A DNA stretch of 48,517 nucleotides from Nitrospiraceae bacterium (GTDB lineage: Bacteria; Nitrospirota; Thermodesulfovibrionia; UBA6902), in NCBI GenBank assembly GCA_003599425.1, contig QZKC01000087.1, positions 1 to 48,517 of the forward strand, in the 5' to 3' direction. The notes under the pieces were generated by a model. That model searched no databases. It was not told the DNA's origin and saw only the letters and a program-made list of their open reading frames with translations. This document shows positions 1 through 48,517 of this stretch, piece after piece; within the stretch, counting starts at the first letter, position 1; each line of letters begins with the position of its first letter. The position numbers and the translations under genes are program-made.

Positions 1-27
1 AACTACATTATAAAAGCCACATTGTTT

Positions 28-94
28 GTCATTCCCGCAAGCGAAGCGCGTCGGGAATCCTTCCGCTGAAAGATTCCGGACAAGCCGGAATGAC
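28..94. repeat. Palindromic intergenic repeat, family A (copy 1)
   Basis: A 67-bp element starts with GTCATTCCCG and ends with CCGGAATGAC. Its two ends are imperfect inverted repeats. Related elements lie at 8656-8745, 16830-16935, 37229-37301 and 46511-46655. The copy at 37229-37301 matches this one almost exactly at both ends, including the segment CAAGCGAAGCGCGTCGGGAA, and differs mainly in the centre. It looks like a REP- or MITE-type repeat rather than a gene. Short ORFs across it are repeat-derived. Confidence 0.8.
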
Positions 95-177
95 GATTAC
101 GAGGCTTTATTAGCGTATGTCTTAGTAAACATTTGGCTGATTGCTGACCGCTATTATGTCTGTGGTATAGTAATACC

Positions 178-747
178 ATGTCAAAGGAAGAAAAACCTCT
201 GCCAAAACCACCGTCCACCCCCTTCGGAAAGAAAAGGTCTTCTGAGGATGAGAACAATAAAGAACCCCTTATGGCTGACCAAATGGCAATAGCAATGTCT
301 GAGGGTAAACTTGAGGAATTCCTGCAGAGCAACATCCCTGACAGTGAATATGCACGGAAACTCGCAGAGATGATGATGGGCATGACAGGCATGATGCCAG
401 CAGAAGGATTTCCAAGCCCCCCTGCAGAGAAAATTTCAACTCAAGAGAAGTCGTCCGGCGCCCAGCCGCCTGAGGATGTAATAAGCGCTGTACAATCCGG
501 AGACGTCAAGTCAGTTATTGAAATACTTGCGCGGGAACATGCAAAGAGGACAGGCAGCTCAGTGACAGATGCTGCTCAGGAAGAAAAAACTGCTGTGGCC
601 CCATCGCCCGATAGTCCGACCATTGATAAAGATGTTATTGAGCAGTTCATAAAGATAGCATCGGAAAATGGTCTTTCCCTTGACTGGCTCTTACTCAGGG
701 CGCTTAAGCGCTATGTGGAAGAGTATAAAAAGAACGGCAATTTGTAG
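178..747 (+). CDS. Hypothetical acidic, Pro/Glu-rich protein
   Basis: I do not recognise this 189-residue protein. The N-terminal third is low complexity, rich in Lys, Pro, Glu and Ser, followed by a Met-rich segment around residues 62-75. A second Pro/Ser/Glu linker runs at about 75-95, and the last 50 residues look like amphipathic helices. There is no signal peptide or membrane segment. The start at 178 has no clear ribosome-binding site. It converges on the CobW-like gene with a single base between the two stop codons, so the two genes probably share a terminator region. Confidence that it is translated is moderate, because it is a long open frame in a tightly packed position. No function is proposed. 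Confidence 0.6.
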   Translation: MSKEEKPLPKPPSTPFGKKRSSEDENNKEPLMADQMAIAMSEGKLEEFLQSNIPDSEYARKLAEMMMGMTGMMPAEGFPSPPAEKISTQEKSSGAQPPEDVISAVQSGDVKSVIEILAREHAKRTGSSVTDAAQEEKTAVAPSPDSPTIDKDVIEQFIKIASENGLSLDWLLLRALKRYVEEYKKNGNL

Positions 748-748
748 G

Positions 749-1624
749 TTATCTTTCCAGCTCTTTCCTGATCTTTTCTTCTTTCAGGTCATTTCCTATT
801 ACAACGAGCCGGCTGTTTTCGACTTCTTTCCCGAATATTTCAAAAGCCACTTGTTTCGATGCCAGATCAAATCGATACGGCCCCCTGTCTGTCTGAACCA
901 GGGCCTTGGCCCTCATCAACATGCCGTACTCGCCTGATAACATCCTTTCAAAAAACGCCTTCAGAAAATCAAAGCGTTGAATGCCCTTTAATAGTACAGT
1001 TATTGTTTCTGCCTGAAAGGCGTGACCCTGGGCGCCTTCTTTGTTAGGGGTTCTCATGTCATGTCTCAGAAGGCCTGCATCCAGTTCAGCATTAACTGCA
1101 GGAACGATCACCGCATTTGGATTGAGCATCTCGACAATGCCAATGATTTCGCTGGTCCTCTGTTCATCAACGAGATCGGTTTTGTTTATGAGGATAATGT
1201 CCGACCGGGTGACCTGGCTTTTGAAGAACCAGCCGTACATGTCCGTTTCGTACGCCTCAATGAACTCGGTCGCATCAACAATGCCCACAACAGTCACCGG
1301 TTGAATGCCCAGCGTATCAAGAACATCAATGACCGCTGACGGAGACGCCACACCACTGGGCTCAATAAAAAGGTGGTCAGGGCGGAATTGTTCCTGTATT
1401 TTCCTGATGGCAGTTATAAGGTCGAACCGCAGCGTGCAGCAGACACACCCGCTCGGGAGCTCGATAGTATCGATCCCGCCAACTGAGATTATCTCACCGT
1501 CGATCCCGGCGCTTCCGAAGTCGTTCACCAGAACCACGGCCTTCCCTTTTTCCTGCTTAAGGATACTATTGAGGAATGTTGTCTTTCCCGCACCGAGGAC
1601 CCCGCATACGATCGTGGTCTTCAT
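749..1624 (-). CDS. CobW/COG0523-family metal-chaperone GTPase
   Basis: This 291-residue G3E-family GTPase is related to CobW, HypB and UreG. Walker A is GVLGAGKTT at residues 8-16. The family metal-binding motif CxCC is at residues 60-63 (SGCVCC). EPSG is at 88-91 and the guanine-specifying NKTD at 147-150. COG0523 proteins use GTP hydrolysis to insert or move metals such as zinc or cobalt. It lies directly downstream of the CoM biosynthesis genes but appears to have its own promoter (1825-1853). Two zinc-dependent methyltransferases and a corrinoid protein are encoded in the same block. Metal delivery to them is a reasonable inference, but the metal cannot be read from the sequence. The C-terminal domain is present and the length is normal for the family. 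Confidence 0.9.
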   Translation of the reverse strand: MKTTIVCGVLGAGKTTFLNSILKQEKGKAVVLVNDFGSAGIDGEIISVGGIDTIELPSGCVCCTLRFDLITAIRKIQEQFRPDHLFIEPSGVASPSAVIDVLDTLGIQPVTVVGIVDATEFIEAYETDMYGWFFKSQVTRSDIILINKTDLVDEQRTSEIIGIVEMLNPNAVIVPAVNAELDAGLLRHDMRTPNKEGAQGHAFQAETITVLLKGIQRFDFLKAFFERMLSGEYGMLMRAKALVQTDRGPYRFDLASKQVAFEIFGKEVENSRLVVIGNDLKEEKIRKELER

Positions 1625-1824
1625 GAATATCCGTTATTGATCAGCAGAAAATATGGAGGCTTCACAAGATTCCAAATAATAGACCGCGACAGATCTATGC
1701 CCTTCACCCGCGTCCCTTCCTAAGTTCTGTAACAGACTGTCCACCAATCCCCCAATTACCAGTATCTACCTCATCTATTAAAATGCAGGATAGATATATA
1801 TGTCCCTTTAAGTTGATCACATCA

Positions 1825-1853
1825 ATTATACTAAAACGAAAAGAATATGTTAA
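1825..1853 (-). promoter_or_regulatory. Sigma-70 type promoter for the CobW-like gene
   Basis: On the minus strand TTAACA (1853-1848) is followed after exactly 17 bp by a perfect TATAAT (1830-1825). Transcription would start near 1818, leaving a leader of about 190 nt before the CobW-like start codon. The promoter lies just beyond the end of comDE. This implies the GTPase can be expressed independently of the methyl/CoM operon. I found no recognisable riboswitch in the leader. Confidence 0.7.
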
Positions 1854-1857
1854 TTTC

Positions 1858-2985
1858 CTACGATTCCAAAACCCCCATCACCTGCTTTTTTATCTCAAGA
1901 TGGTGGAGCGTGATAGGCGGGACATCCTTATTACGGGGTATTGCCAGAGCATGGATGAACCTCACCCTTTTATGCGGCTTTTTCAGGGCAGTGATCAACT
2001 GCCGTTTCCCTGCGACTCTCTGCACGTCCCTGATACCAAACCCCTGTGCCACCAGACTGAGGTCTACGCATGAACCGGTCAGGGTTGGCTGGTCTCCTGT
2101 AGATCCGTAAGAGCCGTTATCAACCGCAAAGATGGTAAGGTTCTTTGGGGAAAAGTGTGCTGCTGTTGCAAGCGTGCCGGGGTTCATGAGGATGCTTCCG
2201 TCGCCGTCTATTACGATGACCTCTTTATCCGATGCAATGCTTATCCCCAACCCGACAGGGGTTGCCATCCCCATGCTGCCGAGCATGTAGAAATTTGATG
2301 GCTGATGTTTAACGGAGAACAACTCCTTTGACGGGAATCCGAGGTTGCAGACAATCACTTTTGAATTAAGATAAGGCGCTATCATCTTCAGAATTTCAAA
2401 GCGGGTTAATTGTGGTTTTACTTTTCTGGCAACATGTGCTTCCGTACGTCCTGAAACAGGACATGACGGCAGTTCCGGAATATCAGTATCACAAACACCT
2501 TCAAAGACAGCGGGGCTCAGGAGGAATGCATGTATACGACCATTTTTATATATATCCGGAAGTCTCTCTTCTACCTTCCTGAAATCTTTCTTTGTACGAA
2601 TTGTTGAATACGCAATACCCGCGCCTTTCAATATGTGGGGAAGGCGCCGCCCCATAGGCAACTGAGCTGCTATTTTCTCTTTGTAAATTCCGCGCTGACT
2701 TATGAAGATCGCAAGCGGCAATTCATAGAATCCGGTCAGGGAAAGCAGCGCGTTGATCATATTGCCGATACCTGAACTTTGCACGAACATGGCAGGCCTC
2801 TTCCCAGCAAGGGCTATCCCGGCGCTGATGCCAACACCTTCTTCTTCCCTTGTCAGCGGCACATGGAAGAATTCCTTCTGTACTCCATAGAGAAGCCCCC
2901 TTATCTTTTCACAGGGAAGAGTCAGGACAAAATCCATTTTATTTTTTTTCAAAATAGCGATCAGCTCACCTTCAGGCGATTGCAC
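1858..2985 (-). CDS. comDE: Sulfopyruvate decarboxylase, fused ComD-ComE
   Basis: This 375-residue thiamine-diphosphate enzyme decarboxylates 3-sulfopyruvate to sulfoacetaldehyde, a step of coenzyme M biosynthesis. Residues 1 to about 165 form the ComD (pyrimidine-binding) half, with a glutamate cluster at 47-49 and the motifs IGNMINALLSLT and LPMGRRLPHIL. Residues about 195-375 form the ComE half, with the diphosphate/Mg motif GDGSILMNPG at 261-270. In many archaea the halves are separate subunits; here they are one chain. The start overlaps the end of the cysteate synthase gene by 25 nt, implying translational coupling. Phosphonopyruvate decarboxylase and acetolactate-type enzymes are relatives. 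The neighbouring cysteate synthase makes the sulfopyruvate assignment strong. It would act in the cytoplasm. Confidence 0.93.
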   Translation of the reverse strand: MQSPEGELIAILKKNKMDFVLTLPCEKIRGLLYGVQKEFFHVPLTREEEGVGISAGIALAGKRPAMFVQSSGIGNMINALLSLTGFYELPLAIFISQRGIYKEKIAAQLPMGRRLPHILKGAGIAYSTIRTKKDFRKVEERLPDIYKNGRIHAFLLSPAVFEGVCDTDIPELPSCPVSGRTEAHVARKVKPQLTRFEILKMIAPYLNSKVIVCNLGFPSKELFSVKHQPSNFYMLGSMGMATPVGLGISIASDKEVIVIDGDGSILMNPGTLATAAHFSPKNLTIFAVDNGSYGSTGDQPTLTGSCVDLSLVAQGFGIRDVQRVAGKRQLITALKKPHKRVRFIHALAIPRNKDVPPITLHHLEIKKQVMGVLES

Positions 2986-4217
2986 AGAAGCTCCTCCATT
3001 TCCTCATCTCTGATGCTCTTTGATACGAATACAGGTTCAACTCTGTATGTCTTCATATGCTCTTTCAATTTCTTTTCTCCGCCGCCGGTAATGTTCAATA
3101 AAACCGTCTCGTCCTTTTTGATATGGCCGCTTCCGACCGCTTTACAGAGCGCGGCAACACCAACGCCCGCAGCCGGTACAATATCAATACCCTCTGCCCT
3201 CTCGAAAAGCTCCATTGCAGCATACACATCATTATTCTCTATTCCGTACATCATGCCTCCTGTAGCATGGAGGGCATCAAAAATGCCGCCCGTGATCGAA
3301 TATGCAGGATAGCGGGTCGAAAGCACCCTCGTTGTTATCAACCCGATCAGTTCAGGGTTCAGGTCCTCGCGGAACAGCTCCCTGCTGCCTTTCTCCCACG
3401 CCTTAACCATCGGAGCGAACGGCAAATTCTGCGCAAGATGCAGAACAGGAAGCCTCGAACCAAATCTTCCGTCACTAAGGAATCTTTCTGACATCTCCCA
3501 TACCGCAACAGCACCAGCGCCGCTGCCGACCGCCTGAAAGTAGCGGTCAGGCAGTCTCCCTATCCTTGAGACAGCCTCGAGAAGGACAATGCCGAGGCCG
3601 TCCCTCTTTGCAATGTTCTTTACTCCGCCTTCAAAGGGATAACCGAGGGTCAGCGCGATCCTTCTGGCAAGATCGATCGCATCTGAATAGTCGCCGTCTT
3701 CAAGAGCAAGTGTCGGGATCCTTAATGATGCCTCAAGGTACCACATCTCAAAAAGGCACATTCTCGGCACAACAATGACCATAGGAAATTCGGTAACGGT
3801 CGAGAGATGCGCAAACGCCCGAGCAGTATTTCCTGCTGACGCCGCGACCATCCCCTTGATGCCGTGTGAACGGGCATTCTCAAGGACCACTGCTGCCTCA
3901 AATTCCTTGAACGTGCAGGTCTGAAGATGCGCCCCTCTTTCAGGCCAGTAACCATTGAATGCGATGAAAAGATTATTCAGCCCCAGTTCTTCAGCAAGTC
4001 TTTCTGATCGAAAGACAACCGGCCCCGGCTGAGTGAATTCCGGGTTATGTACCGGCAGCCAGTTGAACTTCCAGACGCCTTTACGGTCACGCTCCAAAAA
4101 ATTGCTCTCATTGTATTCTGTCACAAGAAGCGCATCCTTGCAGTGCTCGCACGTGATACACCCTGTATCAGTTGTAACCGCTCCGCACTTTCTGCATTTT
4201 AGATTGTAATGGCTCAT
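2961..4217 (-). CDS. Cysteate synthase (threonine-synthase fold, PLP)
   Basis: This 418-residue PLP enzyme is predicted to convert O-phosphoserine plus sulfite to L-cysteate, the entry to CoM biosynthesis in Methanosarcina. An N-terminal zinc-ribbon-like region has CxxC pairs at C8/C11 and C23/C26. The candidate PLP lysine is K104 in TCTFKEFEA. Further motifs are ASAGNT (phosphate binding), YFQAVGSGAG and LNITGGG. The stretches NGYWPERGAHLQTCTFKE and LHLAQNLPFAPM resemble archaeal cysteate synthase more than ordinary threonine synthase. I chose ATG 4217 because it aligns with the short N-terminus of the archaeal enzyme; a TTG at 4241 would add eight residues. The overlap with comDE, the next pathway enzyme but one, supports the call. 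A transaminase from elsewhere would be needed between them. Confidence 0.92.
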   Translation of the reverse strand: MSHYNLKCRKCGAVTTDTGCITCEHCKDALLVTEYNESNFLERDRKGVWKFNWLPVHNPEFTQPGPVVFRSERLAEELGLNNLFIAFNGYWPERGAHLQTCTFKEFEAAVVLENARSHGIKGMVAASAGNTARAFAHLSTVTEFPMVIVVPRMCLFEMWYLEASLRIPTLALEDGDYSDAIDLARRIALTLGYPFEGGVKNIAKRDGLGIVLLEAVSRIGRLPDRYFQAVGSGAGAVAVWEMSERFLSDGRFGSRLPVLHLAQNLPFAPMVKAWEKGSRELFREDLNPELIGLITTRVLSTRYPAYSITGGIFDALHATGGMMYGIENNDVYAAMELFERAEGIDIVPAAGVGVAALCKAVGSGHIKKDETVLLNITGGGEKKLKEHMKTYRVEPVFVSKSIRDEEMEELLCNRLKVS

Positions 4218-4249
4218 ATGATTAAAACATAGCAAATCCAAAAGTTATT

Positions 4250-4341
4250 TCCCCTCCCTTGACGGGAGGGGACTAAGGGGAGGGTGACAAAATAATTCTA
4301 TACCGCCCCCACCCTCGCCCTCCCCCGTCAAGGGGGAGGGT
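4250..4341. repeat. GC-rich hairpin repeat, family B (copy 1)
   Basis: Two adjacent palindromes of the CCCTCCC...GGGAGGG kind (for example TTGACGGGAGGGGA and CCGTCAAGGGGGAGG) lie between hdrD-like and cysteate synthase genes. Similar elements occur at 29803-29884, 36494-36590 and 40593-40678. All four lie between genes transcribed in the same direction. They would form strong RNA hairpins inside polycistronic mRNA. Confidence 0.85.
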
Positions 4342-4350
4342 ACTAGGCAT

Positions 4351-5553
4351 CTATATCAACTCCGACAGCAGTTCCATGATATCTACTATCTTAATCTGTT
4401 TATCATGCCCCTGCATGGCTTCATTGACCTTCTCATAACAGGCCGGGCAGCTTAATATAAGCTTATCAGCTTTTCTGGCAACAGCTTCGTCAATCGTAAG
4501 CCTGCCCATTGCGACGGCGTTCTCATGAAAGACCTTCCGCGCAGCCCCGCCCGCACCACAGCAGCGCGAATCAAGGCCGTGCCTCTCAAATTCCAGAAGC
4601 TGGATTCCGGGTATTTGAGAAAGGATGAATCTCGGCTCAGCGATTATTCCTACGCCCCTGCTCAGGTAGCACGGATCATGATATATGATCCTCTCCTTCA
4701 ATCCTTTTTTAATGTGCAATTTTCCCTTTTTCAATGCATCCTCAACATACTGGGAGAGGTGCCTTATTTTAAAGGGCAGTGGTTTTCCATACAATGAAGG
4801 CCAGTCCTTTACCATGATATTCACGCAGCAGGGACAGGAACATAAAAGCATCTTAACTCCTCTGTCCACATATGCTTTGACGAGCCTGTTGACTAAATTT
4901 TTTAGCATATCGTGCTGTCCTGTGATGAACAAGGGAAATCCGCAGCACACCTCTTCTTCCGGAGGCAGCATGGTAAACTGCTCGCCAATGGCAGAAAGGA
5001 CGCGCACATCGCCCCTTACCATGGGCTGTGCGAGGTACGCTCCGGTGCAGCCGGCGTAATACGCTATGTCGGCCTTCTCAGCTACCCGTACTTCTGCCGG
5101 AAACCAGGGACTATATCTCTCGGCAGTTGGTTTTTCATATGGGTTACCCGTGCGCTCTATTGCTCCGGGGGTGTTCGCCTGCGGGCCGATAGGCCCCAGT
5201 CCCCGTCTCACCATTTCTTTCCTGAGCATGGGCCAGAGTCTCTCTGTGAAGATGCCGGCAGGGCAGGCCCTTCCGCAGCCTCCGCAGGTCGTACATTCAA
5301 AAACCGCTTTTGTAAAATCCTCAAGCAGCTTGCGGTCAATCTCTGACGGGCCAAAGAGAGTTGACTTGAGCCCGTCTGTAGCCTTTATGAATTCTCTGAA
5401 CATGCGGATCTTTTCCGGAGGTGAGACTGAAGGATCACCGGTCACATCCTGTACAGGGCAGCGCTTCAGGCATTCGCCGCACTGGGTGCAGGCATCAAGC
5501 TCCAGCAACTGCTTTTGAGAAAGACAACTTATGAAGGTATCTTTATCTTTCAT
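4351..5553 (-). CDS. hdrD: HdrD-like iron-sulfur disulfide reductase subunit
   Basis: This 400-residue protein has two classic 4Fe-4S motifs (C22/C25/C28/C32 and C87/C90/C93/C97) and two complete CCG domains. The first CCG domain uses C169, C203-C204 and the C238-C243 cluster; the second uses C295, C331-C332, C369 and C372. The order and length match the catalytic subunit HdrD of Methanosarcina heterodisulfide reductase. In that enzyme the CCG domains hold noncubane clusters that cleave the CoM-S-S-CoB disulfide. GlpC, LutA/LldE and DsrK share the fold. Here the gene overlaps a cytochrome b gene by 11 nt and precedes two CoM biosynthesis genes, which favours a CoM-containing disulfide as substrate. 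The thiol partner is unknown. It probably sits at the inner face of the membrane on the cytochrome. Confidence 0.82.
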   Translation of the reverse strand: MKDKDTFISCLSQKQLLELDACTQCGECLKRCPVQDVTGDPSVSPPEKIRMFREFIKATDGLKSTLFGPSEIDRKLLEDFTKAVFECTTCGGCGRACPAGIFTERLWPMLRKEMVRRGLGPIGPQANTPGAIERTGNPYEKPTAERYSPWFPAEVRVAEKADIAYYAGCTGAYLAQPMVRGDVRVLSAIGEQFTMLPPEEEVCCGFPLFITGQHDMLKNLVNRLVKAYVDRGVKMLLCSCPCCVNIMVKDWPSLYGKPLPFKIRHLSQYVEDALKKGKLHIKKGLKERIIYHDPCYLSRGVGIIAEPRFILSQIPGIQLLEFERHGLDSRCCGAGGAARKVFHENAVAMGRLTIDEAVARKADKLILSCPACYEKVNEAMQGHDKQIKIVDIMELLSELI

Positions 5554-6229
5554 GCATTATGCCTCCATGCTCCTCCTCGCGTTTGCGCGCTTCAAGCAGG
5601 GTGAATGGCGCTGCGAATATGTGCGTGGGCAGATATGCCAGAAAAACAAATGCCGCGATAAAATGTACAACGAACAGATAGCTTTCAGGAGCCGTAGCAA
5701 ATCTGAACGCAAGCGCATTGGAGATAAAGTTTTTTATACTAATGATGTCAGGGTGTATGAAATTTTTCATTATGAGCCCGGTGACGCTGAGAAGGAACAA
5801 CAGCGACAAAAGAAAAAAATTCCCGCTCGAAAAATACCTTGTCTTCTCTACCCACAGCTTTATTGCCACAACATAGACAAGCGCCACAGGAAGCACATAC
5901 CCTGCGAGCATCCCGGCAAACTGAAGGTTCATAAGCCAGTGAGGAGCAGTATCCAATACATACCTCAGGTGCCTCACCAGAACAAGAATAAATGACATAT
6001 GAAATACCCATTCTCCAATCCACAGGAGCGGATTGCTCCGTAACAGCCTTGTGAAAAAAATAATATCCCTTCCGGTTTTAAGGATCTCAAGCAAAGAAGC
6101 CTTGCGTGGCTGTAATGCTCCGTGTTCTGTGTGTCCGGACAACTTCAGCAGGAGCACTATGCGCCATACAATTCTCCACAGGAATATGGCGTAACAGAGA
6201 TAGGCGAATATGATTAAAATAGTTCCCAT
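5543..6229 (-). CDS. hdrE: HdrE/NarI-like cytochrome b membrane subunit
   Basis: This 228-residue integral membrane protein has about five hydrophobic segments (roughly 5-28, 70-95, 105-130, 133-155 and 185-210). Candidate heme b ligands are the histidines in WVFHMSFILVLVRH and VVHFIAAFVFLAYLPTHIF. The NarI, DsrM and HdrE families share this architecture; the length is close to HdrE and shorter than typical DsrM. Its 3' end overlaps the HdrD-like gene, so the two likely form an HdrDE-type complex that takes electrons from membrane carriers such as menaquinol to reduce a disulfide, or runs in reverse. AGGAG lies almost on top of the assigned ATG, so the precise start is uncertain. Confidence 0.78.
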   Translation of the reverse strand: MGTILIIFAYLCYAIFLWRIVWRIVLLLKLSGHTEHGALQPRKASLLEILKTGRDIIFFTRLLRSNPLLWIGEWVFHMSFILVLVRHLRYVLDTAPHWLMNLQFAGMLAGYVLPVALVYVVAIKLWVEKTRYFSSGNFFLLSLLFLLSVTGLIMKNFIHPDIISIKNFISNALAFRFATAPESYLFVVHFIAAFVFLAYLPTHIFAAPFTLLEARKREEEHGGIMHER

Positions 6230-6312
6230 TCTCCTGTCTCTATCCCGGATTATTCATAAATTTTATTTAACAAGCCATAGTTCAAATCCTGAATATATTT
6301 AAGCTTGCCTGA

Positions 6313-6627
6313 TTAATCCTTTGAAAAAACAATACTCACATCCCTCGGAACTGACAACCCTGCCTCTGCCTCTATTGCCTTTAATATCCCGCTAATCACT
6401 GGGCAGGCAACATGCCTGACATGCTGTGAAGCTGACTTATAAACGGGGTTGATCATATGATTCGTAAATATTGCCAGCATGTCGACCTCAGCAATGTCCT
6501 CCTGCATCTTACGGACCATCTCACATTCCGTATCCAGAATGACTTTGACCTTTTTGCCCTTTTCTTTCTCTGCCGTTATATTCACTGTAAAGCCGCACGC
6601 GCCGGCCTGAACTGTTACCTTTGTCAC
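6313..6627 (-). CDS. Small Cys-containing protein of methyltransferase operons (DUF6951-like)
   Basis: This 104-residue soluble protein has three cysteines at about positions 10, 34 and 75 (AGACGF, DTECEM, VACPVI). It resembles small proteins, possibly DUF6951, that occur next to corrinoid methyltransferase genes in anaerobes; I recall this resemblance but cannot verify it. No catalytic motif is recognisable. The GTG start overlaps the stop of the corrinoid activator gene as GTGA, so the two are translationally coupled. The coupling suggests a role with the activator or corrinoid protein, perhaps metal or cluster binding. That role is inference. Confidence 0.7.
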   Translation of the reverse strand: MTKVTVQAGACGFTVNITAEKEKGKKVKVILDTECEMVRKMQEDIAEVDMLAIFTNHMINPVYKSASQHVRHVACPVISGILKAIEAEAGLSVPRDVSIVFSKD

Positions 6628-8597
6628 CCTTTTATCTCCACCCTGCTGCCGGACTTGGCAAGCAACTCCTTCAGGTTAGGGAACCGGTCTTTCATATGCG
6701 GGATGTGCATTGCCTGCATGAATTCTTTTTCAAACGCAGGGTCTGTTGCGATCTCTATAAACTCCACCCACCGGGCCCGTTCACTGGCCTCTATGCGTTT
6801 TCCCCTGTTCAGAAGCGCCATTCGCGCACCGTCACCAGCGGCATTGCCGACAGCGTATACTTTATCAATGTGACAGTCCGGGAACATCCCAAGGGTCAAT
6901 GAAGCCTCCCGGCTGATATGGCTTCCGAACGCCCCCGCGAGGACTACCCGGTCGATCTCTGTAATGCCCAGTCTCTTCATCATCAGTTTTGCGCCTGCAT
7001 AGAGCGCTCCCTTTGCAAGCTGAAGCGCCCTGACATCCCCCTGCGTTACAGTAATGTCAGTACCGATGGATGTCTCTTCTGCCCAGGCAAGGACATACTC
7101 TGGTTTTCCGTCCGAGCCTTTCCTTACTCTGGGCGTCTGCAGATCCATAACGAACTTGCCTGACTTGTCTATTATCCCGGCCTTGAACATCTCGGCAACG
7201 ACCTCAATAATACCTGAACCGCATATGCCTTTGGCATTGATCTTCTCCAGATGAGAATGCCAGTCAGTTTTGCCAATGACCTTGTACCTCGGTTCCTTTG
7301 TATCCGGGTCGATCTGGACCACCTCGATCGCTCCCGGAGCTGCCCTCATGCCGAATTTGATCTGCGCGCCTTCAAATGCAGGCCCTGTTGCGCAGGATGT
7401 CGAGCAGACCTTGTTCCAGTTGCCGAGAAGAAGTTCGCCGTTTGTGCCTATATCGATAACCAGCATCATTTCATTCTGATTGTACGGCTCCTCGGCTATA
7501 AGCACGCCCACGTTATCAGCGCCGACAAACCCTGCTTCTATCGGCAGTACGTGGATATAAGCTGAGGGATTTATCTTCAGCCCGATATCACGCGCCTTGA
7601 TGTTCAGAGAATTCTGCACCGCCGGGATAAAAGGTGAACGCCCAATGTATACCGGGTCAAACCCGAGCAGGATGTGGTGCATGGCTGTGTTAAAGACTAT
7701 GGTCAGATCATCGATAGCATGGCCGGGATGAGGGCCATCTTTTTTGATTTCAGAGACCACCCTTTCAATGATCTCGTTAAGGCCGGTTATGATTGCCTTT
7801 TGCATAGTGTCAAGCCCGTCAGGATTGGTCATGGCATAGGTTATGCGCGACATCACATCCTCTCCGTAAGGCACCTGCGGGTTCATCATGGACTCTGTGT
7901 TGACGACCTTGCCTGTGCTCAGGTCCGTAAGATATCCTACGCAGGTGGTGGTCCCGACATCTACCGCAAGCCCGTAACAGGCTTCTTCAAATCCGGGTTC
8001 CACTTTTATTATCTCCCTGTCCATCCATACCGTTACCGTTACCCTCCATTCGCCCTTTCTCAGGACCGTCTGCAGGTCTTTCAGCACCAGGTAATCAAAT
8101 TTAAGCTCCTTCAGTCCATAGTCGTCTTCGAGAAACTTCAGTACCCGCTCATAATCTCCAGTCGTCATGTCATGCAGGGAGGGTGGCTGCAGTACGACAT
8201 TATATTTCTTCACTGCCGGGTCAAGGGCGATGATGAGTTCCTTTGCAGCCTTGCGCACAACCTGTTTTCCTGCCCTGGAGCGCTCAGGCACAAAGACCTT
8301 CAGGTCTCCGTAGACTCCTGCCGAGCAGGCAAGGCGCATACCGGGGCCGTCTTCAGGCTTGATATGTTTTTTCTCATCTTCGGTCAGCGGGGAAAGATGC
8401 GACATGCCTGAGTCGATGTTGTCCTTCTCAAAATAACCTTCTTCGATCCTGACCTTGCATTTGCCACAAACCTTCTTGTTCCCGCACAGGGCCTCAATAT
8501 CAACGCCGAGAGACTGCGCAGCCTCAAGAAGTGTTTTCCCCTCCTCTACTTCGCCCCTTCTGCCTGAGGGCTGGAATATTACCTTGTGTTTTTTCAT
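6624..8597 (-). CDS. Corrinoid reductive activator (RACo/RamA-type ATPase)
   Basis: This 657-residue protein has an N-terminal plant-type 2Fe-2S domain (C38, C44, C47, C91). A linker follows, and then an ASKHA ATPase domain of the DUF4445 type from about residue 210, with phosphate-binding motifs GLAVDVGTTTCVGYL, MLVIDIGTNGELLLG and VLAGAFGSHISRE. This layout is that of RACo (the activator of the acetogen corrinoid protein), not of RamA, which has C-terminal 4Fe-4S clusters. Such proteins use ATP to reduce inactive Co(II) corrinoid to Co(I). Its target here is most likely the corrinoid protein encoded at 9444-10136. AGGAG seven bases upstream of ATG 8597 supports the start. A repeat-bearing gap of 187 bp separates it from the QueG-like gene upstream. 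Confidence 0.92.
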   Translation of the reverse strand: MKKHKVIFQPSGRRGEVEEGKTLLEAAQSLGVDIEALCGNKKVCGKCKVRIEEGYFEKDNIDSGMSHLSPLTEDEKKHIKPEDGPGMRLACSAGVYGDLKVFVPERSRAGKQVVRKAAKELIIALDPAVKKYNVVLQPPSLHDMTTGDYERVLKFLEDDYGLKELKFDYLVLKDLQTVLRKGEWRVTVTVWMDREIIKVEPGFEEACYGLAVDVGTTTCVGYLTDLSTGKVVNTESMMNPQVPYGEDVMSRITYAMTNPDGLDTMQKAIITGLNEIIERVVSEIKKDGPHPGHAIDDLTIVFNTAMHHILLGFDPVYIGRSPFIPAVQNSLNIKARDIGLKINPSAYIHVLPIEAGFVGADNVGVLIAEEPYNQNEMMLVIDIGTNGELLLGNWNKVCSTSCATGPAFEGAQIKFGMRAAPGAIEVVQIDPDTKEPRYKVIGKTDWHSHLEKINAKGICGSGIIEVVAEMFKAGIIDKSGKFVMDLQTPRVRKGSDGKPEYVLAWAEETSIGTDITVTQGDVRALQLAKGALYAGAKLMMKRLGITEIDRVVLAGAFGSHISREASLTLGMFPDCHIDKVYAVGNAAGDGARMALLNRGKRIEASERARWVEFIEIATDPAFEKEFMQAMHIPHMKDRFPNLKELLAKSGSRVEIKG

Positions 8598-8655
8598 TCG
8601 TGATTCTCCTGAGTTGCTACACCGCTCATATTATTAAGAAGTTCGCAAGTAAGGT

Positions 8656-8745
8656 GTCATTCCCGCTTGTCGGGAATCTCGGAGCGAGTCTCGCGTAGAG
8701 TCGCTTCGACTTTTTGAAGAGAGACTCCGGACAAGCCGGAGTGAC
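8656..8745. repeat. Palindromic intergenic repeat, family A (copy 2)
   Basis: This 90-bp element has ends GTCATTCCCGCTTGTCGGGA and CTCCGGACAAGCCGGAGTGA, with an inner palindrome AGTCGCTTCGACTTT. It fills most of the gap between the corrinoid activator and the QueG-like gene inside the methyl operon, and could act as an mRNA hairpin there. Confidence 0.8.
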
Positions 8746-8784
8746 AAATCACGGTCTCATACTTATGAACTCCTTATCTTATTA

Positions 8785-9447
8785 TTAATAACAGGCCTCG
8801 GCCTTGTGTTCTTCCTTTTTATGGATCTTCCTCCCATACGGACAAATGGTTATGCACAATCCGCAATTCGGTTTGCCGCTGACCTCTTTTATTTCTCCCT
8901 TATGTCCCCTGCAATTGTTAAGTCTGACAAGTTCTATGTACGGTTTATTCCTGGACCACTCATTGCCGGTTATCGCCACGGAGGGACAGAATTCAACGCA
9001 CAGCGAGCACTCGCCGCATTGACTGGTCTCGACCGGTTTACTGGTAATCAGCGGGGCGTCTGTCAGCACAGTTGTAAGGGAAAGGCGCGGGCCGAATTTC
9101 GGATTAATCAGAAGACCGTTCCTGCCGATCCACCCCAGCCCTGCGGAGGTGGCGGCGATTTTATGAGGAAAGAGAGGATAAAGCTTTGCTATGAACGTGT
9201 CCTTTATCCTGTCTGAATCAGCAGGTATGCTCAAATACCTGAAGCCTTTCTTCTTGAGGATCGTGACCGCCCTTTTTCTCAGGCCTGACAGAATACGCAA
9301 CGTGTTCTCATTGAGATTACGGCATACCCCTATGGATATGGCCCTTTTCAGGTGTGCTATTTCAGGCTTGAGAATGCCTGTTACATCGGCAAAGCCGACA
9401 ATATCCGCACCTGCCTCAAGAAGCGCCTTTTCGAGTTCATCGTTCAT
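8785..9447 (-). CDS. Short QueG-like 4Fe-4S protein of the corrinoid operon
   Basis: This 220-residue protein resembles epoxyqueuosine reductase QueG. It has the family segment GLGWIGRNGLLINPKFGPR at about residue 103, a CxxCxxCxxxCP motif (TSQCGECSLCVEFCPS), and a second set NNCRGH...PNCGLCITICPYG. E. coli QueG has about 380 residues; this protein lacks the C-terminal HEAT-like extension. QueG itself is a cobalamin enzyme. A shortened relative coupled to a corrinoid protein gene (ATGA overlap at 9444-9447) is therefore more likely an electron donor or repair partner of the corrinoid system than a tRNA-modifying enzyme. That role is inference. Confidence 0.75.
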   Translation of the reverse strand: MNDELEKALLEAGADIVGFADVTGILKPEIAHLKRAISIGVCRNLNENTLRILSGLRKRAVTILKKKGFRYLSIPADSDRIKDTFIAKLYPLFPHKIAATSAGLGWIGRNGLLINPKFGPRLSLTTVLTDAPLITSKPVETSQCGECSLCVEFCPSVAITGNEWSRNKPYIELVRLNNCRGHKGEIKEVSGKPNCGLCITICPYGRKIHKKEEHKAEACY

Positions 9448-10136
9448 GAACCCTTCTTAGCCTCGGCCTCTTCTTTCATCTTTTTCAGGGAGCTTATCAT
9501 ATTGATAGCATCCTTAAGTGCGTTCGTTGCGTCAGGAGAATAGCCGTCCGCGCCCCATTTTTCAGCTATGTCCTGTGATACAGGAGCGCCGCCAATCATG
9601 ATCTTCACATCAGGGTTCTTTGCCTTAAGGTCATCGATGACTTTTTTCATGCCGACCATTGTTGTGGTCATCATGGCTGAAAGGCATACAAGATCAGAAT
9701 GCGTTTTCATATGCTCCTCAACGAACTTGTCAAGCGGGACGTCTTTGCCCAGGTCATATACCTGGAAGCCGGCAACATCGAACATCATCTTCACGATATT
9801 TTTCCCTATGTCATGGACATCGCCTTCCACGGTGCCTATTACCACAGAGCCTCTTATTCCGAGATCAAGCTGTTTTACGTGCGGCTTTAAAATGTCCAAG
9901 CCTACATAAAGGGCATCGGCGCACATGAGAAGCTCCGGCACGAAGTACTCCTGCGCTTCAAAAAGCCTTCCTACTTCTTCCATGCCGCTGACCAGGCCGT
10001 TGAATATCGCATCGTTAGCGTCCATTCCCTCGTCAAGAGCCATCTGGGAAAACTCCTTGGCGGCATCTTCATCGTACTGGATGACCGCGTTTTTCAGCGT
10101 CTCCAGTATCTCTTTTCTTCTTTCTTCTGTTGCCAT
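9444..10136 (-). CDS. Methyltransferase corrinoid protein (MtbC/MttC/MtoC type)
   Basis: This 230-residue protein carries the methyl group on a cobalt corrinoid. Residues 1-90 form the helical cap (B12-binding-2) domain. Residues about 95-215 form the Rossmann-like B12 domain, with the base-off/His-on signature DVHDIG at 106-111 (cobalt ligand H108), LVCLSAMMTTT and the MIGGAPV loop. The family passes methyl groups between a substrate-side and an acceptor-side methyltransferase. Here both an MtrH-family and MtaA/MtbA-like partners are encoded just upstream, so it would be the hub of the relay. AGGAGG upstream of ATG 10136 supports the start. The gene lies eight bases after the MtaA-like gene. 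Confidence 0.95.
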   Translation of the reverse strand: MATEERRKEILETLKNAVIQYDEDAAKEFSQMALDEGMDANDAIFNGLVSGMEEVGRLFEAQEYFVPELLMCADALYVGLDILKPHVKQLDLGIRGSVVIGTVEGDVHDIGKNIVKMMFDVAGFQVYDLGKDVPLDKFVEEHMKTHSDLVCLSAMMTTTMVGMKKVIDDLKAKNPDVKIMIGGAPVSQDIAEKWGADGYSPDATNALKDAINMISSLKKMKEEAEAKKGS

Positions 10137-10144
10137 ATGTCAAA

Positions 10145-11179
10145 TCACCTCCTGTATTGTTTTACTTCATCCATCATAGCGTTAAAATTGGCCGGGGGTA
10201 CAGTCGGCCATATATCGCATCCTGGCCACACAGCGCTTACTCCATTGTTCATACATTGTTTGATAGTCTCCCGAACCTGATCGGTTGTCCCGGAGACAAG
10301 GACATTGTAGGGGTCGTAGTTCCCGAACAGCAGTGCGCTGTCACCTATCTTCTTCCTCGTCTCCGCAACGTCGTTCTTCTGATCCACACTTATGGCCTTT
10401 GCTCCTGAATCAAGCATGAAAACAGCGATGTCGTTGGTCTTTCCGCAGATGTGCAGGACAGTGTTGAGTTCCAGCTTCGAGAATATTTTCTGCAGATAGG
10501 GAAGTATGAGGGTTTTGAACACCCGCGGGCTCAGCACATCCGACGTGGCCCCCATTTCCCTGACCGTAATGTAGTCAGCGCCTGCCTTTTCATACTCTTT
10601 CGCGATTATAATGAGTGCATCCGCAAGCTTATCGAGCAACTTTCCCACTTTATCAGGCTTTTTGAAAGATAATTTCAGGAGCGTATTCAGTTCCATGACC
10701 TGGCCGGCGAGGGTAAACGGACCCAGCACGTGCGCTCCTGCAACAACCTCTCCGCCGATGTCTTTCTTCATCAATCCTATGGCCTCCCTCATCAAAGGGA
10801 CCCTGCCCCTTTCCGTAAGCCCTGAGGGAATGGCAATATCCATTTCGTCTTCGCTGTTGACCAGCTTGGTCTTGATCGTCGGATAGAGTATGTCCTCAAC
10901 ATGGGAATACACATTTACTGCGCATCCCAGCGCCTCTGCCTCTACGCAGAGGTCAAAAGGGACCACGCCGCATTCAAATCCGAACAGCTTATATGTCGAT
11001 GCTGCGGCATCGGCCATCATTTTTGCATCGGAGTGGACCGCGGCAAATTTATAACCGAATTTCTTGAGTCCTTCCGTAGTAACATTCCCCATGCCGCTGA
11101 AACAGGGCGGCCTGTCTATCTTCTCCCCTGCAAAGAGTTTTAAAACCCTTTCCCTCGGGGTCATTGCGTCATCTGGCAT
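10145..11179 (-). CDS. MtaA/MtbA-like methylcorrinoid:thiol methyltransferase (UroD fold)
   Basis: This 344-residue UroD-fold protein has the zinc-thiolate signature of methylcobalamin:CoM methyltransferases: H243-x-C245 in VLHICGKTND and C321 in WPGCDIWPTVP. MtaA and MtbA use this zinc to activate CoM-SH and exchange a methyl group with the corrinoid protein. Length and motif spacing match MtaA closely. The start ATG 11179 follows AAGGAGG. It lies between the MtrH-like gene (25 bp upstream) and the corrinoid protein gene (8 bp downstream). With CoM biosynthesis genes in the same block, CoM is the natural thiol substrate. An O-demethylase of the VdmB/MtoB kind is the alternative. True uroporphyrinogen decarboxylase is unlikely given the zinc ligands and neighbours. 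Confidence 0.85.
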   Translation of the reverse strand: MPDDAMTPRERVLKLFAGEKIDRPPCFSGMGNVTTEGLKKFGYKFAAVHSDAKMMADAAASTYKLFGFECGVVPFDLCVEAEALGCAVNVYSHVEDILYPTIKTKLVNSEDEMDIAIPSGLTERGRVPLMREAIGLMKKDIGGEVVAGAHVLGPFTLAGQVMELNTLLKLSFKKPDKVGKLLDKLADALIIIAKEYEKAGADYITVREMGATSDVLSPRVFKTLILPYLQKIFSKLELNTVLHICGKTNDIAVFMLDSGAKAISVDQKNDVAETRKKIGDSALLFGNYDPYNVLVSGTTDQVRETIKQCMNNGVSAVWPGCDIWPTVPPANFNAMMDEVKQYRR

Positions 11180-11204
11180 ATTTCCTCCTTATTGTTCTCC
11201 GCTG

Positions 11205-12152
11205 TCATTTCCTTGCTGCTCCTGCAATGAGCTTCTCAATGAAGTCAGGGAAATATTTTCTGATAGGCAGATTCATGTTGTCAGGGATAACCTGCGTTTC
11301 CGTGTAAACAAGTGTGGAGAGCAGCATATGGGCTGTTGCAACCGCAGGGAACACACGGGGCGCGGTAACGATCGGCCCGTAAAAATTGAAGTCGCTCCAC
11401 AACACTGATGCCATTCCCTGTGCAGCCGCGTCCATAGCCCTGAATCCTTCAATGCCCCACATCTCCTTTGATTCCTTCCACATGTGCGTTCCATTAGAGT
11501 ACGCTCCTCCGCACGGAAGGCCTGTCTTTTCCTTTATCAACCTGTTCGCTATCAATGAAAATGACGTTGCGGGGAGATTCATAACGGACGTATCCACAAT
11601 AACAGAATCAAAATCCCCGGCTCCCTGCGCCATGAGAGCTTCGAGTGACTTAAGTCTTCCGGCAGGGGTCTGATCTTTATCATCAAATGCCTGAACAACG
11701 ACATGCTTAATGCCAAGCTCTTTTAATCTGCTGACCTGTCCTTTGATGTCTTTATCCCACGGGGTAATGCTGTTATACAGGAACTTGTCCTGTACCCCGA
11801 GTTTTGCAACATACTCCGTTGCCTTGGCCCTTTTTTCCGCGACCCACATATCTATGCCGAACGGCATATCGGTGGTCTCAAGATAAAAATCAATATAGAT
11901 CTGCGCCTCTTCAGCAGTGTTCGCAACCATGGCAACCATTGAAGGGATCCCAGTTGCAACCGACAGTTCTTCCTGTTTTCTTATCAGGTCTGTGGCCTTC
12001 TGCCGATCAAAGTTCCCCTTCCGGTCCTGAAGTATCCTGTCTTTGTTGTGAAACATGGACGCTATGAGGAACGGGGGGTTCTCTCCGGGCTGCCCGCCGA
12101 TCCTTGCACCGCCAATTCTGTATGTCTTTTGCTCTTTCGAAAATACGAACAT
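11205..12152 (-). CDS. mtrH: MtrH-family methyl-tetrahydropterin:corrinoid methyltransferase
   Basis: This 315-residue TIM-barrel protein belongs to the MtrH family, which moves a methyl group between tetrahydromethanopterin or tetrahydrofolate and a corrinoid protein. The N-terminus FSKEQKTYRIGGARIGGQPG is typical of MtrH, and the segment VDTSVMNLPATSFSL is typical of the pterin-binding barrel. MtgA and MtoA (glycine betaine and methoxy-compound systems) are relatives. I moved the start to ATG 12152 because AAAGGAG lies just before it and because MtrH proteins begin at this point. No other subunit of the archaeal membrane Mtr complex is encoded in the window, so it would act as a soluble enzyme with the corrinoid protein encoded two genes downstream. 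Confidence 0.9.
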   Translation of the reverse strand: MFVFSKEQKTYRIGGARIGGQPGENPPFLIASMFHNKDRILQDRKGNFDRQKATDLIRKQEELSVATGIPSMVAMVANTAEEAQIYIDFYLETTDMPFGIDMWVAEKRAKATEYVAKLGVQDKFLYNSITPWDKDIKGQVSRLKELGIKHVVVQAFDDKDQTPAGRLKSLEALMAQGAGDFDSVIVDTSVMNLPATSFSLIANRLIKEKTGLPCGGAYSNGTHMWKESKEMWGIEGFRAMDAAAQGMASVLWSDFNFYGPIVTAPRVFPAVATAHMLLSTLVYTETQVIPDNMNLPIRKYFPDFIEKLIAGAARK

Positions 12153-12169
12153 AATTCTCCTTTGTGTTA

Positions 12170-12258
12170 TAAGCAATCAACTATCAGCTTTCAGCCGTCA
12201 GCTTAAAAATCTGACAACTCTTGCTGACTGCTGATAGCTGATTGCTGAACGCTTTCTA
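12170..12258. repeat. Family C repeat (AGCTGACTGCTGAT type)
   Basis: This AT/CTG-rich imperfect inverted repeat has arms near AATCAACTATCAGCTTTCAG and GCTGATAGCTGATTGCTGAA. Related copies lie at 14176-14262, 21470-21528 and, partially, 25767-25800; a fragment lies near 131-150. It occupies the gap between the CMD-like and MtrH-like genes. Single copies are degenerate. Confidence 0.65.
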
Positions 12259-12777
12259 AAATACGCCGTGATCAAACTTCGGCTGCGGCAAGTATTCCCA
12301 TTTCTCGCCTTTTCTGTATTTGGCCTCGATATCCAGGCATTTAAGTGCGTACTCAAATGCATAAGGTATTCCGGGACCTCCCGGCACAAAACCCGCCAGG
12401 ATCATTCCGACAGAAGCAGCCTCGAATATTTCACCTGTGGTCGCGCCTGCATTGATAGCTGGGATAACATGGATTATGCACCTTGGGGAACAGTATCCAA
12501 CTCCGCCTGCCATAAACATCAGCTCCTTGACTTTCCTCGACAGCGCTCCGTCTCCAAAAATGCTCGCGTAGAAATCGGCAAACGTCCTTCCGGGATCAGG
12601 GGTGACCGTATTTATGATCTGAAACATTCTCGGGACAAAACCACATTTCTCCTTCATATACGCATTTACTTCTTCAAGTGTCATTTTCTTGGCATCTGAC
12701 ATAGCGGCCTCCTTTTTGTGCTCAGAAATATTACTTTTCTGAGTGAATAGTTTTTTGAGTTCATCAAAAATCCCCAT
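12256..12777 (-). CDS. Carboxymuconolactone decarboxylase-like (AhpD-fold) protein
   Basis: This 173-residue AhpD-fold protein has the redox or catalytic segment GGVGYCSPRCIIHV, but the spacing is CxxxCxxH rather than the common CxxCxxxH. CMD/AhpD proteins include decarboxylases and thiol peroxidase partners, and many have unknown roles. There are two plausible starts: ATG 12777 and an in-frame ATG at 12702. Both follow an AAGGAGG sequence at good spacing, the second being where the conserved domain begins. The extra 25 residues are charged and helical. Its position between a UroD-fold methyltransferase and the MtrH-like gene points to a part in the methyl pathway, but the reaction is unknown. 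Confidence 0.82.
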   Translation of the reverse strand: MGIFDELKKLFTQKSNISEHKKEAAMSDAKKMTLEEVNAYMKEKCGFVPRMFQIINTVTPDPGRTFADFYASIFGDGALSRKVKELMFMAGGVGYCSPRCIIHVIPAINAGATTGEIFEAASVGMILAGFVPGGPGIPYAFEYALKCLDIEAKYRKGEKWEYLPQPKFDHGVF

Positions 12778-12822
12778 TTAACCCTCCTTTACGGAAAGAT
12801 TGTGAATCACCACCTCCTCTCT

Positions 12823-13851
12823 TCAAAGTTTCCATTCCCTGGCAACCTGGATGAATTTCTGTATGTTCTCATACGGTACAGTGGGAGGTATATCGCAACC
12901 AGGCATGAGAATAAATCCTCCGTCAGTCCCAGCAGTCTGTATGACACGCCGGCTGGCATCTTCCACATCCTTTACACTGCCCTGAAGCATAATATGTACA
13001 GGGTCCACATTCCCTGCAAAACACATCTTCCCATGCAGAACTTCTTTTGCCTTCGCAATATCGGTCTTGTGGTCAAGGCTGATGCAGCTCGCTCCCGTCC
13101 GGGGGAAAAGGTCCAGCCGGTCAGTAGTATTGCCGCAGATATGAACAAGAGTATGAACGTTCTTTGATTTTGCCCAGTCAGTAAGCTTCTTCAAATAGGG
13201 AAGCGCGAATTTTTCGAACTGTTTTTTCGATATGAGATCGCCTGACGCAGTCGGGTCAGCTATGCTTAAGAGCTCAAGAGTGCCGTCAGAGACAACCGGT
13301 TCATAGAGGTGAATAAGCAGATTAGTGGCAAAGTCCACAACCTTCAGGACAAACTCAGGCTTTTTGAACGTGGCCTTCATCATCGTTTCCTCGCCGACAA
13401 ACCGCGCTCCCAGCGTATACGGCCCCCATGCTGTCATAGTAACAAGATATTCTTTGCCGATTCTTGCTTTGGTTTCCCTCAATGCATTTTTGACGGTATT
13501 GATCACAGCTTCCGTATCTATCTTTGATAGATCAAGCTTCAGAATGTCTTCCTCTGTCGCAACAATATGCGATTCGAGGTCAGGGGCCCCTATCTCCCTG
13601 AACTTTATGCCGCCTCCCAATGCTGCCGCATGGAAATTATTGTATCCCGATCCGGCATATACTATGTCACAAAGGAGTTTGCCGGAAAGTGAAACAAGCA
13701 TATCGGTCATTTTCCCAGCATTCAGCGATAAGTCCTTAAACGTAGTACCAGAGTCTTTAATGCTCCACATCCCTCCTCCAAAGAGAGAAACCGGGACGCG
13801 GTCGGATTTCCCGCCTTCCAAGGCCTTCATCACTGTTTCACGCGGTGTCAT
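12823..13851 (-). CDS. Second UroD-fold methyltransferase (MtaA/MtbA or O-demethylase type)
   Basis: This 342-residue UroD-fold protein has the zinc motif H237-x-C239 (LVHICGNTTD) and C319 (MPGCDIPPTVP), the same signature as the protein at 10145-11179. The rest of the sequence is clearly different from that paralogue. It is the first gene of the methyl operon. I prefer ATG 13851, which follows AGGAGGGG, over ATG 13866. Two UroD-fold enzymes with one corrinoid protein suggest one acts on CoM and the other on a methyl donor, as in O-demethylase systems with VdmB/MtoB-like proteins. Which does which cannot be decided from sequence alone. No MtaB, MtmB or MttB type substrate enzyme is present in the window. 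Confidence 0.82.
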   Translation of the reverse strand: MTPRETVMKALEGGKSDRVPVSLFGGGMWSIKDSGTTFKDLSLNAGKMTDMLVSLSGKLLCDIVYAGSGYNNFHAAALGGGIKFREIGAPDLESHIVATEEDILKLDLSKIDTEAVINTVKNALRETKARIGKEYLVTMTAWGPYTLGARFVGEETMMKATFKKPEFVLKVVDFATNLLIHLYEPVVSDGTLELLSIADPTASGDLISKKQFEKFALPYLKKLTDWAKSKNVHTLVHICGNTTDRLDLFPRTGASCISLDHKTDIAKAKEVLHGKMCFAGNVDPVHIMLQGSVKDVEDASRRVIQTAGTDGGFILMPGCDIPPTVPYENIQKFIQVAREWKL

Positions 13852-14005
13852 AACCCCTCCTGTCATTGAAAATTAATAAATATAGCTCAGTTATCTATAA
13901 AGGAATATGGCTTTAAAACAAATTATATCTCAAAAACCGTTAAAGTCATAATAAATCTTTTCGAAGTGCGTTAGAAAATGAATCGTGTGATAGTATGTCT
14001 ATAAA

Positions 14006-14021
14006 AGCAACTTCAATACCA
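14006..14021 (-). promoter_or_regulatory. Sigma-54 (-24/-12) promoter candidate for the methyl/CoM operon
   Basis: Minus strand reads TTGGTATTGAAGTTGCTTTT. GG and GC are separated by exactly 10 bp as sigma-54 requires, with TT before GC and T after. The differences from TGGCAC-N5-TTGCW are two C-to-T changes in the -24 box. Transcription would begin near 13995, about 145 nt before the first methyltransferase. A sigma-54 activator gene is encoded nearby at 16964-18304. Confidence 0.55.
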
Positions 14022-14095
14022 AATCAACCAGAGCAGGACTACCTTAAAAAAACAAGAGGATTAGAAAGATTCAGGATTCCGCCAAAGGGGAAAAA

Positions 14096-14111
14096 TGCCT
14101 CACGCGGGGCA
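14096..14111. promoter_or_regulatory. Possible activator-binding palindrome
   Basis: TGCCTCACGCGGGGCA is an imperfect dyad (TGCCTC against GGGGCA) centred about 85 bp upstream of the -24 box. This is a usual place for an NtrC-type upstream activating site. Only one copy was seen, so this is weak. Confidence 0.3.
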
Positions 14112-14175
14112 TAATTACCCTGCTGTTGACCTACGATCCATACTGTAAATTTCATTTACCATCTTTACATGCCAA

Positions 14176-14262
14176 GAGATCAGCAATCAGGTTTCAGTTT
14201 TCAGAACGAACGGGAAACAGTGTTTATGAGCTGACTGCTGATGGCTGACAGCTCATCAGGCT
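14176..14262. repeat. Family C repeat (second copy)
   Basis: GATCAGCAATCAGGTTTCAG on the left and CTGCTGATGGCTGACAGCTC on the right form an imperfect inverted repeat related to 12170-12258. It lies 38 bp before the histidine kinase start. Confidence 0.6.
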
Positions 14263-14299
14263 GAATTATAACTGCCTTTCATTATGCTAAAATGAAAAA

Positions 14300-16789
14300 A
14301 TGAAGCGCATACTTGATGACTGTCAGGATACGGGCCTGCTTTGGGAAGTTCTTGACGGGCTGCGCCTTCCCGCCTTTTTGGTAAACAGCGATTTTATGGT
14401 TACAGATTGTAATATATCACTAAAGGCCCGTCTTGACTTCACTAAGGAAGACACTCTCAATCGATCTGTTTTCGACTTTATCAATATAGCCCCTCCCCTT
14501 CAGCATGTTCTATTTAAAAAGAAGGTTACGGTACTGGAAGGGAGATGCATTCAGAAGAACAGGGAATCATTCCCGGCAAAGATAAATTTCATAAAGCATG
14601 CTGACGGGTTCATTGTCGTTGCAGAAGATATCAGCGAGCTTATAAAGATCGAGATGCGCGCTGCGCACAGAAGAAAGGAAATAAACACATATAACGCGCT
14701 TTCAAAGACACTGAGCCGCGCCACGGATCTAAAAGTTATGACTGAAAAGGTACTTGAACCATTGGTTAATACCATGAATTTTGACGCAGCATGGATATAT
14801 TTGACTGATGACAGTTCAAGGGAATTAAAACTCTGCTGCTTTAAGGGTGTGCCTGAAGGAACACTTGGAACTGCAGAAGCCCTTAAACCATACGAGGGTT
14901 TTGTTAGCCGGGTGTTTTCGTCTGAGAAGGCCCTTCTTGTAAAAAATGTTCTCGACGATCCACGAGTAACTCCTCCGCATATCAATGAATCCGGGTTTAA
15001 CAGCATTGCCGGAGTCCCGCTTGTCGTAAAGAGCCTCGGGGATGAGAAGGGAAAGGTGGTCGGAGTGCTTGGGGTTGCCGACAGGATGAATGATTATTTT
15101 TCATCTCTTGATATCCAGTTCCTGACAACAATAGGCAACCAACTGGGAGTTGCCATAGAAAATGCGAGACTCATTGCAAACCTTAAAGAGAAGGTCAAAC
15201 AGATAAAGCTGATAAACGAAATTAGCAGTGTTGTGAACTCAAGCCTTAGCATTGGACACATCTTCAGACTTGTTTTTTCCGAGATCAGACAAGTGCTCGA
15301 TTTTGACAGGGCAAGTATTACCCTCCTGAAAGAAAATAATAATTTCCTTGAGATATTCGCAATCGATACCAAGCGTCCGACAAAGCTGACTAAGGGGGTC
15401 ATTGCCCCCACTAAAGAAACAAGCGCCGGATGGGTCACGAAAAATCAGAAGCCCTGGATAAACCGCGACCTTAAGGAAGACATGTCTTTTCATTATGATT
15501 CAGTGCTGCTCAATGAAGGCATCCGCTCCACGATCAGTGTCCCTCTCTTTAAGGACCGTCCCCTCGGCGCCTTAAACCTCGACAGCATCATGCCCGGCAA
15601 GTATTCCGAAAAAGACCTGGAAATCCTCATGCCTGTCGCAAAGCACCTTTCGATCGCCCTTGAGAACGCTATCCTCTTTGAAGAAATAACCAGGGAAAAA
15701 CGGGAATGGGAAAAGACATTTGATGCCATTACAGACATGGTATGGATCGTAGACCTGAAGGGGAAGGTCCTAAGGGTCAACAGGGCTGTCATTGAAAAGT
15801 CCGGCAGGGCAGAACTTTCCCTGATACAAAAGAGTTCACACGAGATATTCAAGTCCCTCCAGATCCTGGACGGGGAAAATCTTTCGTTTGAGTCAATAGA
15901 GCACAAAAGACAATTATTCAAGGAAGTGCATGGATTGAACGGGAGTATTTATTATTTCTGGACCTATCCCCTCCTGAACAGCGAGGGTAACATATATGGC
16001 GTAGTAAACTATCTCAGGGAAGTAACAGAACAGAAAAGGCTTGAGCAGCGGCTTATAAGGGCAGACAAGCTCGCTTCCCTTGGGATACTTGTAGCCGGCG
16101 TTGCGCACGAGATCAACAACCCCCTTGGGATAATTGCCGGTTATTCCGAGGCCCTGCTTGACAGGGCCAAAGACCCCGAACTCCATACTGTGGAGGCATT
16201 TGAAGATTTCCCCGATTATCTCAAGACCATCAACAACGAGATCTTCCGCTGTAAAGATACACTGAATACCCTCCTTGATTTTGCACGGCCGTCAGGCGGT
16301 ATTTACAGAGAAATAGATATTAATGGACTGATCAAGGAGGTGATATTGCTGGTGAAACATGGCGCCAGGGCGCATAAACCCCGGATAGACCTGAATCTCC
16401 AGAGAAATATTCCCGAGACAATGGCTGACCCAGGAGCAATGAGACAGGTATTTCTGAACATAATAATGAACTCTTTTTACTTCATGGGATCAGAGGGGGT
16501 CATCATAATCAGCACAGCACATGAGAAAAATAAAAACAGGACTGATTACATCCGCATCAGGATCACTGATAATGGAAAAGGCATAGAAAAGGAAATTGTT
16601 GATAAAATATTTGACCCCTTCTTCAGCACAAAGGCTGTGGGCGAAGGCACAGGACTGGGTCTTTCGATCTGCCACAGGATAATAACTGAGCACTGCGGCA
16701 CCATTGATGTGGAGAGCAAGGCAGGTGCAGGTACGACCTTTATTATACGCATCCCTGTGAAAGGCAAAAAATTGCTAATGAGTTCATAA
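14300..16789 (+). CDS. PAS-GAF-GAF-PAS sensor histidine kinase
   Basis: This 829-residue kinase has no clear membrane segment, so it is probably a cytoplasmic sensor. Domains in order: PAS (about 10-125), GAF (about 150-295), GAF (about 305-460), PAS (about 470-590), HisKA with phospho-acceptor H603 in GVAHEINNPLG, and a C-terminal HATPase (N-box near FLNIIMNSFYF, G1 ITDNGKGIE, G2 GEGTGLGLSI). The signal is unknown; GAF and PAS domains commonly bind small ligands or cofactors. It precedes a sigma-54 response regulator and diverges from the methyl/CoM operon, so it may sense a methylated substrate or redox state. The ATG at 14300 has only a weak ribosome-binding site. Confidence 0.9.
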   Translation: MKRILDDCQDTGLLWEVLDGLRLPAFLVNSDFMVTDCNISLKARLDFTKEDTLNRSVFDFINIAPPLQHVLFKKKVTVLEGRCIQKNRESFPAKINFIKHADGFIVVAEDISELIKIEMRAAHRRKEINTYNALSKTLSRATDLKVMTEKVLEPLVNTMNFDAAWIYLTDDSSRELKLCCFKGVPEGTLGTAEALKPYEGFVSRVFSSEKALLVKNVLDDPRVTPPHINESGFNSIAGVPLVVKSLGDEKGKVVGVLGVADRMNDYFSSLDIQFLTTIGNQLGVAIENARLIANLKEKVKQIKLINEISSVVNSSLSIGHIFRLVFSEIRQVLDFDRASITLLKENNNFLEIFAIDTKRPTKLTKGVIAPTKETSAGWVTKNQKPWINRDLKEDMSFHYDSVLLNEGIRSTISVPLFKDRPLGALNLDSIMPGKYSEKDLEILMPVAKHLSIALENAILFEEITREKREWEKTFDAITDMVWIVDLKGKVLRVNRAVIEKSGRAELSLIQKSSHEIFKSLQILDGENLSFESIEHKRQLFKEVHGLNGSIYYFWTYPLLNSEGNIYGVVNYLREVTEQKRLEQRLIRADKLASLGILVAGVAHEINNPLGIIAGYSEALLDRAKDPELHTVEAFEDFPDYLKTINNEIFRCKDTLNTLLDFARPSGGIYREIDINGLIKEVILLVKHGARAHKPRIDLNLQRNIPETMADPGAMRQVFLNIIMNSFYFMGSEGVIIISTAHEKNKNRTDYIRIRITDNGKGIEKEIVDKIFDPFFSTKAVGEGTGLGLSICHRIITEHCGTIDVESKAGAGTTFIIRIPVKGKKLLMSS

Positions 16790-16829
16790 GTAAAGCGACA
16801 AGGAGTAAAAGTTAAAACAAATCAGTGCT

Positions 16830-16935
16830 GTCATTCTCCGGCTTGACCGGAGAATCCACCCTTCGACAAGCTCAGGGTGACAACTGTCATGGTGAGCCTG
16901 TCGAACCATGGGGTGCCCGATCAGGCGGGCAATGA
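16830..16935. repeat. Composite palindromic repeat between kinase and regulator (family A-like)
   Basis: GTCATTCTCCGGCTTGACCG starts the element and CGGGCAATGACA ends it. Inside is a second inverted pair, CTTCGACAAGCTCAGGGTGA and CATGGTGAGCCTGTCGAACC. It fills the 174-bp gap between the two genes of the two-component system and may tune expression of the second. Confidence 0.65.
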
Positions 16936-16963
16936 CACAAATTGGGAAGCAATTAATTAAACT

Positions 16964-18304
16964 ATGAGCATACGAATCCTGATAGTCGATGATGAAGAGC
17001 CCATAAGAAGGCTTCTTCACAAGGAGCTGAGCCGCAAGGGTTTTCATACCGATACCGCTGAAAACGGGAATGCGGCACTCCAAAAGCTCATGCAATCTTC
17101 TTTTGAAATCATACTCCTGGACATTATGATGCCGGGTATGGATGGTATTTCCCTGCTGAAGAAACTGAAAAATGACCCTGCCTCTCCCGCGATAATAGTG
17201 CTGACCGGAAAGGCCACTGTTGATACAGCCGTTGGCGCCATGAAGAACGGCGCATATGATTATCTTACGAAACCCTATAAGCTTGAGGAGCTGTCAATTG
17301 TAATTGGCCGGGCTTATGAGCAGAGAAAACTCAGTCTTGAGAACCAACTTCTGCAAAAGGAACTCGCTCGAAGAGAAAGCCCTGACGATTTTGTGGGGAA
17401 CAGCCTTAAGTTCCGGCAGGTCCTGAAGCTTATTGACAAGATCGCGCCGACTGACTCAACGGTGCTTATAACCGGTGAGAGCGGTACCGGGAAGGAACTT
17501 GTAGCGCACTATCTCTGGAAAAAGAGCAGGCGGAATGACCGTGTATTTATAGCTGTTAATTGCTCTACCCTGTCCGAAAATTTAGTGGAAAGTGAGCTCT
17601 TCGGGCATGAGAAGGGCGCTTTCACTAACGCAGTCAATGTAAAGAACGGGCTGGTTGAAACTGCGGACGGAGGCACGCTCTTTCTTGATGAGATATCAGA
17701 GGTGCCGGTCGCGCTGCAAACCAAACTGCTGCGGTTCCTTGACTCAGGTGAGTTTCGCAGGGTAGGAGCAAATAAAAATCTTAAGGCGCATGTGCGGATA
17801 ATCGCAGCCACAAACAGGGACCTAAATGAAGCTATTGCAAAGGGTAGCTTTCGGGAAGACCTCTTTTACAGGCTGAACGTTATCAATATTGATCTCCCGC
17901 CTCTCAGAGAGAGAAAAGAAGATATCAAACCTCTCGCAGAATATTTTATTAAAAAGTACGGCAGGAAGATCTCTAAAGCTATTAATGCAATAAATAGGGA
18001 CGCTGAAGAAGCGTTGATCGCTTATGACTGGCCGGGCAACGTAAGAGAACTGGAGAACGTTATTGAAAGGGCCGTGATTTTATGCGAGAACGATGTGATA
18101 ACCCGGGAATCGCTTGCGGTCAACGGGGCTGTGCCACAGCAAGGCAGCAGGCATACATTCCCCCAACTGCAGGAAATAGAGAAAGATCACATACTCATGG
18201 CACTGAAAAAGACCGGGGGAAACCAGACAAAGGCCAGCAAGATGCTGGGACTGGACAGGAAGACGCTTTATCTGAAACTGAAACGCTACGGGATATCATC
18301 ATAG
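16964..18304 (+). CDS. NtrC-family sigma-54 response regulator with GAFTNA loop
   Basis: This 446-residue activator has a receiver domain (acidic pocket D9-D10, phospho-acceptor D53 in LLDIMMPGMDG, conserved K103 in TKPYK). The AAA+ domain has Walker A GESGTGKE and Walker B GGTLFLDE. A C-terminal Fis-type helix-turn-helix is at about 415-443 (NQTKASKMLGLDRKTLYLKL). The sigma-54 contact loop reads GAFTNA where GAFTGA is usual; natural variants at this position exist, but the change is notable. It is the likely partner of the preceding kinase and the best candidate to act at the -24/-12 site upstream of the methyl/CoM operon. Confidence 0.93.
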   Translation: MSIRILIVDDEEPIRRLLHKELSRKGFHTDTAENGNAALQKLMQSSFEIILLDIMMPGMDGISLLKKLKNDPASPAIIVLTGKATVDTAVGAMKNGAYDYLTKPYKLEELSIVIGRAYEQRKLSLENQLLQKELARRESPDDFVGNSLKFRQVLKLIDKIAPTDSTVLITGESGTGKELVAHYLWKKSRRNDRVFIAVNCSTLSENLVESELFGHEKGAFTNAVNVKNGLVETADGGTLFLDEISEVPVALQTKLLRFLDSGEFRRVGANKNLKAHVRIIAATNRDLNEAIAKGSFREDLFYRLNVINIDLPPLRERKEDIKPLAEYFIKKYGRKISKAINAINRDAEEALIAYDWPGNVRELENVIERAVILCENDVITRESLAVNGAVPQQGSRHTFPQLQEIEKDHILMALKKTGGNQTKASKMLGLDRKTLYLKLKRYGISS

Positions 18305-18405
18305 AACGGTCCCTCCTTGAATAAAACGATATATGCAATATACAATACTCCATCTGTGATAGCGGCATGCATTTCTTCTGTTATATCTACCGCTTCTGAC
18401 CGATT

Positions 18406-18933
18406 ATGCCCAAAGGACTGATACATGTTTATACAGGAAACGGCAAGGGTAAGACCACTGCTGCTTTTGGTCTTGCCATGCGGGCATCGGGGCATGGAAA
18501 AAAGGTACTGATCCTGCAGTTCCTGAAAAGCAGGACCAGGAACTCAGGGGAAGCAACAAGCGCAAAGAATCTTGGCATCAAGGTCATAAAATTCAAGGGG
18601 CAGACAACGCCCCTCTTTGATCCCTCTGTCAACCGTTCTGAGCTGAAGAAGAATATTAAGAACTCGTTGTTGTATTCTCTCAAGCAGATCAAAAGCGGCG
18701 GTTATGACCTCATTATTATGGATGAGTTCAACAACCTTTTTCGTGATCATTACGCCGATGCTGTCGATATCGGGGAAATAATCGGGGCGCAGACTGAAGG
18801 GCTCGAGCTTGTTTTCACTGGCCGGGGGGCGCCAAAGGAATTGATCGATCTGGCAGATTATGTTACCGAAATGCACTTGATCAAGCATCCCGCAGCAAAT
18901 GGATTGATGGCAAGAAAGGGCATAGAATTTTAG
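18406..18933 (+). CDS. cobO: Corrinoid (cob(I)yrinate) adenosyltransferase, CobO/BtuR type
   Basis: This 175-residue ATP:corrinoid adenosyltransferase has Walker A GNGKGKTTAAFG at residues 11-22, the acidic IIMDEFNN segment near residue 103, and the family ending TEMHLIKHPAANGLMARKGIEF. It adds adenosyl to Co(I) corrinoids in cobalamin synthesis or salvage. E. coli BtuR is about 196 residues, so this is near full length with a short N-terminus. It follows the two-component genes by 101 bp. It fits the corrinoid theme of the window, although methyltransferase corrinoid proteins do not themselves need adenosylation. Confidence 0.93.
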   Translation: MPKGLIHVYTGNGKGKTTAAFGLAMRASGHGKKVLILQFLKSRTRNSGEATSAKNLGIKVIKFKGQTTPLFDPSVNRSELKKNIKNSLLYSLKQIKSGGYDLIIMDEFNNLFRDHYADAVDIGEIIGAQTEGLELVFTGRGAPKELIDLADYVTEMHLIKHPAANGLMARKGIEF

Positions 18934-18942
18934 GAAAAATGT

Positions 18943-19293
18943 ATGGCATACAAAAAAGATTTGACACTCACTCTTGACTGCATTGACAAAGAAGAGCTCC
19001 TGGAGCGCATCAACGGAAAAGCCAACTTCGTGCTCGTGGATACCATAGGCGCATATGATGGAAACAGGTACAGGATCAGAGGCTCCAGGACCATTGCGTA
19101 TCCTGAAGTGATCGACAGGCGGAAAGAATTGTTACCGTATGGTGAGATCATCATTTACTGCAAGCATAAGGACTGTGTTGCCTCAAAGAAAGTCGCCCTC
19201 GGACTTAAGCTGCTGAACATCCCCAATGTGAAGGTATATGAAGGCGGGCTGGATGAGTGGATGGCGCATGATCTTCCCGTAGAAGAAGTATAA
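18943..19293 (+). CDS. Rhodanese-like domain protein
   Basis: This 116-residue single rhodanese domain has the active-site loop YCKHKDCVASKK, with the candidate catalytic cysteine at the start of the loop. The N-terminal segment FVLVDTIGAYDGNRYRIRGS matches the conserved CH2A region, and the end EGGLDEWMAHDLPVE is typical of the fold. Such proteins carry persulfide sulfur. It starts 9 bp after cobO and is likely co-transcribed. Sulfur delivery is plausible, but the acceptor is unknown. Confidence 0.88.
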   Translation: MAYKKDLTLTLDCIDKEELLERINGKANFVLVDTIGAYDGNRYRIRGSRTIAYPEVIDRRKELLPYGEIIIYCKHKDCVASKKVALGLKLLNIPNVKVYEGGLDEWMAHDLPVEEV

Positions 19294-19296
19294 GCA

Positions 19297-19431
19297 TCAT
19301 TCAAGCCTCTTCATCCACTGTACGCCGAATTCCCTCACAGCCAAAGTCAGTGCAAGTGCCGCAGCCAAGGTTATGAGCGGATGCCCAATTTCGGACATGG
19401 GCTCCTCAGCCCTGAGCCAGGATAATTTCAT
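19297..19431 (-). CDS. Small membrane peptide ORF coupled to htpG
   Basis: A 44-residue open frame starts at an ATG overlapping the htpG stop codon (TAATG). It encodes a short N-terminus (MKLSWLRAEEP), one predicted hydrophobic helix of about 20 residues (IGHPLITLAAALALTLAV) and a charged end (WMKRLE). The stop-start overlap with htpG suggests translation by re-initiation. I know no named family. It could be a chance ORF, but its position and membrane-helix composition make it worth listing. Confidence 0.5.
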   Translation of the reverse strand: MKLSWLRAEEPMSEIGHPLITLAAALALTLAVREFGVQWMKRLE

Positions 19432-21338
19432 TAATCCCTCGCCGCGTCTTTCACCATCAGCCGTGTGACAGCGCTCGCAAATGCGGCCGGGTCTTTGGGC
19501 TTGGACCCTTCCAGTAAAAGCGCCTGGCCATACAGGAGGTTTATATATTCGGAAAGAGCTGCGCTCTTCTGGTCTTTTTCAAAGATCCTGTTCATTGCTT
19601 CAAAGATAGGGTGTGCAGGATTGATCTCGAGGATGCGCTTGTTCTCCGGAATGTTCTGTCCCATTGACTTGAGGAGCTTCTCCAGTTGAGGGTCCATCCC
19701 GCCCTCATCGGCAACAAGACAGCACGCGGTCTCTTTCAGTCTGCCTGAAAGGCGGACATCTTTCACTTCGTCCTTTAACTGCTCCTTAATAAGCGCGATA
19801 AGCGTTTCAAGTTTCTTCCCGGCCTCCTTTGCCATCTCGTCTGCCTTGTCAAGCTTGATGTCCCCTTTGACAACCGATTTTATTTTCTTTCCTTTGTATT
19901 CATGAAGGTTGCTCATTACAATATCATCCACTTCATCGAGCATGATAAGCACTTCATACCCCTTGTCCCTGAACGTCTCAAGATACGGCGACTTCAGTGC
20001 CTCATCCCTCGAGGCTCCGGTAATATAATAGATGTCTTCCTGGCCCTCCTTCATGCTGCCGGCATATTCCTGGAGCGTCGTGAAGGCTTCACCGTCTTTT
20101 TGTGTTGACTGGAACAGGAGCAGGTCCGCGATCATCTCTTTTCTCGCATGATCAAAATGAATGCCCTCTTTCAGTATCCTTCCAAATTCCCTGTAGAACT
20201 GCTGATACTTTTCATACTCGTTCTTTTTCATGTCAGCTAATGAATCGAGCACTTTTTTCGTAATATTCTTATTAATAATCTCGACCTGCCGGTTCTTCTG
20301 TAATATCTCTCTCGATACATTCAGAGGCAGGTCGGATGAGTCGACAACGCCCTTGATAAACCGCAAATACAAAGGGATCAGGTCCTCACAGTGGTCCATG
20401 ATCTGCACTTTTTTCACATATAGGGCCGGGCCGATCTTATAATCCTTGTAATAGATGTCAAAAGGCATCCGCGAGGGGATATACAGAAGCGCCGTAAATT
20501 CGGAAGTGCCTTCAGCCTTGAAATGTATCACCTTTGAAGGGTCTGTGAAATCATGCGAGACATGCTTATAAAATTCGTTATACTCCTCAGGCGTGATCTG
20601 GGCTCTGTCCTTCAGCCAGATCGCCTTGCCGGAATTTAGTCTCTCTTCCTCCCTGATCCTTACCTTCTCGCCTTTTTTCAGTTCGCTGTCTTTTTCCCGT
20701 TCGATCTCCATGACGACCGGATGTTCTATGTAGTCGGAGTATTTCTTGATTACCCCTCTTATTTCCCATTCCTCAAGATATTTCTTTTCATCCGCCTTGA
20801 GATTGAGGATGACGTCCGTCCCCCTTGTGTCCTTTTCCGTCTCTTCGATCGTATAAAAACCGTCAGCAGCAGATTCCCATCTGACCCCGTTTTTTGTCCC
20901 GACACCCGCTTTCCTTGATATGACCGTGACCTTGTCTGCGGCCATAAAAGATGAATAAAAGCCCACGCCGAACTGGCCGATAAGCTCAGGGTTGTCCTTT
21001 ACTTCCCTGCTCTGCAAGGCGGCAATGAACTCTTTTGTGCCTGAATGGGCGATGGTGCCGAGAGCCTGGATTATTTCGTCTTTCGTCATGCCGATCCCGT
21101 TATCGCTTACAGTAAGGGTTCCTGCTTCCTTATCAGCAATGATCTTTATTTTCCATTCTCCTTCCCCTTCAAGGATACTGCTGTTTGTCAGGGATTCATA
21201 ACGCGCCCTGTCAATGGCGTCAGATGCATTGGAAATGAGCTCTCTCAGGAATATTTCTTTATGTGAATAGAGAGAGTGGATCATGAGATCAAGCAATTGC
21301 TTGACCTCTGTTTTAAATTCAAGATTCGTCTTCGTCAT
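19431..21338 (-). CDS. htpG: Hsp90 chaperone HtpG
   Basis: This 635-residue Hsp90 has an N-terminal GHKL ATPase with LRELISNASDAIDR (E and N for ATP and Mg), DNGIGMT and GQFGVGFYSSFM. The middle domain contains GVVDSSDLPLNVSRE with the family arginine, and a C-terminal dimerisation domain is present. Length matches bacterial HtpG (E. coli 624). It acts as an ATP-dependent cytoplasmic chaperone. The start follows GAGGTG. No clear sigma-32 site was seen in the 366-bp upstream gap. A small ORF follows it in the same direction. Confidence 0.98.
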   Translation of the reverse strand: MTKTNLEFKTEVKQLLDLMIHSLYSHKEIFLRELISNASDAIDRARYESLTNSSILEGEGEWKIKIIADKEAGTLTVSDNGIGMTKDEIIQALGTIAHSGTKEFIAALQSREVKDNPELIGQFGVGFYSSFMAADKVTVISRKAGVGTKNGVRWESAADGFYTIEETEKDTRGTDVILNLKADEKKYLEEWEIRGVIKKYSDYIEHPVVMEIEREKDSELKKGEKVRIREEERLNSGKAIWLKDRAQITPEEYNEFYKHVSHDFTDPSKVIHFKAEGTSEFTALLYIPSRMPFDIYYKDYKIGPALYVKKVQIMDHCEDLIPLYLRFIKGVVDSSDLPLNVSREILQKNRQVEIINKNITKKVLDSLADMKKNEYEKYQQFYREFGRILKEGIHFDHARKEMIADLLLFQSTQKDGEAFTTLQEYAGSMKEGQEDIYYITGASRDEALKSPYLETFRDKGYEVLIMLDEVDDIVMSNLHEYKGKKIKSVVKGDIKLDKADEMAKEAGKKLETLIALIKEQLKDEVKDVRLSGRLKETACCLVADEGGMDPQLEKLLKSMGQNIPENKRILEINPAHPIFEAMNRIFEKDQKSAALSEYINLLYGQALLLEGSKPKDPAAFASAVTRLMVKDAARD

Positions 21339-21704
21339 ATGGAATTCACCTCATTTAGTTTGATAGCTCAACAGAGCAAAAAAATATTTTTATATTCTAA
21401 AATCTTTCCGGAAAAGTCAATTCCTGACCGACAATTTACTTACACACACAATGGACAGGTTACAAAGAAAGCGGTCAGCGATCGGCTGTCATTCATTGAG
21501 CTTAACGCTGAAGGCTGATAGCTATGCTTTGTTGTATCTGCACCACATTCGATGAGTTATGGCTACAACAACTGCACTGCCTCCTGTTACTAATAGTTAC
21601 CCGTATTGCCATACTTTGTCATGAATATTAAACTAACCAACCATAAAACCATTGAATTATTTCTCAGGCATGACAATTGCAGTTTAAAGCTTCAGGAGGC
21701 TGAA
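21339..21704. other. Intergenic region upstream of htpG
   Basis: This 366-bp gap holds a family C repeat fragment (about 21470-21528: GCGGTCAGCGATCGGCTGTC and GCTGAAGGCTGATAGC) and an AT-rich tract adjacent to htpG. I see no convincing promoter. Open frames upstream of 21705 lack ribosome-binding sites. Confidence 0.5.
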
Positions 21705-21854
21705 ATGACAACCCTGAAAAGTTGTGAAATACTGGATGAACTAAAAAAATTAGGTATAGACCGCCCTTCAGATATCCTCGAATATCTGAGTGAATATACA
21801 GATTACTGTTCCCGTAAGAATTGTAATTGCCGAGTAGACAGAGAAGAGAAATAG
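21705..21854 (+). CDS. Small Cys-containing hypothetical protein
   Basis: This 49-residue protein starts at ATG 21705 with a strong AGGAGG five bases upstream; an in-frame ATG 33 codons earlier has no such site. It has four cysteines, three of them in the C-terminal part DYCSRKNCNCRV, and could bind a metal or form disulfides. The middle, LDELKKLGIDRPSDILEYLSEYT, looks helical. No family was recognised. It converges on the TPR gene. Confidence 0.6.
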   Translation: MTTLKSCEILDELKKLGIDRPSDILEYLSEYTDYCSRKNCNCRVDREEK

Positions 21855-21863
21855 TCAGTCCCC

Positions 21864-22448
21864 CTATTTTGTTTTCAGGGAGTCAAGCAATTTCCTCGCT
21901 TCCTCTCCAACATCGTTCCGAGGGTTAAGTTCAACAGCCTTTTCAAGTGACTTCCTTGCTTCATCATTCTTCCCGACCGCCATCTGGATAAAACCGAGAC
22001 TCATCCATAACCTCTGATACGACGGCATGATCTGAGCCCCCTTTTTCAAAATATCGATCGCAGCGTCTGACTGCTTAATATAGTGAAGGGCAAGGCCCAT
22101 GTCATTGTACGTATCTATATCATTCGGATCTTTTTCGAGCACTTTCTGATAGATCTGTACAGCGTCAGCAAACCTGCCGGTCTCAAAATACCTGTCACCG
22201 AGCAGGGCCAGTTCTTTGGGATCATCCGGAAGTTCCCCTAACTGTTCCGCAGGCGGCTGCATGGGAGTGCCCGTCATCGGGCCAGGAGGGACCATCCCCC
22301 TTTGTGATCCAGGAGATGAAGGTTGTTCTTTTTTGTTGTCTGATGTCATTACAGCAATAACAACAATGCCGATGATAAGGACCGCAATAGCAGCCATGGT
22401 TATTTTTTTGTAATTTTCAGGCGGCATGGTATAAAAATACCTTTTCAC
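21864..22448 (-). CDS. Membrane-anchored TPR protein
   Basis: This 194-residue protein has a short cytoplasmic N-terminus and one transmembrane helix (about 17-34: MAAIAVLIIGIVVIAVMT). A Pro/Gly/Met-rich linker follows, and then about three tetratricopeptide repeats from residue 78 (LALLGDRYFETGRFADAVQI, YNDMGLALHYIKQSDAAIDI, WMSLGFIQMAVGKNDEARKS). It is probably an inner-membrane protein with the TPRs in the periplasm, serving protein contacts. The assigned start is GTG 22448; ATG 22427 is an alternative. The specific partner is unknown. Confidence 0.85.
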   Translation of the reverse strand: MKRYFYTMPPENYKKITMAAIAVLIIGIVVIAVMTSDNKKEQPSSPGSQRGMVPPGPMTGTPMQPPAEQLGELPDDPKELALLGDRYFETGRFADAVQIYQKVLEKDPNDIDTYNDMGLALHYIKQSDAAIDILKKGAQIMPSYQRLWMSLGFIQMAVGKNDEARKSLEKAVELNPRNDVGEEARKLLDSLKTK

Positions 22449-22487
22449 ACCCCGTTAAGTCAACTTACAAAGATCTTCTGCTACAAT

Positions 22488-23423
22488 ATGAAAATGAATA
22501 AAACATCTTACCTCGTTACCCGCGGAACAAAAGCGCAGAGGCTTGACGCCTTCATTTCTTCGCAAAGCAATCTTACGCGCTCACGTATACAAAAACTTTT
22601 AAAGCAGGGACTAATCACCGTTGATTCGCGTACTGAGAAGGCAAGCTATAAAGTAAAAGAGGGGGATACCATAGCAGTCACTGCCCCTGATGCACAGGAA
22701 GGAATGCTTGTCCCGGAAGATATACCGTTGGATGTCGTCTACGAGGACGACACAATTGTCGTTGTAAATAAACCGCCCGGCCTCATTACCCACCCCGCTG
22801 CGGGAAACAGGACTGGCACCCTCATGAACGCGCTCGCTGCACGATGCGGCAAGCTTGCCTCTGTCGGCGCACCGTTGAGGCCCGGTGTAGTACACCGCCT
22901 TGATAAAGATACGTCAGGACTTCTCGTAATCGCAAAGACCGATGAGGCATATTATAACCTTGTCAAGCAATTTAAAGACCGTGAAGTGGAAAAACATTAT
23001 GCGGCTCTTCTCTATGGTGCCGTCAGATCAGAATGTGGAGAGATACATTCAGCCATCGGCAGGTCTGCATCCGACAGGAAAAAAATGTCGACAAAGACCA
23101 GACGTGGCAAAGAAGCTCTTACTCAATACGAGGTCATGCGGAGATTTCCATCAGCAACCCTCGTGAAAGTTAAAATACTCACCGGACGTACACACCAGAT
23201 CAGAGTCCATTTCGCATCAATAGGGCATCCTGTATTGGGAGATAGAACATACGGTAGAAAAGTAGATGTTGCGGTCGAGGGAAGAAAAAAGATCGTTTTC
23301 CCGCGCCAGATGCTTCACGCTTACAGCCTCAAACTGAAACACCCTGAAGACGGAAGGCTGCTGGAGTTTAGTGCACCGATGCCGGGGGATATGGAAGGGG
23401 TGATCAGGGAATTAGGCAAGTAA
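22488..23423 (+). CDS. rluD: Ribosomal large subunit pseudouridine synthase, RluD type
   Basis: This 311-residue protein has an N-terminal S4 RNA-binding domain (about 13-75) and a RluA/RluD catalytic domain with the signature HRLDKDTSGLLVIAK (catalytic aspartate in HRLDKDTSG). Further motifs are NKPPGLITHP and GRTHQIRVHFASIGHPVLGD. It isomerises uridines in 23S rRNA, in E. coli at positions 1911, 1915 and 1917. Length and motifs fit RluD well. It converges on topA with a 12-bp gap. ATG 22494 is an alternative start two codons in. Confidence 0.95.
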   Translation: MKMNKTSYLVTRGTKAQRLDAFISSQSNLTRSRIQKLLKQGLITVDSRTEKASYKVKEGDTIAVTAPDAQEGMLVPEDIPLDVVYEDDTIVVVNKPPGLITHPAAGNRTGTLMNALAARCGKLASVGAPLRPGVVHRLDKDTSGLLVIAKTDEAYYNLVKQFKDREVEKHYAALLYGAVRSECGEIHSAIGRSASDRKKMSTKTRRGKEALTQYEVMRRFPSATLVKVKILTGRTHQIRVHFASIGHPVLGDRTYGRKVDVAVEGRKKIVFPRQMLHAYSLKLKHPEDGRLLEFSAPMPGDMEGVIRELGK

Positions 23424-23435
23424 AATAAATATAAT

Positions 23436-25679
23436 TTAAACAGGTTGAGCAGGCTGCAGCTCTTCCTTGAACCCGCACTCTTTTTTCAGGCATGCAAGGA
23501 CTTCTTCTTTTTTCGTCCTCTTCTCTATAAGTATCGAAGCGCCGCATTTGGGACAGGGCTTGTCAACGGGCTTATACCATGTAGCGAACTTGCATTTGGG
23601 ATAATTCCCGCAACTGTAAAATATCTTGCCTTTTTTAGTCCTTTTCTCAACAATGTCTCCGCCGTCTTCAGGACACTGTACTCCTATGCTTAGAGCCTTT
23701 GTGGTCTTGCATTCAGGATACTTGCTGCATGAAATAAACTTACCATATCTCCCTGTGCGTATGACCATCGGGGATCCGCATTTTGGGCATTTCTCATCGA
23801 TCTCCTGTATCTCGGCGCTCTGCTGTGTCCCGTTTGACTCTCCATTTTCGAGCGGTTTGGTGGTCTTGCATTCGGGATAACCAGTGCATGCGATGAACCT
23901 GCCGTGCCTTCCCCATTTTATGACCATCGGCCTGCCGCATTTCTCGCAGGTCTGGTCTGTGGGAATGTCCTGAGGCTTTACCTTGCCGAGGCTTTCCATA
24001 GCTTCCTTGAGGTCCTTATCAAAAGGCCCATAAAAGTCCATCACAACATCTACCCATTTATATCCGCCTTCCTCGATCCTGTCGAGATGGTCTTCCATGG
24101 TAGCCGTGAAGTTGTAATCCATCAGTTCAGGGAACCTCTCCACAAGCAGGTCGCTGACCACCTCCCCCAATTCAGTCGGCTTGAATTTACCCTCTGTCTT
24201 TTCAGTGTATTTTCTGTCCTGTATGGTGGAAAGGATCGTTGCGTATGTGCTCGGCCTGCCAATGCCTCTTGCCTCAAGCTCTTTTACAAGGGTGGCTTCC
24301 GTGAACCGCGGAGGAGGCTGGGTAAAATGCTGTTTCGGAGTAACGGCAATCGTCTTTAATGCATCGCCCTCTGAAAGCTGCGGCAGCAGGCCTTCTTCTT
24401 CCTTTCCGTTATCGGTTGCTTCCGTATACAACGTCATGAACCCCTGGAATATCACCACAGTGCCTGTCGCGCGGAAGATGTACTTATCAGCGCGTATATC
24501 GATTGAAGTCTGTTCAAGCTGTGCTGACTCCATCTGGCTTGCGACAAAACGCTCCCATATCAGCTTGTACATCTTATACTGGTCCGGTTCAAGGAACTTC
24601 TTTACAGCAGATGGAGTCCTGTAAACTGATGTCGGCCTTATAGCTTCATGCGCCTCCTGTGCTGCTTTTTTGCTTTTATATACAGGCGGCTTGTCCGGGA
24701 CATAGTCCTTGCCGTATTGCTTTGTTATAAATTCCCTTGACTCCTTTTGCGCCTCTGCTGCCGTCCTTACGGAATCAGTTCTCATGTAAGTAATAAGACC
24801 GGTTGAGCCTTCCTCGCCGAGTTCTATGCCTTCATATAACTGCTGGGCGATCATCATGGTCTTTTTGGCTGTGAACCTGAGTTTCCTGGATGCATCCTGC
24901 TGGAGCGTGCTGGTAATAAATGGCGGCGCCGGTGAGCGTCTTCTCTTTTTCTTCTCGATCTTCTGCACGACAAAGCCCTTGCCCTGCACATCGTCAAGTA
25001 TGCCCTGCGCCTGTTCGCCATTTTTGATCTCCGCCTTCAGATCGCCTATCTGGATAAGCTTTGCTTCAAACTGAGGCGGCTCCTGCGCCTCCAGTGTAGC
25101 GGTTATGCTCCAGTACTCCTCTGATTGAAAAGCCCCGATCTCGCGTTCACGGTCGACAACGAGCCTGAGCGCCACTGACTGAACTCTTCCGGCGCTGAGC
25201 CCGCGCCTGACCTTGCGCCATAGAAGCGGCGACAGCTTGTAACCCACCAATCTGTCCAGAACTCTCCTCGCCTGCTGCGCATCAAAGAGGTTCATATTGA
25301 TCTTGCGGGGATGCTTCATGGCTTCGGTGACAGCCTTTTCCGTTATTTCATTGAACTCCACTCTGTACACCTTGCCCGAATCGCCGTTCAGTTCTTCAGC
25401 TATATGCCAGGCAATCGCCTCGCCCTCCCTGTCAGGGTCAGGGCCGAGGAAAACCATGTCAGCGGTCTTCGCTGCTTTTTTCAGGTCCTTCATGACCTTT
25501 TCTTTTCCTTCAATTACGACATAGGTAGGCGCAAAATCCTTGTCCACATCGACCCCGAGATCGCTTTTTGGAAGGTCTTTGACATGCCCTATGGATGCCT
25601 TGATAACAAAATCCTTGCCAAGGAATTTACTGATCGTCTTTACCTTGGCAGGAGACTCAACAATTAAAAGTGATTTCAT
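23436..25679 (-). CDS. topA: DNA topoisomerase I
   Basis: This 747-residue type IA topoisomerase has a TOPRIM domain at the N-terminus (LLIVESPAKVKTI, DPDREGEAIAWH) and the active-site tyrosine in GLITYMRTDS. The C-terminal tail carries three or four zinc-finger (topoisomerase C4) modules of the CxKCGxPMVI...CxxYPxC kind. It relaxes negative supercoils. Length is intermediate between short and long bacterial forms. It lies downstream of dprA in the same direction, a common bacterial arrangement, with a 141-bp gap bearing a family C repeat fragment. Confidence 0.98.
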   Translation of the reverse strand: MKSLLIVESPAKVKTISKFLGKDFVIKASIGHVKDLPKSDLGVDVDKDFAPTYVVIEGKEKVMKDLKKAAKTADMVFLGPDPDREGEAIAWHIAEELNGDSGKVYRVEFNEITEKAVTEAMKHPRKINMNLFDAQQARRVLDRLVGYKLSPLLWRKVRRGLSAGRVQSVALRLVVDREREIGAFQSEEYWSITATLEAQEPPQFEAKLIQIGDLKAEIKNGEQAQGILDDVQGKGFVVQKIEKKKRRRSPAPPFITSTLQQDASRKLRFTAKKTMMIAQQLYEGIELGEEGSTGLITYMRTDSVRTAAEAQKESREFITKQYGKDYVPDKPPVYKSKKAAQEAHEAIRPTSVYRTPSAVKKFLEPDQYKMYKLIWERFVASQMESAQLEQTSIDIRADKYIFRATGTVVIFQGFMTLYTEATDNGKEEEGLLPQLSEGDALKTIAVTPKQHFTQPPPRFTEATLVKELEARGIGRPSTYATILSTIQDRKYTEKTEGKFKPTELGEVVSDLLVERFPELMDYNFTATMEDHLDRIEEGGYKWVDVVMDFYGPFDKDLKEAMESLGKVKPQDIPTDQTCEKCGRPMVIKWGRHGRFIACTGYPECKTTKPLENGESNGTQQSAEIQEIDEKCPKCGSPMVIRTGRYGKFISCSKYPECKTTKALSIGVQCPEDGGDIVEKRTKKGKIFYSCGNYPKCKFATWYKPVDKPCPKCGASILIEKRTKKEEVLACLKKECGFKEELQPAQPV

Positions 25680-25820
25680 CTGAAGATGCTCCTTGCAGTT
25701 AAAAAATGCTGCGATGTACTTTATCGCTTTTCTCTATCGGATATTTCCGGAAAACCTTTACAAGAAAGTTGTTAGCTGTCAGTTTTCAGTTATTAGTCTA
25801 ACAACGGCTGTTAAACAACC

Positions 25821-26918
25821 TCAGTTCAAAGAAAAATGTTTCCCCTGGGTCTGCCGCGCAGCTCCCTTGAGCTCAAGGCTCAGAAGTATTGACAAGACCC
25901 TGCTCACCGGTATTTTTGCTGCTCTCGTGATATTGTCTATATGTTTCGGCTCACTGCTTAAATGGTCCAGTATTAACTTCTCATCATCGGTCATAGCGCT
26001 CAGGGTTTTCCCTGTACCTGCTTTCACTTCATTCATAATTCCTTTTATCTGCGGCCCGAGTTCATCTAAAACTTCTTCTGCGCCCTCAACAAGACGCGCT
26101 CCTCTTTTGATAAGATCGTTCGTCCCCTTTGAATTAACAGACGTTATGTTGCCCGGGACCGCAAACACTTCCCTGTTCTGTTCAAGAGCATACGCTACTG
26201 TAATGAGAGAACCGCTGTCAAGTGCCGCCTCGATAACAATAACTCCAAGCGATAATCCGCTGATGATCCTGTTCCTCTTGGGAAAGTTTTCTTTTTCGGG
26301 CCTGGTGCCGAACGGGAATTCACTGATGACAGCTCCGGAAACAGCGATTTCATCCATGAGGGCTTTGTTCTCCGGGGGGTACGGCATATCAAGCCCGGAA
26401 CCAAGGACTGCTATCGTCCTTCCCTGCGCCTTCAGTGCGCCGTTATGAGAAGCGCTGTCTATTCCTCTTGCCATTCCACTTACCACTGTAAGTCCCGAGG
26501 ATGCAAGTTTGAAACCCATTTTCTCCGCTACATACATGCCATAGCTTGTCGAGGTCCTCGACCCCACCATTGCAATAGCATACCTGCACAGGTCACTCAG
26601 GTTGCCTTTTACATATAATACAAGCGGGGCGCCATGAACCTGCCTGAGCCTGTCCGGGTATTCATTGTCGCCACGGGTGATCAACCGGACTTTCTGCTTC
26701 GCTGCGAATTCCAACTCCTTCTCCACTCTATCCCATTGATTAAACCCTGCTATATTCCCCGCACGGGTCTGGCCGATATCCTCGACCTGCCTGAGTTCGC
26801 TGACAGGCGCCTGAAATATGTTTTCAGCGCTTCCAAACGCAGAAAGCAGCCTGCCTGCAAGCACAGGGCCGATGTCAGGCACAAAATTCAGAGCTATCCA
26901 GTATCGTATGTCAGTCAT
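25821..26918 (-). CDS. dprA: DNA processing protein DprA (Smf)
   Basis: This 365-residue protein has an N-terminal helix-hairpin-helix-like region (about 1-60), a Rossmann-like DprA domain with MVGSRTSTSYG, VVSGMARGIDSASHNGAL and FAVPGNITSVNSKGTN, and a C-terminal winged-helix segment. DprA loads RecA on single-stranded DNA during transformation and is widespread even in bacteria not known to be competent. Length is normal. It is followed by topA. Confidence 0.96.
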   Translation of the reverse strand: MTDIRYWIALNFVPDIGPVLAGRLLSAFGSAENIFQAPVSELRQVEDIGQTRAGNIAGFNQWDRVEKELEFAAKQKVRLITRGDNEYPDRLRQVHGAPLVLYVKGNLSDLCRYAIAMVGSRTSTSYGMYVAEKMGFKLASSGLTVVSGMARGIDSASHNGALKAQGRTIAVLGSGLDMPYPPENKALMDEIAVSGAVISEFPFGTRPEKENFPKRNRIISGLSLGVIVIEAALDSGSLITVAYALEQNREVFAVPGNITSVNSKGTNDLIKRGARLVEGAEEVLDELGPQIKGIMNEVKAGTGKTLSAMTDDEKLILDHLSSEPKHIDNITRAAKIPVSRVLSILLSLELKGAARQTQGKHFSLN

Positions 26919-27100
26919 AATGCAAAATCACCAGGATGAGCCTGGCGGTTGAAAAAATAAATAGCGATACTTTTTGCAGCGTAATCCCGCACTAAATGGT
27001 CTGTTTGTACGGGCATCATATGCCGGGGAATATGTCTCATATCTTATCGCATTATTTATTTCTGAAACTGCCGTGCTCATCATTGCGTATCAGATTTCTT

Positions 27101-28291
27101 TTAAATTTTTGATCTCACTTTCAGCCTTAATGCATTGAGCTTTATAAATCCCTCTGCATCCTTCTGATCGTATACTGTCTCAGACTCAAAAGTTGCAAGC
27201 TGCGGGTTATAGAGAGATACCGGTGATTTCCTCCCTGCTACCATGCACGTCCCTTTATAAAGCTTCAGCCTTACAGTGCCGGTAACTCCTTTTTGTGCTT
27301 CATCCATGAGGCGTTGCAATGCCAGCCTCTCAGGAGAGAACCAGAACCCATAATAGATCATCTCAGCGTATTTCGGTATCAGTGAGTCGCGCAGGTGCAT
27401 TATTTCCCTGTCAAGCGTGATGGACTCCAGCGCCCTGTGAGCGGCCTGAAGCACAGTCCCGCCCGGGGTCTCATACACTCCTCTGGATTTGATCCCAACG
27501 AATCTGTTTTCAACCATATCAAGCCTGCCGATTCCGTGCCTGCCTGCGATATCATTGAGTTTTTTCAGGAGATTCGCGGGGGAGAGTTTCTTGCCGTTCA
27601 CAGCAACAGGGTCTCCGTTCTTATAGCCGATCTCAACATACTCAGGTTTTGACGGCGCCTTTTCAGGAGACACGCTTAATGTGAACATGTCTGCAGGTGG
27701 CTCGGTCCACGGGTCTTCGAGGATACCTCCTTCATAACTTATGTGGAACAGATTCCTGTCGGTGCTGTACGGTTTTTTCTTTGTGACAGGGACCGGGATC
27801 CCATTTTTCTTCGCGTAATTTACCAAAGATTCCCGCGAATCGAATTTCCATTCCCTCCACGGCGCAATGACTTTAATGCCCGGCTGCAATGCATAATATG
27901 TCAACTCAAAACGCACCTGGTCATTGCCCTTGCCGGTTGCTCCGTGCGCGACAGCATCCGCACCCTCCTTCCGCGCGATCTCGATCTGCTTTTTCGCGAT
28001 GAGAGGACGTGCAATCGAGGTGCCCATTAGATATGCACCCTCATAGACTGCATTGGCCCTGAGCATGGGAAACACATATTCCTTTACAAACTCTTCTCTC
28101 AGGTCAACAACATATGCTTTTGAAGCTCCAGTTCTTAATGCCTTATTCTTTATGGCCTTTAGTTCTTCTCCCTGACCAAGGTCTGCGCAGAAAGCGATAA
28201 CCTCGCATGCATACGTCTCTTTCAGCCACGTAATGATGACGGAGGTATCAAGGCCTCCGGAATATGCGAGCACGACTTTATTGACCTTCAT
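27101..28291 (-). CDS. argG: Argininosuccinate synthase
   Basis: This 396-residue enzyme joins citrulline and aspartate using ATP in arginine biosynthesis. The N-terminal PP-loop is [13 protein letters not shown], and [13 protein letters not shown] follows in the synthetase domain. I chose ATG 28291, preceded by GAGAGGAG, over ATG 28306, which would add five residues. No other arginine gene lies nearby. Length is standard for the bacterial short form. Confidence 0.98.
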
Positions 28292-28437
28292 GTATTCTCC
28301 TCTCAACTCTCTTCTTTAATTTTTATACAACATATCACAAGCTCACAAAAAATGTAAAATGCGGTGGACGTACCGATCTGTCTTTAAAATATTTTTATTG
28401 CCATAGGCTCAAAAATTTTGTAGTATCTTCACAAGAA

Positions 28438-28443
28438 TATAAT
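28438..28443 (+). promoter_or_regulatory. Candidate -10 box for the AhpD-like gene
   Basis: A perfect TATAAT lies 27 bp before the start codon of the downstream gene. The -35 region at the right distance (ATTTTG) is poor, so this is a weak promoter call. Confidence 0.35.
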
Positions 28444-28469
28444 CTACCGAATGCAAAGGAGGAGACACC

Positions 28470-28790
28470 ATGGCAGCAAAAAAACTTCCAAAAATGTATA
28501 CCGATATCAGAAAGAGGTATAAAAAGCTTTCTGACGCTGTTGAAAACCTCGGCAAGACCGCGCGGAAAATGGGGCCGCTCAACGCGAAGTCTTCCCATCT
28601 TATCCAGCTTGCCGCAGCAGCAGCAATACGGTCTGAAGGCTCAGTCCACAGCCATGTGAGGCGGGCGCTTGAAGCCGGAGCAAAAAAGGAAGAGATCTAT
28701 CACACACTGATCCTGCTGACAAGCACTATCGGGTTTCCGGCTGTCTCAGCAGCAATAAGCTGGGCTGATGACGTCATGCAGAAGGCATAG
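28470..28790 (+). CDS. Carboxymuconolactone decarboxylase family protein without cysteines
   Basis: This 106-residue AhpD-fold protein (segments LIQLAAAAAIRSEGSVHSHVRRALEAGA and EEIYHTLILLTSTIGFPAVSAAISW) lacks the redox CxxC, which is replaced by a Ser/His segment. AGGAGG before ATG 28470 is strong. It is not closely similar to the family member at 12256-12777. Function is unknown. It lies between argG (divergent) and the tungstate transporter. Confidence 0.85.
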   Translation: MAAKKLPKMYTDIRKRYKKLSDAVENLGKTARKMGPLNAKSSHLIQLAAAAAIRSEGSVHSHVRRALEAGAKKEEIYHTLILLTSTIGFPAVSAAISWADDVMQKA

Positions 28791-28811
28791 TTCTGATTAT
28801 TTATAAATTTC

Positions 28812-28957
28812 AATACAGCGCAGGCATGGCTAAAAAACATCTTGAACGCGATAAAATATTTAAATTTGAAATAATGAATCTAAATTTACAGAGTATATTT
28901 TTCTGTTTCCGTTAGGGTATCGCACAATATGTTTTTTAGCCATGCCTGCGCTGTATT
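28812..28957. repeat. 29-bp perfect inverted repeat flanking an 88-bp AT-rich segment
   Basis: The left arm is 28812-28840 and the right arm is 28929-28957, perfect complements over 29 bp (core GCGCAGGCATGGCTAAAAAA on the left). The 88 bp between them are AT-rich. The element lies in the gap before tupA, ending 22 bp before its start codon. It could be an invertible segment, an RNA hairpin or a small mobile-element remnant. No recombinase gene is close. Confidence 0.9.
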
Positions 28958-28978
28958 TATGAGTATGGAGAATAACTC

Positions 28979-29800
28979 ATGAAATTTTTCCTGAAGCTGT
29001 TATTGGTTGTATTATTTTTATCTCTTACCGCAGCACCAGTGCTATACGCTGAAACAGTGATCGTGTGCGCTTCGACAACCAGCACCCAGAACTCCGGGCT
29101 CTTTGAACACATACTCCCGCTCTTTGAGAAAAAAACAGGGATAACGGTGAAAGTTGTCGCGGTCGGCACAGGAGCAGCGCTCGAGATTGGGAAACGCGGA
29201 GATGCTGATGTGGTGCTGGTCCATGCCAAAGATGATGAATTGAAGATGGTCAGTGAAAGCTGGTTCGTGAACCGTCATGACCTTATGTATAATGATTTCA
29301 TCATTGTCGGTTCGTCTGAGGACAAGGCTGGCATTCGCGGCCTGAAGGACGCGCAGGCAGCTTTGAAAAAGATCGCCGGGGCAAAGGCAATTTTTATTTC
29401 AAGGGGCGATGACTCAGGCACTCACAAAAAAGAGCTTTCGCTATGGAAAGAAGCACAGATAACACCCAAGGGCCAGGAATGGTACCTTGAAGTGGGACAG
29501 GGCATGGCAAAGACATTAAGGATAGCCAATGAAAAGCAGGCCTACGCCATCACGGACAGAGGCACGTTCCTTTCTCTTGAGGACAGGGAAAGCAATGAAC
29601 AGGTGATACTTATTGAGGGAGACCCCGGACTGTTCAATCAGTATGGAGTAATGGCAGTGAACCCTAAAAAACATCCTGCTGTGAAGTATAAAGAAGCGAT
29701 GGAATTCGTCAACTGGCTCGTCTCTGAAGAGGGACAGGATATTATTGCGTCATTCAAGGATTCAAAAGGAAACCAGCTCTTTTTCCCGAATGCCAGGTAA
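28979..29800 (+). CDS. tupA: Tungstate ABC transporter substrate-binding protein TupA
   Basis: This 273-residue secreted binding protein has a signal peptide (about 1-24, cleaved after VLYA). The oxyanion-binding segment CASTTSTQNSG is the TTTS-like motif of TupA. Further family motifs are GTGAALEIGKRGDADVVLVHA and SRGDDSGTHKKE. It would capture tungstate in the periplasm and hand it to TupB. The formate dehydrogenase encoded just downstream is of a class that often uses tungsten. Molybdate or sulfate binding is less likely by motif. Upstream is the 29-bp inverted repeat. Confidence 0.93.
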   Translation: MKFFLKLLLVVLFLSLTAAPVLYAETVIVCASTTSTQNSGLFEHILPLFEKKTGITVKVVAVGTGAALEIGKRGDADVVLVHAKDDELKMVSESWFVNRHDLMYNDFIIVGSSEDKAGIRGLKDAQAALKKIAGAKAIFISRGDDSGTHKKELSLWKEAQITPKGQEWYLEVGQGMAKTLRIANEKQAYAITDRGTFLSLEDRESNEQVILIEGDPGLFNQYGVMAVNPKKHPAVKYKEAMEFVNWLVSEEGQDIIASFKDSKGNQLFFPNAR

Positions 29801-29802
29801 TT

Positions 29803-29884
29803 TCCCCTCTCCCCTGGCGGGAGAGGGTTAGGGTGAGGGGATTTTCACCCCTCCCCTTCATCCCCTCCCATCAAGGGAGGGGAA
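29803..29884. repeat. GC-rich hairpin repeat, family B (copy 2)
   Basis: Paired palindromes of the type CCCCTCTCCCCTGGCGGGAG and CCCCTCCCATCAAGGGAGGG begin immediately after the tupA stop and lie before tupB. Such a hairpin could protect the tupA mRNA and lower expression of the distal permease genes. Confidence 0.85.
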
Positions 29885-29933
29885 ACACTTCATGACACCG
29901 TGAAACAATTTACTTGTTAGGTCAGTTTATTGA

Positions 29934-30626
29934 ATGGATTTCTTATTAAATTCTCTTTCAAAAGCCTTTCACCTTATCATAGCCCTTGATCCCGAACTTC
30001 TCGGCATTGTCATGCTTTCATTCAAGGTCTCAGGTCTTGCAATCATTATCTCCGCTGCCGCAGGGCTTTTCATCACGCTGGCCCTTGACCTCCGGGATTT
30101 CACAGGTAAGAAGGTAATCGTTACAATGATAAACACATTTATGGGGCTCCCTCCGGTTGTCGCGGGACTTACGCTCTATCTGATACTTTCACGATCAGGG
30201 CCTTTAGGGTTTCTGAACCTGCTTTACACGCCATCTGCCATGGTCATTGTTCAGGCAATACTCGCCACTCCGATCATTGCGGGACTCAGCTACGCAGCCG
30301 TAGTGTCCGCTGATCCTTCTCTCAGATTTACCGCATACACGCTTGGCGCAACGCCCTTTCAGGCTACGGTAAAGATAATGAAGAATGTCCGCTATTCAGT
30401 ACTTGCCTCTGTTCTCGCCGGGCTTGGCAGGATCCTGGCAGAGGTGGGAGCTGTGCTGATCGTAGGCGGTAATATCGCAGGTTACACAAGGGTCATGACA
30501 ACTGCTATAGCCCTCGAAGCAGATAAGGGCGATTTTGAGCTTGCCGTTGCGCTTGGTATTATTCTCCTGCTGATCGCGTTTGCGCTGAACGGTCTGCTGT
30601 TTTATTTTCAGAGAAAAGGTAAATGA
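29934..30626 (+). CDS. tupB: Tungstate ABC transporter permease TupB
   Basis: This 230-residue permease has about five transmembrane helices and the binding-protein-dependent transport (EAA-like) loop near AYTLGATPFQATVKIMKNVRYSVLA. FMGLPPVVAGLTLYLILSR is typical of TupB/ModB proteins. It would form the membrane pore driven by TupC. It follows tupA by 133 bp with a hairpin repeat between. Confidence as a tungstate rather than molybdate permease rests on TupA. Confidence 0.92.
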   Translation: MDFLLNSLSKAFHLIIALDPELLGIVMLSFKVSGLAIIISAAAGLFITLALDLRDFTGKKVIVTMINTFMGLPPVVAGLTLYLILSRSGPLGFLNLLYTPSAMVIVQAILATPIIAGLSYAAVVSADPSLRFTAYTLGATPFQATVKIMKNVRYSVLASVLAGLGRILAEVGAVLIVGGNIAGYTRVMTTAIALEADKGDFELAVALGIILLLIAFALNGLLFYFQRKGK

Positions 30627-30682
30627 ACTTTTGAATGGCAGGCAGCATAACTGTATGTTGCTTGCCTGAATTAGAAAACAAT

Positions 30683-31414
30683 ATGATCGAAAAGATAGAA
30701 GCCTGCAACATTATAAAACGGTACAATTCAGGGTTTGCGCTTGAATGTTCTCTGAGCCTGCAAAAAGGCGTCCTCTATACCATTGTCGGCCCGAACGGCA
30801 GCGGCAAGTCAACTCTCTTAAAGATCATGGGCCTGCTGGACAGGCCTGACAGCGGCAGCGTTACCTATTTAAATAAAGACAGCTCTGTCTTGAATCCGCA
30901 GAATGACATTCATCTCAGGAGAAAGGTTGTGCTTGTCCCCACCCGCGCGGCCCTCTTTAACGAAACAGTATTTGATAACGTTGCTTATGGCCTCCGGCTG
31001 AGGAAGGCCGGCAGGAAAGCAATCGAAGGGAAAGTCATGAAATCTTTAAATGAGGTAGGGCTTACTCGCCATAAGGATGCACATGCGTATGAACTTTCTT
31101 CGGGCGAAGCCCAGCGTCTGGCGCTTGCAAGGGCGCTCGTCCTTGATCCTGATGCGCTGTTGCTTGACGAACCGACCGCTTCGCTGGACCCTGACAGCAC
31201 ACGGCTCATCGAGGATATCATCATGAAGAAAGTAAGAAACTCTGGAAAGATAACCGTTATGGTGACTCATAATCTCAATCAGGCAAAGGCGCTCGCTGAT
31301 TCCGTCATATTTATGTACAAAGGCAAGATCATGGAACTGGCTGACCCGGATGTCTTTTTTTCAAAACCTGCTACGGAATCAGCGCAACAATTTGTTTTTG
31401 GGGAAATTTACTGA
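30683..31414 (+). CDS. tupC: Tungstate ABC transporter ATPase TupC
   Basis: This 243-residue ATPase has Walker A VGPNGSGKST, signature LSSGEAQRLALARAL, Walker B ALLLDEPTASLDP and the switch histidine in VMVTHN. I chose ATG 30683 because the ABC domain begins there. An upstream in-frame ATG at 30635 would add 16 residues with no clear ribosome-binding site. It powers TupB. There is no C-terminal molybdate-binding (TOBE) domain as found in ModC. Confidence 0.92.
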   Translation: MIEKIEACNIIKRYNSGFALECSLSLQKGVLYTIVGPNGSGKSTLLKIMGLLDRPDSGSVTYLNKDSSVLNPQNDIHLRRKVVLVPTRAALFNETVFDNVAYGLRLRKAGRKAIEGKVMKSLNEVGLTRHKDAHAYELSSGEAQRLALARALVLDPDALLLDEPTASLDPDSTRLIEDIIMKKVRNSGKITVMVTHNLNQAKALADSVIFMYKGKIMELADPDVFFSKPATESAQQFVFGEIY

Positions 31415-31438
31415 GCTAAATTCATAACCAATCACGAA

Positions 31439-31604
31439 GACACAAAGGGCAGTCTGCGGAGAATTTCTATGCGACACTGCTAAAAACGAGTTAAAAGTTC
31501 TGGAGTTAAGAGGTCAGAAAAGGACAAAGATACCAATTACGCAAAAAAAAATGTAACATGCCTTTTTATCGATCATAGAAATATCGACGCAAAGCTGCCT
31601 TTTG
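31439..31604. repeat. Dispersed intergenic repeat, family D (copy 1)
   Basis: This region and 48210-48370 share a series of matching blocks in the same order. These include CACAAAGG, TTTCTATGCGACACTGCTAA (copy 2: TTTCTATACGACACTGTTAA), a GAGTTAA-containing block, AAAAAATGTAACATG, and ATCATAGAAAT. The copies are diverged but clearly related over about 165 bp. Confidence 0.75.
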
Positions 31605-31638
31605 CTATCACAGCGCACAAAAAGGCACAAAAAAGTTA

Positions 31639-31667
31639 TTGACAACGAATTCCCTTTTGACTACTAT
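31639..31667 (+). promoter_or_regulatory. Sigma-70 type promoter for the formate dehydrogenase operon
   Basis: A perfect TTGACA (31639-31644) is followed after 17 bp by TACTAT (31662-31667). The start point would be near 31674, giving a leader of about 200 nt before fdhA. Confidence 0.6.
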
Positions 31668-31878
31668 TGTTAGTAATCGCGGTCAGCACAATTATTAAAA
31701 CCTTATAACCCTTCTGAGTGCAAGGCAAGGAGCAGGGAAAAGGGATGACAGACCATCAACGTGATATTGCCGTGCGTTGTGTGCATTATTCCGTTCTATT
31801 TACCTGGCCATTCGGCAGCATTTTCTTTAAATTCCCCTATAAACATAAAGCAATAACCCTTATTAAAAGGAGGCAGGC

Positions 31879-34800
31879 ATGGATGTCACGAGGAGAGACT
31901 TCTTAAAACTTTCTGGCGGCGCAACAGTCGCCGGGGTGGCTGCTGTGGGGCTGACACCTGAGGAAGCCGCAGCAAAGGAGATGGAACTCCGGATAAAGGA
32001 CGCGCAGCAGACCACGACAATATGCCCCTACTGTTCAGTAGGCTGCGGCATAATTGTTCATACCAAAGACGGCAAGGTCATTAATGCCGAAGGCGATCCG
32101 GACCATCCTATCAGTGAAGGCACCCTGTGTTCCAAAGGGCAATCGCTGTACCAGATTGTTAATAACCCCATGAGGCTGACAAAGCCGCGTTATCGCGCTC
32201 CGGGTTCCACAGAATGGAAAGAGGTCGAATGGGACTGGGCCCTGAACGAGATCGCACAGAGGGTCAAGGACACTCGTGACAAAACCTTCAAGCTAACTTC
32301 GAAGTCGAAGGTAAAAGAAAAACAGCCTGACGGCACAGAAAAGGATGTTGAAAAAGATTTTACGGTCAACCGTACAGACGGGATCGCACATGTAGGGAGC
32401 GCTGCGCTTGATAATGAAGAATGCTACATGCTGCAGAAACTCCTCCGCTCCTGGGGTCTTGTCTACGTAGAACATCAGGCCCGAATATGACACTCCGCAA
32501 CTGTAGCGGCTCTGGCAGAGTCGTTTGGTCGCGGTGCAATGACAAACCACTGGATAGATGTCCGGAACGCTGACGTCATCCTCGTCATGGGAGGCAATCC
32601 GGCCGAGAACCATCCCATTTCCATGAAATGGATAGCAAAGGCAAAGGAACAGGGCGCGAAACTCATTGTTGTGGATCCGCGTTTTACGCGCACAGCAGCA
32701 AAGGCCGATATCTACGCGCCTCTTCGTTCCGGCACAGACATCGCTTTTCTCGGAGGCATGATAAAGTACATCATTGAGAACAAACTGTATTTCAGGGAAT
32801 ATGTGGCGAACTACACGAATGCGTCTTTTCTGGTCAACCCTGAATTCAAAGGCCCGGGCGAACTCAACGGGGTCTTCTCCGGCTATGATAATAAAGGGAG
32901 AAAATATGACAAAAAAACCTGGGCGTATCAGCTTGACGAGAACGGCCTTCCGAAAAAAGACCTCTCGCTTAAGGACCCGAACTGTGTGTTCCAACTGCTG
33001 AAGAAGCATTACTCGCGCTACGACATCGACAAGGTCTCCTCCATCACAGGTACTCCTGCGGAAAAGCTTAAAGAAATATATGATGTATACGGCTCGACCG
33101 GGAAACCGGACAGGGTCGGCACAGAGCTTTACGCGATGGGCTGGACCCAGCATACTGTCGGAACGCAGAACATACGGACTATGGCGATCATCCAGCTCCT
33201 CCTCGGCAATATGGGAATGGCAGGGGGCGGGGTCAATGCACTGAGAGGAGAATCAAATGTGCAGGGCTCTACTGATCACGGGATACTGTTCCATATCCTT
33301 CCTGGTTATTTGCCCACTCCGAAGGCTGTATGGACAGACCTGAAGACCTATATTGAGAAGAATACCCCTCAGACAAAGGACACAAGGAGCGTCAACTGGT
33401 GGAGCAACAGGGGCAAATACATAACAAGCTACCTGAAAGCTGTATACGGCAACAACGCCACCAAAGACAATGACTTTGCTTATGCCTGGCTGCCGAAGCT
33501 GGACGAGGGCATGAACTGTTCATGGCTCGTCCTCTTTGACCAGATGCTCAAGGACAAATTTGAAGGGTTCTTCGCATGGGGACAGAACCCCGCGTGCTCA
33601 GGGGCCAATGCAGGTAAAGTGCGCAAGGCGCTGGCACGGCTCAAATGGATGGTCAATGTTAACCTGTTTGATAACGAGACCGGCTCCTTCTGGAAAGGCC
33701 CCGGCATGAAAACGGAAGAGATCCAGACAGAGGTCTTTCAGCTTCCAGCCGCTTCTTCGGTTGAGAAAGAGGGCAGCATCACCAATTCAGGCCGCCTCGC
33801 CCAGTGGAGGACCAGGGCCATAGCGCCAGTGGGCGAATCAATGCCTGACTCCGAGATCATGAACGAACTGTATTTCAGGGTGAGGAAACTCTATAAAGAT
33901 AAGGGCGGCAAATTCCCGGCTCCTGTTATGAACCTCGACTGGAATTACGGAGAGAAGGACGCAAGCGGCAAGGTCGCGAAATTCGACATCCATCAGGTTG
34001 CAAAGGAAATAAACGGGTACTATCTTGAGGACGTATATGACAAGAAGACAGACCCTCCGACCCTCCTTGGGAAAAAAGGCGACCTTTGCGCCTCATTTGT
34101 CCATCTGCAGGCAGACGGGACTACTTCTTCAGGCAACTGGCTTTACAGCCAGAGCTATACACAGAAGGAAGGCAAGATAATAAACATGATGGCGCGAAGG
34201 GGGAAGGATGACCCCACAGGTCTTGGCATGTATCCGGGCTGGGCATGGTGCTGGCCTGTGAACCGGCACGTGCTCTATAACCGTGCATCCGTTGACCTCA
34301 ACGGCAATCCCTGGAACCCGCAGCGTGCTGTCATAAAGTGGAACGCACTGAAGGAAGACCCAAAGACCAAAAAACTGGGCGGCTGGGAAGGAGATGTCCC
34401 GGACGGCCCCGCGCCTCCAATGGCGGATGAAAAGACAGGCAAGTACCCGTTTATCATGCGGGCAGAAGGTGTTGGTTTGATATACGGACCTGGACTTGCC
34501 GACGGCCCGTTCCCTGAGCATTATGAAGCGCTGGAATGCCCGCTGCAGGAAAATCCCATGCAGCCGCAACACAGGATCAATCCTACCATTAAACTTTTCT
34601 ACGGCGTTGAAGGCCCTCATCAAAAACCCGCAGCCGAGGGAGGTTCCCTTGAGGATATCTTCGCAAGCTGCGATATCAGGTTCCCTTTTGTAGCCACGAC
34701 ATACAGGGTATCGGAACACTGGCAGACAGGTGTGCTCACACGGCATTTGCCCTGGCAGCTTGAGATGTCGCCGGAGCAGTTTGTGGAATTAAGTGAGGAA

Positions 34801-35079
34801 CTTGCTGAAGACCTCAAGATAAAGAACGGTGACAAGGTTATTGTATCCTCGGCACGAGGGAGGGTGCGTGCAGTGGCTATGGTTACAAGAAGGTTCAAAC
34901 CCTTCAAGGTCATGGACTCAACAGTCCATCAGGTTGGCCTGCCCTGGCACTTCGGATGGCAGTTCCCTGAGGACGGCAGCGCCGGAGACAGCGCGAACCT
35001 GCTCACGCCGACTATCGGCGACGCAAATACAATGATACCGGAGACAAAGGCGTTTCTGGTGAATATAGAAAAGGTATAG
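31879..35079 (+). CDS. fdhA: Selenocysteine formate dehydrogenase catalytic subunit FdhA (in-frame UGA)
   Basis: The frame is read through TGA at 32488-32490, giving a 1066-residue protein with selenocysteine at residue 204 in HQARI-U-HSATVAALAES, the normal selenocysteine context of formate dehydrogenases. A Tat signal (VTRRDFLKLSG, RR at 5-6) sends it to the periplasm. A 4Fe-4S site follows (C49, C52, C56, C84), and then bis-MGD molybdopterin domains, including GRGAMTNHWIDVRNADVI, MGGNPAENHP and a C-terminal dinucleotide-binding domain. It oxidises formate to CO2 or reduces CO2. Metal is Mo or W; the tupABC genes directly upstream favour tungsten. AAAGGAGG precedes the start. It is not a pseudogene: both halves are intact and in frame. 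Confidence 0.97.
32507..32523 (+). promoter_or_regulatory. Candidate bacterial SECIS hairpin of fdhA
   Basis: CGGCUCU-GGC-AGAGUCG forms a 7-bp stem with a GG-starting loop, beginning 16 nt after the UGA codon. This distance and a G-led apical loop fit bacterial SelB-binding SECIS elements. It lies inside the coding sequence. Confidence 0.65.
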
Positions 35080-35090
35080 GGGGTGATGTC

Positions 35091-35852
35091 ATGGGAAGAA
35101 TGTCAATACTTGTTTCACCTGAATTATGCATAGGATGCAGGGGGTGTCAGACCGCCTGCAAGGAATGGAACCAGCTTTCAGGCGTAAAAACGGAAAACAG
35201 GGGAAGCACCGAAAACCCTCCGGACCTCACGCCAAACACATTCAATAAAATAAGGTATGTTGAGCTTCCGTCCGAGACGAACATGGTGCGGTGGCTCTTT
35301 GTCAGCCAGAGGTGCATGCATTGCGGCGACGCGGGATGCATGAAGATATGCCCTGCCCCCGGCGCTCTTTTCAGGACAGATGAAGGCGCGGTGGCATTTG
35401 ACAAGGACAAATGCGTTGGCTGCAAGCTCTGCGTTACTTCGTGTCCGTTCAATGTGCCAAGATACGATGAGAAGAACAAGATATCAAAATGCCACCTCTG
35501 CGCGGAAAGGATTGCGAACAGACTTGAACCGGCCTGTACGAAGACATGCCCTACCGGAGCGCTCCGCTTCGGAGAAAGAGATGCGCTGCTGGGCCTTGCG
35601 CAGAAGGCGGGCTATGCAAAAGTTTACGGTCAGGCAGACCTTGAAGGTCTTGGCGCCATGTACGCTTTCATGGATGCACCGAAGATCTATGGCATGAATG
35701 AAAACCCCGCGATCCCCGAGTCTGTTGTCTTCTGGGACAATGTCCTCAGGCCTCTCGCTTATCTGGGGCTTGCAGGGGCAGTAGCAGCTTCACTGGTGCA
35801 TTATGTAGCGTTCGGACCGAAAAAGATAGAGGAGGGAAAAAAGGATGAGTAA
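35091..35852 (+). CDS. fdhB: Formate dehydrogenase iron-sulfur subunit FdhB
   Basis: This 253-residue ferredoxin-like subunit has four 4Fe-4S motifs (CIGCRGCQTACKEWN, CMHCGDAGCMKICP, CVGCKLCVTSCPFNVPR, CHLCAERI...CTKTCPTGAL) and a C-terminal transmembrane helix (about 220-243). It passes electrons from FdhA to the cytochrome FdhC, as FdnH does in E. coli. The gene is 11 bp after fdhA and overlaps fdhC by 8 bp. No Tat signal of its own, so it is likely co-exported with FdhA. Confidence 0.96.
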   Translation: MGRMSILVSPELCIGCRGCQTACKEWNQLSGVKTENRGSTENPPDLTPNTFNKIRYVELPSETNMVRWLFVSQRCMHCGDAGCMKICPAPGALFRTDEGAVAFDKDKCVGCKLCVTSCPFNVPRYDEKNKISKCHLCAERIANRLEPACTKTCPTGALRFGERDALLGLAQKAGYAKVYGQADLEGLGAMYAFMDAPKIYGMNENPAIPESVVFWDNVLRPLAYLGLAGAVAASLVHYVAFGPKKIEEGKKDE

Positions 35853-36459
35853 TAACATGATCAAAAAGGCAGGCGGATTTGAGATACTGAACCACTGGGT
35901 TCTGGCGATAAGCTTTTTCATCCTTGCAATAAGCGGCTTTGGTTTTCTGTTCCATCTCGAACAGGTAGGTTCAGCTTTCGGCGGATTCAACCAGATGCGA
36001 GACATACACAATTGGTCGGGCGTTGTGTTTGCCGTATCCCTGTTCTTAACAATGTTCAAATATCTCACTGTAGCTCTGAATTTCAGCGCTGATGATATGG
36101 CATGGCTCGGAAAAGCCGGTGGATACTTCTCCAAAAAGGCTCAAATGCCGCCGCAGGATGAGCTCAATGCGGGACAGAAACTTCTGTATATCGTGGTGCT
36201 ACTTTTGGGCATCGCGATCTCAGTAACCGGAGTTATCATGTGGCTCAGGCCTGAAATGGCAGATGTGAACAAGTGGGTCCTCTTCTCGTTTCTGGTCCAT
36301 AACATAGCATCTGACATCTTTGTCATCGCCATCCCGATCCACATTTACCTGGCGACCCTTGCAAATCCGGGTACGCTGCGTATCATGATCTCAGGCACGG
36401 TCCCGGTCGAATGGGCACGCAAAAGACACGCGAAATGGGTGCAGAAGCTGGGATATTAA
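35845..36459 (+). CDS. fdhC: Formate dehydrogenase cytochrome b subunit FdhC
   Basis: This 204-residue membrane protein of the FdnI/cytochrome b561-like family has four hydrophobic helices. Candidate heme ligands are in EILNHWVLAISFF, MRDIHNWSGVVFA and VIAIPIHIYLATL. It links the periplasmic FdhAB to the quinone pool. E. coli FdnI is 217 residues. The C-terminal end carries the family segment ISGTVPVEWARKRHAKW. It overlaps fdhB. Confidence 0.94.
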   Translation: MSNNMIKKAGGFEILNHWVLAISFFILAISGFGFLFHLEQVGSAFGGFNQMRDIHNWSGVVFAVSLFLTMFKYLTVALNFSADDMAWLGKAGGYFSKKAQMPPQDELNAGQKLLYIVVLLLGIAISVTGVIMWLRPEMADVNKWVLFSFLVHNIASDIFVIAIPIHIYLATLANPGTLRIMISGTVPVEWARKRHAKWVQKLGY

Positions 36460-36493
36460 AAACAGGAATAAGGGATTAAAGGTTAGCGAAAAT

Positions 36494-36590
36494 TCCCTCC
36501 CCCCTGACGGAGGAGGGTTAGGGCGGGGGTGATTTAAAAAAGCATGTTCACCCTCCCCTTAATCCCCTCCCGTCGAGGGAGGGGGAGGTG
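36494..36590. repeat. GC-rich hairpin repeat, family B (copy 3)
   Basis: Two palindromic units (CCCTCCCCCCTGACGGAGGA and AATCCCCTCCCGTCGAGGGA) lie between fdhC and the DsbA-like gene. The end of the element supplies GGAGGTG, a ribosome-binding-site-like sequence for ATG 36601. Confidence 0.85.
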
Positions 36591-36600
36591 CCTCGTGACA

Positions 36601-37200
36601 ATGCAGCGGAATAATTTGTTTATGAAAAAGCTTTTAATTCTCCTTTTTGTTATTTTCACCGCCTCATTCTCTTTTGCTGCTGAGCAGCGTTACACCGTCC
36701 CTACTGAAGATTCACCATACTGCGGAACACAGAATGCACCTGTTACAATAATCGAATTCCTCGACTACCAGTGACCGCACTGCAAGGGGGTCGGTCCGGC
36801 CATCCATAAACTGATGGAAGATTACAAAGGAAAAATAAGACTCGTGGTAAAGCACTACCCGTACAAATACAGGGATTTCTCTCACATCGCTGCCGAGGCA
36901 TCTCTGGCTGCGCTGGACCAGGGCAAGTTCTGCGAGATGCATGAATACCTGCTTGAAAAATCTCCGAGACTTGACAGGAACAGTCTCATACGTTACTCGG
37001 GAGACGTTGGTCTGGATATAAAGAAGTTCACGGGATCTCTTGATTCTATGAAACATTTAAAGATAATTGAGCGCGACAAAAAACTTGCCGTTGACATGGA
37101 TCTATATAATACGCCGACTTTCTTCATTAACGGCAGGAAAGTGGTCGGCAACAGGCCTTATGAGGTTTTCAAAAAGATAGTTGAGGAGGAGCTGAAATGA
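36601..37200 (+). CDS. Secreted DsbA-like thiol oxidoreductase with selenocysteine (in-frame UGA)
   Basis: The frame continues through TGA at 36772-36774, giving 199 residues with the active site DYQ-U-PHC-KGVG at U58. Related DsbA-type proteins have DFQCPYCK here, so UGA sits exactly at the reactive first cysteine. Other family marks are VKHYPYKYR, a helical insert, and the cis-proline loop in YNTPTFFINGRKVVG. A signal peptide precedes the domain, so it is periplasmic. ATG 36622 is an alternative start, shortening the protein by seven residues. It follows the selenocysteine formate dehydrogenase genes, so the organism must decode selenocysteine. Its role may be disulfide chemistry on FdhAB or on the c-type cytochrome encoded next. 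Reading this as a nonsense mutation is unlikely. Confidence 0.88.
36786..36805 (+). promoter_or_regulatory. Candidate SECIS hairpin of the DsbA-like gene
   Basis: GGGGGUC-GGUCC-GGCCAUCC forms a 7-bp stem with one bulged A and a GGU-starting loop. The loop begins 18 nt after the UGA codon. A GGU at the loop apex is the feature SelB recognises in E. coli SECIS elements. Confidence 0.65.
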
Positions 37201-37228
37201 TGGGAAGAGATAGGTTCATAAGCAAGGT

Positions 37229-37301
37229 GTCATTCCCGCAAGCGAAGCGCGTCGGGAATCCTTCTTTAAATAAAAAAAGATTCCGGACAAGCCGGAATGA
37301 C
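37229..37301. repeat. Palindromic intergenic repeat, family A (copy 4)
   Basis: This 73-bp element is nearly identical at both ends to 28-94, with a different AT-rich centre. It lies before the peroxidase gene. An open frame runs through it into that gene, which can mislead start assignment. Confidence 0.85.
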
Positions 37302-37319
37302 ATACAAAGCAATCTACAT

Positions 37320-38402
37320 ATGAACTATTTGGAAAAAGCTAAACTCTTTTGTTTTTTTCTGCTGCTTGGTGTTTTTATAATGCCCTTCTCCTCCCATGCC
37401 TTTCATCTTGAATCTCTGAAACCTGTTGCTGCTCCAAAAGACAATCCCCAGACACCTGAAAAGATCGAACTTGGCAAGAAGCTGTTCTTTGACAGGCGTC
37501 TTTCAGGCGACGGCACGATGAGCTGCGTAACCTGTCATGACCCCGAGACCGGATATACAGACCAGCTTGCCATCTCACTCAGCTACCCCACAACAAAAAA
37601 CTGGCGGAATTCTCCGTCTCTCATCAATGCCGCGTATAATACGTCCCTGTTCTGGGACGGCAGGGCCCAATCACTTGAGAAGCAGGCGCTATTCCCCATG
37701 ATGTCTGCCTTTGAGATGAACCAGAACCTCGATTTTCTGGAAGAAGAACTGAAATCCGTGCCGGAATATGTGGAGTCATTCAGAAAGATCTTTGGCGGCG
37801 AGATAACCCGCGAGAAGATCGCGATGGCTCTTGCATCTTTCCAGAGGACTATTGTTTCAAAGAATGCTCCTGTTGATAAGTTCCTTGATGGAGACACGAA
37901 TTCCCTGACCCCGGAACAGAACAGAGGATATGAAATTTTCACCGGCAAAGGGAAGTGCGTTCAGTGCCACAGCGGCGCGAATTTCACTGATAGTAAATTC
38001 TACAATCTCGGGGTTCCTGAAAACCCTGCTCTCCTGAATGATCCGCGGGTAACAGCAACAATGAGGTTCACTGCCAAGGTTTCCGGATACAAAGATTACC
38101 GCACCCTCACTGAAGACCCGGGCAGATATCTTGTTACAAAGAACAAAAAAGACTGGAAGGCATTCAAGACCCCCGGATTGAGAGAGATCGCGCTGACAGG
38201 CCCATATATGCATAACGGAGTTTTCGAAACACTGGATGAAGTTATAGAGTTCTTCAATAAAGGAGGCGGTGAAGACAAGAACAGATCACCGCTGCTTGAG
38301 CCGCTGAATCTTACCCATGAAGAAAAACAGACGCTCAAGGTTTTTCTGACAGAGGCGCTCAAAGGCGAAGTAACGGTTGTAAAGACGCCTGAAGTGCCGT
38401 GA
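37320..38402 (+). CDS. Di-heme cytochrome c peroxidase / MauG family protein
   Basis: This 360-residue secreted di-heme cytochrome has a signal peptide (hydrophobic FCFFLLLGVFIMPFSSHA) followed by two heme c sites, CVTCH and CVQCH, and the family segments GKKLFFDRRLSGDGTMSC and FKTPGLREIALTGPYMHNGV. Such proteins reduce hydrogen peroxide or carry out MauG-like oxidations in the periplasm. I chose ATG 37320. A longer frame from 37197 adds residues that are only translation of the family A repeat. It lies just after the selenocysteine DsbA-like gene. Confidence 0.93.
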   Translation: MNYLEKAKLFCFFLLLGVFIMPFSSHAFHLESLKPVAAPKDNPQTPEKIELGKKLFFDRRLSGDGTMSCVTCHDPETGYTDQLAISLSYPTTKNWRNSPSLINAAYNTSLFWDGRAQSLEKQALFPMMSAFEMNQNLDFLEEELKSVPEYVESFRKIFGGEITREKIAMALASFQRTIVSKNAPVDKFLDGDTNSLTPEQNRGYEIFTGKGKCVQCHSGANFTDSKFYNLGVPENPALLNDPRVTATMRFTAKVSGYKDYRTLTEDPGRYLVTKNKKDWKAFKTPGLREIALTGPYMHNGVFETLDEVIEFFNKGGGEDKNRSPLLEPLNLTHEEKQTLKVFLTEALKGEVTVVKTPEVP

Positions 38403-38415
38403 AAACTGAGCATTA

Positions 38416-39006
38416 ATGAAATATTCCCTCTTGTGCACTCTGTGGATCCTCTGGTGTTTTTTGCACAGTTGCCTCATCACAACCAGAACAACTTTATGGT
38501 TTAATGAACAGTTTGGAAAAAAATTCGCTTATCACCGGATAGCCTATAATCTGTTCTCTCTCATAACCTTCCTGCCTCTCTTCTTCTGGCAGCGGACAAT
38601 AACGGGACCGGTCGTTGTCCCTCTCTTCCCCTCTCTCATGATAGTCAAATATATCGCTATGGTCTTCGGCATAATCATGATAGCAGGATCATTTGCCTCC
38701 TTTGATATAGGGGAGTTTCTCGGGATCAGGCGCCGGAAGAAAGAAACGGGACACGTTATTCAGAAACACGGGTTATACGGCATAGTGCGTCATCCAATGT
38801 ATCTCGGAACTTTTATTTTTCTTGCGGCATCAATGCCAAACGCTCAATTGCCACAATTTCTCGGATATCTTATCCTTGCCATATACGTGATCATCGGTAC
38901 ATTCAGGGAGGACAGGCGTCTCCTGAGAGAATTAGGTGATGAATACAGGGAATATCAAAAAGAAGTGCCTATGATCTTACCTGGGATTTCAAGGAAAAAG
39001 AAATGA
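38416..39006 (+). CDS. Isoprenylcysteine/phospholipid methyltransferase-like membrane protein
   Basis: This 196-residue integral membrane protein has about four or five helices and the ICMT/PEMT-family C-terminal signature: KHGLYGIVRHPMYLGTFIFL (SAM binding) and LGDEYREYQKEVPMILPG. Bacterial members methylate lipids or unknown small substrates. The natural substrate here is unknown. The start is 13 bp after the peroxidase stop, so it probably shares its transcript. Confidence 0.85.
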   Translation: MKYSLLCTLWILWCFLHSCLITTRTTLWFNEQFGKKFAYHRIAYNLFSLITFLPLFFWQRTITGPVVVPLFPSLMIVKYIAMVFGIIMIAGSFASFDIGEFLGIRRRKKETGHVIQKHGLYGIVRHPMYLGTFIFLAASMPNAQLPQFLGYLILAIYVIIGTFREDRRLLRELGDEYREYQKEVPMILPGISRKKK

Positions 39007-39317
39007 CAGAGTTGATGATATTCCAGAACTTCCTGCTTTCTTTCTTGGCCAGGCGTTCAAAAAGAGACACACCCCTGCCCCTCTATGAGCCATTGGCTCC
39101 GAGCCATAGGCCTCCTGTTAGATGGGAATGAACTAAAACCCCCTATTTTTTTCACCACAAACCCGGTCAATTCAGGTAAGATATTTAAATCTTAAAGATG
39201 CAAACACACCCCTTAATCTCTCTATGAGCCGTTGGCTACGAGCCATAGGCCTCTTGACAGAGGGGAACAAATTATACTCATTTTTTAAAATGGGGATGCA
39301 GAGGGATTTTCAGGAAC
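39007..39317. repeat. Direct repeat pair upstream of moeA
   Basis: This 311-bp gap holds two copies of a repeat, 39081-39117 and 39220-39256 (CTCTATGAGCC, then GAGCCATAGGCCTC). Matching sequence extends about 15 bp on each side of both copies. Each copy contains an internal palindrome (CTATG ... CATAG, GAGCC ... GGCTC). No gene was found. Confidence 0.75.
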
Positions 39318-40574
39318 ATGAAAGACCTTCTTGGAAGAGATGAGGCTGTAACGGTTGAAGAAGCCCTGAGACTGCTTGCTGAACAGGATCTGAGGCTGCC
39401 CGGTACCGAATCTGTCCACATCGAAAAGGCATACGGAAGGGTCCTTGCACAAGACATAGTCTCTCCTGAAAATCTCCCCGGTTTCAACCGTTCGAGCATG
39501 GACGGCTATGCTGTTAATGCAGCAGACACCTTCAGCGCTTCAGACACCATGCCTGTCTACCTTCAGATCAAGGGACAAGTTTTGATGGGTGAAAAGGCAT
39601 GTATCCAAATACAGAGGGAAGAGGCCTGCCGTATCCCAACTGGCGGGATGCTTCCTGAAGGGGCGGATGCTGTTGTCATGTTCGAGCATACGAACCTGAT
39701 CGATGGTGAAACGGTCGAGATCATGAAAACTGTCTCTCCGGGAGAAAATGTCATCCGTTTTGACGAAGATGTCAGGGCAGGGGAAACTGTTCTATCAACC
39801 TGCCACCGATTAAGGCCTCAGGATATTGGGGCGCTTGCAGGTCTTGGAATTCCTGTGGTATCCGTTTATAAAAAGCCTGTCGTGGCCATTGTCTCAACAG
39901 GCGATGAGGTTGTGTCACCTGACAAACCATTGTCTCCGGGTGAAGTGAGGGACATAAATTCATACAACCTTGCCGGAATGATACTCGCATGCCATGCTCA
40001 TCCTGCCAAGAAAGGAATAATTAAAGACAGATTTGATGAACTGAGAGCTGCTGTCAGTGAAGCAGTGCATACGTCCGACATGGTGCTTATCACAGGCGGG
40101 AGTTCTGTTGGTACGAGCGACTATACCGCAAAGGTCATATCAGGCCTTGGCTCCCCGGGTGTGATCTTCCATGGGGTAGCAATGAAACCCGGGAAGCCTG
40201 TTATAGGTGGAAACATTAACGGGGTGCCGGTATTCGGCCTTCCGGGACATCCTGCTGCGATCACTGTAAGCTTTGAGACCTTTATTGAGCCGCTTATTCA
40301 GAGATTGTCAGGCAAAAAAACTAATAATGTGCTTCCGTCACGACGAATGCTTAAGGCTCTTTTCAGCAGGAATCTGTCTTCTCCCGCAGGGAGGGAAGAG
40401 CATATCAGGGTAACAATTGAGAGGAGAAACGGCGCGCTCCGGGCTGTGCCGGTATTAGGGAAATCAGGGCTTGTGAGCACTTTGGTCAGGGCTGACGGGA
40501 TCGTTATAATCCCGATGAACAAGTCGGGGTTATATGAAGGTGAAGAGGTAGAGGTTAGGTTGTTCAGGGATTGA
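39318..40574 (+). CDS. moeA: Molybdopterin molybdenumtransferase MoeA
   Basis: This 418-residue MoeA inserts the metal (Mo, or W in tungsten users) into molybdopterin. Motifs include SSMDGYAV, RIPTGGMLPEGADAVVMFEH, GDEVV and ITGGSSVGTSDYT, and the C-terminal domain (about 340-418) is complete. It precedes a second, larger MoeA-like protein. Two MoeA paralogues beside a tungstate transporter and one formate dehydrogenase may serve the two metals or a chaperone role. Confidence 0.96.
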   Translation: MKDLLGRDEAVTVEEALRLLAEQDLRLPGTESVHIEKAYGRVLAQDIVSPENLPGFNRSSMDGYAVNAADTFSASDTMPVYLQIKGQVLMGEKACIQIQREEACRIPTGGMLPEGADAVVMFEHTNLIDGETVEIMKTVSPGENVIRFDEDVRAGETVLSTCHRLRPQDIGALAGLGIPVVSVYKKPVVAIVSTGDEVVSPDKPLSPGEVRDINSYNLAGMILACHAHPAKKGIIKDRFDELRAAVSEAVHTSDMVLITGGSSVGTSDYTAKVISGLGSPGVIFHGVAMKPGKPVIGGNINGVPVFGLPGHPAAITVSFETFIEPLIQRLSGKKTNNVLPSRRMLKALFSRNLSSPAGREEHIRVTIERRNGALRAVPVLGKSGLVSTLVRADGIVIIPMNKSGLYEGEEVEVRLFRD

Positions 40575-40592
40575 TACGGGATATCTAAAATC

Positions 40593-40678
40593 TCCCCTCC
40601 CTGAACGGGAGGGGATTAATGGGAGGGTAAACAAATTATTTCAATTACCCCCACCCTCGCCCGTCAAGGGGGAGGGAA
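40593..40678. repeat. GC-rich hairpin repeat, family B (copy 4)
   Basis: CTCCCCTCCCTGAACGGGAG and CCCTCGCCCGTCAAGGGGGA palindromes lie between the two moeA genes. A TTG start with a GGAG site follows a few bases after the element. Confidence 0.85.
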
Positions 40679-40693
40679 GTATTTGGAGCCGAT

Positions 40694-42613
40694 TTGCTTT
40701 TCACAAGAAGAATATACAAGACAAGCGTATCCCTTGAGGATGCGTTGGGGACGTGGAATGAGTTCGTAAGTTCTCTCCCGCGTGCGGAGAGCGAAGATAT
40801 CACTGTGGTAGGTTCATTGGGAAGGGTGACTGCTGCCGCTGTTCAGGCAAAGATATCCTCACCGTTTTTTCATGCTTCTGCCATGGACGGGTACGCAGTC
40901 CGATTTCATGAGACCTTTGGATCTTCTGAGACACATCCGCTCCAGCTCAGGCTCAACGATCAGGCCTTGCCTGTAAACACTGGCGATCCCATCCCTGAAG
41001 GATACAATGCTGTCATCATGGTCGAGGATGTGCAGATCAGAGGAGAGCTTCTCGAAATAATCGCACCTGTAGCGCCATATGAAAATGTAAGAACTGTCGG
41101 AGAAGACATTGTCCAGACCGAGCTGATCCTACCTGAAAACCACGTCATCAGGCCTGTTGATATCGGAGCTATGCTTTCAGGAGGGAATACCAAAATCCGC
41201 GTCAGGAAAAAGCCTCTGGTGACAATCATTCCGACAGGCAATGAAATTGTTGAGCCGGGCACTGAGCTTAAGACCGGCAACATTATTGACTTCAACAGTT
41301 TCATGATCGGCGGGCTTGTCACGCAATGGGGAGGACAGTTCAGAAGGACGGATATTGTCAAGGACAATAAAGAAATCCTCAAGAAAAAGATAACCGAAGC
41401 GGTGCAGGAGAGCGACCTTGTCATTGTCCTGGCAGGAGCATCAGCCGGGACTAAAGACTTTACGCCGAACGCAATAGAAGATCTGGGCACAGTGTTCGTT
41501 CATGGTATAAACATTAAGCCCGGTAAACCGGTGCTCCTCGGAATGATAAGCGGAAAGCCGGTCATCGGTCTTCCGGGCTATCCTGTTGCTGCACACATCA
41601 CTTTTGAGCTTTTCGGTATACCGCTTCTGTATCATTTCCTTGGGCCCGAACCTGAAAAACCTGAAACCGTAAAAGCCAGGCTTTCACGCCCTGTCGCGTC
41701 CTCATTGGGGCAGGAGGAGTTTCTGAGGGTAAAGGTCGGGAAGGTTGGCGACAATCTCATCGCAACGCCTGTCGGAAGGGGAGCAGGCGCGCTTATGACG
41801 CTTCAGCGGGCCGACGGTATTGTGCAGATACCTGCCCTGAGCGAGGGGGTCGCGCCTGAATCCGAGGTAGAGGTGCGGCTGATCCGGTCAAGAAGCGAGA
41901 TCGAACATACCATAGTCTGCATCGGCAGTCATGACAATGCACTGGACCTGCTTGCGAACTTCCTCAAGCGCCGTTATCCGTCATGCAGCCTTTCATCTGC
42001 TCATGTGGGGTCTATGGGAGGCATCATGGCAATAAAAAGATCAGAGGCACATGTTGCGGGCACTCACCTCCTTGATGAAAAGACCGGTGAATACAATATC
42101 CCCTTCATAAAGAAATTTCTCAAGGATATCCCGATCGTGGTCATGAATCTGGTTTACAGACAGCAGGGATTCATTGTCAGGAAGAACAATCCCCAAAATA
42201 TCACAGGCATCGAAGACCTCACGAGAGATGACATTGTTTTCATCAACAGACAGGCAGGCTCAGGGACACGTTTGCTGACCGACAAGTGCCTGCGCGAGAA
42301 AAATATCAATCCCCTGAAGATCAGGGGATATGACAAGGAGGAATTCACCCACATGGGAGTTGCCTCCTCTGTCCTGTCAGGCGCTGCCAACACGGGGATG
42401 GGGATACTCACTGCAGCGATAGCGCTCGGCCTCGATTTCATCCCTGTCGCACAGGAGAGATATGATCTGGTCATCAGAAAGGAACACCTGAATACGCCCA
42501 TGATACAGGCCCTGCTTCACATCATTACATCCGGCAGTGAGTTCAGGGATGCCGTTGTTTCATTAGGCGGATACGATATCAGTGATATGGGGAACGTGGT
42601 GTATGAGCAGTAA
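40694..42613 (+). CDS. MoeA fused to a periplasmic-binding-protein-like (LysR-substrate type) domain
   Basis: This 639-residue fusion has a MoeA domain (about 1-400) with SAMDGYAVRFH, PTGNEIVEPG and LAGASAGTKDFT. A C-terminal domain of about 230 residues resembles PBP-like domains found in MoeA-related proteins (VCIGSHDNALDLLANFLKRR, NRQAGSGTRLLTDKCL, MGVASSVLSGAANTGMGILTAA). The C-terminal part may sense a substrate or metal-oxyanion form. The start is TTG 40694 with GGAG six bases upstream. It is followed by fdhD with a 2-bp gap. Confidence 0.93.
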   Translation: MLFTRRIYKTSVSLEDALGTWNEFVSSLPRAESEDITVVGSLGRVTAAAVQAKISSPFFHASAMDGYAVRFHETFGSSETHPLQLRLNDQALPVNTGDPIPEGYNAVIMVEDVQIRGELLEIIAPVAPYENVRTVGEDIVQTELILPENHVIRPVDIGAMLSGGNTKIRVRKKPLVTIIPTGNEIVEPGTELKTGNIIDFNSFMIGGLVTQWGGQFRRTDIVKDNKEILKKKITEAVQESDLVIVLAGASAGTKDFTPNAIEDLGTVFVHGINIKPGKPVLLGMISGKPVIGLPGYPVAAHITFELFGIPLLYHFLGPEPEKPETVKARLSRPVASSLGQEEFLRVKVGKVGDNLIATPVGRGAGALMTLQRADGIVQIPALSEGVAPESEVEVRLIRSRSEIEHTIVCIGSHDNALDLLANFLKRRYPSCSLSSAHVGSMGGIMAIKRSEAHVAGTHLLDEKTGEYNIPFIKKFLKDIPIVVMNLVYRQQGFIVRKNNPQNITGIEDLTRDDIVFINRQAGSGTRLLTDKCLREKNINPLKIRGYDKEEFTHMGVASSVLSGAANTGMGILTAAIALGLDFIPVAQERYDLVIRKEHLNTPMIQALLHIITSGSEFRDAVVSLGGYDISDMGNVVYEQ

Positions 42614-42615
42614 TA

Positions 42616-43380
42616 ATGCGCGGCTATAAAAAGAAAAACATCATAAAGATCACTGAGGAGCACAACTCATCAGTTGAAGATGCTGTTGCTGATGAGAAGA
42701 TGGTCAGGATACTTGTCAATGGAAAAGATGTCCTGAAATTCTACTGCAGCCCCATAATGGTCAGGGAACTTGTCGTGGGCTTCATGATGACCGAAGGGAT
42801 CATTCAGGGGGAATGGTGCATGGAGCGGATGTCCATTCAGTACGAAGACGATATCATTGTTGACATACCGGCAGCAGGCGTGGTCTCCCTTGAAGGAAGC
42901 GCCAGGACCTCCGGATGTGTGGGAGGCATTACCTTTGAACGTACTCCCGAATGTGGGACGACCATAGGGGAAGGGATAACAATTCATAAGGACACGCTTA
43001 AAGAGGTATTCCAGAAGTTCCAGAAAAGCTCAGAGCTTTACAATATGACCGGCTGCATGCACAGTGCTGCAATTTCGGATGGCCGGCACCTTCTCGTCCT
43101 TGCTGAGGACATAGGGCGTCATAATGCTGTGGATAAGGCCATCGGATATTGCATCCTGGAAAAAATCCCACTTCATGACAAGATTATCCTCGTCAGCGGG
43201 AGGCTCTCCTCGGAGATGGCATCAAAATGTTCACGCTGGGGCATTCCCGTTGTCGTGAGCAGGGCTGCGCCGACCGCCCTCTCGATCGATATCGCTGAGA
43301 AGCGGGGAATAACAATGATCGGTTTCATGAGGGGGCAGAGGATGAATATCTATACTCATCCGGAGAGAATAATAAGGTAA
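42616..43380 (+). CDS. fdhD: Formate dehydrogenase accessory sulfurtransferase FdhD
   Basis: This 254-residue protein is needed to sulfurate the bis-MGD cofactor of formate dehydrogenase. The family signature is TGCMHSAAISDG...AEDIGRHNAVDKAIG, with SGRLSSEMASKC and AAPTALSIDIAE. The N-terminal half has a cysteine in TSGCVGG where E. coli FdhD has a CxxC loop; the second cysteine of that loop is not evident. It lies 2 bp after the second moeA, linking cofactor maturation to fdhABC. Confidence 0.93.
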   Translation: MRGYKKKNIIKITEEHNSSVEDAVADEKMVRILVNGKDVLKFYCSPIMVRELVVGFMMTEGIIQGEWCMERMSIQYEDDIIVDIPAAGVVSLEGSARTSGCVGGITFERTPECGTTIGEGITIHKDTLKEVFQKFQKSSELYNMTGCMHSAAISDGRHLLVLAEDIGRHNAVDKAIGYCILEKIPLHDKIILVSGRLSSEMASKCSRWGIPVVVSRAAPTALSIDIAEKRGITMIGFMRGQRMNIYTHPERIIR

Positions 43381-43727
43381 CCGGAAAAATGCTTTTGACT
43401 GGTAATTACAACAGGGGGAGATGCCTGAAAAAGCTCTATCAGCAACACCTTTGAAGATTGATAGTCACCATCCTGAGCGGTATTGCTTTACGCAAAATGT
43501 CAGACAAATGTATTTCAACCAATCTGTTGCTTTATAGAGGTTTTGAAGGCTACTCTCCCTGTTGTCCTGTTGTGTAAATGCATTTCTGAGTTAATATTCT
43601 TAAACAAATCTCATTTATAAAATACCGCTTGTATTACTCCGGATTATATAGTAAATTAAAAATCAGTTTTACACCTCCCATCCCTGGCTAACAGGAGAAC
43701 AATTTAGGAGATAAAGGAGCAGGAACC
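43381..43727. other. Intergenic region before the ACT protein
   Basis: This 347-bp gap is AT-rich toward its right end. Nothing beyond a strong ribosome-binding site (AAAGGAGCAGGA before ATG 43728) was recognised. No open frame of note. Confidence 0.5.
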
Positions 43728-44228
43728 ATGGCCAAAGCAGCGCAGAAAACAACCCCCAAAAAAGCAAGATCAACCGCCGCAAAATCAGCGCCCAAAAAAA
43801 CCGGCACCCCTGAATATACTGCAAAAACAGCAAAAGAGATCACAGTCACCTTCGTGGATAGTGTTGGGTTGACCGCGAAAGTAGCCGCAGCTCTCGCAGC
43901 AGCGAACGTGAACATACTTGCCGGAACCGGCTACTCGGCAAGTGAAATGCGCAGAATGGCCACCTTTACTTTTATTGTTGATGACCTTGTCAAAGCTGAA
44001 AAGGCGCTCTATAAGCTCGGGGCGGAAGAAATACAGGATTCCTCGGTCATCGTTGCAGAGATGGCAAACAGGGTCGGTGCGCTTAAGAGAATATCAAAGA
44101 TCATCGCAGACGCCGGCATCAATATCTACTATTTTTATTCCACTACCAGTTCAGGGAAGACAGCGACCTGCGTGATCAAGACGGCTGATGACCAGAAAAC
44201 ACTCAAGCTTCTTCGGGAAGCACGCTAA
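43728..44228 (+). CDS. Two-ACT-domain protein with Lys/Ala-rich N-terminal tail
   Basis: This 166-residue protein has a basic N-terminal tail (1 to about 38: repeats of AxKxxxKK, AAKSAPKK), followed by two ACT domains (about 40-100, EITVTFVDSVGLTAKVAAAL; about 105-166, VIVAEMANRVGALKRISKII). ACT domains bind small effectors, often amino acids. The tail resembles histone-H1-like or ribosomal-protein tails and may bind nucleic acid. No catalytic domain is attached. It precedes the propionate genes by about 200 bp, but a functional link is not shown. Confidence 0.88.
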   Translation: MAKAAQKTTPKKARSTAAKSAPKKTGTPEYTAKTAKEITVTFVDSVGLTAKVAAALAAANVNILAGTGYSASEMRRMATFTFIVDDLVKAEKALYKLGAEEIQDSSVIVAEMANRVGALKRISKIIADAGINIYYFYSTTSSGKTATCVIKTADDQKTLKLLREAR

Positions 44229-44434
44229 CGCCATGCAACGATAATAAACATTAAAGACGTCAGGGCAAAGCGGATGAAGAAATACATCTCGATACCATAA
44301 GTGCAGACATGCCAAACAGGGAGAACGTATTATGACGAAGTATGCAGAAGTATCCGGTCTGAATTTTAAACTGTTTATCGAATTATGGATTTCTGAATCT
44401 GTTTTACCCTGCCGCCACTGGAAAGGCAGTTGCC

Positions 44435-45325
44435 ATGAATAGTCCATTATCCGCAGGGGCCCTCTTCAGGGCTGCAGTGCGTGAAGAGACGCCGTTGCAG
44501 GTAGTTGGGGTTGTCAATGCCTATGCAGCGCGCCTCGCGCAAAGCGCAGGTTTCAGTGCCCTCTATATATCAGGAGGAGGCGTTGCCGCAAGTTCACTCG
44601 GGGTCCCGGACCTCGGCATCAGCACTATGGACGATGTGCTCACCGACGTCCGCCGTATTACTGATATAACAAATCTCCCTGTTCTGGTTGACATCGATAC
44701 CGGCTGGGGCAGCGCCTTTAACATTGCACGCACCGTAAAGTCCATGATCAAGTTCGGCGCGGCAGCCGTACATATAGAAGACCAGGTACAGGCAAAACGC
44801 TGTGGCCACCGTCCGGGCAAGGCGATCGTCAGCAAGGAAGAAATGGTCGACCGTATCAAGGCAGCGGTAGACGCAAAGACAGACGAGCAGTTTGTTATCA
44901 TGGCAAGGACCGATGCCCTCGCTGTTGAAGGCCTTGAGTCTGCCATTGACCGCGCAAGCGCCTGCGTGGAAGCCGGCGCTGACATGATCTTCCCGGAAGC
45001 GATCACCGATCTTGAAATGTATCGGCAATTTGCTCAGGCGGTAAAAGTCCCCATTCTCGCCAACATTACTGAATTCGGATCAACCCCCCTGTACACGGTC
45101 GAGGAATTGCGTCAGGCAGAGGTCTCGCTCGTGCTCTATCCCCTGTCCGCGTTCCGCGCGATGAGCAAGGCGGCGTTGTCCGTATATAACGTGATCCGCA
45201 CAGAAGGTACCCAGAAGAATGTGATAGATAGTATGCAGTCCAGGACAGACCTTTATAACCACCTCGATTATCATTCATTTGAGAAAAAACTTGACAGTAT
45301 TTTTTCCAAGGAGGAATTAAGATGA
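44435..45325 (+). CDS. prpB: 2-Methylisocitrate lyase PrpB
   Basis: This 296-residue isocitrate-lyase-superfamily enzyme cleaves 2-methylisocitrate to pyruvate and succinate in the methylcitrate cycle. Motifs: [49 protein letters not shown] (the KRCG catalytic loop). The start aligns with PrpB of enterobacteria. It overlaps prpC by 4 bp (ATGA). Confidence 0.96.
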
Positions 45326-46473
45326 GCTCAGATAGCCCTGCACCAAAAGCAAAGAAATCAGTTGCACTGTCTGGCGTAATTGCCGGGAACACAGCCGTGT
45401 GTACCGTAGGCCGTACGGGTAATGACCTGCACTATCGCGGCTATGATATACAGGAGCTTGCAATGCATGCAACATTTGAGGAAGTGTCCCATCTTCTCAT
45501 ACATGACGAGCTGCCTACCCAGTCAGAATTGAAGGACTATAAGAAAAAGCTCATGAGCCTGCGGGGCATTCCCGCCGGGGTAAAGACAGCCCTCGAAAAT
45601 ATCCCTGCTGCGGCCCATCCCATGGACGTCATGCGTACTGCGTGCTCTGTCCTCGGCACCGTACTTCCGGAAAAAGACGACCGCAATATCCAGGGCACAC
45701 GGGACATAATAGACCGGCTGATAGCATCCTTTGGTTCAATGCTTCTTTACTGGTGGCACTATAGCCAGAAAGGCGGCAGGATAGATGTCGAAACAGACGA
45801 TGACACCATCGCAGGCCATTTCCTCCACCTGCTCCACGGCGTAAAGCCGTCAGAACTCCACGAACGCGCCCTGGACCAGTCCCTTGTCCTTTACGCAGAG
45901 CATGAATTTGCCGCGTCAACATTTGCCGCGCGTGTCATTGCCGGGACACTCTCTGATACTTACTCCGCAATTACAGGCGCCATAGGAACCCTCAGGGGAC
46001 CGAAACACGGCGGCGCCAATGAGGCCGCCTATGAGATCCAGAGGCGCTACCGCACTCCTGACGAAGCTGAGGCTGACATAAAGGCGCGGGTCGCCAACAA
46101 AGAGATTATTATCGGTTTCGGACATCCGGTATATACAGTATCAGACCCCAGAAACCCGATCATCAAGGAACTTGCATGGAGCCTATGCAAAGACGGCGAC
46201 AATACGAATCTCCACCATATCGCTTCCAGGATCGAGACTGTAATGAAGAACGAAAAGAATATGTTCGCCAACCTCGACTGGTACTCAGCAGTTTCATATC
46301 ATATGATGGGGGTGCCTGCCTCTTTGTTCACTCCTGTTTTTGTCATTTCAAGAACAACAGGCTGGGGAGCGCATATTATTGAACAGCGCATGGACAACAA
46401 GATAATCCGTCCGTCAGCCAATTATATCGGCGAGGAAGACAGGACGTTTATTCCGATCCTGGACCGGAAATAG
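45322..46473 (+). CDS. prpC: 2-Methylcitrate synthase PrpC
   Basis: This 383-residue citrate-synthase-family enzyme joins propionyl-CoA and oxaloacetate. The catalytic segments are [15 protein letters not shown] and [14 protein letters not shown], with the aspartate in the C-terminal part. AAGGAGG lies upstream of ATG 45322. The gene context (prpB before, prpD after) favours methylcitrate over citrate synthase. Confidence 0.95.
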
Positions 46474-46510
46474 CAGCGGGTAAACTTAAACATGTACGGT
46501 ATAGGGAGGC

Positions 46511-46655
46511 GTCATTCCGGCTTGTCCGGAATCGTTCTTTTATACTTATTAAAAAACATGAGCGGACAAGAAAAAATATAATACATTGATCAATCCGACT
46601 TTTTATGATCTATATGACGGCATTACCGGAAAGATTCCGGACAAGCCGGAATGAC
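46511..46655. repeat. MITE-like element with 22-bp inverted ends (family A, copy 5)
   Basis: Perfect 22-bp inverted ends (46511-46532 and 46634-46655, core CATTCCGGCTTGTCCGGAAT) enclose about 100 bp of AT-rich sequence. It lies in the 248-bp gap between prpC and prpD. The long intact inverted ends look more like a miniature transposon than simple REP copies. Confidence 0.85.
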
Positions 46656-46721
46656 AACAAGAAGGTATCCACAGAAAAGCAACAAGAAGCCTGATTAAAT
46701 ACGAAAGAGAGAAAAATAATT

Positions 46722-48173
46722 ATGGGTTCACATATCTCCAATGTCCGGCCTGATCCGGACAAAGTTCTGGCCGATATTGCAGACTATGTCTGCAATTACA
46801 GGATAACGTCCGGTGAAGCGTACGAGACCGCCCGCCACTGTCTGATCGATACGCTCGGCTGCGGCCTCGAAGCGCTCGGTTATCCGGCCTGCACGAAGCT
46901 CCTTGGGCCTATAGTGCCGGGGACTATCGTGCCGAATGGAGCCAAAGTCCCGGGAACACAGTTTCAGCTTGATCCTGTACAGGCTGCTTTCAATATAGGC
47001 GCCATGGTCCGCTGGCTTGATTTCAATGACACATGGCTTGCTGCTGAATGGGGCCATCCTTCAGATAACCTCGGCGGTATTCTTGCAACGGCTGACTGGC
47101 TTTCCCGTACCCGCATAGCGAACGGCAAAGAACCTATCCTCATGCAGACCGTGCTCGAAGCCATGATCAAGGCGCATGAGATCCAGGGCGTGATGGCCCT
47201 CGAGAACGCATTCAACCGGGTCGGCCTTGATCACGTGGTCCTTGTAAAGGTCGCCTCTGCTGCTGTCTGCGCATGGCTTCTCGGGGGTTCGCGGGATGAG
47301 GTCATTAATGCTGTTTCACAGGCCTTTGTTGACGGCCAGTCCCTCCGCACCTATCGCCACGCTCCCAATACCGGTTCACGCAAGTCCTGGGCTGCAGGGG
47401 ACGCCACAAGCCGCGCTGTGCGGCTGGCGATATTCTCTATGAAGGGAGAGATGGGTATCCCGGGAGTGCTTTCGGCAAAAGGGTGGGGGTTTTATGACGT
47501 GCTGTTCAAGGGAAATGAGTTCAAGTTTCAGCGACCCTACGGTTCCTATGTCATGGAACATGTACTCTTCAAGATATCCTTCCCTGCGGAATTCCACTCC
47601 CAGACCGCTGTGGAGTGCGCCATGATGCTGCACAATAAACTGAAAGAGCTCGGCAAGACCACAGACGATATAAAAAAGATAACTATCCGCACCCACGAGG
47701 CAGCGATCCGTATCATCGACAAAAAGGGGCCGCTGAACAATCCTGCTGACCGGGATCACTGCATCCAGTACATGGTCGCCGTGCCTCTTATTTTCGGCCG
47801 ACTTACTGCTGCTGATTATGAGGACCGTGTTGCGTCTGATCCGCGCATCGACGCTTTACGCGACAGGATCGAATGTGTAGAAGACACTCAGTTCACACGT
47901 GACTATCATGATCCTGAAAAACGATCCATCGCCAACGGCATTACTATGGAACTGAGTGACAGTACAAAACTGCCTGAAGTGGTTGTGGAATATCCGATCG
48001 GCCACAGGCGCCGCCGCAAAGAAGGCATGCCGGTACTGGTAGAAAAGTTCAGGACTAACCTTGCACGTCGTTTTCCGGCAAAACAGCAGAAGGCTATTCT
48101 TGATGTGTCTTTGGACAGGGAACGGCTTGAGGCAATGGCAGTGCATGAATACGTTGATATGTTTGTGATCTGA
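46722..48173 (+). CDS. prpD: 2-Methylcitrate dehydratase PrpD
   Basis: This 483-residue MmgE/PrpD-family dehydratase has PrpD motifs [41 protein letters not shown] and [23 protein letters not shown]. It dehydrates 2-methylcitrate to 2-methylaconitate. Length matches E. coli PrpD (483). It completes the cycle with PrpB and PrpC. An aconitase for rehydration is not in the window. Confidence 0.96.
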
Positions 48174-48503
48174 TTACAGTGGAATGCGCAGAGGGACAAA
48201 GGAGCAAAGGCACAAAGGCGAGGCTGGAGAAGGATTTCTATACGACACTGTTAAAGACGAGTTAAGAGTTTGGAGGTTAGAGTTTAGAAATACATCAAGA
48301 CAAAACAGCACAAAGAAAAAATGTAAAATGTTTTGTGTCGATTATAGAAATCCTGAGCCGGGCTTGCCTTTGTGAGACCGGAAAATCTTCAATATTTTTT
48401 CAGATATTCGATAGTTAATAATCCTAAAAACCGCAATTGGGATCAAGAATTTGGTATAACAATCTGGAAGCAATATAGAAACAGGCGAGGAGGTTATCAC
48501 CAA
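48174..48503. repeat. Intergenic region with dispersed repeat, family D (copy 2)
   Basis: The repeat spans 48210-48370 and matches the blocks at 31439-31604 in the same order. The rest, up to the ribosome-binding site near 48488, shows nothing else. A 63-codon open frame crossing it is repeat-derived. Confidence 0.75.
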
Positions 48504-48517
48504 ATGGGTGAAGCAAA
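48504..48517 (+). CDS. Start of a gene cut by the window edge
   Basis: ATG 48504 (M-G-E-A...) follows a GAGGAGG sequence at a workable distance. Only four codons are visible. Its position after prpBCD suggests another propionate-linked gene, but nothing in the visible residues shows this. Confidence 0.4.

Follow-up and report, generated by a model that had tools for sequence, protein, structure and literature searches.

A conserved Nitrospirota gene block for probable coenzyme M synthesis and methyl transfer without methane

Methane-producing archaea carry methyl groups on coenzyme M (CoM), which is known from methane and alkane archaea and from a bacterial alkene and epoxide pathway. The window analysed in this study is the whole of a 48,517-nucleotide stretch from a Nitrospiraceae bacterium (contig QZKC01000087.1, assembly GCA_003599425.1). 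The initial annotation had proposed that this bacterium synthesizes CoM and employs it to carry methyl or alkyl groups. The reading favoured here, with a probability of roughly three in four, is that one gene block in the window makes CoM and runs a CoM-based methyl relay without methane.

Gene content and conservation

The block, from ComDE to UroD2, lies at positions 1858-13866 on the minus strand, and every gene named earlier is present and intact. Profile scores, motifs and, for the cytochrome b, hydropathy bear out the claimed gene set (cysteate synthase (CS), ComDE, HdrD, cytochrome b, MtrH, two UroD proteins, corrinoid protein and RACo). The described arrangement was also recovered, with all genes on one strand and neighbours overlapping by 4 to 25 bases or separated by gaps of at most 187.

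749-1624, minus strand: CobW/G3E GTPase, probable metallochaperone, possible member of the block (PF02492)
1858-2985, minus strand: ComDE, fused sulfopyruvate decarboxylase, 375 aa (TIGR03845, TIGR03846; GDG..N TPP motif)
2961-4241, minus strand: CS (TIGR03844); first ATG at 4217, 25-base overlap with ComDE
4351-5553, minus strand: HdrD-family subunit, two 4Fe-4S motifs and two CCG sites
5543-6229, minus strand: HdrE/DsrM-like cytochrome b of the membrane, with five spans predicted
6313-6627, minus strand: small DUF6951 protein (PF22263)
6624-8597, minus strand: RACo/AcsV-like reductive activator of corrinoid protein (PF14574, PF17651; NF040756)
8785-9447, minus strand: QueG/RDH-like 4Fe-4S protein, possible electron donor (TIGR00276)
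9444-10136, minus strand: corrinoid (B12-binding) protein with DxHxxG motif (TIGR02370, PF02310/PF02607)
10145-11179, minus strand: UroD1, MtaA-like, proposed methylcorrinoid:CoM methyltransferase (PRK06252, TIGR01463)
11205-12152, minus strand: MtrH-family methyltransferase, pterin side (NF002142)
12256-12777, minus strand: CMD/AhpD-like protein (PF02627)
12823-13866, minus strand: UroD2, second MtaA/CmuA-like protein, candidate substrate-side methyltransferase (TIGR01463)

Four of these genes, encoding DUF6951, the QueG-like 4Fe-4S protein, the CMD/AhpD-like protein and, on the same strand behind ComDE, the CobW GTPase, came in addition to the earlier list. CobW is found at or close to the operon in few Nitrospirota loci and adjoins DUF6951 in three Hydrothermarchaeota genomes. 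The CMD/AhpD-like protein has a CxxxC motif, of which the 61% identical homologue in Ca. Pyrohabitans retains the second cysteine only (by eye). The QueG-like protein gave a partial match to TIGR00276 (66 bits, below cut-off). DUF6951 has invariant Cys/Cys/His/Cys residues in an alignment of 20 sequences, and its AF2 model (pLDDT 92.7) has a predicted IscU/SufE-like fold, which, with a best Foldseek E-value of 0.054, is a lead only.

CS scored above the cut-off in 43 of 295 sampled Nitrospirota genomes, a set from which G080 was left out as holding a CS fragment (213.6 bits). DUF6951 is present in 42 of the 43. A UroD1 orthologue occurs in all 43 and in 3 of the 252 others, with a contig-end fragment in a fourth (G269), a co-occurrence that supports the proposed use of CoM as a methyl carrier. 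Gene order was compared in 41 loci, 40 taken from the CS genomes (G093 and G277 were left out) and the window itself. No departure was seen in 38 of them, two of which comprise CS-ComDE only, and the other three deviate by a swap or by an additional copy of HdrD. The remaining operon lies on a different contig from CS-ComDE in G198, where it is whole, and in G227, where it runs from MtrH on at the contig start. A wider locus set comprised the best 80 of at least 510 confirmed loci. The QueG-like gene was not seen in the block of one of 23 named Nitrospirota loci (L069), RACo was not seen at its usual place in L031, and in five relatives the cytochrome b position is taken by a longer protein that resembles cytochrome b (cluster Y2). 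Judged by gene content and order, the block is a conserved Nitrospirota system.

Predicted CoM synthesis and methyl transfer

In the scheme that we infer, with its activities, substrates and direction of methyl flow, CS would form cysteate from phosphoserine and sulfite, a general aminotransferase would presumably convert cysteate to sulfopyruvate, and ComDE would convert sulfopyruvate to sulfoacetaldehyde. CS matched TIGR03844 with 474 bits (cut-off 324.9) and is 47% identical to the Methanosarcina sp. DH2 protein over 417 columns. The alpha part of ComDE scored 173.8 against TIGR03845 (cut-off 147.95), and the beta part, on the same fused chain, 219.1 against TIGR03846, 2.4 bits below its cut-off of 221.5. 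The adjacency and order of the two genes are those of archaeal loci and resemble the type 2 (phosphoserine/cysteate) pathway of Methanosarcina; here, however, the host is bacterial, and MMP16/ComF is absent and apparently replaced by another protein, Y1. Xanthobacter likewise has bacterial CoM outside methanogenesis, used there for epoxides. Its route differs in starting from phosphoenolpyruvate, according to the available text of PMC12068725.

The final step had been named as a missing piece, and a candidate now lies outside the window. MMP16 is the demonstrated CoM synthase of Methanosarcina; no match above 36 bits was found in any of the 43 CS genomes, and a further Nitrospirota genome (L088) gave a partial match of 112 bits (cut-off 364). 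Y1, which is related to sulfonate-binding proteins but appears to be cytosolic (G000:C10:3300-4220 in the bacterium's own genome), is present in 41 of the 43, the exceptions being G203 and G084; it was not found in the genome of L075 and does occur in G223, which has no CS. Among 33 genomes with CS and ComDE that were searched for both proteins, 16 had Y1 only (at least 285 bits), 13 MMP16 only (above cut-off), two both and two neither, numbers whose genome-level P values ignore kinship: the CS tree gives about three independent contrasts, and a kinship-aware sign test was not significant (median p 0.5). Neither Y1 nor an MMP16 above cut-off was found in ten genomes with CS but without ComDE. 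Y1 tends to replace MMP16 in archaea, and all nine Methanoperedens-clade genomes searched, six of them within the 33, have it. The MMP16 model gave no match in six Methanoperedens-type genomes searched, at odds with the ComDEF reported in a Methanoperedens genome in the available text of PMC4683180. Y1 is a candidate CoM synthase that may add the thiol in the fourth step.

Two other assignments were rejected. An importer role for Y1 was discarded, since inspection by eye showed no obvious signal peptide and, in the 14 loci listed, no permease or ATPase up to four genes away. DUF6951 was discarded as the missing synthase because it is lacking in six of six Methanoperedens-type CS-ComDE genomes and present in methylotrophic methanogens. 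Y1 homologues in ANME-1 were excluded from the counts, as their low identity (24-25%), N-terminal hydrophobic stretches and a nearby ABC ATPase suggest genuine importers.

The methyl group would pass between CoM and the corrinoid protein via UroD1, with RACo keeping the corrinoid protein reduced, and between the corrinoid protein and tetrahydrofolate via MtrH, which would yield a soluble equivalent of the Mtr complex of archaea. UroD1 scored above the cut-offs of TIGR01463 (246 against 235.4) and PRK06252 and lies outside the MtaA and MtbA equivalogs (243 against 400 and 181 against 600); UroD2 reached 182 with TIGR01463, below the same cut-off. The best solved relative of UroD1 is the MtaA structure 4AY7 (166 bits), and its motifs HICG and GCDIWP, aligned to 4AY7, form the UroD-family HxC...C zinc site. 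MtrH scored 340 against NF002142 (cut-off 287), with 8Z9U and the methylcorrinoid:tetrahydrofolate methyltransferase 6SJ8 as solved relatives. The corrinoid protein, with a DVHDIG motif, fell slightly below the TIGR02370 cut-off (203 against 215.3), and the RACo-like activator below that of NF040756 (475 against 800). Loading of CoM with methyl groups would fall to other modules, namely UroD2 and a second cluster that some genomes carry (MtaA paralogue, UroD3, corrinoid protein and RACo).

In trees built from sequences met in this analysis, with near-duplicates and short sequences removed, UroD1 falls with MtaA/MtbA-type sequences and separately from UroD2 (98/90); it may lie inside or beside the CoM methyltransferases, with 82/40 at the deciding fork. 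The system thus resembles MtaA/MtbA with their corrinoid proteins and RamA, but UroD1 forms its own clade with Hydrothermarchaeota, and coupling is to MtrH instead of methyl-CoM reductase (MCR). Type I mlp gene clusters likewise combine MtaA-like proteins, a corrinoid protein and an activase outside methanogens (PMC10418091); the main text of that paper contains none of the terms 'CoM biosynthesis', 'Nitrospir' or 'MtrH'.

Alternative readings

Ordinary bacterial O-demethylases likewise combine UroD, MtrH, corrinoid protein and RACo, so the MtaA-type zinc ligands noted earlier, although present in both UroD proteins (HxC and GCxxxP), are not in themselves a sign of CoM. They were rejected as proof, as HxC...C occurs in UroD1, UroD2 and, by eye, UroD3. 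The block might then be a corrinoid O- or S-demethylase of the MtvABC/MtoABCD type beside sulfonate genes for another product, with UroD1 and UroD2 taking external methyl groups, MtrH passing them to tetrahydrofolate and CoM uninvolved. The tetrahydrofolate enzyme among the solved relatives of MtrH and a FolD-like gene within the operon in five loci would fit; the near-confinement of UroD1 to CS genomes, its MtaA match and scores above CoM-methyltransferase subfamily models, and an HdrD nearer to archaeal HdrD-type proteins than to other Nitrospirota homologues make this improbable. It is still less probable that cysteate or sulfoacetaldehyde serves some other use, for instance in making a sulfonolipid, taurine or isethionate, and that the methyl system is in the operon only as a neighbour. 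CS by itself was indeed rejected as proof of CoM because Bacteroidales and cyanobacterial loci have CS without ComDE: of 14 bacterial CS loci outside Nitrospirota, some on short contigs, 12 had no ComDE beside CS. In those 12, matches to UroD1, MtrH, corrinoid protein and RACo were not found as far as the contigs extend, and two have an HdrD-type match (23%). Odoribacter and other Bacteroidales have CS, and this group is known to build sulfonolipids from cysteate (PMC9304779). Yet this sulfonolipid-type CS lacks ComDE and falls in a different clade, and three such genomes (L127, L131 and L144) had no Y1 and no MMP16 above cut-off (132 bits in L127). Nitrospirota CS, in contrast, lies beside ComDE in 22 of 23 named loci (ComDE was not found within 10 kb in L084), overlaps it here, and clusters with archaeal CS mostly adjoining ComDE. 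The phylogeny called for by the initial annotation, run for CS, joins it to Hydrothermarchaeota (SH-aLRT 93).

The role of HdrD and cytochrome b may be read in two ways. In the CoM relay they would, as an eighth step inferred as a whole, reduce a CoM disulfide with quinone-pool electrons or run in reverse. Alternatively, together with the QueG-like Fe-S protein they could carry electrons from the quinone pool to RACo for reactivation of the corrinoid protein. RACo needs low-potential electrons, the genes lie close to it, and MCR, the heterodisulfide source of methanogens, was not found. Against this, both CCG sites of HdrD are complete, as had been claimed (two CX33-35CCX35-36CXXC stretches, residues 169-243 and 295-372, besides two 4Fe-4S motifs), HdrD belongs to an archaeal module as well, and in L086 and L088, two of the 23 named loci, the block includes RACo while neither HdrD nor cytochrome b was seen between DUF6951 and CS. 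To our knowledge, most bacterial RACo systems are without HdrD. HdrD is 37-39% identical to the best archaeal HdrD-type proteins and 26-32% to other Nitrospirota homologues, and forms with Hydrothermarchaeota its own clade (100/99) near that of Methanosarcina-type HdrD, to which it may or may not be joined; in the choice between archaeal HdrD and DsrK/GlpC, pairwise scores favour HdrD. A TfrB label was dropped because the Methanosarcina protein has the same top model. The likeness to HdrDE thus extends to motif layout, best archaeal matches and a cytochrome b partner, but the cytochrome b (five spans by hydropathy) matches only DsrM among NCBIfam models, far below cut-off (NF038037, 58 bits against 300). 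An electron path to RACo appears unlikely, at well under even odds.

An archaeal counterpart without methyl-CoM reductase

MCR had been named as a missing piece. Its alpha subunit was not found in the bacterium's own genome, nor was MCR in any of 23 genomes from the CS clade of Nitrospirota or in five from Hydrothermarchaeota; the same search was positive in seven archaeal genomes, including all six named methanogens or ANME. In Ca. Pyrohabitans JdFR-16, a region of about 17 kb encodes UroD2 (48% identical), CMD, HdrD, UroD1, corrinoid protein, RACo, MtrH, cytochrome b, DUF6951 and CobW; CS-ComDE-Y1 lies at a separate site. The trees of CS, UroD1, UroD2 and HdrD place Nitrospirota next to Ca. 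Pyrohabitans, with 100/100 for the union with Hydrothermarchaeota in each UroD tree. The available text of PMC6775978 reports mtrH without mcr in Ca. Hydrothermarchaeota, as here, and suggests that methyl-CoM 'may have an alternate fate'; neither the module nor a bacterial counterpart is described in that text.

The best reading is that CoM is synthesized by these uncultured bacteria and serves them as a soluble methyl carrier feeding tetrahydrofolate. A wider proposal is more tentative, somewhat short of even odds: an MCR-free CoM economy across two domains, Nitrospirota and Hydrothermarchaeota, in which Y1, a cytosolic enzyme of sulfonate-binding fold, is a second, non-homologous CoM synthase that also replaces MMP16 in Methanoperedens, methyl-CoM is the shared currency that links several demethylases to tetrahydrofolate or to the equivalent archaeal carrier, and HdrD and cytochrome b couple CoM disulfide to the quinone pool. 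In the literature searched, with subscription journals mostly outside it, we found neither the operon nor DUF6951 described, nor any account of Y1 as a CoM synthase.

Genes for CS, MtaA-like proteins, MtrH or HdrD in a metagenome do not equate to methanogens. Y1 is a candidate last-step CoM gene for Methanoperedens and other lineages in which no MMP16 was found, and the relay offers a testable answer to the fate of methyl-CoM without MCR, a question raised in print for Hydrothermarchaeota. As a conserved operon in 43 of 295 genomes of one phylum, the block would add to the known roles of CoM that of a methyl carrier in anaerobic bacteria in which MCR was not found.

The predicted methyl/CoM block and its conservation

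The window is contig 12 of an assembly of 2.9 Mb that is 89.6% complete. All genes named in the initial annotation were borne out by family scores; a motif check confirmed the cysteine patterns of HdrD, and hydropathy gave five predicted membrane spans for the cytochrome b. The block also contains genes for DUF6951, a QueG-like Fe-S protein and a CMD/AhpD-like protein (CMD), and a CobW GTPase gene comes after it.

13866 (UroD2) to 1858 (ComDE), minus strand: methyl/CoM block, with overlaps of 4 to 25 bases and otherwise gaps of up to 187 bases

A profile search of 295 sampled Nitrospirota genomes yielded cysteate synthase (CS) above the cut-off in 43. Of 41 loci including the window, 38 show no deviation, within the reach of their contigs and of the 20-kb cuts, from the arrangement UroD2-CMD-MtrH-UroD1-corrinoid-QueG-like-RACo-DUF6951-cytochrome b-HdrD-CS-ComDE; the other three show a swap or an additional HdrD. 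Two of the 38 (L032 and L042) carry CS-ComDE alone, with the remaining operon on another contig, and in L031 RACo is not at its usual place. Each of the 43 CS genomes has a UroD1 orthologue of at least 65% identity, and 42 of them have DUF6951; both genes are also present in G076, G080 and G291, and a UroD1 fragment (79%) lies at a contig end in G269. CS is patchy within families, as in f1 (3 of 11 genomes), and Fisher P values for co-occurrence, which take genomes as independent, overstate its strength. Among the matches listed, the window CS is closest to Nitrospirota CS, with Thermodesulfovibrionia DeMMO2_3 and Nitrospirae NC_groundwater_1882 first. The gene block recognized from the window alone is a real, conserved Nitrospirota operon; the system is broader than could be recognized from the window, and it has an archaeal twin. 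A literature search, with most subscription journals outside its scope, returned no published account of it.

Three further features of the window were recorded. A 189-residue protein of no family (178-747; cluster Y0) occurs near CS-ComDE in 16 of the 41 loci, the window included. The formate dehydrogenase alpha gene at 31879-35079 is interrupted by an in-frame TGA at 32488-32490, which likely encodes selenocysteine. Consecutive genes for prpB, citrate/methylcitrate synthase and prpD (44435-48173) are those of the methylcitrate cycle.

Archaeal counterpart and CS in other lineages

Ca. Pyrohabitans JdFR-16 carries, within a single 17-kb region, genes for UroD2 (48% identity), CMD (61%), HdrD (38%), UroD1 (54%), the corrinoid protein (64%), RACo (62%), MtrH (46%), a cytochrome b, DUF6951 and CobW; its CS, ComDE and Y1 genes are consecutive at a separate site. 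Trees unite Nitrospirota and Hydrothermarchaeota for UroD1 (100/100, with the Nitrospirota paralogue MtaA2 within), UroD2 (100/100) and HdrD (100/99). The comparison of CS with archaeal homologues proposed in the initial annotation agrees: in a tree made by a quick method and with SH-aLRT support alone, the 24 Nitrospirota rows form a single clade (100) beside Hydrothermarchaeota (93). The simplest account of these sequences would be that the module moved whole between domains, in either direction. MCR alpha was found in none of 23 Nitrospirota-clade and none of five Hydrothermarchaeota genomes; the same search was positive for seven archaeal genomes, including all six named methanogens or ANME. 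Carr et al. (2019; PMC6775978) describe Hydrothermarchaeota as having mtrH and no mcr, with an alternative fate of methyl-CoM possible.

A scan of named genomes gave at least 510 CS relatives, the best 80 of which were analysed: 23 loci in the Nitrospirota clade (22 with ComDE close to CS), 43 from archaea (38 with ComDE) and 14 from other bacteria (two with ComDE). The remaining 12 loci of the last group come from Bacteroidales, cyanobacteria, Aminicenantes, Spirochaetales and others; as far as their contigs reach they have no UroD1, MtrH, corrinoid or RACo matches, and two have a 23% HdrD-type match. Within the Nitrospirota clade, both HdrD and cytochrome b are missing from the DUF6951-CS interval of L086 and L088, L069 lacks the QueG-like gene, and L084 has no ComDE within 10 kb.

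Three loci deserve separate mention. A 'Bacilli' contig with CS-ComDE (L136) is perhaps misbinned; its CS groups with a methanogen, and its 1.0 Mb genome has MMP16 and no MCR match. CS-ComDE is also carried by a short Omnitrophota contig (L140). The Thermoplasmata archaeon G320 (L117), with CS, ComDE and MMP16 and without an MCR match, is perhaps a further MCR-free CoM maker.

A candidate for the last step of CoM synthesis

The initial annotation had listed the CoM-forming step as missing. The known synthase is indeed absent from the profile search results: MMP16, demonstrated in PMC12068725 as the principal CoM synthase in M. acetivorans, was found in none of the 43 CS genomes. The same paper mentions MJ1681 being expressed in E. 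coli supplied with sulfoacetaldehyde. The step itself has acquired a sequence-based candidate, the sulfonate-binding-fold protein Y1.

G000:C10:3300-4220 (L266; own genome, outside the window): Y1, NMT1/THI5-like, about 310 residues

Y1 is apparently cytosolic. Taurine- and sulfonate-binding proteins are among its PDB relatives by sequence, and its predicted model (pLDDT 91.9) resembles TauA, SsuA and the enzyme Thi5. Two cysteine and seven histidine residues are invariant in an alignment of 15 sequences, Cys74, His79 and Cys257 among them. It occurs in 41 of the 43 CS genomes (missing from G203 and G084) and in G076, G080 and G223, a 28% match in G291 being left out of the count. Y1 follows ComDE immediately in all five Hydrothermarchaeota loci, and in Methanoregula SKADARSKE-2 it lies within the CoM cluster, from which MMP16 is missing. 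Of 33 genomes with CS and ComDE, 16 have Y1 only, 13 MMP16 only, two both and two neither; Y1 tends to take the place of MMP16, and the exchange is not significant by itself, with about three independent contrasts in a kinship-aware test. The Y1-only set includes six Methanoperedens-type genomes, and the one checked for MCR has it and therefore requires CoM. In Methanolobus profundi, which has both proteins, Y1 lies near ThiS/ThiF-like and sulfate-assimilation genes (assigned by eye).

Separately, L061 (G064:C157) carries a complete MMP16 and no CS in a Nitrospirota assembly 78% complete with 5% contamination; the contig is perhaps foreign and archaeal.

Proposed electron transfer and methyl transfer

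HdrD shares 37-39% identity with its best archaeal matches, from Methanosarcina, Methanolobus, Methanoperedens and Pyrohabitans, and 26-32% with other homologues among the Nitrospirota searched. In the HdrD tree the Nitrospirota-Hydrothermarchaeota clade is separate from the Methanosarcina-type clade, the fork between them being without firm support. HdrD and cytochrome b might feed electrons to RACo, a role ranked second to the putative reduction of a CoM disulfide.

UroD1 scores over CoM-methyltransferase subfamily models and under the MtaA and MtbA equivalog cut-offs, and MtaA is its best match among solved structures. It groups with MtaA/MtbA-type sequences at 98/90, three of them assigned MtaA or MtbA by model, and the fork placing it inside or beside them has 82/40 support. 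MtrH relatives include methylcorrinoid:tetrahydrofolate methyltransferase. A FolD-like gene (by eye) lies within the operon at five loci, and in the own genome Y1 and a MetF-like gene (by eye) are arranged tail to tail. Nine genomes (G291 and eight from the CS set of 43) encode a second MtaA-like protein, 50-53% to UroD1, beside a CobW-type GTPase; in five of the nine, genes for UroD3 and for a further corrinoid protein and RACo come next.

The second MtaA-like and CobW GTPase genes are at G000:C46 (L183) and L184-L191; fuller clusters among L183-L191 add a MoxR-type ATPase, a VWA-like protein, DUF2284, UroD3, a corrinoid protein and RACo, with CODH and DUF1638 genes nearby (partly by eye).

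Judged from these genes, CoM is likely made and used as a methyl carrier, as the initial annotation had suggested. Because of the affinities of UroD1 and MtrH, the FolD- and MetF-like neighbours and the second MtaA-like clusters, we propose that CoM may be a methyl currency common to several modules.
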